Part shown: positions 1-64,000 of the stretch, one piece after another
Position numbering within the stretch: the stretch's first letter is position 1
How the letters are laid out: the number at the start of each line of letters is the position of its first letter
Assembly: GCF_041381155.1 (NCBI RefSeq)
Contig: NC_091149.1
Span: forward strand, 8,138,609 to 8,202,608
From: Argopecten irradians
Taxonomy: Eukaryota > Mollusca > Bivalvia > Pectinida > Pectinidae
DNA: 64,000 bases
Direction of reading: 5' to 3'
Position numbers and translations under genes: made by a program
The notes under the pieces: model-generated
The model's input: the letters and a program-made list of their open reading frames with translations, nothing else
Databases searched by the model: none
What the model was told of the DNA's origin: nothing

Positions 1-320
1 AACATATGGGTGTCAAAACATAAGAGTGCAATGCACACATGTGTACATATGAGTAAGCAGACATGTGAGTACCTACATGATGAGACACAAGTGTACCGGT
101 ACCTGTGACATATGTTTACAAGGCCCTAACATGACTTGTGTAGGCACATATGTGCACATGTGATTGTACTTACATGTACAACCATGTTCATGTGTAAACA
201 TGTGTGACTTAAGCTTACATATGTGTGATCATATGTCTGCTCAGTCAAACAAATCACACATGATTTACATATAGCTTTTGTTCACACATGTGTGTATACA
301 TGTCCATACATTTCATTAAA
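1..320. repeat. Low-complexity ACATGTG-rich tract
   Basis: Degenerate, partly palindromic words such as acatatgtgcacatgtg recur with alternating purine and pyrimidine. No gene is visible here. The next 240 bases are ordinary AT-rich DNA. Confidence 0.5.
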
Positions 321-559
321 TGATAATTATCAACTAGATACTCTATATTGTTCCTATCATTTTCATCGCCATGGCAACTGTTGTTTCTGTTTTGTGTGTA
401 TATATTTAAGTATAGATCTAGAGATTAGATATGTTTGACAGAAATAATACACCTGGTGTTATTGCAGTATGTGTGTGTGAAGACTGAGCGTGTAGTCAAA
501 CCTGGAGTGTATTTCTTGGATATGATGGCAGAAGTGATTGGCTGAAATGAACATAATTA

Positions 560-775
560 TTATTTGATTGTCTGAGCTGATCAGTTAGTCTTATTTGATT
601 GGTTGAGCTGATCAGTTAGTCTTATTTGATTGGTTGAGCAGATGAGTAAGTCTTATTTGATTGGTTGAGCAGATGAGTAAGTCTTATTTGACTGGCTAAA
701 CTGAACATAAATATTATTTGATTGGCTGAGTTAATCATTTTGATTGGCTGAGCTTATCAGAAGACTTATTTGATA
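560..775. repeat. 31-bp tandem repeat
   Basis: About six or seven diverged copies of a unit containing cttatttgattggttgagc and gatcagttagt. The middle copies are nearly identical and the outer ones decay. No coding potential is seen. Bases 776-1008 hold nothing recognisable. Confidence 0.7.
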
Positions 776-1008
776 TTCTGAAACTCAGTTATTATTCCCT
801 CAGTATTTTAAACTGGAACATCATATTTTTGACCTTCAACAAATCATACTATGTTTTGTTTTCTCTTTATATGGTTTGTTAAACAATATTTTATTCGATT
901 TAAACCCCAAATGAATGCTTTGGACTCGTAGTAAACAACAGCTATTGTTTAATTGACTGTCTGCTTTCTAGTGTAGGGGAGATAACTCGGGTTTGTCTCG
1001 TAGCTATA

Positions 1009-1191
1009 TACAGTAAAACATGGTTATAATGTACCTGTTGGGACTGAAAAATTTACTTCATCATAAATATAGTTTGTTATACACATGTTACACATATCTA
1101 ATAGGATCAGTGACAGAAAATGAAATTTATTACGTTAAAACTGCCATGAATTTACTGTCAGCGTGTTCGTTTTAAACATGTTTTACTGTAC
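1009..1191. mobile_element. Tc1/pogo-like MITE
   Basis: The ends are inverted repeats: TACAGTAAAACATG at the left and CATGTTTTACTGTA at the right, with TA at each tip as expected for a TA target. The interior reads ggttataatgtacctgttgggactgaaa, a style I associate with non-autonomous Tigger/pogo elements. It is about 180 bp long and has no open frame. The superfamily is inferred from the TIR style only. Confidence 0.55.
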
Positions 1192-1510
1192 CCCTCGCAC
1201 TGAGACACTAGTCAAATATATGAACATTGTGGGGTGAAAAAACATGATACTGCATCAGCCGCCCATAATATATATAACGAGTTAAAGTTATAAAAATAAT
1301 GACCCTAGAACAACCACCAAAAGCAATTATATTGTATATAAAAAAAATTGTTGTTTACTTTCATTTCTCTATAATGCTTCTTTATTCAAAATATTTGTTC
1401 AAGTTATAGGTTTTTTTTGTTATCGTTTCCTAAGCAGTGGTCTTGCTAGATGCAATGACTTTTAAAGGGAAAAAAAGTTTTATTTTGGAAAAAAAGTTTT
1501 ATTTCGAGAA
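1192..1510. other. AT-rich intergenic DNA, nothing recognised
   Basis: Homopolymer-rich DNA with no open frame of note and no repeat family recognised. Confidence 0.5.
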
Positions 1511-1632
1511 CAGAAAACTAGTTAGTAAATGCTATTTATTTAAGGCATTTTGGTTTACTTTCAAAAAGGGAACAAAAACTAGTTAGTAAATGCTATTTAT
1601 TTAAGGCATTTTGGTTTACTTTCAAAAAGGGA
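1511..1632. repeat. 61-bp tandem duplication
   Basis: Two almost identical copies of a block containing actagttagtaaatgc and aaggcattttggtttac, with starts 61 bp apart. It looks recent because few differences separate the copies. Confidence 0.85.
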
Positions 1633-2745
1633 ACTTGCTATGTTAGTTTCTAAACAAACTTTTTAAAAGAAATATTTCACCTGTTGACAGGATTAGGTTT
1701 AATATCTTGTCGTAAAGAGACATCCCGACATCTGAAATAGTTTAGTGGAACCAAAATAAAAATGGAATTTGTTTTTTCTAACAGTGAAAAGCATTGTTTT
1801 GACATGAACACCTTTATTCATTGATTGTCTAAGGTACCCGATTAGACTGAAAGGTTTTAGTGATAAGTCTGAAAATAATAACCCTTTGATGTTTTTAAAT
1901 CAGACAAAATGGTATTACCAAAGGCATATCTATATCTATATATATTTTGTGTTATGAAATCAAATCTTGATTTTACCTGTATATTTCAATTTTATCAAAC
2001 AATTTATGTGACAAAAAACAATTGTAATAGTTAGGAATGAATATCGAAATTTATCCTGGATTATACAAGATTTTACCTAAGTTATCTGACATATTTCTCA
2101 TATTTTGAGAAACAGCCATACAGATTATTGTATTCATAGTTCATAAATTATATTAGCAGTAAATTCCATTAGCAGCAATGGTTGTGAAAAATGCTGTTTT
2201 GTAAATGTTTTGTTTATATTTTTTGTTTTATTTATTTTTTGAAGAAATGTTGAAGAAGACTTGTATGTAAGAATTACATATTCATTATTCTAAGAAGCAA
2301 TTAATTAAAAGGCATTTATTTTTCCTTGCAAATTTTGTCTACATGTATAATATCTACATCTGCTTCATTAAATTCATCAGCTCTACTGCTTCTAGTCAAT
2401 ACAAAGTTTTTTGTGGTCTTGTTTTAATGTGAAAAGAAATGTTTTTTAGAGTTTCTTTTTGTTAAAGGTTTACAAATATTTTAATTCATTCATTTAGACT
2501 TTGTTTTAATTTGAATTCCTAATCCTTAATCTTGAAGAATTCTTTATTACCAGGTAACATAATTATTATTATCTTGATTATGGACCTTCAGTAAGGTTGA
2601 TATGATGTTGTACTAACCTGATGAAATCAAATATTGACCCAAGATGAAGGCAGTGTTAAATCGTATCATATTTATAAACAGCACAAATCTTTAACTTCTA
2701 TATCCTGATCTGTTTGGGGTACTATTATGTTCATCGTCAACAATT
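1633..2745. other. AT-rich intergenic DNA, nothing recognised
   Basis: No gene, RNA gene or repeat family is visible. Open frames on both strands are short. Confidence 0.5.
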
Positions 2746-2747
2746 CT

Positions 2748-2912
2748 GTTTTTGCACATTACAGAGTTACCTCCCTTGCTGTTGAGTATCCATTGTGACG
2801 TCTTTATTATGTGAGCGAAACATTGAAAGTATGACATTACGTTCACAAAAATATGACATCATAATCAATATCTACCAACAAGGGCAGATAACTCAGTAAA
2901 ATGCAAATATAG
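2748..2912. mobile_element. MITE, family G (GCATATTACAGAGTTA ends)
   Basis: The left end reads ttttgcacattacagagtta and is followed by cctcccttgc. The right end is the complement, caagggcagataactc then aaaatgcaaa. The centre contains gtatccattgtgacgtc. It belongs to the same palindromic family as the copies near 3.7, 22.9, 58.7, 61.2 and 62.6 kb. Confidence 0.75.
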
Positions 2913-3660
2913 AATTAGAAGTACAAGTGTACATGGGCATTATGTTGTACCAGATCAATAATTCTAAAAAGAAAAGAAAAAACTGGTTGTACATCAACTT
3001 ATTATAATAGCCAAATCATGCAATTGCGGACATTGTTATCTGAAGCAGCTGACCTTCCAATCTGAAGCAGCTGGCCTTCCAATTTTGCGAGCTCAAAATT
3101 CGAGCATATTTTACATTGAGTTAACTTTGTAAGACTGAGGTTTATCCATAATGAGTTAAAGCTGTGAAAGAATGTGATACTCAGTGAGTTTTAGCACATG
3201 AATCTACACAAATGAGCACCGGTATAGATTCTCAGCAAGGTGAATACATATTTGGAAATGAGTTTTAGTTCTTAATGAGTATTGAATTACTTGCACACTT
3301 GGAGACATGAGAATAGTTTTAAGTGTTAACTCCTGCCATACTCTGTAAATAAGAATTTGTTTGGAGTAATGACTTGTATGTGACTTGCACATTTGTGTGT
3401 AGCAGAAATGAGTTTTGTAAATGATTATGTATTTCTTAAGGACGCTTACATTACCTGTATATCAGTGTATGTACATTATCTACTCAATATTTCTTCACAG
3501 AATTAAAATCAAACTTCTGAAGAAACAAATGTGGAAACTTCCTTGACAACTAGGATTGTTTAGAATCTGTTTATGACTACATTGTTATCTGATTTTTATG
3601 TTTATTGCCGATAAATTTTAAGTTATATTTAATGTTATTGGTTACCATTGGTTACCACAA
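2913..3660. other. Intergenic DNA
   Basis: No gene is seen. A 20-bp direct duplication (atctgaagcagctg followed by gccttccaa) lies near 3040-3080. The longest open frames here are about 60 codons and resemble nothing I know. Confidence 0.45.
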
Positions 3661-3671
3661 AATTTCCTTTA

Positions 3672-3862
3672 TGTTGAATTCTGTATTTGCATATTACAGA
3701 GTTATCTGCCCTTGCGGGTAGGTATTGATTGTGACTTCATATGTTTTCGAGCGTAACAACATACTTTTCGTAGAAAACAACATAGATTTCCCTCACATCG
3801 ATACCTACCTGCAAGGGAGCTAACACATACCTACCTGCAAGGGAGCTAACTCTGTAATAGAA
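3672..3862. mobile_element. MITE, family G
   Basis: It starts ctgtatttgcatattacaga and continues with gttatctgcccttgc and the internal gtattgattgtgac. The right arm contains ctacctgcaagggagctaac twice, so the right end is internally duplicated. No coding sequence. Confidence 0.75.
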
Positions 3863-4950
3863 TACCCTGGTAAATTAATGCTAACAAAATCGTTCCAGTG
3901 GATAATTGAACTTAACTGCATCCTGTCTATAAAGAGAAAACGAAAGGAAATGAGCCTAATGGCTAAGTGGTCAGGCACAGATCAAATCAGATTTCCCACA
4001 AGAAAGTGGTCTTACTAAGCAGGTGGTCTTTATAGAGAGGTGGTCACTATGACAGGTTTCTATACAGCTAGTATTGAATGTAATCTACCAAACATATAAT
4101 GCAGCAATCAGATGTTGTTTGGTATTGTAGGAAGTCTGTACAGCAAAGTGACTCATCCAGAACACTAGAGCAAATGTTTATTATTTAATTTATATAATCT
4201 ATGTTAGCAATTTTGAAAGATGAACCCCCCCCCCCCCCAAAAAAAAAAAAAAAGGCAATTTGTGTGTTGTAGCATAAGATTAATGTGGATATTATCATTG
4301 TGTATGATTGGAAGGTTTTGTTTTGAGATGAAGGGAAGAAAAGTATGGATGTTTTTTGATAAGGAGATTTCATTTTAGGATGAAAGGGAGATAACCTTTG
4401 GATTATTTTGTTTCAACCATTTACTGAACTTCTATCCGTCCAGGTTTGTCCTTTGGGAATAATTAACACTGGATTCTATATCCCCTAATTATGTTGCTAT
4501 GGTAATCAATAAATCTTAGTCAATCTCAACAGACTTATCATAATTGACATGAGTTTTGGCCTTTGTCTTATCAAGAGGGGGAAATACTGAAAAAATAACT
4601 GTAGGTAGCAAATGAAGAAGGATGAAATTTAGACGACCACAAAATCTCACTCAGAATTATTTTATAATTATTTTTATTTGTATCTTATACTGGATTTAAT
4701 CTTAGATATGAAGTGCTATTTGTGTTTAATGAAGTTCAGTGACAGTGCACCAGGTGTTGCGCCAGAGTTTGTAAATAGATAAAGTAAGTTATTTTATTTC
4801 AAGTTTACGAAACAAGAAACCTAAAAATGTCAAATTTTGACAATATTTGATTTATTTTTTATTGTATGCTGGTAAATTCCAGATTATTTTCTCAATATAG
4901 AAACTTCTATCTTGATGATTATCATCATGCTTTAATCTTTAATTGTAACC
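3863..4950. other. Intergenic DNA with a poly(C)-poly(A) tract
   Basis: No gene is seen. About 16 C followed by about 15 A occurs at 4226-4254. The short open frame across that tract is an artefact of it. Confidence 0.5.
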
Positions 4951-4954
4951 TTAT

Positions 4955-5028
4955 CACCCCTAAAGACACATTTGAACTTGACTGATACTAAGGTCGGAAC
5001 AGTTCATTGTGAAATTTCAGGGGTGACG
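4955..5028 (+). repeat. Short palindromic repeat, TCACCCCT...AGGGGTGA ends
   Basis: Ends tcacccctaaagacacattt and gtgaaatttcaggggtga form an imperfect terminal inverted repeat. A second copy lies in the opposite orientation at 6110-6188. The element is about 75 bp, MITE-like and non-coding. Confidence 0.6.
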
Positions 5029-5374
5029 CTAATGATAATGGAAAGTGTAAAATTACTTTAGAATCAAATTAGAATACTTAAGGGCTGTGATTAATGAAGA
5101 ATTAGGGCAAATTTATATAAAGTTATATCATATAAAATGAATATGTTAGGGCTATTATCGTTGATAATTCTGTAAAATGGCAGAGTGATTAACTGTGTAA
5201 AGGTGTTGATGTGTTGTACAGATACTGTAAGTAAATCACATGTTTGCCTTAATGTTTTAAAGCTCTTCAACTTGTTGCTTCTTTCTTCTAAATAATCATA
5301 GATCCTACAGATGAAATGTAATGTTTTCCAAAGGGGTTGGTGACCAAATCGCAGGAAGGAGGGGGGCACATCCT

Positions 5375-5475
5375 GGGATGACTAGAAGGAGGGCAGGGCA
5401 CTTCCTAGGATGACTAGACGGAGGGCAGGGCACTTCCTAGGATGACTAGATGGAGGGCAGGGCACTTTTAGGGGT
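5375..5475. repeat. 32-bp tandem repeat, three copies
   Basis: Unit ggatgactag followed by a G-rich stretch and gcagggcacttccta. The third copy diverges. It is non-coding. Confidence 0.8.
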
Positions 5476-6524
5476 AAATAGACAGGGGAGCAGAGCAGGG
5501 CACATTTGTACAGATTAAGTTGTTAAGAAACAAACCATCATTAGCAGAGGGACGTCTCAATGTGTCAAAATTAATGACGTCGACTTTGGTCCCTGCATTT
5601 ATTGATGATTTTGTGTCATTGTCTATCGCATCTGATCTGCCTTTTCCATACCCTGGTACATGTATATATATTTCCCTAGCAACTGCAGGATAATCCTGTC
5701 AAGTATGGGAGAACCCATATGCCAATCCATAAGAGCAAACATTTCTATACTTCTACACACGTAGTACAAGTACATTGTTATAGCATTGTTATAGCATAAT
5801 AATTGATAAACAATACCCCCACCCCCTACCCCCCCAACTTAGTATTTATAGAGAAACCACACGTACCGGTAGGAACAATACAGCCTCCACCCCCAATAGT
5901 TAGAGAGAAAAAATATACAAGAAGGGACGATTTCCCAAGAGGAAAAAAATCTTTTATTCTTCTGATAAGACTGTAGGATTTCACACCTGCATAAACCATA
6001 GAATATTAATCATGTTTTTAAATGTAATACTTTTTTTACTGATTAACGGAAGAATGAGAGAACATATCAAAATTCCATAATGCTATCATTTTGTAGGTGT
6101 GTTCTGTTCATTCACCCCTGAAATTTCATAATGGACTGGTCTAGTCTTTAATGTAGAAAAGTCTAAATGTGTCTTCAGGGGTGAATGAGGTAAGGATGGA
6201 TGGTGAGGTTGAATCATGTTTCTCTGCTAAACAGTGGTATTGATATAGGTAACATAATTTATGATTTTACCAGTTACATGAATTTAATAATGATTGTCCT
6301 TTGCAATTGAAATTGTAAATAAAGAGTGAGACCACAGGGGCTTGATGCAAACATGCGATCCAGATATATATATCAAAGTGAATATTTTATACATAATATA
6401 GGGTGAGATTTGTGCCTTGCCCCTGTGGTAGATATCGACTAACAGTGAGGCATGCTTGGTGTTTATTCTATGCGAAATAAATATGTGCAATTTGTTTATT
6501 TATTGAATGTTTGTGAGGATTTGT
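5476..6524. other. Intergenic DNA
   Basis: No gene recognised. C-rich runs occur at 5815-5835 and 5884-5897. A dispersed short repeat at 6110-6188 is listed separately. Confidence 0.45.
6110..6188 (-). repeat. Short palindromic repeat, second copy
   Basis: Reverse-complement copy of the 4955-5028 repeat. It shares tcacccctgaaatttca at one end and the complement of gacacattt with a CCCCTGA end at the other. Confidence 0.6.
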
Positions 6525-6529
6525 TTATA

Positions 6530-7025
6530 TGGAGTGGTGTTTTCCTGGAGTATATTTATATACAAGTGGAGTGGTGTATATGGAGTGGTGATTCCCTGGG
6601 GTATATTTAGACACTAGTGGAGTGATGTATATGGAGTGGTGATTCCCTAGGGTATATTTATACACTAGTGGAGTGGTGTATATGGAGTGGTGATTCCCTA
6701 GGGTATATTTATACACAAGTGGAGTGGTGTATATTGAGTAGTGATTCCCTGGGGTATATTTATACACTGGTGGAGTGGTGTATATGGAGTGGTGATTCCC
6801 TAGGGTATATTTAGACACTAGTGGAGTGATGTATATGGAGTGGTGATTCCCTAGGGTATATTTATACACAAGTGGAGTGGTGTATATTGAGTGGTGTTCC
6901 CTGGGGTATATTTATACACTGGTGGAGTGGTGTATATGGAGTGGTGATTCCCTGGGGTATATTTATACACTAGTGGAGTGGTGTATATGGAGTGGTGATT
7001 CCCTGGGGTATGTTTATACACTAGG
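6530..7025. repeat. 51-bp minisatellite
   Basis: About nine to ten copies of gtggagtggtgtatatgg, agtggtgattccctgggg and tatatttatacacta. The period is 51 bp (17 codons), so the minus strand stays open for 114 codons. That frame starts and stops inside the array and I do not regard it as a gene. Confidence 0.9.
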
Positions 7026-7980
7026 TTATGTATATGTTATATTTATGATTTGCTAAAAATAGAATTCATTAGCCCGATACCTAATTCCTAACAATACTGT
7101 GATGTGATTGGTCGATTTTCTGGACAGCTCTAGCCTTATTTGCTGTTTCTTTAAAATTCTGTAACCTGATTGACTAATCAGAAGATGTTGGTTTTGGACA
7201 GTTTTGACTGATAAATAATTAACTTCAGCCTTCAACCCAAATTTTTATGTTGGCTTAAAGATCTGATTGTAGCCCACACAAGGATTTAACTTTTTCCTTA
7301 GGAATAATGTAGTATGATTGGCAATTCTTTTTCCACTGTTGCCTGATTGGCTGATTCTAGTTGATGCAATATTCAAAATTGTTGGATCCAGCAAACTCCC
7401 TTCTGAGAAGTGCTTTCTCCTGTTGACTTTGTTTCTGATAACTCAAATTTTTAAATTGTACATTTTATGTCATTATTCAAATATGGATTGAGTCATGCAC
7501 GACCATTCTTCATATGACGTCCTACCTTGATAAGAAATGTCATACCTTAATGTGAATGTCTTAGTTAGGATGTGGTCAAGCGTGACAAATTTATGACACG
7601 TCAGATTTTTGACATGCTCTTAAAATAATGTGGATTTCCTGTCCTGGATGCAGTCATGCATGTCCAGAGATTTCACACTAGTTTAACATCCTAATTCTTG
7701 TGTTGATGGCGTGACAAGTCTGTGGATATCATGACATTGATGTACATTGTATGACACTTAACATGTCGTCATGACATCAGGTTACCATGACGTCAATATG
7801 ATATTCTTCTTGTGAATTTCATGACATTCAAACTCATGTTTGATGATAATGAAATAAAATGATGATATTAAGATGGAAACCTTTACAGACACCAATGTCA
7901 TTGAGCTCAGTAGATGTTGAAATGTGATATTGATTGTGTGAAGGTTGGCATAAATGCCATGATATTCTCGTGAACCTTGT
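7026..7980. other. Intergenic DNA
   Basis: No gene or repeat family recognised. Words such as catgacgtca recur loosely near 7740-7800 without forming an array. Confidence 0.4.
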
Positions 7981-8405
7981 AGGAATTGCATATAAATGCC
8001 ATGGTAATCATAGAAATGCTATGGCCATGGTAATCATATAAATGCCATAGCCTTGGTAATCATATAAATGTCATGGTAACCATATGAATGCCATGGTAAT
8101 CATATAAATGCCATGGTAATATAAGTGTCATGGTAATCATATAAATGTCATGGTAACCATATGAATGCCATGGTAATCATATAAATGCCATGGTAATATA
8201 AGTGTCATGGTAATCATATAAATGTCATGGTAATCATATGAATGCCATGGTAATCATATGAATGTCATAGTTATCATTAATGCCATGGTAATCATATAAA
8301 TGTCATGGTAACCATATGAATGCCATGATAATCATATGAATGCCATGGTAATCATATAAATGCCATGGTAATCATATAAATGTCATGGTTATCTTGTCAA
8401 TGTTA
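7981..8405. repeat. About 20-bp minisatellite
   Basis: About twenty copies of ccatggtaatcatataaatg with variants (gtcatggtaaccatatgaat). Unit length varies slightly, so no frame stays open. It is non-coding. Confidence 0.9.
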
Positions 8406-8514
8406 TTTGGTAATCATATGAATTTCATGGCATCCATAATTCTCATTTCAATGCCATGATACATGGGCTTTGGCTGGCTCCATAGGCTGGTTTTCACCAT
8501 TAAAGAGTGTGTAT

Positions 8515-8757
8515 ACATCCGATGTTTGTCGTTGGCCATCTGATGATTATCGTTGGCCATCAGATTTGTGTCTTCGGCCATCTGATGTGTGTCGTTGGCC
8601 ATCTGATGTGCGTCGTTGGCCATCTGATGTGTGTCGTTGGCCTTCTGATGTGCGTCGTTGGCCATCTGATGTGTGTCGTTGGCCTTCTGATGTGTGTCGT
8701 TGGCCATCTGATAGGTGTCGTTGGCCATCTGATGTGTGTCGTTGGCCATCTGAAGTT
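8515..8757. repeat. 21-bp minisatellite
   Basis: About eleven copies of gatgtgtgtcgttggccatct. The 7-codon period opens frames on both strands, including a MANDTHQ heptad on the minus strand. The frames merely traverse the array, so I treat them as spurious. Confidence 0.9.
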
Positions 8758-8802
8758 TAATATCTGTATGTTATATCTGTTTATCTCAGACTTGTAATAC
8801 AA

Positions 8803-9205
8803 ATAAAGCAAAACATCAAGCATCCCTGAGATTTTGTCTTTTATTTCCCACAAAACATCAAGCATCCCTGAGATTTTGTCTTTTTTTCCCCGCAAAACAT
8901 CAAGCATCCCTGAGATTTTGTCTTTTATTTCCCACAAAACATCAAGCATCCCTGAGATTTTGTCTTTTATTTCCCACAAAAAATCAAGCATCCTTGAGAT
9001 TTTGTCTTTTATTTCCCACAAAACATCAAGCATCCCTGAGATTTTGTCTTTTATTTCCCACAAAACATCAAGGATCCCTTGAGACGTTGTCTTTTATTTC
9101 CCGCAAAACATCAAACATCTTGGATTTTTTGTCTTTTATTTCCCACAAAACATCAAATATCCGGGAGATTTTGTCTATTATTTCCCATAAAACATCAAAT
9201 TCATA
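8803..9205. repeat. 42-bp minisatellite
   Basis: About nine copies of agattttgtcttttatttcc, cacaaaacatcaagcatccc, tg. The last copies diverge. The period is 14 codons, which accounts for the open frames on both strands. Two further units of the same family lie at 17101-17175. Confidence 0.9.
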
Positions 9206-9213
9206 CTTGAGAT

Positions 9214-9242
9214 TAATGCTACGCCGCTTGAGGCGTAGCAGT
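9214..9242. other. Short hairpin ctacgcc/ggcgtag
   Basis: gctacgcc and ggcgtagc flank a short spacer. It may be the relic of a hAT-type terminus, which often carries GGCGTAGC, but nothing else supports that. Confidence 0.3.
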
Positions 9243-9287
9243 TAGAATCGTATGCAAATCACGCCATCTTGCAGGATAGCCATGTAG

Positions 9288-9720
9288 CAAAGCAAACCCA
9301 GTAGTACTTATCTTTTCATCCTTCTTCTCTCCATTGCTTCTGATACTGAACTAAACCCCGGTCCGAGGACTCCCAGATACCCCTGTGGCACATGCTCGAA
9401 GGCAGTGACATGGAAATCAAATGCAGTGTGTTGCGACACCTGCAACGTTTGGTACCATGTTGACTGCCAAGGGATAAATAAATCCCAACTCAAGCACTTG
9501 GATCACAGTGGTGTAACCTGGGATTGCCTAAACTGTGGTCTCCCAAATTTCTCCTCCACACTCTTTGATACATCCCCAACTGATATCTCAAACAAATTTT
9601 CACACCTACATGACACAAGCACCCTCTCCAGTAGTGATGACCCTAAAAGTCCCGGTCCTCCCAAAGCATCCTCCTCACCAAACAAGAGGCCCAGAGGGCC
9701 TGTATCGCTCACCTGGTTTG
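9288..9720 (+). pseudogene. Retrotransposon ORF 5' part: 2A-like motif and PHD-type zinc finger
   Basis: The frame is open from 9288, with no convincing ATG, and runs into the nested insertion near 9690. A hydrophobic stretch (YLFILLLSIAS) precedes DTELNPGP at 9342-9365. This matches the 2A translational-recoding signature D-x-E-x-N-P-G-P except that T replaces V or I. Then comes a PHD-like C4HC3 finger: CGTC, CCDTC, WYHVDC and WDCLNC (about 9384-9535). Known APE-type non-LTR elements of invertebrates carry the same 2A-then-finger arrangement. The finger probably binds nucleic acid or protein in the RNP. Thr/Ser/Pro-rich sequence follows. The coding strand is A/C-rich like the downstream half, which supports one original ORF. 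Confidence 0.75.
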
Positions 9721-9779
9721 TAATGCCAAGTAATGTTCTGAATACAGGTTCATTGTTTCTTTTCTGAAGGAATTTTAAT

Positions 9780-12700
9780 ATTAACCTCTAAATCCCCCTA
9801 TTAGGCCCCACCCCTCCTGCCCCCAGGGGTTCAGAGCCAAAATTTATACAAGTTCTGTTCCCCTTCCTCCAAGGATGTTTGTGGCCAAATTTGGTCACAA
9901 TCCAAGCAAAACTCTAGGACAAGTAGCAATTTATAGGATATTTACCTCTATTTCCCCTATTGGGCCCCACCCGTCACCTGCCCCTGGGGGGCCAGAGCCA
10001 AAACTTATACAAGTTCTGTTCCCCTTCTCCGAAGGATGTTTGTGGCCAAATTTGGTTACAATCCATACAGAACTCTATGACAAGTGGCGATTTAAAGAAT
10101 TTACCTCTATTTCCCCTATTGGGCCCCGCCCCTCCTGCCCCCCGGGACCAGAGCCAAAATTTATTACATACTCAATTCTTATTCTCCCAAGGATATCTCT
10201 GGCCAAATTTGGTTACATTCCATGCGGAACTCTGTGACTAGTAGCGATTTAAAGGATTTACCTCTATTTCCCCTATTAGGCTCCGCCCCTCCAGCCCCCG
10301 GGGGGCCAGAGCCAAAATTTTATACAAGTTCTGTTCCCCTTCCCCCAAGGATATTTTGTGGCCAAATTTGGTTCCAATCCCTGCAGAACTCTATGACTAG
10401 TAGCGATTTAAAGGATTTACCTCTATTTCCCCTATTGGGCCCCGCCCCTCCTGCCCCCGGGGGGTCAGTGCCAAAAATTTATACAAGTTCTGTTCCCCTT
10501 CCCCAAGGATGTTTGTGGCCATATTTGGGTACATTCCATTCACAACTCTATGACTAGTAGCGATTTTAAAGGATTTACCTCTTATTTCCCCTATTGGGCC
10601 CCGCCCCTCCTGCCCCTGGGGGATCAGAGCCAAAATTTATACAAGTACTGTTCCCCTTCCCCCAAGGATGTTTGTGTGGCTGATTTTGGTTACATTCCAT
10701 GCCCAAACTCTAGGACAAGTAGCGATTTTTAAAGGATTTACCTCTATTTCCCCTATTGGGCCCCGCCCCTCCTGCCCCCGGGGGGCCAGAGCCAAAATTT
10801 ATACAAGTTCTGTTCCCCTTCCCCCAAGGATGTTTGTGGCCAAATTTGGGTACATTCCATTCTCAACTCTATGACTAGTAGCGATTTAAAGGATTTACCT
10901 CTATTTCCCCTATTGGGCCCCGCCCCTCCTGCCCCTGGGGGGTCAGAGCCAAAATTTATACAAGTACTGTTCCCCTTCCCCCAAGGATGTTTGTGGCTGA
11001 TTTTGGTTACATTCCATGCCAAACTCTAGGACAAGTAGCGATTTAAAGGATTTACCTCTATTTCCCCTATTGGGCCCCGCCCCTCCTGCCCCTGGGGGAT
11101 CAGAGCCAAAATTTATACAAGTTCTGTTCCCCCTTCCCCCAAGGATGTTTGTGGCCAAATTTGGTTACATTTCATTCAGAACTCTACGACAAGTAGCGAT
11201 TTAAAGGATTTACCTCTATTTCCCCTATTGGGCCCCGCCCCTCCTGCCCCCGGGGGTCCAGAGCCAAAATTTATACAAGTTCTGTTCCCCTTCCCCCAAG
11301 GATATTTGTGGCCAAATTTGGGTACATTCCATTCACAACTCTATGACTAGTAGCGATTTAAAGGATTTACCTCTATTTCCCCTATTGGGCCCCGCCCCTC
11401 CTGCCCCTGGGGGATCAGAGCCAAAATTTATACAAGTACTGTTCCCCTTCCCCCAAGGATGTTTGTGGCTGATTTTGGTTACATTCCATGCCAAACTCTA
11501 GGACAAGTAGCGATTTAAAGGATTTACCTCTATTTCCCCTATTGGGCCCCGCCCCTCCTGCCCCCGGGGGATCAGAGCCAAAATTTATACAAGTTCTGTT
11601 CCCCCTCCCCCAAGGATGTTTGTGGCCAAATTTGGTTACATTTCATTCAGAACTCTACGACAAGTAGCGATTTTAAAGGATTTACCTCTATTTCCCCTAT
11701 TGGGCCCCGCCCCTCCTGCCCCCGGGGGGTCAGAGCCAAAATTTATACAAGTTCTGTTCCCCTTCCCCTAAGGATGTTTGTGGCCAAATTTGGGTACATT
11801 CCATTCACAACTCTATAACTAGTAGCGATTTAAAGGATTTACCTCTATTTCCCCTATTGGGCCCCGCCCCTCCTGCCCCTGGGGATCAGAGCCAAAATTT
11901 ATACAAGTACTGTTCCCCTTCCCCCAAGGATGTTTGTGGCTGATTTTGGTTACATTCCATGCCAAACTCTAGGACAAGTAGTGATTTAAAGGATTTACCT
12001 CTATTTCCCCTATTGGGCCCCGCCCCTCCTGCCCCTGGGGGATCAGAGCCAAAATTTATACAAGTTCTGTTCCCCTTCCCCCAAGGATGTTTGTGGCCAA
12101 ATTTGGTTACATTTCATTCAGAACTCTACGACAAGTAGCGATTTAAAGGATTTACCTCTATTTCCCCTATTGGGCCCCGCCCCCCCTCCTGCCCCCGGGG
12201 GCAGAGCCAAAATTTATACAAGTTCTGTTCCCCTTCCCCCTAGGATGTTTGTGGCCAAATTTGGTTACAATCCATGCAGGACTCTATGACTAGTAGCGAT
12301 TTAAAGGATTTACCTCTATTTCCCCTATTGGGCCCCGCCCCTCCTGCCCCTGGGGGATCAGAGCCAAAATTTATACAAGTTCTGTTCCCCTTCCCCCAAG
12401 GATGTTTGTGGCTGATTTTGGTTACAATCCATGCCAAACTCTAGGACTAGTAGCAATTTAAAGGATTTACCTCTATATCCCCTATTGGGCCCCGCCCCTC
12501 CTGCCCCTGGGGGGTCAGAGCCAAAATTTATACAAGTTCTGTTCCCCCTCCCCCAAGGATGTTTGTGGCCAAATTTGGTTCCAATCCATGCAGAACTCTA
12601 TGACTAGTAGCGATTTAAAGGATTTACCTCTATTTCCCCTATTGGGCCCCGCCCCTCCTGCCCCTGGGGGATCAGAGCCAAAATTTATACAAGTTCTGTT

Positions 12701-12940
12701 CCCCTTCCCCCAAGGATGTTTTGTGGCTGATTTTGGTTACAATCCATGCCAAACTCTAGGACAAGTAGCGATTTAAAGGATTTACCTCTATTTCCCCTAT
12801 TGGGCCCCGCCCCTCCTGCCCCTGGGGGGTCAGAGCCAAAATTTATACAAGTTCTATTCCCCCTCCCCCAAGGATGTTTGTGGCCAAATTTGGTTACAAT
12901 CCATGCAGAACTCTAGGACAAGTAGCGATTTATAGGAAAT
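9780..12940 (+). repeat. 158-bp satellite, about 20 copies, partly in a three-unit higher-order repeat
   Basis: Each unit contains ggatttacctctatttcccc, tattgggccccgcccctcct, gagccaaaatttatacaag, gttccccttcccccaaggatg and a variable tail ending agtagcgattt. Starts are 157-163 bp apart. Tail variants let units be typed: a (ccaaatttgggtacattcc), b (gctgattttggttac), c (acatttcattcagaactc). Between about 10.84 and 12.13 kb they run a-b-c three times. Open frames through the array are incidental. Confidence 0.9.
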
Positions 12941-12941
12941 G

Positions 12942-13048
12942 TTGACGGACGGACGGACGGACGGACGGACGACGGACGACGACGGACGACGGACGACGGA
13001 CGCCGCGCCATGACATAAGCTCACCGGCCCTTCGGGCCAGGTGAGCTA
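12942..13048. repeat. ACGG/ACGACGG microsatellite and terminal hairpin
   Basis: Seven or so GACG/ACGG steps pass into CGACGGA steps, followed by a GC hairpin (ggcccttcgggcc, 13026-13038) and gtgagct ends. It is the 3' part of the nested element. Confidence 0.8.
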
Positions 13049-15957
13049 AAAAAAAAACAAACCACCTCGCCCAACACACAAACAACAGATTCATCAAACC
13101 CACTAGGATAGCTACCATTAATTTCCAATCCATCTCCAATAAAAAACCCGAACTGGAACACCTGCTTCACACACTCAAACCGGACATAGTAATAGGTACA
13201 GAAACATGGCTCAACAATAACATCCCATCCCACGAATATTTCCCATCACACTCCTACACAACATACAGGAAAGACAGAACTCCAAACAAAAAAGGACAAA
13301 GCCACGGTGGAGTTCTGATAGCAGTAACAAATGCATACCACTCAGAACATGCAAAAGAACTAGACACAGACAACGAATCTATATATATTAACATCAACAT
13401 GACAAATTCACATAACCTAACAGTAGGCGCATACTACAGACCACCCTCAGACAAAGGAAAATCAATCGAACACCTCGAAGACTCCATAAATAGAATAGGC
13501 CAAAACAATAACACAATAACATACGTCAGTGGAGACTTCAACCTACCCCATATAGACTGGCACACCAACACCACCACCCCAAGCACACCACAACCTAAGC
13601 TACACCAACACCTACTTAACATCATCAATGATAAGTCTCTCACTCAAACGACAGCTTCCCCCACTCGTGGCGAACACATATTAGACCTTACACTAACCAA
13701 TAGGCCATCCATCATCAACAAACAAGAAATATTACCACCACTAGGAAAATCAGACCACGACATAGTTTACACCGAAATTGACGTCCGACTAAAAAAGATC
13801 AGAAGACCACCTAGAGACATCCTCATCTACAATAAAGCCAACTGGGACAACATAAAGACTGACCTTGAACAATTAAATACACAACTGGACGAACGATCAA
13901 ACGACAACATAGAGGAGATCTGGCACTCCTTCAAAACAACACTAAACAAATCCATAGACAAAAACATACCCACCAAGCACATCACACACAAATCCAAACT
14001 CCCTTGGATAACCCGCCCCATTCGCCAACTCATAAACAAATCCAAACGCTTACACAAACAGCATAAATCCAAACCAGAAATCAAACATAAATATAAAGCA
14101 ACAAAATCAGAACTACAAAAACAAACCAGAAACGCATACCTCAACTACCTAGAAAAAATGATAACAGACATACCAATAGACGAACCTCGATCCTCACACC
14201 CTAACAAAAAACACAATCCCAAAAAACTTTTCTCGTACATAAAAACAACTAAGAAAGAGAACTCTGACATCACAGCCCTACGGAAAGACGGACATCTATT
14301 GACGGACACAACTGACAAAGCCAACATCTTAAACCAACAATTCCAGTCTGCTTTCACACAAGAACAGAATACAACCATACCTGACAAAGGACCTTCACCA
14401 CACCCAATTATGCCAGACATCCACATAACACAACAGGGCATACACAAACTACTGAACAATATAAACCCGCATAAAGCAACTGGCCCCCGACAACATCCAT
14501 GGCAGAATATTGAAAGAACTCAAAGACATCACAGCTCCAATCCTTACAAAAAATATTTACATGCTCACTCACCACAGGAACACTTCCCCACGACTGGAAA
14601 ACACGCAAATGTCAATCCCATTTACAAAAAAGGCGACAAATACAATCCCGCAAACTACAGACCAATATCACTCACATGCATCACATGCAAATTAATGGAA
14701 CATATAATCACCAGCGCCACCATGTCACATCTGGAAAACAACAACATACTTTACGACAAACAACACGGCTTTAGACCTTCCAGATCGTGCGAAACCCAAC
14801 TGGCCACGTTCATACACGACCTCACACACAAAACCACAACAACAACACGCAGACAGACATCATAATCATGGACTTTGCAAAAGCCTTTGACAAAGTACCA
14901 CACAAACGCCTTCAGTACAAACTCAAATACTACGGTATCACAGGTAACACACATGCATGGATAACAGATTTTCTTTCACATCGCACCCAGACAGTAATAC
15001 TTGAGGGCAAACACTCACACAAAATACCAGTAACATCCGGAGTCCCTCAAGGAACCTGTCTGGGCCCCATACTTTTCTTAATATATATCAATGACCTACA
15101 TGAATACATGAAACACAGCACCCTTAGACTTTTCGCAGACGATAGTATCATTTACAAGACCATACACAAACAAGAAGACACACAGAAACTACAACACGAC
15201 CTTGACAATGCAGGACAATGGGAACACGACTGGCTAATGCAATTTCACCCCGACAAGTGGCAACGTCATCTCCACTACCACCAAACGCAACAAAATCCAC
15301 CACAACTACACTCTCCATAACCACTCACTTGAACACGTCAAACACAGTAAATACTTAGGCCTCACACTGCAAAACAACCTCCAATGGGACAAACACATAA
15401 ACAACATCACCGCAAATGCAAACAGAACACTAGGTTTCCTAAAACGAAACCTCACAATCAATTCACCACACATTAAAGAACACGCATATAAAGCACTTGT
15501 CAGACCCAAACTTGAGTACTGCTCCTCTATCTGGGACCCACACAATACTGGCCAAATACAACAAATAGAAAAAACTCAACGCAGAGCAGCAAGATATGTA
15601 CAAAACAGGTATCATAACACTTCTTCAGTCTCAGACATGTTATACACACTCCAATGGCCAACACTACAAACACGCCGTCTACAATCACGACTCATCCTCC
15701 TATATAAAATCACACACCATCTCGTTGCCATCAACCCAGAACAATACCTAACACCTGTAGACACCCGCACTAGACACACACATCCCTATGCATACAGACA
15801 CATCGCCGCCACAAAGGATACATTTAAGTACTCCTTTTTCCCACACACCATCACATACTGGAATCTCCTCCCTGTGGCAACAGTACAAAACACTACACTG
15901 GAGGGCTTCAAGGCAAACATAAACAACGTAGCCCTTGAAGCCCCCACTCACAAATAA
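13049..15957 (+). pseudogene. Retrotransposon AP endonuclease and reverse transcriptase (frameshifted)
   Basis: The open frame begins just after the nested insertion, well upstream of the first ATG at 13399. Endonuclease motifs are GTETW (about 13193), SGDFNLPHIDW (about 13528-13560) and SDHD (about 13750). Reverse transcriptase motifs are YRPIS (about 14657), FAKAFDKVPH (about 14873), SGVPQGTCLGP (about 15037) and the catalytic FADD (about 15130). The C-terminal part runs from KYLGLTLQ to the stop at 15957. Homology jumps frame near 14488, 14546, 14606, 14847 and 15258. Frames stay open nonetheless because the strand is so A/C-rich that stops are scarce. There is no RNase H. A reverse transcriptase of this type would copy its own RNA by target-primed reverse transcription; this copy cannot. 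Confidence 0.9.
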
Positions 15958-16139
15958 ACACCTCATTTTTTATCATGATTTTAACCTATCTACTTTTATC
16001 TATTCCAGCACCAGAAAAAAAAAAAAAAAAAAAAAAAGCACTGTATATAACCCCTTCCCCCACGCCACTGAGCCAATCACTCACCTAAAATCGTCACTAT
16101 TGACGGCTGGTGACTCACCAAAGAAGAAGAAGAAGAATG
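15958..16139 (+). other. Retrotransposon 3' untranslated region and tail
   Basis: An internal A run of about 23 at 16017-16037 is followed by about 90 bp of unique sequence and a terminal (AAG)n run. The (AAG) run probably marks the reverse-transcription start, as short 3' microsatellites do in CR1/L2-type elements. Confidence 0.6.
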
Positions 16140-16640
16140 CTTGAGCATTGCCTATTGAAGTAATATCAAAACGTATGACGGAAACAGACCTGAATATGTC
16201 CGGGATTTGGGCGCCATCTTTCTGTTAATATCGAGATTTTAGTGTAGAACAAGCATTTATGGTATACATTATTGTATCTATTCTGAAAAACCGAATGACT
16301 GTTCTAGTCTGGCGGATTTTCCAGCAAGTTATCAGTCATTTAATAGTTTTCAAAGAAATCTCATAATAAATATACTGCGACAATAAGTACAATTAATTTC
16401 AAAAGCAATGCACGCCATCTTGCAGGATAGTCGTGAAGCAAGAACACTTGAACAAGCATCGACTTTTTTGGAAGTATTCGGGTTCTATTAAAACTATTTA
16501 CGGAAACAGACTTGAATCTGTCCGGATTCGGACGCTATCTTCCTGATAAAGCATCGTCACACATTGCTTGCATCCGTTTCGATTTCGGTGTAGAACAAGC
16601 ATTCATGGTAAAAGTATTCTGAAAAATGATTTTCTAGAAA
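16135..16640. repeat. Tandem host repeat, two diverged copies, about 324-bp period
   Basis: acggaaacagacctgaat...gtgtagaacaagcatttatggta at 16175-16265 recurs as acggaaacagacttgaat...gtgtagaacaagcattcatggta at 16499-16610. The second copy is preceded by cacgccatcttgcaggatag (16409-16428). The same 20-mer precedes the retrotransposon at 9263-9282. Confidence 0.75.
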
Positions 16641-17045
16641 TTAATCGGGCATTTTAAATGAAATCTGGTTCCATTTACATATGGGATAAATATATCTGTA
16701 GTAGTATACCATGTTAGAGATAATATTTTTTATATTTCTTATTTAATTTAGATCACCATCGTGTAACAATAATAATCAGACAATGCGTAGATGCTAATTA
16801 ACGGGACATGGAAGATACTAAAATGCGGAATTACAGTACATACATGTACTAAAAGAGGAATGAAAGCGAAACATAGAAAAACACAGAAACGTATGAGTTA
16901 ATCAAGTTCAATATTTTCTTAGCCTTTTCTCTGAGCTTAGCAATCTTTGTATAAAACCACTTTTCTTTTGTTGGTAGCAAAAGTTGTATTAAAACTGTTC
17001 GCCTGTGCTAGACCTGGCTACCTAGCACTAACATAAGCTAACAAA
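16641..17045. other. AT-rich intergenic DNA, nothing recognised
   Basis: No gene or repeat family is visible. Confidence 0.4.
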
Positions 17046-17063
17046 TTATGAAATGGGTTAAGC

Positions 17064-17104
17064 TTCCGCGTAGCCCACTTAGCTTTTTGGGAAGCTAATA
17101 CTTG
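17064..17104 (+). repeat. Dispersed AAGCTTCC...GGAAGCT repeat
   Basis: aagcttccgcgtagcccact followed by tagctttttgggaagcta. Its ends are inverted complements. Further copies lie at 33682-33723 (+) and 45294-45335 (-). Confidence 0.7.
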
Positions 17105-17175
17105 TGTCTTTTATTTTCCACAAAACATCAAGCATCCTTGAAATTTTGTCTATTATTTCCCACAAAACATCAAAT
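17101..17175. repeat. Two units of the 42-bp minisatellite family
   Basis: gtcttttattttccacaaaa then catcaagcatcc, followed by a second unit with gtctattatttccc. Sequence matches the array at 8803-9205, 8 kb away. Confidence 0.8.
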
Positions 17176-17830
17176 GTATTTTACACCAGAGCAGTTGTTA
17201 AAAGGTGATTGATAATCAGGTGATCGTGAATTTTTCACGTTTGCTACAGAAATTGTGATAACATATTCGCTAACAATTTGTATAGAATGTAAAACTTTAA
17301 AAAACCCACTTCTTTGTCATAATAGATTTACTAGAAATTATTTTATATTAAAATTGTCTTTAACAATGATAAGAATAACTACCCAGTGATTCAGACTGAG
17401 GCAAAAATTATGCCATTTTGCCAGTACTCTTGCCAAATGTCATAAAGATTTTAAAATCATTCCAATAGATTTGCCACACAAAAAAATCCCAAAATGTCCT
17501 TAAGATTTTGAAACCAGTCTGAAACACTGTCACCTTCTGAATAACTAGACAGAATTGTGATCTTCACCTTTAGAGCTCTATAACTTCTTGTTCATCCATT
17601 TTCAATGAACTAATGCCATCGACGTGTTATACAATATTTTTGATTTGAACTCGGATTTATATCTTAATACTGAACCACAGAACAAACAGTCTGTGGCACC
17701 ATGTGTATCTACAATGATTAATTCCTATGTAAAATTTGCGCTATGATGACGGGAACACGTTAATTCCACGTTTCGCCGTAGGTGACGCCAATTTCAGTTT
17801 GTATATGATAGTATTACTTCACCATTACAA
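17176..17830. other. AT-rich intergenic DNA, nothing recognised
   Basis: No gene is seen on either strand. Confidence 0.4.
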
Positions 17831-17849
17831 CGAGTATTTCTATATGAAG

Positions 17850-18355
17850 ATATTCACATTGAAGCGGTAGATTTTGTATATGAAAACACTAGTGCTTTGT
17901 CCAATTTATTCAGAGAACCGACAGATGTAGGTCAAAGCAGAGGACATTGACATTGAAGCGGCAGATTTTGTATATGAAAACACTAGTGCATTGTCCAATT
18001 ATCCAATTATCGACATTGGGAAGCTGTGGAGTTTGTATATGAAAACACTAGTGCTTTCTCGATTTTTTATTCAGAGAAAATATTGATATTGAAGCGGCAG
18101 ATTTTTTATATGAAAACACTAGTGCATTGTCCAATTATCGACATTGAAGCGGTAGATTTTGTATATGAAAACACTAGTGCTTTCTCAAATTCATTCAGAG
18201 AACCGACAGATATTGGTCAAAGCAGAAGATGTTGACATTGAAGCGATAGATTTTGTATATGAGAACACTTGTACTTGTGCTTTGTCCAACTTATTCAGAG
18301 AACCGACAGATGAAAACACTAGCGATTTGTCCAATCGAAATATATATGGGTCAAA
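17850..18355. repeat. Irregular 60-90-bp tandem repeat
   Basis: About six units share gattttgtatatgaaaacac, tagtgctttgtccaa and ttcagagaaccgacaga with ggtcaaagcaga. Unit length varies because the inner part is lost in some copies. In one frame the units read VYENTSALS, but frames break between units. I see no start, splice or homology evidence for a gene. Confidence 0.8.
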
Positions 18356-18514
18356 GCAGAAGATACGGATATTTAAGTATCGATTGTTACATTGTAGATA
18401 TGTCTTTGATACCTTTATCTGGACACCATTGTTAGCGGTGTGCTAATTGCGGCGCGTTTTGATTATTTACATTTAACATTTGTGGTTGCGCAGCGTCATA
18501 AAAACCTGTTATGA

Positions 18515-18550
18515 AATGTGAACAAATAAACAAACAAACAAACAAACAGA
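18515..18550. repeat. (CAAA)n microsatellite
   Basis: Run of aacaaacaaacaaac within gaacaaataaac...cagattg. Confidence 0.85.
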
Positions 18551-18780
18551 TTGAAATTGAAAATAGCTGTTCAGACGAAAATTAAAACAATTAAGGGTAT
18601 GTGACTCTACTACATTATTTGGTAGCTAGTTCCAATATTGTCAACTACCCTTCTGACATGCATTGGAGTTCATATTGATATTATATTCGTACGGCTAGAG
18701 TAGCGTATTCAGTTTACAAATACTAAAAGGTCTACACTCCGTTTGTATAGGTAGGCCTAATGCTTTCCACACGTCCTTTA

Positions 18781-18835
18781 TGACGTCATAGATCAATTAG
18801 TATATTACGTCACATAACATTGCTTTGTGACGTCA
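18781..18835 (+). promoter_or_regulatory. Candidate CRE cluster upstream of KLHL10
   Basis: Two full palindromic TGACGTCA sites (18781-18788 and 18828-18835) and one TTACGTCA (18805-18812) lie 120-180 bp upstream of the start codon. CREB/CREM-family factors bind this word, and CREM drives many spermatid genes in vertebrates. A role here is inference from position. Confidence 0.5.
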
Positions 18836-18910
18836 CAAAGCAGCTCGGTGATACCGGTGTACTTGACGACCATTGCGGGCTTTGAGGTTGGGGAGGGGTG
18901 GCAACTCCAT

Positions 18911-18921
18911 GTATATATATG
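18911..18921 (+). promoter_or_regulatory. Possible TATA-like element
   Basis: gtatatatatg lies 37-47 bp before the ATG. If used, the 5' untranslated leader would be only about 10-20 nt, so it may be chance. Confidence 0.25.
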
Positions 18922-18957
18922 TCAACAGCTTTCTAAGATCTTTCACGTCTACAAAAA

Positions 18958-19930
18958 ATGGAAATTGAAAATTACGAAACAAACACAAACGGGAGGGAAC
19001 TAGGTAAACGGTTTAGCGCACATTCCTGCCTCGTCTTCGACGAACTTCGAAGATTTGGCCAGCTTTGTGATGCTGTAATCAAGGTGGACCATCAGGAGTT
19101 CCCGATCCACAGGGCCATCATGTCAGCGAGCAGTCCTTACTTCAGAGCCTTATTCACGAACGCGCTGGACGCCGTGGAGAAACGGGAGGTGGAAATTCCG
19201 GGAGTGACTGCCGATATTATGCAAATTATTATAGATTATGCCTACACCCGTCGCGCGACCATCGACGAGAAGAACGTAGAATGCCTACTTCCGGCAGCGG
19301 ACCAGTTCCTGGTGCATGGCCTTGTGAAGAGATGTTGCGACTTCCTCGCCGGGGAGCTGGAGGCACAGAACTGTATCGGCATTCACAACTTCGCGCGTCA
19401 CTACTTTTGTCCAAATTTAGAACGAGTTTCGTATCGCTATCTGATGCACAACTTCAGTGAGGTTGTCGCCACTAGTAACGAATACACAGACCTCTGTGTA
19501 GAAGATGTGTTTGAAATATTATCATCCGATGACCTCAACGTGAAAAGTGAAGAAATGGCGTTCGCCGCTTTGCTGAGCTGGATTGACTACGACTCCGAGA
19601 ACCGGAAGTGCCACATTCCGGGCCTTCTACGAGCCGTCCGGTTAGGTCTGCTCTCCACTCAGTTTTTCGTTGAAAAAGTCAAAGCCCATCCGTACATTAA
19701 GGACAATGAACAGTGCAAGCCTCTTGTTATCGAAACCCTCAAGTTCCTGTACGATCTGGACATGGATGAGGACAAGGATTTAGATATAACCAACCCTCTG
19801 GCGCGTCCCCGGGTACCACATGAGGTGATGTTTGTAGTGGGTGGCTGGAGCGGCGGGTCTCCGACAAACATCGTGGAAACCTACGACATGCGGGCAGATA
19901 AGTGGATCGTTTGTGATACTGGTGATGAAG
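18958..19930 (+). CDS. KLHL10: KLHL10 exon 1: BTB, BACK, start of kelch 1
   Basis: 973 nt ending in phase 1 at gatgaag|gtaaat. It encodes residues 1-324. Reading through the donor meets a stop after GKYD, confirming that this is an exon end. Confidence 0.93.
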
Positions 19931-22900
19931 GTAAATACGATTAATTGGAACGAGCCCACTCCCATGTGTGCGTCAATCTGATTAAAATACAGATCCTTAT
20001 AACCACTCCGTTAAATACAGGATCTGAGAACATCCCATAAAGGGTCATGTTCGGATGACCTTTTTCTCGCGTGTACTTCAGATCAAATGCATTTTCTACA
20101 CATTATTATGTCAATTGATAACTCCATTTCGTCACAGTATATACATATTGTATAACATTTAGCTTTGTTGTGCTTTTTGGGCGAGATGACTACGTACATT
20201 AAAATAATTCGGACAGTTTTTCAAACTATTTCGTCCCTAGTCAAGATTTTGGCAGTACCGTTTTCATTGGCCATTTCAAAGGTCATCTTGACGTGACCCC
20301 TAATGGAATGTTATCAGATCGTAGAGATAATAAGGATATGTATTTTAATCAGATTGGTGTGTACGTATGAAATGTATTTGCAATTAACAGGTACTAAATA
20401 GAAATCGCTTTCTAGTTACCTGAAAAAATTAACAGGATTTTTGCCATACATTGCGCTGACAAATAATTATAGTACGCGACCGTAGCGCCTAAGCGGTTGT
20501 TAACCTGTTCTAAAAGTCGTTCACGCACTTTTTCCCGCGCTATAATTTCAGAAAGTTGTTCTATCCCTACTACATGTAGTTAGATGTGCCTTGTTAAGTT
20601 TTTAAAAATATCAATAGCGGTAATTAAAAACTCCAATATTTTATTCTGTATTAGATCATTAATACAGTCTATTAGTGTGTTGGCCCTGCAGATAGGGCGT
20701 TAGAATTGTACCTGCTGTCCCTATTGCATGATCGTAAAAGGCTTCTAAATTTAGGATCTTATCTTTTCTCTTCTTCCTAACTGACTTTATCTTTCCTAAT
20801 GCCTCCCTTGGCACCGCCTCACTTTTGGCCTTGAGTTGAGCGTTTGCCCCTGTGTGGAAGGCTCTGGGTTCTGTCCCCTGGCCGAAACACACCAAAGTCT
20901 ATGAAAGTGGTAGTTACTGCTCCTGCTTTATAGCGCTCAGCATACAGGGAGTGGGACGACTGGTTCGCCCGTTGTCAGTATAATATGACCGGGTGGGATG
21001 GGCAACAGTTCCACTATACAAGATGATACAACATGAATATACCGCAGTCTCCCAAAACATGCACCCAGCACAACATACACGCAGCACACCGCATAAACGA
21101 GAGGTCCTGTAAAAGGGGCGGGTCACCGGTCTCTTGTCATAACCTCTATATCCATATCAATATAACAAAATTCCAATGATACATTGATTACTATTTCTGG
21201 TAAAATTTGTAATTATATGTTCTTTGTTCCGTATACGTAGCTGCCGTAGTTTTTCATACCGGAGACCCAGGTTGGATTCCTGCTAGGTCGGGCACTCGAC
21301 AAGAACTTGTATTTTCTTATACAAACCATGTGTATGCGAAAGAATCAAAATATGCACATTTATTCCAGGTCCTCGAGCTTACCACGGAACTGTCGCTATA
21401 GACAAGAAAATCTACGTCGCCGGAGGTTTTGACGGCGTCGAGTATTTCAACAGCGTGCGATGTTTTGATCCGGTCACGAAAAAATGGTCCGAAGCGGCAC
21501 CCATGAACGCCAAAAGGTATCTAAAAATAAGCCTGTCCCTCTCTTGTCACAAAGAATGAATCTCTGAATTTTTTCCAAATTACCTATCTTCTTTTGTATA
21601 GACGATTACTTTGGCGGGTCAATATTTTATATAATATATTCATCAAATTTTCACAATAATAGTGCATCGAAAAATCGCGAAAGTAATTTTCACGAAAACA
21701 GATTTATACAGTATCTCTTTTAAATGTTAATCCTGCTTTTTTTTTTTTTTTTTTTTTTTGGCGCGCGCTAGAGAAATTGATCAATTAAGCGATTTAAAAA
21801 CAACATATATGTTCATTCAAAAACTAGGGTTGGACTTTATATTTCTGGTTTCTTACATACACTTATGGAATGCATTCGACATCATAACTCGTTAATACTG
21901 TTTTTTTATATCGTTTCATTTATTTCAATGATATGGCAGCGTAACATTACATCTATTCTCCAAACCAGCATTCGTCCAATAATATCCGGATATTAACGGG
22001 GCATTTATATACACTTCTCCAAACCGAAACCTCTCTAAACTGGCCAAATATATATCATATCACACGCATGATGATTTACAGAAATTCCACCTTAACAATC
22101 AGAATAACGATTCATACCGCGATATGGAGCTTAGAGTTATATCACATGCATGATGATACTTTACATGGATATACCGTGGCTGATAGGGAAATATATCTCT
22201 ATCTTACACAGGAGGGTGTAAGACAGCTCACACGCGCTAGACAATAACGTGACGTCATCAATACATGCGGCGTAACTGCAGCGCGCATTGTAAATGACGT
22301 CATCAATATTGACGCATAACGACGTTCCTGAGGTAATGGCGCGATGAAAAAGCTGGATACCAAGTGGAATTTCGTAATTTTTTTCTACTAAGTAAAGAAT
22401 CAAACATGGGTCTGTGAAGTGGACAGGGATATCTCAACCCTTTTGAAAGATTTTGGCCGTCAACCCTCGGCAAGCCTCGGGTTGACCAGCCAAAATCTTT
22501 CACTCGGGTTGATATATCCCTGTCCACTTCACAGACCCATGTAAGATTCTATTAATCTTTCCTTGCAGATGTTATGTGAGTACAGCTGTTCTCAGAGGAT
22601 GTATCTACGCCATGGGCGGATATGACGGTCACGTACGACTGAACACGGCGGAACAATACTTTCCTGGCCGGAATCAATGGACCGTGATAGCACCAATGAA
22701 TCATCAACGTAGCGATGCCAGCGCCACCTCTCTCAATGGTAAATATAGATCATGCTTCCTTGGTAAAATGTCATGGTAACCGACTATATATCCAGAAGTT
22801 ACAACAATCGGTTAACGTTAGTGATCAATCGATCTGGATTTTGAAGAAGGAAAAAAGATAGAAATTATTCAACAGTTGCTGTAAATTGTAAAAATTTATT

Positions 22901-25900
22901 GAAATGCCAAATATTGTGAATGCGCCATATCTTTTATCATAAACTTTTGCATATTATGGAGTTATCTTACCTTGCTGGTATGTATTGATTATGACGTCAT
23001 GTTTTTACGAACACAATGTCACTCCTCACGGAATATTAAAAAAAAAAACCGACAAAATAAATTCCTGTCCGCAAGGGAAATAATTCTGTAAATTGCAAAG
23101 ATGGATTATCTATCAATACTTAGGAGTCTAGCGCCACAATTCATTCGCCTAGTTCTTGAAACCGTTCTTGAAATTTTAGGTAAAATCTACATCTGCGGCG
23201 GATTTAACGGACAGGAATGTTTGAACTCCTCGGAGTATTACGACCCAAACACCAATCAGTGGACGTGCTTTGCGCCCATGCGCAATAGACGTAGTGGTGT
23301 GGGCGTGATCTCTTATGGAGACCAGATATACGCACTGGGCGGATTTAATGGTGCGGCTCGGATGAACACAGGGGAGCGGTATAGTCCGCTGACGGATACC
23401 TGGCAGACGATACCGATGATGTACAATCCCAGGTCAAACTTTGGTATAGAGGTAATACATTATAGACTTAGGTGTTCTACAGGGGGACACATAATAGACT
23501 TTGGTGTTCCACAGGGGGACACATTATAGACTTAGGTGTTTACAGGGGGACTCATTATAGACTAAGATGTTCTTCATGGGGGACACATAGTAGACTTAGG
23601 TGTTTTACAGGGGGACACATTATAGACTTAGGTGTTTTACAGGGGGACACATTATAGACTTAGGTGTTTTACAGGGGGACACATTATAGACTTAGGTGTT
23701 CTACAGGGGGACACATAATAGACTTAGGTGTTCTACAGGGGGACACATTATAGACTTATATGTTCTACAGGGGGACACATGATAGACTTAGGTGTTTACA
23801 GGGGGGCACATAATAGACTTATGTGTTTACAGGGGGACACATGATAGACTTAGATGTTCTACAGGGGGACACATTATAGACTTAGGTGTTCTACAGGGGG
23901 ACAATGGTTGACTTAGGTGTTTTACAGGGGGGCACATAATAGACTTAGGTGTTCTACAGGGGGACACATTATAGACTTAGGTGTTCTACAGGGGGACACA
24001 TGGTTGACTTAGGTGTTCTACAGGGGGACACATGATAGACTTAGATGTTCTACAGGGGGACACATTACAGACTTAGGTGTTCTACAGGGGTAACTTTGGT
24101 ACAGAGGTAATTCATTATAGACTAGATGTTCTACAAGGGGACACATTGTAGACTAGGGTGTTCTACAGGGGTAACTTTGGTACAGAGGTAATTCATTATA
24201 GACTTGATGTTCTACAGGGGGACACATTGTAGACTAAGGTGTTCTACAGGGGTAACTTTGGTACAGAGGTAATTCATTATAGACTAGATGTTTAGGGAAA
24301 CATTTTATTCTACTAGGGGACACATTGTAGACTTAGGTGTTCTACAGGGGTAACTTTGGTACAGAGGTAAATCATCATAGACTAGATGTTCTACAATGAG
24401 ACATATTGTAGACTAAGGTTTTCTACAGGGGTTAGTTTGGTACAGAGGTAATTCATTATAGACTAGATGTTCTACAAGGAGACACATTGTAGACTAGGTG
24501 TTCTACAGGGGTAACTTTGGTACAGAGGTAATTCATTATAGACTAGATGTTCAACAAGGGGACACGTTATAGACTTTGGTGTTCTACAGGGGTAACTTTG
24601 GTACAGAGGTAATTCATTATAGACTAGATGTTCTACAAGGGGACACATTGTAGACTTAGGTGTTCTACAGGGGTAACTTTGGTACAGAGGAATTCTTTAT
24701 AGACTAGATGTTCTACAGGGGACACATTGTAGACTTAGGTGTTCTACAGGGAGGTAATTCATTATAGACTAGATGTTCTACAAGGGGACACATTGTAGAC
24801 TTAGGTGTTCTACAGGGGTAACTTTGGTACAGAGGTAATTCATTATAGACTAGATGTTCTACAAGGGGACACATTGTAGACTTTGGTGTTCTACAGGGGT
24901 AACTTTGGTACAGAGGTAATTCATTATAGACTAGATGTTCTACAAGGGGACACATTGTAGACTTTGGTGTTCTACAGGGGTAACTTTGGTACAGAGGTAA
25001 TTCATTATAGACTAGATGTTCAACAAGGGGACACATTGTACATTGTAGAAAGGTGTTTCTACAGGGGTAAACTTTGGTACAGAGGTAATTCATTATAGAC
25101 TAGATGTTCTACAAGGGGACACATTGTAGACTTAGGTGTTCTACAGGGGTAAACTTTGGTACAGAGGTAATTCATTATAGACTAGATGTTCTACAAGGGG
25201 ACACATTGTAGACGAAGGTGTTCTACAGGGGTAACTTTGGTACAGAGGTAATTCATTATAGACTAGATGTTCTACAAGGGGACACATTGTAGACTTAGGT
25301 GTTCTACAGGGGTAACTTTGGTACAGAGGTAATTCATTATAGACTAGATGTTCTACAAGGGGACACATTGTAGACTTAGGTGTTCTACAGGGGTAACTTT
25401 GGTACAGAGGTAATTCATTATAGACTTATGTTAGACACTTTAGATGTTCTACAGGGGACACATTTAGACTTAGGTGTTCTACAGGGGTAACTTTGGTACA
25501 GAGGTAATTCATTATAGACTAGATGTTCTACAAGGGGACACATTGTAGACTTAGGTGTTCTACAGGGGGACACATTGTAGACTTAGGTGTTCTACAGGGG
25601 TAACTTTGGTACAGAGGTAATTCATTATAGACTAGATGTTCTACAAGGGGACACATTGTAGACTTAGGTGTTCTACAGGGGTAACTTTGGTACAGAGGTA
25701 ATTCATTATAGACTAGATGTTCTACTAGGGGACACATTGTAGACTTAGGTGTTCTACAGGGGTAACTTTGGTACAGAGGTAATTCATTATAGACTAGATG
25801 TTCTACAAGGGGACACATTGTAGACTAAGGTGTTCTACAGGGGTACACTTTGGTACAGAGGTAATTCATTATAGACTAGATGTTCTACAAGGGGACACAT

Positions 25901-28900
25901 TGTAGACTAAGGCGTTCTACAGGGGTAACTTTGGTACAGAGGTAATTCATTATAGACTAGATGTTCAACAAGGGGACACATTATAGACTTTGGTGTTCTA
26001 CAGGGGTAACTTTGGTACAGAGGTAATTCATTATAGACTAGATGTTCTACAAGGGGACACATTGTAGACGAAGGTGTTCTACAGGGGTAACTTTGGTACA
26101 GAGGTAATTCATTATAGACTAGATGTTCTACAAGGGGACACATTGTAGACTAAGGTGTTCTACAGGGGTAACTTTGGTACAGAGGTAATTCATTATAGAC
26201 TAGATGAATTCTACAAGGGGACACATTGTAGACTAAGGTGTTCTACAGGGGTAACTTTGGTACAGAGGTAATTCATTATAGACTAGATGTTCTACAAGGG
26301 GACACATTGTAGACTAAGGTGTTCTACAGGGGTAACTTTGGTACAGAGGTAATTCATTATAGACTAGATGTTTCTACAAGGGGACACATTGTAGACTAAG
26401 GTGTTCTACAGGGGTAACTTTGGTACAGAGGTAATTCATTATAGACTAGATGTTCTACAAGGGGACACATTGTAGACTTAGGTGTTCTACAGGGGTAACT
26501 TTGGTACAGAGGTAATTCAGTATAGACTAGATGTTCTACAAGGGGACACATTGTAGACTAGGTGTTCTACAGGGGTAACTTTGGTACAGAGGTAATTCAT
26601 TATAGACTAGATGTTCTACAAGGGGACACACATTGTAGACTTAGGTGTTCTACAGGGGTAACTTTGGTACAGAGGTAATTCATTATAGACTAGATGTTCT
26701 ACAAGGGGACACATTGTAGACTTAGGTGTTCTACAGGGGTAACTTTGGTACAGAGGTAATTCATTATAGACTAGATGTTCTACAAGGGGACACATTGTAG
26801 ACTAAGGTGTTCTACAGGGGTAACTTTGGTACAGAGGTAATTCATTATAGACTAGATGTTCTACAAGGGGACACATTGTAGACTTTGGTGTTCTACAGGG
26901 GTAACTTTGGTACAGAGGTAATTCATTATAGACTAGATGTTCTACAAGGGGACACATTGTAGACTTAGGTGTTCTACAGGGGACACATTACAGACTAGTT
27001 TTCACAGGGGTAACTTTGGTACAGAGGTAATTCATTATAGACTAGATGTTCTACAAAGGGGACACATTATAGACTTTGGTGTTCTACAGGGTAACTTTGG
27101 TACAGAGGTAATTCATTATAGACTAGATGTTCTACTGGGGACACATTGTAGACTTAAGGTGTTCTACAGGGGTAACTTTGGTACAGAGGTAATTCATTAT
27201 AGACTAGATATTCTACAAGGGACACATGTAGACTAGGTGTTCTACAGGGGTAACTTTGGTACAGAGGTAATTCATTATAGACTAGATGTTCTACAGGGGG
27301 ACACATTGTAGACTAAGGTGTTCTACAGGGGTAACTTTGGTACAGAGGTAATTCATTATAGACTAGATGTTCTACAAGGGGACACATTGTAGACTAAGGT
27401 GTTCTACAGGGGTAACTTTGGTACAGAGGTAATTCATTATAGACTAGATGTTCTACAAGGGACACATTGTAGACTAAGGTGTTCTACAGGGGTAACTTTG
27501 GTACAGAGGTAATTCATTATAGACTAGATATTCTACAAGGGGACACATTGTAGACTATGGTGTTCTACAGGGGTAACTTTGGTACAGAGGTAATTCATTA
27601 TAGACTAGATGTTCTACAAGGGGACACATTGTAGACTTAGGTGTTCTACAGGGGTACTACAGGGTAACTTTGGTACAGAGGTAATTCATTATAGACTAGA
27701 TGTTCTACAGGGGACACATTGTAGACTAAGGTGTTCTACAGGGGTAACTTTGGTACAGAGGTAATTCATTATAGACTAGATGTTCTACAAGGGGACACAT
27801 TGTAGACTAAGGTGTTCTACAGGGGTAACTTTGGTACAGAGGTAATTCATTATAGACTAGATGTTCTACAAGGGGACACATTGTAGACTTTGGTGTTCTA
27901 CAGGGGTAACTTTGGTACAGAGGTAATTCATTATAGACTAGATGATTCTACAAGGGACACATTGGACTGGTTCCGGAACTTTGGTACAGAGGTAACATTA
28001 TTGACTGATTCACGGGACACATTGTAGACAGGTGTTCTACAGGGGTAACTTTGGTACAGAGGTAATTCATTATAGACTAGATGTTCTACAAGGGGACACA
28101 TTGTAGACAAGGTGTTCTACAGGGGTAACTTTGGTACAGAGGTAATTCATTATAGACTAGATGTTCTACAAGGGGACACATTGTAGACTAGGTGTTCTAC
28201 AGGGGTAACTTTGGTACAGAGGTAATTCATTATAGACTAGATGTTCTACAAGGGGACACATTGTAGACTAAGGTGTTCTACAGGGGTAACTTTGGTACAG
28301 AGGTAATTCATTATAGACTAGATGTTCTACAGGGGACACATTGTAGACTAAGGTGTTCTACAGGGGTAACTTTGGTACAGAGGTAATTCATTATAGACTA
28401 GATGTTCTACAAGGGGACACATTGTAGACGAAGGTGTTCTACAGGGGTAACTTTGGTACAGAGGTAATTCATTATAGACTAGATGTTCTACAAGGGGACA
28501 CATTGTAGACTTAGGTGTTCTACAGGGGTAACTTTGGTACAGAGGTAATTCATTATAGACTAGATGTTCTACAAGGGGACACATTGTAGACTAGGTGTTC
28601 TACAGGGGTAACTTTGGTACAGAGGTAATTCATTATAGACTAGATGTTCTACAAGGGGACACATTGTAGACTAAGGTGTTCTACAGGGGTAACTTTGGTA
28701 CAGAGGTAATTCATTATAGACTAGATGTTCTACAAGGGGACACATTGTAGACTAAGGTGTTCTACAGGGGTAACTTTGGTACAGAGGTAATTCATTATAG
28801 ACTAGATGTTCTACAAGGGGACACATTGTAGACTAAGGTGTTCTACAGGGGTAACTTTGGTACAGAGGTAATTCATTATAGACTAGATGTTCTACAAGGG

Positions 28901-31900
28901 GACACATTGTAGACTAAGGTGTTCTACAGGGGTAACTTTGGTACAGAGGTAATTCATTATAGACTAGATGTTCTACAAGGGGACACATTGTAGACTTAGG
29001 TGTTCTACAGGGGTAACTTTGGTACAGAGGTAATTCATTATAGACTAGATGTTCTACAAGGGGACACATTGTAGACTAAGGTGTTCTACAGGGGTAACTT
29101 TGGTACAGAGGTAATTCATTATAGACTAGATGTTCTACAAGGGGACACATTGTAGACTTAGGTGTTCTACAGGGGTAACTTTGGTACAGAGGTAATTCAT
29201 TATAGACTAGATGTTCTACAAGGGGACACATTGTAGACTAAGGTGTTCTACAGGGGTAACTTTGGTACAGAGGTAATTCATTATAGACTAGATGTTCTAC
29301 AAGGGGACACATTGTAGACTAAGGTGTTCTACAGGGGTAACTTTGGTACAGAGGTAATTCATTATAGACTAGATGTTCTACAAGGGGACACATTGTAGAC
29401 TAAGGTGTTCTACAGGGGTAACTTTGGTACAGAGGTAATTCATTATAGACTAGATGTTCTACAAGGGGACACATTGTAGACGAAGGTGTTCTACAGGGGT
29501 AACTTTGGTACAGAGGTAATTCATTATAGACTAGATGTTCTACAAGGGGACACATTGTAGACTAAGGTGTTCTACAGGGGTAACTTTGGTACAGAGGTAA
29601 TTCATTATAGACTAGATGTTCTACAAGGGGACACATTGTAGACTAAGTGTTCTACAGGGGTAACTTTGGTACAGAGGTAATTCATTATAGACTAGATGTT
29701 CTACAAGGGGACACATTGTAGACTAGGGTGTTCTACAGGGGTAACTTTGGTACAGAGGTAATTCATTATAGACTAGATGTTCTACAAGGGGACACATTGT
29801 AGACTTAGGTGTTCTACAGGGGTAACTTTGGTACAGAGGTAATTCATTATAGACTAGATGTTCTACAAGGGGACACATTGTAGACGGTGTTCTAAACATG
29901 GGTAACTTTTGGTACAGAGGTAATTCATTATAGACTAGATGTTCTACACATTGAGACACATTGTAGACTTAGGTGTTCTACAGGGGTAACTTTGGTACAT
30001 AGAGTTAATTCATTAAAGACCAGATGTTCTACAAGGGGACACATTGTAGAAAGGTGTTCTTCAGGGGTAACTTTGGTACAGAGGTAATTCATTATAGACT
30101 AGATGTTCTACTAGGGGACACATTGTAGACTTAGGTGTTCTACAGGGGTAACTTTGGTACAGGAGGTAATTCATTATAAGACAAATAGTGTTCTACTAGG
30201 GGACACATTGTAGACTAGGTGTTCACAGGGGTAACTTTGGTACAGAGGTAAATTCATTAATGTAGATAATTGACACGAGATACCATGCTATACATGTAGA
30301 TAATGTATATAACTGATTCTTTGTAGGTAATTAATTTTATACTTTTTGTAGATAATTGACGAGATGATTTTATACTTTGTAGATAATTGACGAGATAATT
30401 TTATACTTTGTAGGTAATTGACGAGATGATATACTTTGTAGGTAATTGACGAGATGATATTATACTTTGTAGGTAATTGACGAGATGATTTTATACTTTG
30501 TTAGGTAATTGACGAGATGATATACTTTGTAGGTAATTGACGAGATGATATTATACTTTGTAGGTAATTGACGAGATGATTTTATACTTTGTAGGTAATT
30601 GACGAGATGATATTATACTTTGTAGGTAATTGACGAGATGATATTATACTTTGTAGATAATTGACGAGATGATATTATACTTTGTAGGTAATTGACGAGA
30701 TGATATTATACTTTGTAGATAATTGACGAGATGATTTTATACTTTGTAGGTAATTGACGAGATGATATTATACTTTGTAGATAATTGACGAGATGATTTT
30801 ATACTTTGTAGGTAATTGACGAGATGATTTTATACTTTGTAGATAATTGACGAGATAATTTCATACTTTGTAGGTAATTGACGAGATGATTTTATACTTT
30901 GTAGGTAATTGACGAGATGATTTTATACTTTGTAGGTAATTGACGAGATGATTTTATACTTTGTAGGTAATTGACGAGATGATTTTATACTTTTTAGAAA
31001 ACTGATGAGATGATTTTATACTTTGTAGGTAATTGACGAGATGGTTTTATACTTTGTAGGTAATTGACGAGATGGTTTTATACTTTGTAGGTAATTGACG
31101 AGATGATATTTGCGATCGGCGGATTCAATGGCGTCACAACCATATTTAACGTAGAGTGTTTCGACAGGACATCAGAAGAATGGTAGGATACTTTTTTCGT
31201 ATAGTCAAACATTAAACGTCATAACATCAGTTATTTCGGTACTGTAAACCACATTAGTTTTTGCGATAGAACTCGACCTCGATTTCAAATGTTACGTGAA
31301 TATTCATTTAAAATGTATATATGAATGCAATATTACCACCAAGAGCCCGTGATCACGAATTTACTCTCTGTATTCGGAAATATGTTGACTATAAACGAAG
31401 ACGCAAAATACAGTAAACTATACGCGAAAGGGTCGCGGTGGCCGAGACAACCCCTCCACTTCTGGGCCGCGAGTTCGAATCCCATGTGGGGCAGTTGCCA
31501 GGGACTGACCGGTTGTCGGTGTTTTTTCTACGGAGACTCCGTTTTTCCTTCACCGTCAAACCTGGCATGCCTTGACATGACCCTCCATGGCTGTTAAAGT
31601 ACTCTCATTTACACTATTACCGCACTGTACCACGTGAATGTTCGCAGGTACCTTTCGTGATATTTGTCAATTTAATTCTTTACTTAATATAGAAATATTC
31701 GTGATTAGTCTTTGGAACAAAGCGCAGTAATGAATCAAAATGTATCATTAAAAAAAGTTTTATCTTAATTGTAGGTTTGACGCAACGGACATGAACATCT
31801 ACAGAAGTGCGCTGAGCGCATGCGTCATCAATGGCCTGCCGAATGTTCATGATTACACTCATAAAGAAAGTAAATTAAACAGGGAAACAGGAAAAGATGA

Positions 31901-31907
31901 AGACTGA
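18958..31907 (+). CDS. KLHL10: Kelch-like protein 10 (six exons)
   Basis: Joined exons 18958-19930, 21369-21516, 22569-22738, 23180-23451, 31091-31182 and 31775-31907 give 1788 nt, 595 residues plus stop, close to the family's usual length of about 608. All phases agree and all introns are GT-AG. Residues about 28-133 are a BTB domain (FGQLCDAVIKVDHQEFPIHR, SPYFRALF), followed by BACK to about 240 and six kelch repeats with GG doublets and a Trp near the end of each (VVGGWSG, VAGGFDG, AMGGYDG, ICGGFNG, ALGGFNG, AIGGFNG). Known KLHL10 proteins bridge CUL3, through BTB/BACK, to substrates bound by the kelch propeller, and are needed for sperm maturation. The start is the first ATG before conserved sequence. 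Intron 4 is an extraordinary satellite that reiterates its own splice sites. The orthologue call is from recognised sequence. Confidence 0.93.
19931..21368 (+). other. KLHL10 intron 1
   Basis: 1438-nt intron. It holds a dispersed repeat copy at about 20665-20930, a possible degenerate tRNA-like segment near 21255-21295, and otherwise AT-rich sequence. Confidence 0.85.
20665..20930 (+). repeat. Dispersed repeat, family S2
   Basis: Shares ttgtacctgctg, tattgcatgatcgtaa, cttcttcct, ttggccttgagttga, gtggaaggct and tatgaaagtggtag with copies at about 49076-49235 and 49236-49640. It is about 260 bp. A SINE is possible but no clear pol III boxes are seen. Confidence 0.6.
21369..21516 (+). CDS. KLHL10: KLHL10 exon 2: end of kelch 1, kelch 2
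   Basis: 148 nt between tattccag|g and aaaag|gtatct. It encodes GPRAYHG...IYVAGGFDG...KKWSEAAPMNAK and ends in phase 2. Confidence 0.9.
21739..21760. repeat. Poly(T) run in intron 2
   Basis: About 21 T followed by ggcgcgcgc. It may be a retroposed poly(A) tail in minus orientation, but no body is identified. Confidence 0.6.
22406..22541. repeat. 136-bp foldback palindrome in intron 2
   Basis: catgggtctgtgaagtggac at the left is answered exactly by gtccacttcacagacccatg at the right. Inner arms (gaaagattttggc and gccaaaatctttc) and a central gtcaaccc/gggttgac also pair. It ends about 28 bp before the exon-3 start. Confidence 0.9.
22569..22738 (+). CDS. KLHL10: KLHL10 exon 3: kelch 3
   Basis: 170 nt between ccttgcag|a and ctcaatg|gtaaat. 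It encodes CYVSTAVL, IYAMGGYDG and NQWTVIAPMNHQRS. Confidence 0.92.
22943..23100. mobile_element. MITE, family G, in KLHL10 intron 3
   Basis: cttttgcatattatggagtt and gattatgacgtcatg, closing with cgcaagggaaataattctgt then aaattgcaaa. It fills about a third of the 441-nt intron and stops about 80 bp before the exon-4 acceptor. Confidence 0.75.
23180..23451 (+). CDS. KLHL10: KLHL10 exon 4: kelch 4 and most of kelch 5
   Basis: 272 nt from attttag|g to tatagag|gtaata, ending in phase 0 with NFGIE. It encodes IYICGGFNG and IYALGGFNG. The last 17 nt plus the donor are the seed of the satellite that follows. Confidence 0.93.
23460..24090. repeat. 32-bp satellite (donor-proximal part of intron 4)
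   Basis: About 19 units of ggtgttctacagggggacac plus attatagactta. These lack the exon-derived segment present in the 81-bp units downstream. Confidence 0.9.
24090..30260. repeat. 81-bp satellite carrying a copy of the exon-4 donor
   Basis: About 75 units of gtaactttggtacagaggta, attcattatagactagatg, ttctacaaggggacacattg, tagactaaggtgttctacag, gg. The period is checked at 28861 to 28942 (81 bp). The first third copies the end of exon 4 and the start of intron 4 (aactttggta-agag|gtaat-cattatagact). The 27-codon period opens the minus strand in many places, with a recurring CPLVEHLVYNELPLYQ; these are not genes. A few units are damaged near 27950 and at the array end. Confidence 0.95.
30300..31110. 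repeat. 31-bp satellite carrying a copy of the exon-5 acceptor
   Basis: About 25 units of ttttatactttgtaggtaat plus tgacgagatga. The last unit is the real intron-exon junction (ctttgtag|gtaattgacgag, exon from 31091). Variants have tagataat instead of taggtaat. Confidence 0.95.
31091..31182 (+). CDS. KLHL10: KLHL10 exon 5: kelch 6
   Basis: 92 nt encoding VIDEMIFAIGGFNG and NVECFDRTSEE, ending in phase 2 at gaatg|gtagga. The first 16 nt are reiterated upstream in the intron. Confidence 0.88.
31429..31610 (+). mobile_element. tRNA-derived SINE in KLHL10 intron 5
   Basis: A box-A-like ggtggccgaga (31436-31446) and box B gttcgaatccc (31473-31483) form a tRNA-like head. It continues with atgtggggcagttgcc, a body with ctccgtttttccttcacc and aaacctggca, and a tail near ctggctgtta. 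A second copy lies at about 48890-49052. It is not a functional tRNA: the acceptor stem and anticodon arm do not fold and the body continues. Confidence 0.75.
31775..31907 (+). CDS. KLHL10: KLHL10 exon 6: end of kelch 6 and C-terminus
   Basis: 133 nt from attgtag|g. It encodes FDATDMNIYRSALSACVING followed by a charged tail (KESKLNRETGKDED) and TGA. The propeller-closing strand is here. Confidence 0.92.
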
Positions 31908-31963
31908 TTTGTAAAACTGAGAATCACCATAAAAGTGTGGTTTAATTAAAATATATATCTCGT

Positions 31964-31969
31964 AATAAA
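31964..31969 (+). terminator. KLHL10 polyadenylation signal
   Basis: AATAAA 57 nt after the stop codon, followed by T-rich sequence (catgtttttatttccc). Confidence 0.65.
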
Positions 31970-32083
31970 CGATTCTCATGTTTTTATTTCCCTATCCATC
32001 AAATCAGAAGGGTACACGTATACAGGTAGCATTGTCTGTGCACAATAGACAATACTGTAGTATTTATGGTGGCTGATTACGGC

Positions 32084-32150
32084 CATCTCGTGTTGTTGTG
32101 TTGTCGCCTTGTCGTGTTGTCGCCTTGTCGAGTTGTCGCGGTCTCACACT
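32084..32150 (+). repeat. TTGTCGNN 8-mer array, left end
   Basis: Short run with NN = CC, TG, CC, AG, CG in an 8-bp register, ending near gtctcacactgcgacaactc. Confidence 0.8.
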
Positions 32151-32180
32151 GCGACAACTCGAGATTTAACAGTTAAAATG

Positions 32181-33970
32181 TAACTTGTCAGTTATTGATG
32201 TCGACATCTAAACTAAAAGATGTCGACATCTGGTCTTGAATGTGGAAATCAAAGGCCACCCTTTCATAGACCACTGTGTATATGCAGCAAAAGCCATACA
32301 GCAGAGATCGACGTTGATTTTGTTAATTCAAGTTTTTATTTATTTGATTTCAAAATAAAAAAAAATTGTGATCCTGCACATCCCGGCCATGAAACTGTAG
32401 TCTGCGTGTACGTAGCTGTTAGCCCGAGCCAAGGAAGTGTACAACGAATTATTAATATATATAACCGTGGGTTGAAAATTCGTTTCAAAGCTGTGTGTGT
32501 GTTTTGTTGATTGGCATTCGTACCAAGTCCATGTAGTACATACCGTAATATACTATATCAAAAGAATGAATGAAAAAAATGAAAAAAAAAAATAAAATAA
32601 AAAAAAAGAAGATTTTTTTATATTGTATTTTCTTGTGAATCCCGAAAAATACCAGTTACGTAATTTAAAAGCCATAAAGGTCACAGTACAGGTACACAAT
32701 ACACATTGGGAAACCAGCTATACTTGTTAGCTTGGCCTGTCCATATATATACATAAATATTTACATCCCTCGATGCACTTAAATAAAGGCACAACGAATT
32801 TTTGTTACGGTCTTAATGGTCAGATTCAACCTTTGGGCTAAAAATCCTCCAGGGACGCGGTTTTAAACTCCCAACTCGCGATACATCTGCATCTATTTTT
32901 CGTAGTAAAAACATGCGTTTTTTGTAGTCAAACGTAGTAAAAAAAAAGTCACGTGCTTATACCTCATTCATGCCATTGGCCGGAATATACAATTGTATTA
33001 TGGGTAACTTGTGATCACGTGATTTTGTGTTTACTTCCAAATATGGTGATAGTTTGCTTGCCATTTCTTCGGAGAAATTGATTTATTTGAAAATATTTAG
33101 ACTCCAAAATGTCTTTAATATTGCATGCATATCATTTTGACTTGCACATATATGCACTGTTTTACTAAAAATAATGAACTGAATGAGTTATAAAACTGAC
33201 ATTTCCACGTTTTATATATAAATGATATAATACGAATTGACCAATTCAATAGGTCTAACCGTCTAATCTAGGATCAGCGAAGATCGGCTACTCCCGGCTA
33301 AATTCGTAGAATTCTAAATTTATATTTATATATTTTATTACCTGGTTTAGGGTTCAGAACATATACATATAACACAGAGAAAATAAGGCCAAATTATGTA
33401 TAAATACCAGGTCAGAGAAATCACTCTATTTTGGAAGTAAACACACACTCATGTGATCACTAGTTACCCACTAAAACAATTCCATATTTATTTCGGCCAA
33501 TGGCATGAATGAGGTATAATCACGTGACTTGTTTTACTACGTTTTACTACAAAGAACGCGTGCTTTGTACCATTATGGGGGAAATCCTCCGCGGATCGTG
33601 GTTTCATTTCCACCATTTGAAATTGTTAGCAATACTATCATATCATAGTTTATTTTCCATATTATTTCCAAACAAATAGTTATAAGTTTCCGCATAGCCC
33701 ACTTAGCTTTTTGGGAAACTAATACATACATGTATGTACACATATACTATGAAACACGGGCTTATGCTTCCCGCCTGGTAAATTGGGACCTAGGACCTAA
33801 CTCATTATGCTTCGGTAGGTTCCGTACGAAAATGTATCATTTTGTTTCTTCATAGATTGAAAGGTCTCAAGGCCCACTACCAATATTGTGAATTTCATGA
33901 CCCTGGGGTCTCGGGAATTTTCCCCAGGGGATAGGGTCTTTACCATAGTTTATATAGGGAAACACATTCA
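32181..33970 (+). repeat. Foldback arm A
   Basis: Begins gtcagttattgatgtcgaca. Passes through cgacgttgattttgttaatt and tttgcttgccatttcttcgg and ends near ggggatagggtctttaccat. The complement is at 45130-47040. Stretches such as ttcttcggagaaattgattt also recur inverted in arm B. Non-coding. Confidence 0.8.
33682..33723 (+). repeat. Dispersed AAGCTTCC...GGAAGCT repeat in arm A
   Basis: aagtttccgcatagcccact followed by tagctttttgggaaacta; relative of 17064-17104. Confidence 0.7.
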
Positions 33971-35369
33971 TGAGCATTATTTGCTCAATTTTCATAGGAA
34001 ACAGATGTAATGGAATCAAATACTCTTCATATATTAAAAGGTTAAATGGATATCATCACTGGCTGATTTCATGGGCCTGATAGGCCAATATATGGTGTTT
34101 ATATACAGTGTATGTATTTGTTTCATTCTGTATCCGAAATCTGGTGACCAATCAGAAAAAAACATGCATGGTTGACAGGTGGCTATGTGTTTTGTTATTC
34201 CTGCTATATAGACTTCATTTTTAGTTTTCCCATGTTATAAAACATTTCCAAGAGGAAAGAAAAAGTTGAAAAATTACAGAAATAGAGAAAAGATCCATCT
34301 TTAATTGGCATGATTTACATCAGTCAGTAGTGGGTACCAAGTTCATTAAACTTTTTAAATGTGCAACTGCAGAGGCGTAGGAAGAAAAAGAGTCCTCCTG
34401 CACATTTTTTGTACTTCATTTTAGAAAATTTTGCCGCTTTGTGTCGCATTTCCTAAAAGTTCAAGCACGTAATGTTCAAACCTTTAATAATAAAAATTCA
34501 ATACACATGAACTAGACTAAAAATGTCCATCAAGGGATTCTACTATTTCAAAAATGTTTCTTAAAATATTAAATTGTATATATGTCTAAGCAAGACAACT
34601 AAATCAATTCATTTTTTTTTAGTTAAACAACAATGTGCTGACGGTGTGAAGTCGTATGTTGAGATCGAGCAGGGTTGCATAATGATATGACGACATTCAC
34701 AATTATAATTTCTAAATGCAGGTAAATGTAAATCGAAAAATTACCACGTTAAGAACGCATTAAAATCCTCAAAATACACCGTAAAACTCATCTTGGCCAT
34801 TCCAAATCGTAATATTTTTCGCGGGGGAGACCCCCGGACCCCCAGAACACCAAAGTCGCGCATTCGGCGCTCGCAAAATCATCAAAATCGTAATTTTTTT
34901 CCGGGGGAGATCCCCGGACCCTCAAAACACCAATATCTCGCGCATTCGGCGTTCGCAAAATCATCAAAATACATCGTAAAAATTATCTCAGCCATTCTAA
35001 ATCGTAATTTTTTTTCCGGGAGAGACCCCCGGACCTCCAAACACCAAAATCTCGACTCTTCGACGCTCGCACGCCATTTTGCATATTCATTAATTTCCTG
35101 TTAGCGTCGCCATTGATATGGATGTGTACAAGGATTATATGTAATGATTTATGAGGAAAAAGTATATAAAGTATTATGGTTGTGTGTTGAATTGAGTGAC
35201 CTATTGCAATTGTCTTTTGGCCGGCATCATCCAGTGTCTGTTGTAAACAATTTACAATCTTCTTAATAACCAAGAACCTCATACATGGACATGTTATTGG
35301 GCCATAGCATGCTGGGATGAAGGGATACAAAGTTTGTTCAAATCAATGATCTTGACCTATGTGCCAAGT
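33971..35369. other. Insertion-like segment inside the first foldback half
   Basis: This 1.4 kb has no counterpart between arms C and D. It begins near a cagaggcgtaggaag word at 34371, which resembles hAT termini, and contains a GC-rich triplicate (34800-35075). No gene is seen. Confidence 0.45.
34800..35075. repeat. Three GC-rich tandem copies, 81-113 bp
   Basis: Each has a gggggagacccccggaccc-type palindromic core after cgtaattttt and ends with caccaa...tcgcgcattcggcgctcgc. Core starts are near 34808, 34888 and 35002. Confidence 0.75.
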
Positions 35370-37680
35370 CACAGGGCTGAGACATATTTATTATTTATTT
35401 GTTTGTTTAAAAGCAAAACATTATTTATAACTGTGCATATCGGAATTTAGGTGACTGTTAGACTTATATATCCTTATTGCCTTCTGCTCATTCTCAACTC
35501 TCATCCATTTGTAAACAATTCAAATTTTAACAAACTTCTTCTCCACAACACGATTTTTCTCATTTTACAGCAAGTACAAACAACAACAATCAAATAACAA
35601 TCATGAATATTTTGTATTGATATCATTTTTTTGCAAATTTTCAGCAAAACAAACATGTTTCAAATTAAATTAGTACACATATTTGATTAATATATTTGAT
35701 CTGCATTCATTATTGAATTTAAAAAAAAACGAAAAAAAAATTATATCATAGCGAAGGTACATGGTTTGTCATTTTAATCAAGGGAGATAAATCCGTTTTG
35801 AAGGCTTTTCCACAAAGTGGAGTGGAAAAGTTAAGATTAATTCACTTCCCATGCATTATTCAACCAAATTTAGCCTGGTACATTTCCTGGTCAACATCAA
35901 TTATAATTTCAACACAAATTAATTAGATGATGTTTCAAGTAATTGTCGAGTATATATACATGAACTTTGACATCTGCCATGGCACAACATGTAATCTTCA
36001 ATTTATCAATGTTTCACAATCAAAGTCTACTCTAAGCCTTCTGTTTCAAATGGTGGAAATGAAAACACGATCCGTGGGGGATTTTCCCAATAATGGTACG
36101 TAGTAAAACAAGTCACGTGATTTTACCTCATTCATGCCATTGGCCGAAATAAATATGGAATTGTATTAGTGGGTAACTAGTGATCACATGAGTGTGTGTT
36201 TACTTCCAAATAGAGTGATTTCTCTGACCTGGTATTTATACATAATTAGGCCTTTTGAAGAAGATCTTATTTTCTCTGTGTTATATGTATATGTTCTGAA
36301 CCCTAAAGCAGGTAATAATATATATAAATATAAATTTAGAATTCTACGAATTTAGCCGGGAGTAGCCGATCTTCGCTGATCTTAGATTAGACGTTTAGAC
36401 CTATTGAATTGGTCAATTCGCATTATATCATTTATTTGCAAAACGTGGAAACGACAGTTTTATAACTCATTTCAGTTCATTATTTATAGTAAAATAATAC
36501 ATATGTGCAAGTCAAAATGATATACATGCAATATTAATAACATTTTGGAGTCTAAATATTTTCAAATAAATCAATTTCTCCGAAGAAATGGCAAGCAAAC
36601 TATCACCATATTTGGAAGTAAACACACAATCATGTGATCACTAGTTACCCATAATGCAATTGTATATTCCGGCCAATGACATGAATGAGGTATAAGCACG
36701 TGACTTTTTTTACTACGTTTTTACTACAAAAAATAGATGCAGATAAATCCCGAGTTTGGAGCTAAAACCGCGTCCCGCGGGAGGTTTTCTAGCCCAAAGA
36801 TTGAATCTGGCCATTAAGACCGTAACAAAAATTCGTTGTGCCTTTATTTAAGTGTATCGAGGGATGTAAATATTTATGTATATATATGGACAGGGCAAGC
36901 TAACAAGTAAAGCTGGTTTCCAAATGGGTATTGTGTATCTGTACTGTGACCTTTTTGGCTTTTAAATTACGTAACTGGTATTTTTCGTGATTTGCAAAAA
37001 AAATGAAATCTTGAAAAAATCACTGTAATATAGTATAGTACGGTATGTACCACATGGACTTGGTACGAATGCTAATCCACAAAGCACACACACAGCTTTT
37101 AAACGAATTTTCAACCCACGGTTATATATATTAATAAATGATTATGGCCAAGAGGATGGAAATTCGTTGTACAAAGCAGAGTCCTTTTGCACTCTAACTT
37201 CCTCAGCTCGGACTCACAGTTACAATGTGTACATATACGCAGGCTACAGCTGCATGGCCGGGATGTGCAGGATCACAATTTTTAATTTTGAAATCAAATA
37301 AATAAAAACTTTTCTGAATTAACAAAATCAACGTCGAACTCTGCTGTGTGGTGCCTTGCTGCATATACACAGTGCCCTATGAAAGCGTGGCCTTTGAATT
37401 CTACTTTCAAGACCAGATGTCGACATCTTTAAGTTTAGATGTCGACATCGATAAATGACAAGTCGGTGTCACACCCGAGCATAAACACGAGTAATCGCCG
37501 AGTTACCGACTTTCTACATAATTATCTTGGAATCATTATGTGGGCAGGTTCATGTGGTAAGTCGACATATTCTTCTGTTTATGTCGACATCTTCCGATAT
37601 GATGTCGGCAACTCGATGGCAGAAATATGCCACCATATTTTCTTTACTTTTTTGTAGGTTTCCAAATATTTTATGCGTAT
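35370..37680 (-). repeat. Foldback arm B
   Basis: Reverse-complement counterpart of 42655-45130. Examples are gcatgcattattcaaccaaa-type sequence at 35855 against ttggttgaataatgcatgg at 44516, and cgacatcatatcgg-type sequence near 37600 against 42730. It ends with gatgtcgacatctttaagtt. Confidence 0.8.
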
Positions 37681-37771
37681 ACCTGCATTTACATATGATT
37701 TTTGTCCAAAACAAGCATAACTACCATTCTTAATATCTACCGTACCGCTCACAAGACGTCAAATTCACAAT

Positions 37772-37861
37772 TTGTCGTGTTGTCGAGTTGTCGACTTGTC
37801 GTGTTGTCGCCTTGTCGTGTTGTCGACTTGTCGTGTTGTCGAGTTGTCGACTTGTCGCCTT
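37772..37861 (+). repeat. TTGTCGNN 8-mer array
   Basis: Eleven perfect units in register with NN = TG AG AC TG CC TG AC TG AG AC CC, then ttcctgttacac. Confidence 0.9.
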
Positions 37862-37865
37862 CCTG

Positions 37866-38355
37866 TTACACACGCGCAAACAATGGATAACACTCGCCAT
37901 ATTGGATTGCTAATGAAAATAATTGTGTGCATGTGGTTGTAGCTAGATGAAGATATTTGATAGCAATTTCTTTACCGAGAGTTGTCAAAGTTTTTTTTCT
38001 CTGAACTATGAATTTCAAAAATTTGTTTATTATATGATAATCGTGTAATAATGGTCTGGTCGTGCCGTCTGTGCGTGACTTTGGCTCGGGTAAGGGTACA
38101 ACGTATACATGTACCTGCTTTATCGTATTGATCAACGATTTGTAATTTCAATGGTATCAATTAAAATACTTTACAATGACGGGGAATTTGTCAATATTTT
38201 ATGTTATATGTTTCATAAGAAAGGTAGAACAATACATTTATGCCACATTTTGCTTCTTGGTTATGTAATAGAATAAGCCTTAGTGAATTGTCCCTTTAAG
38301 GTCACTTGAACCGCTAAGGCCTAATAGTTCGAAGGCCCGTTAATCCGAAAATTAG
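37866..38355 (+). repeat. Sub-arm X
   Basis: Its complement is at about 47070-47367: cgcaaacaatggat, cgccatattggattgctaat, ttgatagcaatttctttacc and cgtgtaataatggtctggtc are all matched. Confidence 0.75.
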
Positions 38356-39208
38356 AAAATATTGCAATTTATGTAGTTGTTTTACTTCATGTAAATTGAT
38401 AGTTTGACATGTTATCAATAAATTGTGATAAATACATTTTTCGGCAATTCTTTAAAATTATTTAACTGCAAACTTCTATGGACGGCAAGTTGTGATTTCT
38501 TCAATGAGCATTGCATGATAAATACATCAAAATTATAAATAAAAAAAAATCATAAAGAGATAGAAAATATCTTACATTTTATAAGATGTCACATAAATAT
38601 ACATTTTATGAATTATCTTATAAACATACGCCTAATGTAAAGCTTATGTGTACTGCAATTTGATTGCATTAGGGATAACATGGCTGCATGAATGGATGAT
38701 ATATATCACCAATTCTAACCTGCCTGCATGTTTGAAATATGTATTTCCCGACTTATTTTTGTGTTTCCTGCTTCCTTTTACTTGTTAATCCTCCCCTTTT
38801 TTCAATGATGAAAATGGTTCGCATAATGGTAATTTCTGGGAAACTAATAACCAGGATTGCAGTGTACATATACACTCTTTCATATCGGATACGTTTACGT
38901 ACATGTATTGCAAGATTATGTTTTTTTTTACAATTTCATTTCGTTTTTTGTCGGTGACCCTACGCTACATTTGTGATAATTGTAGCGTAGTGTAGTGCAA
39001 TCATCCGTGGGTCACTGAAGATGGTGTCAATCTAGAGTTACACATATCTTAGCAAGTTTACTACTGAGTCTTGTAATTAAATTCTGTACATTTATATCGG
39101 TTATCGGACTATCAGACTTTCCGACTAATGGGCCTTAGGACTAACGGTCGTTCGGACTAACGGACGTTCAGATTAACAGGCCTAGGCCTTCGGACTATTA
39201 AGGATAAG
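38312..39208. mobile_element. Possible 0.9-kb element with 30-bp inverted ends
   Basis: The left end gcctaatagttcgaaggccc with gttaatccgaa is answered at 39155-39208 by cagattaacaggcctaggcc with ttcggactatt. Subterminal repeats of cggactaacgg lie near 39130-39165. No transposase is visible. Confidence 0.5.
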
Positions 39209-41840
39209 GTGGTCACCCAGGCAGGTTACCTATCGACATCACTTTTATTTGTCGTCTATCACCATAAACATAACAATTCCATCATCTTCTCAACTGGTCC
39301 GAATTCAACTAAACCTGTTAGGGAACATGTTTAGGATAAGTTGAAGTGTAAAAATCAAGCGGCTGATCTCAACAGGGTAGCTGATCTACATTTATATGTA
39401 ATTATTTGAAAAATGTTATAATGTTGCCACACCTAGGAATCAAAGTTCAATATACGCTATTCGAATAATATATACATGTACCTATATCATAGATGATGTA
39501 TGACGGCTGGGAACATTTTGTTTTATTAATTACCCGATTTTATGTGTTGATTAATTAAGTTATATGTGTCGTAACTAGGCATGCATTTTTTTTCTTCAAG
39601 AAACTATTAAAAACCATCAGGTTCTTTTAAGGTGTGATAATCATTCAAATGGTCAGAAAACCATGTACGATGCCTTGTAAACATTATTTACAAGTCAGAA
39701 TTTATGTCTTATGTATGTTAAGATAAATGCATACCTGCAGTAATCACTTTATAATTTCTTATTACTTTATAAAAATGTTAAAAGAAATTGTAGACCACAT
39801 TTTGGCTTCATAGCCTGACCGCATATGTACTGTCAAAATCATTTTCAGTTCTTATTCATACTTGTAAATGTAATTTTCGAAAGGTTGATGGTGAATAAAA
39901 TATCCAAAAGCTCTTGATTCGTGAGTATGAAAATTACGGCACATATATACAGCTTTTAAGACCAACTACCTTTCCGAAACGAAGAATTCAATTAGCGTTT
40001 GCTTCTTAATTGTTTTCATTTTCATGATATGAATTAACAAAATAGTAGCACATCTAAAATTAAAACAAAATCAATTTTTTTTTCTTATATTGGTGATCCA
40101 ATATAGACACAGGATTAATTGTCTACATGTAGATGGCGATCCAATAATTTGGACCCACCAGAGTGTCATGCATAGACTATTTTGGACGTTTTATGAGTTT
40201 AAATACAAAAATCGGTAAAATCGTAATCTACATGGTGATATATATATTGAGAAGGATGGATAGATCCCGAGACAAACAAAACTTAGTCCACCTACATGTA
40301 GTTTTAGCGGTTAAAATCATATTTATAGTAAGTCTTCACAAAAACGGTTACTACCGTTGGTAAGAGCAATAATTTCCTTTTCAAAATCCTACACAACTAT
40401 ACAAAGTGCTGTCACTAAGACGAAATCAGCCGAAAAATTATGCAAATATTATAAGCCGGATTTGATCTTCATTATATAAATGTTTGCACATTATATAAAG
40501 AAGGTTGCACATCATATAAAGAAGTGTGTACAGAATTTAAAGAAATTTGTACCGAATATAAAGTTTAATTTTAGCTACATAATATAAAGGAAAAGGCATC
40601 GAATATCTCGATATAACGACGGAGCATAATGGTAAATATATCGAATATAACACAGGAATTACCGAATATAAAGATAAAAGCACTGCAGATATACATGCAT
40701 AAGGATGTATATATGTTGTTGTCCCGCCCTGGTAGAATAAATAATAACCCAGACCGTAGCCCGAGGTCATTATTTTAAATTATACCAGGGCGGTATAACA
40801 CCATATGAACCGAAACTGAGGTCCTTATTTTTTATACTAGATATTATTTTCTTTGGCAAGTATCAAACCATTCTCTAATGTGCATGTTACTTACAAGAAA
40901 AAACATTGACCATAGGACACCACCCTGAAGAACTCAATGTTTGCGTAATGTAACTTGAGTTGCTTTTATTGACTTTGCACTCGGACCATATTAACACACA
41001 ATTACACTTGAATGTATCATAATTAGCCAAGCCTCTCTTAACCACAAATTGATCGCTTTGAGAAAGATTATTATATAATTATGATATTCATTTCGTAAAA
41101 TGAACACATGTTTTGTGTATTAGGAATTTCTAGACCCAGAAATACTAATTGTGTACTTTTCTTTTGCAAGAGTTCCATTATATTAAATGTCCACTGGAAG
41201 TATCTATGCTACAGCATTTGATTACTATTGTATGAATTACTGTAGTCAAAATACACAATCAAACTTTCGAGGGTTAAATCTTGCTGTATTACAATAAACA
41301 AATTTTATAAAAAGAATATTAACATTATGTACGTTGTGATGCATGCAGATGATCAAAATAGATGAACTAATTACCAGAAAGATGGGGCACAACACCTTAT
41401 CTGTTCTATAACGCTTTGGACAAAATGAAAGTTTTAATGATTTTTTCTTTTCGTTTTAAATCAAATTCTTTATTAGATCTTAAATTAAGGTTATTGTTTG
41501 ATGTACTGCACACATAACCTATTACAGAAATTAGTAATAATAGATAATATATCGTCTTATCATCCGTGTTCTCTTCAATTCTTCAAATTGAATAATAAGT
41601 TTTAACCGATTAATAACACAATATTTTGTAAAGGAGATTTTACAATATTAAGTTGATATACATGTACATTTGTCCTCTCTGTTACTGTTCATTGTACAAA
41701 CATTTTTGTTCTGTGTTCTGACAATATCCTTTGTTTTGTTAATATTCAATTAATTTAATATTATAATTTCCGTTAAGTATAATACATTTTAAAAGAGTTA
41801 ACAATGGGGAAAAATATAATTTTTTAACAATTTTGAACAT
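39209..41840. other. AT-rich core of the foldback region, no gene
   Basis: No open frame longer than about 77 codons and no recognised family. Degenerate accgaatataaag words repeat at 40500-40680. A hairpin lies at 40722-40797. Confidence 0.5.
40722..40797. repeat. Hairpin repeat ccgccctggta/taccagggcgg
   Basis: Arms tcccgccctggta and taccagggcggta, with further pairing of aataataa and ttattatt-like segments around a gtagcccgaggtc loop. Confidence 0.7.
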
Positions 41841-41869
41841 CGAATATCTTACAAACACACCAAATATTC

Positions 41870-42645
41870 ACAAGCACTGACTTCAGTTTTCTATATTCAA
41901 AGATAGTGGTTATTTCATATAATTTGCGCATGTGTAACAGGAAGGCGACAAGTCGACAACACGACAAGGCGACAACACGACAACACGACAAGGCGACAAC
42001 ACGACAAGTCGACAACTCGACAACACGACAAGTCGACAACACGACAACTCGACAACACGACAAGTCGACATTTTACCGCGACAACACGATATTCTGTACG
42101 CGCTAATTAGCGTGTTTGAAATGTCGACTTGTCGTGTTGTCGACTTGTCGTCTTGTCGTGTTGTCGACTTGTCGCGGTTCGAAAACGCGACAAGTCGACA
42201 TTTTAACTGTTAAATCTCGGGTTGTCACAGTTTGAGACCGCGACAACTCGACAACATGACAAGGCGACAACACAACAACACGAGATGGCCGTAATCAGCC
42301 ACCATTGTCGCCTTGTCGAGTTGTCGCGGTCTCAAACTGCGACAACCCGAGATTTAACAGTTAAAATGTCGACTTGTCGCGTTTTCGAACCGCGACAAGT
42401 CGACAAGACGACAAGACGACAAGTCGACAACACGACAAGTCGACATTTCAAACACGCTAATTAGCGCGTACAGAATATCGTGTTGTCGCGGTAAAATGTC
42501 GACTTGTCGTGTTGTCGAGTTGTCGTGTTGTCGACTTGTCGTGTTGTCGAGTTGTCGACTTGTCGCCTTCCTGTTACTCATGCGCAAATCATTTGAAATA
42601 GCCACTATCTTTGAATATAGAAAACTGAAGTCAGTGCTTGTACTA
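41870..42645. repeat. 770-bp near-perfect palindrome with 8-mer arrays
   Basis: The left arm starts acaagcactgacttcagttt and the right arm ends with the complement at about 42645. Arrays of CGACAANN and TTGTCGNN fill both arms. The loop near 42264-42310 is the element-tip sequence acgagatggccgtaatcagc followed by caccat. A cgctaattagcg palindrome sits in each arm. Confidence 0.85.
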
Positions 42646-42654
42646 TAGACCATA

Positions 42655-45130
42655 TTGGTGGCATATTTCTGCCATCGAGTTACCGACTTACGACTTAATG
42701 ATGTCGACATAATTAAGGCATTAAGTCGACATCATATCGGAAGATGTCGACATAAACAGAAGAATATGTCGACTTACCACATGAACCTGCCCACATAATG
42801 ATTCCAAGATAATTATGTAGAAAGTCGGTAACTCGGCGATTAATCGTGTTTATGCTCGGGTGTGACACCGACTTGTCAGTTATTGATGTCGACATCTAAA
42901 CTAAAAGATGTCGACATCTGGTCATGAAAGTGGAATTCAAAGGCCATCCTTTCATAGGGCACTGTGTATATGCAGCAAGGCGCCATACTATACAGCAGAG
43001 TTCGACGTTGATTTTGTTAATTCAGAAACGTTTTTATATATTTGATTACAAAACTAAAAATTGTGATCCTGCATATCCCGGCCATGCAGCTGTAGCCTGC
43101 GTGTACGTACACATTGTAGCTGTTAATCCGAGCTGAGGAAGTTAGAGTGCAAAAGGGCTCTGCTTTGTACAACGAATTTCCATCCTCTTGGCCATAATCA
43201 TTTATCAATATATACATGTATAACCGTGGGTTGAAAATTCGTTTAAAAGCTGTGTGTGTGCTTTGTGGATTAGCATTCGTATTAATTAAGTCCATGTGGT
43301 ACATACCGTACTATACTATATTACAATTATTTTTTCAAGATTTCATTTTTTTGAATCACGAAAAATATCAGTTACGTAATTTAAAAGCCAAAAAGGTCAC
43401 AGTACAGATACGCAATACCCATTTGGAAACCAGCTTTACTTGTTAGCTTGCCCTGTCCATATATATACATAAATATTTACATCCCTCGATACACTTATAT
43501 AAAGGCACAACGAATTTTTGTTACGGTCTTAATGGCCAGATTCAACCTTTGGGCTAAAAATTCTCCCGCGGGACGCGGTTTTAGCTCCAAACTCGGGATA
43601 TATCTGCATCTATTTTTTTTTTGTAGTAAAAACGTAGTAAAAATGTCACGTGTTTATACCTCATTCATGCCATTGGCCGGAATATAAAATTGTATTATGG
43701 GTAACTAGTGATCACGTGATTGTGTGTTTACTTCCAAATATGGTGATAGTTTGCTTGCCATTTCTTCGGAGAAATTGATTTATTTGAAAATATTTAGACT
43801 CCAAAATGTTATTAATATTGCATGCATATCATTTTGACTTGCACATATGTATTATTTTACTATAAATAATGATCTGAAATGAGTTATAAAACTGTCATTT
43901 TCACGTTTTGTAAATAAATGATTTAATGCGAATTGACCAATTCAATAGGTCTAACCGTCTAATCTAGGATCAGCGAAGATCGGCTACTCCCGGCTAAATT
44001 CGTAGAATTCTAAATTTATATTTATATATATTATTACCTGCTTTAGGTTTCAGAACATATACAGGTACATATAACACAGAGAAAATAAGATCTTCTTCAA
44101 AAGGCCTAATTATGTATAAATACCAGGTCAGAGAAATCACTCTATTTGGAAGTAAACACACACTCATGTGACCACTAGTTACCCACTAATACAATTCCAT
44201 ATTTATTTCGGCCAATGGCATGAATGATGTATAATCACGTGACTTGTTTTACTACGTTTGACTACAAAGAACGCGTGTTTTGTGCCATTATTGGGAAAAT
44301 CCCCCGCGGATCGTGGTTTCATTTCCACCATTTGAAACAGAAGGCTTAGAGTAGACTTTGATTGTGAAACATTGATAAATTGAAGATTACATGTTGTGCC
44401 ATGGCAGATGTCAAAGTTCATGTATATATACTCGACAATTACTTGAAATATCATCTAATAAATTTGTGTTGAAATTATAATTGATGTTGACCAGGAAATG
44501 TACCAGTCTAAATTTTGGTTGAATAATGCATGGAAAGTGAATTATTCAAACACTCTGGATATCGAATTTTTAATCATTAATTTCTTTTGAACTCGGGACT
44601 TTTTGGGTGTGTAATTAGGGGAAAGTTGATAACTTTTTTATAATATATGTACCCTAATTTTCTTTTGTTGATTTACGGACCCTGAAAGATACGGATTATG
44701 CGGCTTTAACTTTTCCACTTTGTGGAAAATCCTTCAAATCGGATTTATCTCCCTTGATTAAAATGACAAACCATGTACCTTTGCTATGTTATAAAGTTTT
44801 TTTTATTTTTTTTTTAAATTCAATAATGAATGCAGATCAAATATATTAATCAAATATGTGTATTAATTTAATTTGAAACATGTTTGTTTTGCTGAAAATT
44901 TGCAAAAAAAAAAAAAAAAAAAAAAATATCAATACAAAATATTCATGATTGTAATTTGTTGTTGTTTTTGTACTTGCTGTAAAATGAGAAAAACCGTGTT
45001 GTGGAGAAGAAGTTTGTTAAAATTTGAATTTTTTACAAATGGATGAGAGTTGAGAATGTCTAACAGTCACCTGAATTCCGATATGCACAGTTATGAATAA
45101 TGTTTTGCTTTTAAACAAACAAATAAATAT
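42655..45130 (+). repeat. Foldback arm C
   Basis: Forward counterpart of arm B. It includes ggtgtgacaccgacttgtca, cgacgttgattttgttaatt, tctccgaagaaatggc-complement sequence and ttgatgttgaccaggaaatg. Non-coding. Confidence 0.8.
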
Positions 45131-47040
45131 GTCTCCTATATAAACTACATTGTATGGTAAAGACCCTATCCCCTGGGGAAAATTCCGAGACCCCAGGGCC
45201 ATGAAATTCACAATATTGGTAGAGGGCCTAGAGCCCTGCCATGTAAGCACATAAGCCCGTGTTTCTTAGTATATGTGTACATACATGTATGTATTAGATT
45301 CCCAAAAAACTAAGTGGGCTATGCGGAAGCTTATAACTATTTGTTTGGAAATAATATGGAAAATAAACTGTGTTATGATAGTATTGCTAACAATTTCAAA
45401 TGGTGGAAATGAAACCACGATCCGCGGAGGATTTTCCCCATAATTGTACAAAACACGCGTTCTTTGTAGTAAAACGTAGTAAAACAAGTCACGTGATTAT
45501 ACCTCATTCATGCCATTGGCCGAAATAAATATGGAATTGTATTAGTGGGTAACTAGTGATCACATGAGTGTGTGTTTACTTCCAAATAGAGTGATTTCTC
45601 TGACCTGGTATTTATACATACTTTAGCCTTATTTTCTCTGTGTTATATGTATATGTTCTGAGCCCTAAAGCAGGTAATAATATATATAAATATAAATTTA
45701 GAATTCTACGAATTTAGCCGGGAGTAGCCGATCTTCGCTGATTTTAGATTAGACGGTTAGACCTATTGAATTGGTCAATTCGTATTATATCATTTATTTA
45801 CAAAACGTGAAAATGGCAGTTTTACAACTCATTTCAGTTCATTATTTATAGTAAAACAGTGCATATGTGCAAGTCAAATGATAAGCATGCAATATTAATA
45901 ATATTTTGGAGTCTAAATATTTTCAAATAAATCAATTTCTCCGAAGAAATGGCAAGCAAACTATCACCATATTTGGAAGTAAACACAAAATCACGTGATC
46001 ACTAGTTACCCATAATACAATTGTATATTCCGGCCAATGGCATGAATGAGGTATAAGCAAGTGACTTTTTTTTACTACGTTTGACTACAAAGAACGCATG
46101 TTTTTACTACGAAAAATAGATGCAGATGTATCGCGAGTTGGGAGTTTAAAACCGCGTCCCTGGAGGATTTTTAGCCCAAAGTTTGAATCTGACCATTAAG
46201 ACCGTAACAAAAATTCGTTGTGCCTTTATATAAGTGTATCGAGGCAGAGGTTTACATTTAAATCTCTGATCGAGGGATGTAAATATTTATGTAGGCCAAG
46301 CTAACAAGTAAAGCTGGTTTCCCAACGTGTATTGTGTACCTGTACTGTGACCTTTATGGCTTTTAAATTACGAAACTGGTTTTTTTCGGGATTCACAAGA
46401 AAATACAATATAATTTTATTTTTTTTTTATCTTTTTTTATTTTTATTTTCATTCATTCTTTTAATATAGTATAGTACGGTATGTACTACATGGACTTGGT
46501 ACGAATGCCAATCAACAAAACACACACACAGCTTTGAAACGAATTTTCAACCCACGGTTATATATATTTATAATTCGTTGTACACTTCCTTAGCTCGGGC
46601 TAACAACTACGTACACGCAGGCTACAGTTTCATGGCCGGGATGTGCATTTTTTTGAAATCAAATGAATAAAAACTTGAAATAACAAAATCAACGTCGATC
46701 TCTGCTGTATGGCTTTTGCTGCATATACACAGTGCTCTATGAAAAGGTGGCCTTTGATTTCCACTTTCAAGACCAGATGTCGACATCTTTTAGTTTAGAT
46801 GTCGACATCAATAACTGACAAGTCGGTGTCACACCCGAGCATAAACACATTAATCGCCAAGTTACCGACTGTCTACATAAATATCTTGGATTCATTATGT
46901 GGGCATGTACATAGTGTACATGTGGTAAGTCGACATATTCTTCTGTTTATGTCGACATATTCCGATATGATTTCGACTTAATGCCTTAACGATGCCAACA
47001 TTATTAAGTCGTAAGTCGGCAAATCGATGGCAGACATATG
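45130..47040 (-). repeat. Foldback arm D
   Basis: Reverse-complement counterpart of arm A. It includes ctatcccctggggaaaattc, a third copy of the AAGCTTCC repeat (45294-45335) and cgacatcaataactgacaag at its far end. Confidence 0.8.
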
Positions 47041-47069
47041 CCACCATAAAATTGCAATATTTTCTAATT

Positions 47070-47367
47070 TTCGGATTAACGGGCCTTCGAACTATTAGGC
47101 CTTAGCGGTTCAAGTGAACTTAAAATTAACAGATGACGATTAATGCGTACTAATCAGACGGCGTGACCAGACCATTATTACACGATTATCATATGTAATA
47201 AACAAATTATTGAAATTCATAGTTCAGAGAAAAATACTTTGACTACTCTCGGTAAAGAAATTGCTATCAAATTTCTTCATCTAGGTACAAACACATGCAC
47301 ACAATTATTTTCATTAGCAATCCAATATGGCGAGTGATATCCATTGTTTGCGCATGTGTACAGGAAG
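47070..47367 (-). repeat. Sub-arm X, inverted copy
   Basis: Complement of 37866-38355, starting at ttgcaatattttctaatttt and ending gcgcatgtgtacaggaagg. Confidence 0.75.
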
Positions 47368-47600
47368 GCGACAAGTCGACAACTCGACAACACGACAACA
47401 CGATAAGGCGACAACACGACAAGTCGACAACTCGACAACACGACAAGTCGACATTTTACCGCGACAACACGATATTCTGTACGCGCTAATTGTCGTGTTG
47501 TCGACTTGTCGTCTTGTCGTGTTGTCGACTTGTCGTGTTGTCGCCTTGTCGTGTTGTCGTGTTGTCGCCTTGTCGTGTTGTCGACTTGTCGCCTTCCTGT
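47368..47600. repeat. CGACAANN / TTGTCGNN arrays flanking a palindrome
   Basis: 47368-47455 reads in the CGACAA orientation and 47490-47597 in the TTGTCG orientation, around gatattctgtacgcgctaat. The right array ends AC, CC, ttcctgttacaca as at 37860 and 42570. Confidence 0.9.
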
Positions 47601-47772
47601 TACACATGCGCAAATTATATGAAATAACCACTATCTTTGAATATAGAAAATATAGACATTTTAACTGTTAAATCTTGGGTTGTCGCAGTTTGAGACCGCG
47701 ACAACTCGACAAGGCGACAACACGACAAGGCGACAACACAACAACACGAGATGGCCGTAATCAGCCACCATA

Positions 47773-48256
47773 GTGTAACAGTTGTCGTTCAAATGCAAGA
47801 GACGAAATCGAACACGTCTGCTGTTACCATGGAGACATAAGGCGAGAGGTTCAGAAAACGAGGCATGGAAATTGGGTCTTGATTATCACAGGTAAATGTG
47901 AGTATAAGGTTCAGTAATATAATGTGAGCGTCTTCCTATCTTAGCCTTATCAGGCCTAACCTTGGCAATGACAAAAGGTCTCGGAAACACCTTCAACTTT
48001 ACGGAGTACAACAAATATCATCTGTCCTTTCAATCAAGTAATTTTTTTACTAAACCATTTAACATACCCAATAACTCACAATATCCTCCATGAAGATTAA
48101 CCTTTATAACGGTTTTAACACAATGCGTATTTCGTATGTCCATTAACGTGTCCCAGTTAAGATGACACCAGTTTTCTTTTTATCTAACCCTTCTCAGTCG
48201 CGTGTATTGACAGTAGTCAGTTGAGATTTCTGTGGAATGGTAGACTACCAAACAGG
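47773..48256. other. Upstream region of the VWA gene
   Basis: No repeat recognised. tctaacccttctcag at 48182-48197 would serve as a splice acceptor for an upstream untranslated exon. No TATA box is evident. Confidence 0.4.
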
Positions 48257-48437
48257 ATGAAGTTCTCCTTCACGGCTGGCCGGATACTGCTACTTGTATC
48301 GGTAGGTTGGAGCTGCGGCGAAAGCGTGATTGGTGAAAATTCTATCGGTAACAACCAATCAAAAATAACCACACGTTTTGGTGATATACTGACCAATCAG
48401 AACTATCGTTATGGACGGGGAGGATCCAGGCATGGCC
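48257..48437 (+). CDS. VWA gene exon 1: signal peptide
   Basis: Starts at the ATG before [17 protein letters not shown], a typical signal core, with cleavage likely near SCG-ES. It ends in phase 1 at the consensus donor catggcc|gtaagt. The mature start is Asn/Gln-rich, then YGRGGSRHG. Confidence 0.7.
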
Positions 48438-51400
48438 GTAAGTACTCCAGTACTGTGTCATCGTCACGGTTGATCGCACTGTACGCCCCACAACAACGGT
48501 AGTGGGACTATTTCACAGGATTATGCGTCATCAGTTCATGTCTTATTTGCTACGTCACATCCTTTTTTAAAATTACATGACGTAATTCTCATCTATAGAG
48601 TTTAATACAGAGTTATTTCTTTCTTGCTTCTGCCTCTGCCAATATCTGAAGAAATTTCAACAATGACCGAACCGCAATATAAACAAATAAAATAGGAATA
48701 AGTTTAACTTAATTACATTAATGCCTGTTAACCTCAAAAAAGAATGACGATCAATATTTGAATATAAAAGAAGTGTGGTTATTCATGTCATATGATAGCT
48801 GAATGCTGAGCAGGATTATATCATACCATTTTTATAAACTTTATATGGTGTCTCAACCAGGGGAAAAGTATATCGACATATTACCACATGCTGTCGCGAG
48901 TTCGAATCCCATGTGGGGCAGTTGCCGGGTACTGATCGCTGATCGGTGGTTTTTCTTCGGGTACTCCGGCTTTCCTCCACCAACAAACCTGGCACGTCCT
49001 TAACTGACCCTGGCTGTTAATAGGACGTTAAACTAATCAAACAAATAAACAAGTATACCTTTCAAAATATGTAATTGTAACGACTATCTTTATTGCATGA
49101 TCGTAAATGCAGACTAAATTTTACATCTTTCCTCTCGTTTCTAAACGATTTGATTCTTCTAACGTCTTCATTAACACCGCCTCGCGTGTGACCTTCAGTT
49201 GAGGAAGGCTCTGGAATCTGTCACTCAATGATGACCCTGTAGGTAGAGTTTATAATTGTACCTGCTGCCATATTGCATGATCGTAATGGGCGACTAAATT
49301 AAGTAAGCTTAACTTTCTATTCTTTCTAACCGAATTTCTTCTTCCTGTCGTCTCTCTTGACACCGTCTCAGGTTTGGCCTTGAGTTGAACGTTAGTACCT
49401 GTGATGAAGGCTAAGTGTTCCTTAAGGGATCCCTTAACTTAAAAAAATCGCCATATGAAAGTATTACAGATTTTAGGGAAGGCTCCTTAACTTAAGATTT
49501 TCCCTTAACTTCTGTAATGCTTTTCTAGGGGGAGATATAAGTTAAGGAATTTGTTAAAGTAAAGGAATGTTCGTGAAACTGGGCCCTGGAAGAGACACAC
49601 CATATGTAGTCTATAAAAGTGGTAGTTTCTGCTCTCAATGCATCCTTTGATCTAGAAAGAGAGGGCGTGTATAAACATGTTGCCTGTTTCCCAATTCCTA
49701 ATGTCTTTAACATCCGACAATAAAATATTCTGAAATGAAATCTAGACACCGCCTAATATAAACTAAGATATTTCCCTTGCAGCTTACGTTGCAACATAAT
49801 TCCGGAATGATTGTTTATGTTTTGTTTTTAGAATGTCATTTATCAAAGGCCGATATCTTCTTTTTGGTGGATTCTTCCGGAAGCGTTGGATCACAAAATT
49901 TCCAACTACAGAAGGATTTCATCGTTGACTTTATCAACAAGATGACAATAAGCCTAAACGATGTAATGGTTGGAGTTTTCACTTTTTCCACGTCGCCGAC
50001 TCGTGAGATCAAACTTCTTCAGAACCGCAACAAGGCGTCCCTGATAGCGGGTGTTAAAGCCATCCCGTACAGAAGCGGGTCTACACACACCGGAACAGCT
50101 ATTGAAAAGGTCATACAGCAAGCGTTGACCGGAACTTCCGACAACAGAGCTGGTGTTCCGGACACTTTGATCGTGATGACCGATGGTCAGTCTAACAACA
50201 AGGCTGAGACGTTTAATGCTGCCAGGCACCTGCACGCGACAGGGACAGCCACCTACGCCATTGGTATTGGGAGCGGGGTCAATAGGGATGAAATCGTCGC
50301 CATAGCATCCGATGCAAGCAAGGTCAAGGTCATTTCCAGTTTCAACGACCTCAGGGGAATCACTAACACATTATTCAGAGACGCATGTCAATGTGAGTAA
50401 TGTTCGAAAGGATTTTTTTCAATGAACAATGAACAAACCTTAGAATATAAAGCAAAGTCAATTTCACCTGTCTTGTTTCAATTTCTGTTTGCACGACAAT
50501 TGAACTTAATTTGATTTTGCCCTAGCAAACAATCAGCGCATCGTAACAACTACCACTCCAACGACTACAACTACCACTCCAACAACCACTCCTACCACTC
50601 CAAAAACCACAACTACCATTCCAACAACTACAACTACCACTCCAACAACCACAACTACCACTCCAACAACTACAACCACCACTCCAACGACAACAACTAC
50701 CACTCCAACGACAACAACTACCACTCCAACGACAACAACTACCACTCCAACAACTACCACTACCACTCCAACGACGACAACTTCTACTCGATTACCCACG
50801 ACAACACCTACAGGTATTTGATTTCGGTTTACACAAGTTTTGCTGAACTCAAAATTAAAAAAGTCCTTCAGTATTATTGTGCGAAACCAGATAATTTCTG
50901 ACAAAAATGGAAATCTTTCGAAGTACTATCTTCATTCTTAAAGAATCGCCAATCTAATCGTCTTCCTTAGTCTGTTTGATAATATCTCCTTATTGTAAGC
51001 ATCTGATGGACAACAATGACTTGCCAAATCCGGATATTAATTGATTACTCCATGCAACTACCAGTTGGTGAATCTGCCTTCAAAGTTCAGAAATATGTAC
51101 TATTTTTTTCTGGCTATTGGACTTTTGAAACGTTTGAAGAACAAACCGTCACTGTTACGCCATTCAACTACCAGTTAGTGAATATGCCTTGAAACTTCAA
51201 AAGATTTTACTATTTGCCTGGCTATTGGACATATACAGACCGACCTTATTGAATTTTTTCTTGTTCAGTTTGATTTGCATAAATTTCCGAGAGCGTCTTA
51301 CGCAAAAAAGGTAGGTTATTGGTTTTTTAATTAAGGTATGTTTTGTAATCTATTTCTAGTGTGTAGTTTATCAAAGGCCGATATCTTCTTCCTCGTGGAT

Positions 51401-54279
51401 TCCTCCGGAAGTGTTGGATCGTCGAATTTCCAGTTACAGAAGGATTTCATTGTTAACTTCATCAACAAGATGACAATTAGCGTCACTGATGTGTTGGTTG
51501 GTGTTGTCACGTTTTCCACCTTGCCGACCTATGTGATACCACTCATGAAAAATCGGGATAAGGCCTCACTATTAGCCAATGTTGGCGCCATCCGATACAT
51601 TCGTGGATCGACTAATACCGGAATAGCTATTGAATACGTCATACAGCATGCGCTGTCCGGCACTTCCGGTAACAGACTTGACGTCCCGGACACTTTGATT
51701 GTGATGACCGATGGTCAGTCTAACAATAAGAGTTTAACGCTCACTGCTGCCAGACACCTGCACGCGACTGGGACGGATATATATGCCATCGGTATCGGGG
51801 ACGGGGTCAATAAGGATGAGATCGGCGCCATAGCTTCAGATCCGACAAAGGTCAAGGTCGTATCCAGTTTCCAAGGTCTCGGGACAATTTCTGATACCTT
51901 GTTCAGAGAAACGTGTCAATGTGAGTAATATAAAATTATCAACATGTCATATAATAATTTTCAAAATGTTTCAAAGTGGAACACATGCACAGATATTTTC
52001 ATTGAAGCATTTACTTTTTTTATAATTCACTTACGTTACTGTAGAATAAGTATATGAAAATAGAAGTCATCAACAATTCAACAAATATATCAAATGCAAT
52101 ATAAAAATACAATTCTACGTTTTGTTGGAAATATAGTTTTGAAAAAAATCTAAATCTTCTCAGCAAACAATCAACGTACTGTGAAAACTCCAACCTCAAC
52201 AACTACAACAACGACTACTACAACTCCAACTCCATCCACTACTACAACAACTCCATCCACTACAACTCCAACCAACTCCATCCACTACAACTCCAACGAC
52301 ATCCCCCACAGGTACTGTAAACATACATATTTTAGCGGTGATCACTTTTTTCGCTCCAACAATATGCGCTAAAATATTATTGCGTTCACTGTAGTTCCTA
52401 CGAAAGCCCAGTGGTGCTAAACTAGACATCAATGTGTTTCTGTAGTTTTCTGTAGACACCAATGTGTTTCTGTAGTTTTCTGTAGACCTCAATGTGTTTC
52501 CATAGATTTCTGTAGACACTTATGTGATTCTGTAGTTTTCTGTAAACACCAATGTGTCTCCGTAGTTTTCTGCGGGCACTAATGAGTTTCCGTAATTTTC
52601 TGTAGACACCAATGTGTTTCTGTAGTTTTCTGTGCATCTTTTTACTATATATAGCTATTATTGACGTCGCGAATTCATCATTGCGCTAAGATGTCCTTGA
52701 TTACAGAACGATCTCAGCCTCTGGAATAACTAAAATATCTCTTCACGCAAAATAATCCAACCACGTTTGTTTTGCTGTCCTAAGTTAAAAAAACGACTAG
52801 AGTGAGGAAAAGCTACGTCACATATAACGTAATGTAAAGTCTCACGTGAACTATTCTAATCACATTTTGTACGTCGTCGTCCGCCATCCGTCCGTAAATG
52901 ATTTTTATACATCGAAAAATCGAAACATTGTTTGGCGCAAGGGCAACAAAAAGCGAGGTAGCCCATGATGTTATGTGACACTTTCGGCACCTTTTGGGTG
53001 TCCTCGTTACAGCGAGAGGAAGTCAGTCTGAGAACTACAAAGATATCGTACAGTGTACTAGCCCGAGATACTCTGGCCCTGACACCAGACTTAGACATTA
53101 TGATAGATAGATGTCCGGTTTAACCATCTATCTGTCATTATATCTAAGTCTGGTGTCAAACCAGACATCTATCTGTCATAATGTCAAAGTCTGGTATCAG
53201 GGCCTGAGTATCTCGGGCTAACAGTGTACTTGCAACACACAAAACTATGGCTTATGGGTCCTTCTGTCAATAGTTTTTATTTCTCATTATCTATTGAAGG
53301 AAAGACTAAAGTAAACTTTTATTTCTCATTATCTATTGAAGGAAATACTAAAGTAAACAGTAGAACTCTAATATATTTTAAGGCGATAAAAATAACCCAC
53401 ATCATGCTCATTTAGTAACTGTCGGTGGTTGATCTGCATACTGTATGTATTTGTAAGTTCGCTTAAATATCAAGATGAGCGAAACAAAATGTCTTTTAGT
53501 GAAAGAATGGGTCTTTTAACCATTTGATGGGATAGAAGCAAAAAGCCAACATATTAATGATGTATGTAGATCTGCAACCACCAGTCTACACGATGCATTA
53601 TGATGATCTATCAGAGTTGCGTCCCTTCTTTTCACTCCGAATGAATTGAAGGGAAGTAACTCTTATAGATTGCTCTTTTTGTGTCAATATAATGTGAGAC
53701 TTGTGTGCTATTTTTTCAGGATGTACAGCACCTATGGTGGATATCGTGTTTATACTGGATTCTTCGGGCAGCGTCGGAGAGACTGATTTCCGGAAGTTGC
53801 TAAATTTCGTGTCGGATTTTGCGCAATACGCTATAGTTGGTCCAAACAACATACAAATGAGTGTGCTGACGTTCGCTTCTGACGTCACTGCGAACTTTGA
53901 ATTAAACACATATGACAGAAGCGATTCCATTATAAATGCAGTTCTCAACATCCCTTATGAAGATGGCGGAACACACACGGAAAAGGCCCTGCAGATGGCG
54001 CTGTATCACAGCTTCACGCGACAGACCGGGGACCGCCCTAACGCTAAGAACGTCCTGGTGATCGTTACGGATGGCTATTCATATGACCACCAGGCCACAC
54101 AGTATGCGGCTGATATGTTACATCTGTACCAGATAGAGACCATCGCCGTGGGGGTGGGGGAGGGGGTGGACGATTCGGAACTACAAGGGATAGCTACAGA
54201 CAGTCGACACATCCTCAAGACACCCAGCTTCGACTCTCTTAACAGTCTCAGGTCAAAAATCCAACTTTTCTTGTGCTAA
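48257..54279 (+). CDS. Secreted protein with three VWA domains and Thr/Pro-rich linkers
   Basis: Six exons: 48257-48437, 49832-50392, 50526-50813, 51360-51920, 52164-52311 and 53720-54279, all GT-AG and phase 1. The exception is the end of exon 5, which is out by one base. About 765 residues if that base is ignored. Order: signal peptide ([19 protein letters not shown]), basic Gly-rich linker, VWA1, Thr/Pro linker, VWA2, second linker, VWA3, and a stop directly after the last domain. Each VWA has the metal-site motifs DSSGS, a Thr in S/G-T-H/N-T, and TDG. Such domains bind ligands through a divalent ion in extracellular proteins (matrilins, collagens). In bivalves VWA proteins also occur in shell matrix and byssus. 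Which of these applies cannot be told. Exon 1 is joined by phase and position, not by transcript evidence. Confidence 0.8.
48890..49052 (+). mobile_element. tRNA-derived SINE, 5'-truncated
   Basis: Box B gttcgaatccc at about 48900-48910, then atgtggggcagttgcc, ctccggctttcctccacc, aaacctggcac, and the tail ggacgttaaactaatcaaac with an AAATAAAC end. Same family as 31429-31610. The box A region is missing. Confidence 0.75.
49076..49640 (+). repeat. Two copies of dispersed repeat S2, the second interrupted
   Basis: Copy one is at about 49076-49235 and copy two at about 49236-49640. Copy two is split after gtgatgaaggct by a 49414-49588 insertion and resumes at ctggaagagacacacca and ctataaaagtggtag. 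Compare 20665-20930, which is continuous. Confidence 0.65.
49414..49588. mobile_element. Small foldback insertion with ccttaagg ends
   Basis: gttccttaagggatccctta at the left; gttaaggaa, ggaatgttcgtgaaactggg at the right. Inner gaaggctccttaacttaag and cccttaacttctg repeat. Position is set by comparison with the uninterrupted copy in KLHL10 intron 1. Confidence 0.55.
49832..50392 (+). CDS. VWA gene exon 2: VWA domain 1
   Basis: 561 nt, phase 1-1, after gtttttag|. Begins [20 protein letters not shown] and includes [21 protein letters not shown] and YAIGIGSGV. It ends CQC before gtgagt. The full MIDAS set is present. Confidence 0.9.
50526..50813 (+). CDS. VWA gene exon 3: Thr/Pro-rich linker
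   Basis: 288 nt, phase 1-1. After NNQRIV it is almost only Thr with Pro about every seven residues, a mucin-like stretch likely to be O-glycosylated. The minus strand reads as a Val/Gly-rich frame of 123 codons, an artefact of ACN codons. Confidence 0.85.
50814..51359 (+). other. VWA gene intron 3
   Basis: Contains a diverged tandem duplication (about 51055-51235) with caactaccagtt-gtgaat and ctggctattggac in each copy, about 115 bp apart. Confidence 0.6.
51360..51920 (+). CDS. VWA gene exon 4: VWA domain 2
   Basis: 561 nt, exactly the length and phase of exon 2. Begins [20 protein letters not shown], with [12 protein letters not shown] and LIVMTDGQS. It is closely similar to domain 1 throughout, indicating a recent tandem duplication of VWA plus linker. 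Confidence 0.9.
52164..52311 (+). CDS. VWA gene exon 5: Thr/Pro-rich linker, shifted by one base
   Basis: 148 nt from tctcag|caaacaatc, homologous to the start of exon 3 (NNQR). Thr/Pro coding continues to about 52270, then ccaaccaactccatcc switches to another frame (NSIHYNSND). The donor cccacag|gtactg therefore ends in phase 2 while exon 6 needs phase 1. One extra base in the short-repeat tract would explain it. Confidence 0.65.
52422..52637. repeat. 30-bp minisatellite in VWA intron 5
   Basis: About seven units of agacaccaatgtgtttctgt plus agttttctgt. The period of ten codons opens the minus strand. Confidence 0.85.
53058..53220. repeat. 160-bp foldback palindrome in VWA intron 5
   Basis: tagcccgagatactctggcc at the left pairs with ggcctgagtatctcgggcta at the right. 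Inside, ccagacttagacattatgat and its complement pair, and an extra copy of the ctaagtctggtgtcaa segment lies near the centre. Confidence 0.9.
53263..53360. repeat. 46-bp direct duplication
   Basis: tttatttctcattatctatt plus gaaggaaa-actaaagtaaac occurs twice in tandem. Confidence 0.8.
53720..54279 (+). CDS. VWA gene exon 6: VWA domain 3 and stop
   Basis: 560 nt from ttttcag|g, phase 1. [40 protein letters not shown] and IAVGVGEGV give a full metal site. It is much more diverged than domains 1 and 2, so it is the older module. The protein ends FLC-TAA, with a second stop immediately after and ATTAAA at 54287. Confidence 0.88.
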
Positions 54280-54411
54280 TAGAATTAAAGACTTGGTTTT
54301 CCTATATATTTGGCGTTTTCGTTGATAGAGGGGAGTTCGTATAGTGCTTTACCTACATGTACGACTCTTTTATTTCTTCTTTATGTGTAGCATGATCTTT
54401 TACACAGAAAA

Positions 54412-54625
54412 ATCACGTGATCGACTGGTTTATAGACAGAGAGGTCTATGATTATCTATTATGGCCTAGGCCTAGTTGAGAGGGCACTTTTGCCTCATAG
54501 TATTGTCGAGGGATGTGCCCGAGCCGAAGGCAAGGGCACTATCTTATCACGAGACAATACTATGAGGCAATAGTGCCCTCTCAAACAGGCCATAATGGGT
54601 TTAGTACATCACCCTCACATGAGAC
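54412..54625. repeat. Foldback repeat F1
   Basis: Outer words cacgtgat and attatggcc face gccataat and tagtacatcac. Inner arms gagagggcac, tgcctcatagtattgtc and complements flank a gagccgaaggcaag loop. Confidence 0.85.
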
Positions 54626-54954
54626 CCGTTTTCATGTCATCGTAACAAAACCACGTCAAACGACGCCTCGCAACGCTATCTCCATTTCCACACCACGTTG
54701 TTACATTAAAAGTACAACATATGAATTGTTGCAAAAATATGTGTTTCTTTAAAACGGGATGATTCAGCTTCATGAAGATTAAAAGTAGGTTAATATTGAA
54801 CATAAGTGAACTGTTTTCTGTAGAAAAGCAGCATTTGCTTCCATCCCCGCACACAACAGCCTGTCCGCCATTTTGACGTCTTGGTCGAAGCGCAACCCTA
54901 TAATGACGTCATGTAATGGTGACGTCACAATACATTCGCGTTCAATTTCGCGCC

Positions 54955-54990
54955 ACTTCAATAGTGCCCGCTTGCCCGGGCACTATTGCA
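54955..54990. repeat. Short hairpin caatagtgcccg...cgggcactattg
   Basis: Perfect 12-bp arms around cttgc. It shares the gggcactat word with F1. Confidence 0.75.
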
Positions 54991-55033
54991 AATAGTACCC
55001 ATCTGTGTAGCCAATCAGAATCCAGCATTCTGT

Positions 55034-55215
55034 CACGTGATGTACTAATATTCTATTATGGCCCTTTTCCTCGGGAACTGTTCTGCTATAGTGTTGTCTG
55101 GCGAGGTATAGTCCCCGAGTCGAAGACGAGGGGACTATACCTCGCCAGGCAACACTATAGGAGAACTGTTTTCGAGGGAAAGGGCCATAATAGATTTAGT
55201 ACATCACATGACATT
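55034..55215. repeat. Foldback repeat F2
   Basis: gtgatgtactaat and ctattatggccc are mirrored by gggccataatag and tttagtacatcac. Inner arms ctggcgaggtatagtcccc and complement flank a gagtcgaagacgag loop. About 180 bp. Confidence 0.9.
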
Positions 55216-55369
55216 CATTATGACGTCATATATTTGATCGCGTGCTCATTCCCGGGGGACTATACTTTGGTTTAGTTCCCGTAGTCAGGTATAGTCTCCC
55301 GTAGTCAAGAAAGACAGGTAACTGTCGCAAAATAGACCATGGCTGTTATCCAATCGCATTCCTAGTAAT

Positions 55370-55545
55370 TATCATGTGATGTACTAATCTCTTCTGTACT
55401 GGTGTGAGATTTTTTTTCTATCTCACCCTAGGGTAAAGACAAGCTTCATTCAGAGATCTTTGCACGTGCTCACGTAGGGTAAGAGAAAAAGAATCATTCA
55501 CCCTCTATGGGGTGTGATAGGAGATCTCAGCCCTCGGGATAAGAT
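55370..55545. repeat. Foldback repeat F3, partial
   Basis: gtgatgtactaatctcttct as in F2, then ctatctcaccctagggtaa facing tagggtaagagaaaa and caccctctatggggtg. Pairing is weaker than in F1 and F2. Confidence 0.55.
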
Positions 55546-58500
55546 TATTAAGCTGCATGCAAAGCCTTGTGTTTTACAACTTATAAGAATCTTACTCCTC
55601 GAGTTGAGATTTTGAGAAAATTGAACCCCGGCCGATGGAACAAGAATTTTGAAACATACCACTACACCGCATTTCTTTTATTACTGCTTCATTTCCGGTT
55701 TTTAAATACTAAATCCCGCCCGGGCATCATTCATGTTTGAACTGTCAATGCCAGGCACTCCAAAACGTCGAACTTAACATAGCCTGATCGTGGATCGTCA
55801 GTGTCCTTTGTGTGACATTTATTTCAAAGTTATTTTTTCATGTGATAATCTTCACACATATTTATCATTTATATAAATAAAGTCATCGCTCATAATCTGT
55901 AGAAAACTTAAAGCATTGAATCCATATTTGCTATGTTTGGAGGTGTTAAAAACAAAGTTCAAATTGAATCATCATGATATAAAAGAACTACAGCTCTTTT
56001 TTTTAAATCCATCAAGTAAAAAGAGTAGAGAATTTTTTTTATTACAATTCAATTTTAGAAGCATTTGTATTTTGAGGGCAACTGATAGGTGTATATGTAC
56101 ATGGATTGACTGAGTGCGTGCCCAGTGGTCGGTGAGCGCGCCGGAATACAGATAGAGAGAAAAATAAAAATGGCTGACCTCGACAGGGGGATGTCTCATA
56201 AACGATTCTTGAAATACAAGTGTACTTTTTTTCTAATCTCAATCAAACATTTTTTTAACTTGCATTGTCAGCTTTAATTCCAATAATGCCACTATCAACC
56301 ACGTCAACATGCACAAACATCGTGTCATATCCATTCAGTATCTGGCAATTTATGCTGGCAGTTGCATATATCTGATATTGTAGCAAAGGCTGATAAATTA
56401 TTAATAATATAACAATTGTAATCTACATTATGCTATGTAGTGACCTTAAAAAAACTTCATATAAATCCACGGTAAGATCTATTCTGGAATATGGCTGTAT
56501 TCTGTATCGATAATTGCAATTGCCATGAGTCTGACCTTTCTGAAAGTGTCCAGCGAAGGCTGCTAGCTCTAATATGCACAAAGTGTATAAGATATCGAAT
56601 CATTTATACATCGTATAACAACAGTAAGTAGAGCTACAAACAATTTAAAAAATGTCCGTTTTTTCATGTTGTGAATTTATATCATTCCTCGAACGTGTAC
56701 AATGTCTTCCAAGCGTGATTTTTTATTTTCGGATGCCATATTAGCAATTTTAAAATGTACTTTGATAAAATGAAATGTTAATAAATTGAGGAATTTCTTG
56801 TGAAAGCAGTAAGATGTAAGATAGATAAAAATTGCACAACCTTTATCGAGTGTGATTTTTTTTGTTTTTATATTGTATTTTCGCATTTTTTTAAAAATGT
56901 TTCTTTTCTTTTGCTAGAGTCTGTCATGAATTTCATTGGCTTGATAAAATAACCCACAAACTCAGACTTGTTAATTTAAGCTTTGTGTAAAAAATTGCAA
57001 GTTGTTCAAATAGAAAATAGCAGTGTGTATAAAGCATGGGCCTTTTTTTCTGAAATTTAACAAATCTACAGTACACTGCTACCGTCCTTAGACTGTTCCC
57101 TTCCCTTATTTCTCTACTCTCCGCCAGGCTGCGCTCCGCTCACTAGGGACCGGTAGCGGGTAACATGATGAATTTTTTTGTGGTCTTTCGTCCCGATCAA
57201 CCAGACGCTTAGCGTAATATGCGTAGTCAATAAGAGTTTGATTGATTGAGAACATCCGGAAGTCAAAATCGGGAAATTTCTAGTTTCTGGATTCATCCGC
57301 TCACAATAATATCTGCATTTAATATGTAGGTAGCTCATTAATTTCTTGTACAGAAAAAAAAAAACAAATTAAAATTTTTAAACAAAACCAATTGACGAGT
57401 AAATTATGCTTTAAATTTTTTCCTTAATCTCTGAGATTTTTAGGATTAATTTTTAACCGGAAGTCGGATGAAATATAGCAAATGTATGTTGTTTGGCCTT
57501 TGATGGCACCAATTTCAAAGATGGTTCTCCAGATCGTTCCAAAATGCAGTTTGATGACACTTATCGATCATGAGCACAATATCTCCTGCCGGAAAAACAT
57601 ATGACTTTGATTAAGCTGTTGGTAGGTTGAACTATTTTGAAACTGTTTAAAATATAGAAAGCCGTTTTTGCCATTTTAATTTCCTGACATGTCCGTACTC
57701 GATCGTCGTGTATGTAAACAAACCACCTGCCATAATAACACGATAATCCGGATTTAGGTAGTTTTAAAAAAGCTTCCTAACATATTCTACAAATTATAAA
57801 ATTTATATAATTTATATTGTAATAAAAACATATACAGTACAGTACGTGCATATAGATATACGATCCCATCTTATTCTTTAATTATGAAAGCTGTACATGT
57901 ACTATATTCTGATATTTGTAAAATGTTCTTCTGTCCAGTCGGTATGTAGAACCTGTTTCAATTTCTGGTTAGGTTCAGTGCTTAAAATAAAACGGAAAGG
58001 TTGTCTCTACGCAAAATATGTTGACTTTTTTACACAAATACCTTAAATCACATGTGTGAGCTGAGTATAGCTTCTTTTTATAATTTAATAATATATAATA
58101 CCATATCCTGGATTTTCCCATGTATTATATTAGTAATTAAATTAATCAGTTCATTAAAATAATGATATCATCACTTTTTAGATACATTTTTTGCTTCCTT
58201 CAAGTGATATCCTGTTGTAGTAGTTCACTTAGAGATCCAGATATGTTCCTTTTAAACAGTCAAAATAAGAAATTAGTCTGCCATTAAGTTGGTGTTTGTT
58301 TCCTTACTGATATCGTTTGGAACTTGATTTACGGCTTACTTTGAAGAAAGATTTTATGAAAGGCTAATCCAAATTTGTTTCTATTAAGCGCCTCTTATTT
58401 GCTTAAAATTTTTAAGCATCCGAGGTGCTTATTGGGTCGAATATGGTAGTTCATGTATACAAAATTGCATATGCAATTTTTGTGTGGGATTTTTGATACA

Positions 58501-58616
58501 TGCTTATCTTTATGTAATTTACGATTTAACCTAATCATTTGGTGTTTCACAGATACAAGAGTTCAAAGTTATGTGTCGTTAACATCATTTAAATCTGCTA
58601 ACATCTCAAATCAAAT
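55546..58616. other. Intergenic DNA
   Basis: No gene is recognised apart from a retrotransposon fossil near 56.5 kb. The rest is AT-rich. Confidence 0.5.
56450..56605 (+). pseudogene. Fossil of a non-LTR reverse-transcriptase C-terminal region
   Basis: Conceptual pieces RSILEYGCILY and, in another frame, SDLSESVQRRLLALICTK match the V-R-P-x-L-E-Y-x...W-D...Q-R-R-A-A-R segment seen in this window's own element near 15500-15600. It is broken by stops and frameshifts. Confidence 0.5.
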
Positions 58617-58676
58617 ATGGAGAAGAAAAACCAATCAAAGGTGACGAAGAAGACTATTCTTTCACAGAAACCAAAG
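58617..58676 (+). CDS. Third gene, exon 1
   Basis: 60 nt, phase 0, ATG at 58617 (MEKKNQSKVTKKTILSQKPK), donor ccaaag|gtaatc. tttcacag at 58545-58552 could be an acceptor joining an upstream untranslated exon. Confidence 0.55.
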
Positions 58677-61600
58677 GTAATCAAACAAATAGATCAATAA
58701 AAAATGCCACACATGGTAACAAACTTTACCATCTTTGCATATTACAGAGTTAGCTCCATTGCAGGTAAGTATTCATTGTGACATCATTATTTTGTGTGCT
58801 CAATTCATGTCGTTTTCTCCGAAACATATGATGTCACAAACATAACCTACCTGTAAGGGCAGATAACTCTGTAATATGCAAATACCCAATACTTTGACTG
58901 GAAATTGTTAAAAGTACTTACAATTATTTTTGTGGTATTGTAACTAATTAAGATTTATAATTATTTATAATTTAACACAAGAGAAAATTCGGGTTAATTG
59001 TAATAAACTGAAGTCAGGAATAACATATATAACATTAAAGGTTATATCCATTTTACTAAACTGTTGTAGTAAATTGATTATCTCTGCTGGACTATATACT
59101 CCATGTTCTCAGTGATTCATAAAAGTGTACACTACAGTATATCTTATGTACAGAAAAGAATAAGATAATTACAATTGAATGATTTTATCTTCATATTTTA
59201 TCTTTAAAACCTGGTGTGTGTTAAAGGTTGGCCGGCCTAAGGTAACTGGAGTGAAATCTCGTGTCAAAGCTGCTCCATTGAAGTAAGTATTTACTGTAAT
59301 TATAGGATGGTCAATGTTTATGGTGTCCATAGAATTCATGATTTGCTAGACTTTGGCCTCCAACTTTTGGATATATATACGAGGGGCCCGTGTGTGTATC
59401 AAATTGTTATTTACGATAGAAGAGGAATGACAGAAACCTAATTGAAAAACGTTTTGGCAATTGAATAATCAGTGACACTCAGCCAAAATCTGGTCTACCG
59501 TGTTAAATTTACTATAAAGATGTCCACAATATTTTTTCAATCAAAAGTTAAACTAAACTGTGTAGAAATAAGGCTATAGCTATTTTGACATCATTTTCAC
59601 TCATCGCAAAGTTAATATACACAATGTTATTTTAAAAAAAGTTAAACTAAACTTTGGAGAAATCACTCTATTTTCACTCATCGTAAAGGTTATGTTACCG
59701 CATGTACAGAACTCCACCAATGAACCTTAGCCTGTCCAATGACTTCCTTCTTAACACTATGATATTCAGATACACACGTCCTCGTATATTGTGACAGCCA
59801 CCTGTGGAATTATATTAGGTAATGGTCTCTCCCTAATGACCTATTTACCGTAACCGCTGTTGTAAGTTCAGGTGAAATCATTGAGTCATCTCTCATTTAT
59901 GCAACAAAGTTTTCAGTATTGATATTTATTTGAAATAAAAAATACATATTTTTATTTCAGACAAAAAACAGCTGTGGCTATCTTAAAAAACCAGGGGAAG
60001 ACCCGACCTGCTCCGATCCCGGAGCCGGGTTTCGCCATGTACTCTACTGATTCTGAAGATGCATTTTCTTTCTGTAATGAAAAAAATACATGTGCTCAGG
60101 TTCTCACCATGCTGCGAAATAAGCATAAAGGTATTGATTGTGCTAATTCAAAATCTCACCAGAAAATTAACCGTAGTAGTGTGTAGTTCTCTCCCTTGTT
60201 ATTGATTTTTATATATAACTCAAAATTTCACAAATTAATGATAGTGTGTGTAGTTTACTTTTTTGTTGGCTTAATAGCTTGTGTCCATCCTTCCATCTGG
60301 CGGTCTGCTCACGCTTCAACTGCTCAGCTATCTTGAAATTTTTTTAGTTTTTTTTTTAAAAAGTTTTTCGTGATTCTTTTATATATTATATTAAGAATAT
60401 GTTTATTATCTTACAGAATTCACTTAATTGAATGTTTTTGTATCTAAATTAAATTGATAATATCAAAACTAATTACTGTAAATGTTAATATTTCAGTAGT
60501 CTCTCTACATGTATTTCCAAAATAATACTGAAAAAATGAAATGTTCCATTGTCAAAAAGCAAAAAAAAAATAAGCTACAGGTATTGGACATGCAACTTTA
60601 AGTATTTAGTAATTTCCTTAATAAAACACAAAATTAATTACAAATGTCAATTTTGCAATTTCAAAAGAATAGTTCTAAAATGTTTTCATTTTTTGTTACC
60701 TGTGTGATTACTAATATGTACACTTTGTGCCCTTTGTGTGTTTCCTTGTCACCTTCTGTTTTCTTTTCTGTCCTTCACACACTTTAGTCAACCCTAGTAA
60801 CAGAAAAACTGTGACATGCTCCAGCGACGTGAAAGAGAAGTCAGCCGACTCTACTGAAGGTCCAAACCAACCAGCACCACCGCCTATAGTCATTCCTTGT
60901 GTAACTAACGATGGTGTGATTTTTTTCTTTTTTATTTTACTCATATATTTTTAAAATAACACATAACATATTTGATCATTTTATTGATACTAATGCATTT
61001 GCTATAGATAGTGCCCAAGATGTAAACAAATTGGTTCTGAAATCATAGCAAAATCTTGTAAAAAAAATTGTTTTACATTGTGAATATTTATATTGTAAAG
61101 TGTATGTGTCATGAAACATTAACAATTTCAATGTGTCAGAAGAATTCTGTCTTTACAAAATACACAGTTATCTCCCTTTTGTGATGGTATCCATTGTGAT
61201 GTCATTATTTTGTGATCAAAGAGACGAAAAATATCTCCAAAAAAATATTATTGTTTGCTCAAAAACCATGATATAACAGTAGTACCTACCTAGAAGGGCA
61301 AATAACTAAAATAAATTATGTAATATGTAAATGCAGGATATGGGAAAATTGCTGAAATTAAAAAAAAAAAGGCTACCTATTTATACGATACACTAACCAT
61401 CTTTTTTAATCCATTGTTGAGGTTGGTAATGCTGGCAAATATTTCAAAATAAAAAAATTATGTTTAGTGTCCACATTTTTTTTATGATTATTTCCATATC
61501 TCGGAGTTATCTGCCCTTGTGAGTAGGCATTGATTGTTAGGTCACATGTGTTCAAGTTTTATTTTTCAGAGAAAGAGACTAATTAACTAATGACATCAGG

Positions 61601-64000
61601 CTAACCCCTGAGATATAAGAGATCTAGATAACCAAGCTAACTGACACATATTTAATATCATTTAATTAATTAATTTAAAATAATGTAGTTTCACTTTCTT
61701 GTTGGCTTAATAGCTTGTGTCCATCCTTCCATCTGGCGGTCTGTTCACGCTTCAACTGCTCAGCTATCTTGAAATTTTTTTAGTTTTTTTTTTTAAAAAG
61801 TTTTTCGTGATTCTTTTATATATTATATTAAGAATATGTTTATTATCTTACAGAATTCACTTAATTGAATGTTTTTGTATCTAAATTAAATTGATAATAT
61901 CAAAACTAATTACTGTAAATGTTAATATTTCAGTAGTCTCTCTACATGTATTTCCAAAATAGTACTGAAAAAATGAAATGTTCCATTGTCAAAAAGCAAA
62001 AAAAAAAATAAGCTACAGGTATTGGACATGCAACTTTAAGTATTTAGTAATTTCCTTAATAAAACACAAAATTAATTACAAATGTCAATTTTGCAATTTC
62101 AAAAGAATAGTTCTAAAATGTTTTCATTTTTTGTTACCTGTGTGATTACTAATATGTACACTTTGTGCCCTTTGTGTGTTTCCTTGTCACCTTCTGTTTT
62201 CTTTTCTGTCCTTCACACACTTTAGTCAACCCTAGTAACAGAAAAACTGTGACATGCTCCAGCGACGTGAAAGAGAAGTCAGCCGACTCTACTGAAGGTC
62301 CAAACCAACCAGCACCACCGCCTATAGTCATTCCTTGTGTAACTAACGATGGTGTGATTTTTTTCTTTTTTATTTTACTCATATATTTTTAAAATAACAC
62401 ATAACATATATTTGATCATTTTATTGATACTAATGCATTTGCTATAGATAGTGCCCAAGATGTTAACAAATTGGTTCCGAAATCATAGCAAAATCTTGTA
62501 AAAAAAAATTGTTTTACATTGTGAATATTTATATTGTAAAGTGTATGTGTCATGAAACATTAACAATTTCAATGTGTCAGAAGAATTCTGTCTTTACAAA
62601 ATACACAGTTATCTCCCTTTTGTGATGGTATCCATTGTGATGTCATTATTTTGTGATCAAAGAGACGAAAAATATCTCCAAAAAAATATTATTGTTTGCT
62701 CAAAAACCATGATATAACAGTAGTACCTACCTAGAAGGGCAAATAACTAAAATAAATTATGTAATATGTAAATGCAGGATATGGGAAAATTGCTGAAATT
62801 TAAAAAAAAAAGGCTACCTATTTATACGATACACTAACCATCTTTTTTAATCCATTGTTGAGGTTGGTAATGCTGGCAAATATTTCAAAATAAAAAAATT
62901 ATGTTTAGTGTCCACATTTTTTTTATGATTATTTCCATATCTCGGAGTTATCTGCCCTTGTGAGTAGGCATTGATTGTTAGGTCACATGTGTTCAAGTTT
63001 TATTTTTCAGAGAAAGAGACTAATTAACTAATGACATCAGGCTAACCCCTGAGATATAAGAGATCTAGATAACCAAGCTAACTGACACATATTTAATATC
63101 ATTTAATTAATTAATTTAAAATAGATGTTTTTGTACTTGGTAATAAAGTAAAGGTTGTCATTTTCAATATATCCTATCAGAAATGACTTCAGGAAATATT
63201 GACAGTTATACTTCATATACTTATGCATATAATAATGAAGTTATACTTATGTTATGATTTTGTCGTTTTTCCCACCCAGACACCGATAGCCATCCTGGTC
63301 CAGTGTCAGCTTTCTCTGTGCTGAGTGGTGGAAACACTCCCTTTAATGACCGACTGGCGTCCTCCACACCCGACCCTGATCGACCCCAGATTATCCCTGA
63401 GAGGGACACTAATTCTGCCCACAAAATTCCCTTTAGGGGCTACACAATGGGCATTCAGAAGGAGCAGTATTTTCCAGCTACAAACAGCCATTTAATTAGT
63501 AACCATGGATATAGATCAGCAGTGCCCTCTGGTGGTGAAGGATTTAGATCACTAGTGCCCCCTGGTGGTGAGGGATATAGGTCAGCACTGCCCTCTGGTG
63601 GTGAGGGATTCTCTCCAGGTCAAGGTTTTGTATGTACTAATGACGGACAGAATAACAGTTGGGAGAAACGTGATAGTGACATTGGTGCCTTCCAGGCGTA
63701 TATAGCGAGGGAGTCGACAGGATTTACGACGGTGCCTGTCAGTGCCGTTAGACAAGTAACAGAGCAAGTAGGGGCTCCACAAGCAAAAAATCAGTCTGGA
63801 AGCTCCGGCGAGAAGAGTTCAGTTCTCCAAAGTTCCCAGAATACCGGCAATAGTAGTGGTACCGAGTACATATATTTACCTCAGCCCGTCGGTACAGCAG
63901 ATTCACAGGACCGTCACATCCCGGCGGGATTCCAGTACCAAAATGGTCTATACCAGATCCGGCCACACGGGCCTTTGACAGCAGGAGCTCCTGGTGAGGA
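58617..64000 (+). CDS. Gene of uncertain identity (possibly CCDC14-like), 5' part
   Basis: Predicted exons: 58617-58676, 59227-59282, 59961-60130, 60788-60913, 62226-62351 (exact duplicate of the previous) and 63280 to beyond the window. All phases agree. The N-terminus is basic (MEKKNQSKVTKK, GRPKVTGVKSRVK). Next comes PGFAMYSTDSEDAFSFCNEK then CAQVLTMLRNKHK, which recalls from memory the conserved G-Y-S...S-D-S-E...C...LL..ILRN block of the centrosomal protein CCDC14. The last exon is Ser/Gly/Pro-rich and probably disordered, with three 11-residue repeats GYRSAVPSGGE, GFRSLVPPGGE and GYRSALPSGGE. The coiled coil expected of CCDC14 would lie beyond 64000. Identity is tentative; exon structure is better supported. 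Confidence 0.6.
58728..58884. mobile_element. MITE, family G
   Basis: tttgcatattacagagttag, ttcattgtgacatcatt, and the complement cagataactctgtaatatgc then aaatac. In intron 1 of the third gene. Confidence 0.85.
59227..59282 (+). CDS. Third gene, exon 2
   Basis: 56 nt from gttaaag|gttgg to ttgaa|gtaagt. Encodes VGRPKVTGVKSRVKAAPL. The acceptor has a poor pyrimidine tract, so the exon is moderately supported. Confidence 0.55.
59961..60130 (+). CDS. Third gene, exon 3
   Basis: 170 nt from atttcag|a to cataaag|gtattg. Contains the conserved-looking GFAMYSTDSEDAFSF and CAQVLTMLRNK segments. Phase 2 in, phase 1 out. Confidence 0.75.
60788..60913 (+). CDS. Third gene, exon 4 (first copy)
   Basis: 126 nt from actttag|tcaacc to aacgatg|gtgtga, phase 1-1. 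Encodes NPSNRKTVTCSSDVKEKSAD, a linker, then PAPPPIVIPCVTNDG. Confidence 0.7.
61150..61340. mobile_element. MITE, family G, diverged
   Basis: aatacacagttatctccctt, gtatccattgtgatgtcat and the distal agaagggcaaataact. Copied by the duplication at about 62588-62778. A further half-copy (gagttatctgcccttgtgag) is at 61502-61560 and 62939-62998. Confidence 0.7.
62226..62351 (+). CDS. Third gene, exon 4 duplicate
   Basis: Identical in sequence and splice sites to 60788-60913. Because it is 42 codons with phase 1 at both ends, a transcript could keep one, the other or both without a frameshift. Confidence 0.65.
62588..62778. mobile_element. MITE, family G, duplicated copy
   Basis: Copy of 61150-61340 produced by the 1438-bp tandem duplication. 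Confidence 0.7.
63280..64000 (+). CDS. Third gene, exon 5 (runs to window end)
   Basis: From cacccag|acaccg, phase 1, and open for 239 codons to the window edge. DTDSHPGPVSAFSVLSGG, then the three 11-residue repeats (63505-63605), then FQAYIARESTGF and YIYLPQPVG. gctcctg|gtgagg at the very end could be a donor. Confidence 0.75.

Follow-up and report, generated by a model that had tools for sequence, protein, structure and literature searches.

Intron 4 of the KLHL10 gene of Argopecten irradians has very probably grown from its own 5′ and 3′ splice junctions, with the growth tolerated through use of the outermost sites. The gene is complete in the 64,000-nucleotide stretch of DNA analyzed here (the window), and joining the outermost sites of intron 4 yields a clean protein of 595 amino acids; its identification as KLHL10, made in a preliminary description of this DNA, is borne out. 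The intron holds a short initial 32-bp array and two abutting arrays, the latter two related to its junctions as listed below, with array lengths taken from one assembly.

18958..19930, + strand: KLHL10 exon 1, coding part, with BTB, BACK, and the start of Kelch (Pfam BTB 1.8e-28, BACK 4.4e-29; reading frame)
21369..21516, + strand: KLHL10 exon 2 (Kelch_1 8.9e-18; reading frame)
22569..22738, + strand: KLHL10 exon 3 (Kelch_1 1.9e-15; reading frame)
23180..23451, + strand: KLHL10 exon 4 (Kelch_1 1.1e-28), whose final 15 nt supply the exon portion of the 81-bp unit
23452..31090, + strand: KLHL10 intron 4, 7,639 bp, with tandem arrays over 7,560 bp (99%)
23457..24090, + strand: 32-bp tandem array, 19.9 copies, beginning 5 nt inside the donor
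24092..30259, + strand: 81-bp donor-junction array, with the junction core present 73 times; the unit is 15 nt of exon-4 tail, the GTAATT donor, and 60 nt of intron
30260..30333, + strand: degenerate 31-bp acceptor units between the two arrays (score 40 versus a shuffle maximum of 25, n = 1000)
30334..31107, + strand: 31-bp acceptor array, 25.1 copies; the unit is the acceptor TATACTTTGTAG with 20 nt from the start of exon 5
31091..31182, + strand: KLHL10 exon 5 (reading frame; joined to exon 4 in the database protein P0002)
31775..31907, + strand: KLHL10 exon 6, including the stop (reading frame)

The 32-bp array, made of intron-start units, separates exon 4 from the 81-bp array; like the acceptor array, it went unmentioned in the preliminary description.

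The 81-bp unit is collinear with the native junction at 23437-23518 (72 identities, 9 mismatches, and 1 gap), so that 15 nt of exon and 66 nt of intron were copied together. The exon-4 tail matches the unit at 14 of 15 positions, starting exactly at the junction, and the last 60 nt of exon 4 joined to 60 nt of intron scored 104 against two consensus units (shuffle maximum of 35, n = 1000). The preliminary description had named a similarity no better than chance as one ground for its refutation; the similarity is indeed present in each unit, over 15 nt rather than the 17 nt proposed. A search for AACTTTGGTANAGAGGTAAT with up to 2 mismatches gave 74 matches in the window, namely the native site at 23437-23456 and 73 near-copies at 24092-30252, and none in 100 dinucleotide shuffles, in agreement with the roughly 75 copies first reported. 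Likewise, the dozens of AG|GTAATT decoy donors are real: positions 24001-30300 contain 72 intact AGAG|GTAA words, 69 of them AGAG|GTAATT. The 81-bp period, on the other hand, holds for just 43 of 67 spacings between donor copies (68 copies, by a stricter script), so the proposed periodicity of 27 codons is nominal. We claim no extra conservation of the donor word within the unit: among 35 units drawn from 54 anchors, 0 of 735 cells varied, versus 34 of 2100 in the rest of the unit; setting aside the two columns in which variants exceeded 5 lowers the latter to 8 of 2030 (Fisher p 0.12).

Seeding by the exon-4/intron-4 junction is thus supported as far as it goes, but the 3′ splice site of intron 4 has been amplified too. 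The last copy of the acceptor array is the true 3′ splice site with the start of exon 5, and the head of exon 5 matches the 31-bp unit at 19 of 20 positions, again with the junction as its exact starting point (no shuffle in 1000 did as well). With the native copy counted, 18 of the 25 acceptor copies read AG|GTAA, 6 read AG|ATAA, and 1 reads AG|AAAA. The units appear unrelated to each other, since 262 of 1000 shuffles equaled the match between the 81-bp and 31-bp units, and a shared ancestry for the 32-bp and 31-bp units is not supported, 668 of 1000 doing as well.

Repetition within the gene is limited to these two junctions. When the 10 KLHL10 junctions were tested as 24-mers (up to 4 mismatches), those of intron 4 gave 71 and 23 matches, native sites included, and the other eight gave 1 each. 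Among 400 random 24-mers, drawn outside the three largest arrays of the window, the median was 1 match and 2.75% had at least 10; the maximum of 49 reflects other repeats in the window. A search of the genome (846 Mb, very common words skipped) found 23 matches to the 81-bp array, all at the KLHL10 locus, to which this array is confined within the limits of that search. The 31-bp array matched its own locus and, weakly, 3 others at 68-70%. Neither array was thus found to have the related arrays elsewhere that mark a dispersed satellite family. Weak matches on C2 and C13 (L034, L035) were dismissed after their ends, inspected by eye, showed no exon-derived unit.

A correctly joined product of the gene exists. 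The database protein P0002, whose 541 aa come from a contig of 1,962 bp, corresponds to residues 55-595 with 2 differences and spans all five KLHL10 junctions, exon 4 being properly joined to exon 5. Of 174 candidates, 80 were scored, and none of these was an intronless KLHL10 copy with more than 79% identity outside the locus. The choice of the correct sites is not explained by their strength alone, since none of the 72 decoy donors scored below the true one with a donor matrix. As initially proposed, decoy use would be ruinous for the protein, because all decoy donors lie behind an in-frame stop. That stop, reached at 23527 on reading past exon 4, precedes every decoy, so the N-F-G-T-E continuation once read into them consists of local codons only and is irrelevant. 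Use of any upstream acceptor copy breaks the protein as well, with early stops in 24 of 24 cases.

Related designs occur in the same genome. Three KLHL10 paralogues (B, C, and D) are interrupted at this position in the same phase, by introns with lengths of 468, 137, and 1,373 bp, and in B and D this intron holds small duplications of the exon-4 edge. The acceptor design was identified at DCTN1 (dynactin-1; 28 bp, 76 copies), at MTOR (41 bp, 10.8 copies), and at exon 3 of KLHL10-C (57 bp, 17.5 copies), these loci lying on C1, C5, and C11. Counting KLHL10 intron 4, four of the five arrays tested were exon-derived, aligning from exon base 1 (0 of 2000 shuffles). An exon on C1, which we take to be TMTC-like (no Pfam match at 0.1), was rejected as an acceptor case: the array touches it without deriving from it (276 of 2000 shuffles equally good). 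AG|GTAA is present in 55 of 64 DCTN1 copies and in 8 of 12 scored MTOR windows; however, DCTN1 was found because it resembles the KLHL10 array, and MTOR was found by the motif itself, so this content is selected. KLHL10 intron 4 and KLHL10-C exon 3 are the two arrays located independently of the motif, and in the latter AG is absent from 17 of 18 copies, being kept by the native one only. Junction-edge cases in this genome thus span several copy numbers (2 extra, about 11, 18, and 76).

The process is nevertheless not general, as indicated by mostly empty scans and by the AG|GTAA arrays seen on C1, 4 of 5 of which are apparently not exon-derived. Among 38 tested junctions of the KLHL10 family, 33 lacked any exon-edge repeat. 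In 20 kelch-family loci, 15-mers taken from the matched stretch and a further 60 nt were scored as repeated if at least 2 extra copies were present; 16 loci had no such exon-edge word, and those flagged were the window gene (L014), paralogue B (L016), paralogue D (L028), and L027. The last, on C6 (L027, L071), was set aside as an ordinary intronic 59-bp array whose unit, by eye, lacks the head of the next exon. In two pattern counts, 206/198 against 5/288 in the reversed control and 315/2 against 2/36 in the control, single large arrays contribute most of the matches, and neither count is taken as evidence of enrichment. The broader proposal that splice junctions are a recurrent satellite seed, whose arrays survive by loss of AG or as AG|GTAA ratchets re-spliced to the true exon, strikes us as rather unlikely. 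On that view, KLHL10 intron 4 would have dozens of donors and a ladder of recursive acceptors, all of its own making.

Other origins for the intron 4 arrays are far less credible than growth from the junctions. Long near-identical arrays are difficult to assemble and could have been collapsed or inflated, but here substitutions and indels set the units of the array apart from one another, within a 34.5-Mb contig, and the same design recurs at the C1, C5, and C11 loci, which makes an artefact very improbable. Still less probable is the birth of the intron itself from an uninterrupted AG|GT exon that was duplicated in tandem, the spacer becoming an intron and continuing to multiply. Tandem duplication of proto-splice sites is a described intron-gain route (PMC2891723; PMC10809524), and AGGTAAT is present at both ends of intron 4. 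Such a birth would leave relatives without the intron, yet paralogues B, C, and D share its position, which means that the repeats did not create it. Moreover, 795 of 1000 shuffles equaled the match of the 31-bp unit to the exon-4 tail, only GTAAT being common at the donor, and this shared position together with the unrelated 32-bp and 31-bp units led us to reject the route. Finally, ordinary intronic minisatellites might have crept up to both exons and resemble their ends by chance. They are abundant in the genome, several arrays are not exon-derived (L045 by shuffles; L048, L066, L070, and L027/L071 by eye), and the match of exon 4 alone to the 81-bp unit was equaled by 6 of 1000 shuffles and that of its last 60 nt by 1 of 1000. 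Against this, both exon matches start exactly at the junction, collinearity extends across the entire 81-bp unit, and no shuffle in 1000 equaled exon 5 alone or the exon and intron sides combined; we regard such a coincidence as the least plausible origin of all.

A different question is how splicing copes, and it is only here that recursive splicing competes with use of the outermost sites, being compatible with an origin by junction duplication. The acceptor array would then serve as a ladder of AG|GTAATT ratchet points along which exon 4 is re-spliced stepwise to exon 5, a scheme that, judged from the motifs, would suit the acceptor array better than the donor array. The anatomy of a ratchet point, an acceptor juxtaposed with a donor (PMC8605326), is found in 18 of 25 KLHL10 copies, and of the two arrays found independently of the motif it is KLHL10 intron 4 that carries it. 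The DCTN1 and MTOR counts point the same way but were selected by how these arrays were found, and 7 of the 25 KLHL10 copies recreate no donor. A step of 31 nt is shorter than a spliceable intron, so recursive steps would have to skip copies. Recursive splicing through the AG|GTAA copies is therefore possible, although as an account of this intron we consider it doubtful.

Under growth from the junctions, we infer that local tandem duplications with breakpoints straddling an intron end provided the seed. These would have been harmless, since the coding sequence stays complete when the outermost donor and the last acceptor are used, and slippage and unequal exchange may later have amplified the copies. 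Correct splicing would depend on a preference for the exon-proximal donor; decoy products would contain stops and be open to nonsense-mediated decay. Use of an AG|GTAA decoy acceptor would, hypothetically, recreate a GAG|GTAATT donor, from which a further splice to a later copy could follow. KLHL10 intron 4 offers a natural and extreme test of splice-site choice, in which one correct pair faces competition from about 70 near-identical donors and about 24 near-identical acceptors in closely similar sequence contexts. It also suggests a simple way for introns to lengthen from their own edges and makes tolerance of such growth testable.

The preliminary description knew of no described case on this scale, which is mistaken, since a splice-donor VNTR has been reported in intron 18 of human ABCA7, where a 25-bp unit is present in about 12 to 427 copies and its first GT serves as the donor of exon 18 (PMC5954066). 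As in ABCA7, the KLHL10 array lies behind an exon and its unit contains that exon's donor, here by the collinearity with 23437-23518, in tens to hundreds of copies. The ABCA7 unit is C-rich and variable in length among people, whereas the KLHL10 unit carries 15 nt of exon. In ABCA7, one unit is retained through a decoy donor at a low level, apparently 2 ± 1% (PMC5954066). KLHL10 intron 4 is amplified at both ends; the available part of the ABCA7 account mentions no acceptor array (PMC5954066).

Minisatellites placed at exon-intron boundaries are also known from human segmental duplications, in which internal tandem repeats averaging four 30-bp units alter splicing (PMC2812944); the KLHL10 copy numbers exceed that average about 6-fold at the acceptor and 18-fold at the donor, and the sole KLHL10 product seen is unchanged. 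The AG|GTAA copies resemble the dual-specific sites of UBC and VCX3A, where a tandem AGGT is usable as donor and acceptor, one repeat gives both sites, and the intron spans a whole number of units (PMC10809524). In KLHL10, by contrast, the donor and acceptor units are unrelated and the length of 7,639 bp is divisible by neither 81 nor 31. Drosophila ratchet points likewise place an acceptor beside a donor that would be recreated after splicing; they are described as well conserved and as lying mostly in long introns, and the examples given have one or two in each intron (PMC8605326), whereas the KLHL10 copies stand 31 bp apart and have arisen as repeats of the exon's own edge.

KLHL10 in the window, which is eukaryotic DNA (C16:8138609-8202608) from a scallop-like genome of 846 Mb, is complete: six coding exons spanning ~13 kb give 1,788 nt and 595 aa without internal stops, with BTB, BACK, and Kelch domains, and the closest named relative is Pecten maximus kelch-like protein 10 (91% identity, 100% covered). 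A database protein of 541 aa, P0002, corresponds to residues 55-595 with two substitutions and crosses the exon-4/exon-5 junction (SNFGIE|VIDEM). Given the gene span, and because all of its matches of 82-99% identity were window exons (80 of 174 candidates scored), the 1,962-bp contig from which P0002 originates is most likely a spliced transcript, and we infer that its source was an RNA assembly.

Among the 10 junctions of this gene, only the two of intron 4 (23452-31090) are repeated, and arrays cover 7,560 of the intron's 7,639 bp:

Between exon 4 and the donor array, starting 5 nt inside the intron: 32-bp array, 19.9 copies
24092-30252: donor array of 81-bp units, with 73 near-copies of the exon-4/intron-4 junction
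30334-31107: 31-bp acceptor array, 25.1 copies, the last being the real 3' splice site

The two junction-derived arrays proper account for 6,925 bp, or 91% of the intron. The preliminary description had claimed about 75 copies of the intron's own 5' splice site, and this donor array is real: near-copies were absent from 100 shuffles, and AGAG|GTAA is kept in 72 words. The 81-bp unit reproduces the native junction region collinearly (23437-23518; 72 identities, 9 mismatches, 1 gap), scoring 104 for the exon and intron sides jointly (shuffle maximum, 35). The last 60 nt of exon 4 alone were equalled by 1 of 1000 shuffles; whole exon 4 alone, equalled by 6 of 1000, is weaker evidence. The acceptor array was missed in that account, and the structure is larger than reported. 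Its unit joins the acceptor TATACTTTGTAG to the 20 nt with which exon 5 begins; exon 5 matches it at 19 of 20 positions, a result that none of 1000 shuffles equalled. The two arrays are linked by 74 bp of degenerate 31-bp units, which score 40 (best of 1000 shuffles, 25).

Read-through from exon 4 reaches a stop at 23527, upstream of the decoy donors (array copies other than the native site). All 24 upstream acceptor copies lead to early stops, and the full protein is obtained from only one of the 25 acceptors, at 31091. Because all 72 decoy donors score at least as high as the true donor by a donor matrix, position and not strength must matter in donor choice. Position seems to matter likewise in ABCA7, for which retention of one repeat unit is given as 2 ± 1% (PMC5954066).

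Repeats also occur elsewhere in the window. A non-LTR retrotransposon-like stretch (9288-15954) contains an ORF at 9288-9764, in which we take a PHD-like pattern to be present and a DTELNPGP string to resemble a 2A peptide, and an endonuclease-reverse transcriptase ORF (Pfam) lies at 13045-14862; a 157-bp array of 20 copies (9780-12937) separates the two. Long inverted repeats of 93-94% identity (32183-33766 / 45250-46823 and 35838-37607 / 42727-44544) have CGACAA-type 8/16/24-bp arrays nearby. Three ORFs with VWA domains (49762-54276), a coding-type, threonine-rich 21-bp repeat (50546-50789), and a 1.44-kb segment duplicated in direct tandem orientation (60249-63128; 99.1% identity) were also seen.

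The genome holds three KLHL10 paralogues (B, C, and D), with identities by exon of 66-79%, 59-69%, and 48-63%. Since an intron separates the same codons in all three (468, 137, and 1,373 bp), intron 4 itself is probably not new; TRF found no tandem arrays in these equivalent introns. We searched each of 38 junctions, from 19 introns of the four genes, for copies in its own intron (two introns of D with unclear splice sites were left out). No shuffle among 200 did as well at four junctions, namely both ends of window intron 4 and the intron-4 donors of B and D, and one did at the exon-3 acceptor of C, where a 57-bp, 17.5-copy array carries 17 exon-head copies, native included. The remaining 33 gave no signal (at least 30 of 200 shuffles equally good). 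Intron 4 of D has two extra exon-4-edge copies with the donor intact, and that of B two, both without the donor GT. Agreement with the exon of the same gene is 15/15 for both D copies and for the first of the two B copies, against 10 to 13/15 with the other exons, so these copies either are later events or were kept alike by conversion.

A genome search with the 31-bp unit gave three weak matches, one on contig C11, and a motif search requiring three tandem occurrences of TTGTAGGTAA gave, among the matches listed, five arrays on C1. The arrays located by these searches and by one for TTTCAG|GTAAGT units include:

C11, stretch L033 45-2188: 28-bp array, 76 copies, ending in the CAP-Gly exon of dynactin-1 (DCTN1)
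C1, stretch L036 1477-1912, reverse strand: 41-bp, 10.8-copy array ending in the kinase exon of mTOR (MTOR)
C3:62412656 to beyond 62422500, stretches L067-L068: 28-bp array of TTTCAG|GTAAGT units

The DCTN1 unit is the exon's own first 20 nt plus acceptor, and the MTOR array is likewise built from its exon's head and acceptor. All four acceptor cases (KLHL10 intron 4, KLHL10-C, DCTN1, and MTOR) align from exon base 1 (0/2000 shuffles); a fifth array tested, a C1 array that touches an exon without deriving from it, failed. At the other three C1 arrays listed, no exon was recognised by eye. For the canonical acceptor-donor word TTTCAG|GTAAGT, a three-unit pattern matched the genome 315 times in the forward direction, all the matches listed lying within the C3 array, where no exon was recognised at the 5' end, the only end reached. 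In a kelch-gene intron on C6, a 59-bp AGGT-rich array (L027 2526-3993 and L071 1-942) showed no exon-edge derivation by eye.

AG|GTAA is present in 18/25 copies in KLHL10 intron 4, 55/64 in DCTN1, and 8/12 scored windows in MTOR, whereas AG persists in one of 18 copies of the KLHL10-C array, the native one. Upstream windows break the frame in 63/63 (DCTN1) and 11/11 (MTOR) cases, approximate counts since the windows include shifted matches and, for MTOR, one that falls beyond the array. Splicing to an AG|GTAA copy would recreate a donor, in the fashion of ratchet points (PMC8605326). Decoys might be harmless either by mostly keeping AG|GTAA or by lacking AG, a contrast that is suggestive only, because DCTN1 and MTOR, two of the four arrays, were found via motif likeness.

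In summary, the splice-site arrays of intron 4 are real, larger than reported, precedented, and recurrent in the genome. Among the papers listed in our literature searches, from which subscription papers were missing, we saw neither an intron amplified at both ends nor an array grown from an acceptor together with the head of its exon, a silence that argues weakly for absence. In 2007, Zhuo et al. reportedly described human introns arising from tandem arrays. The view that no such case had been described does not hold: the donor array has its nearest precedent in ABCA7 (PMC5954066), and the tandem dual-specific splice sites of UBC (PMC10809524) and boundary minisatellites in human genes (PMC2812944) are related.
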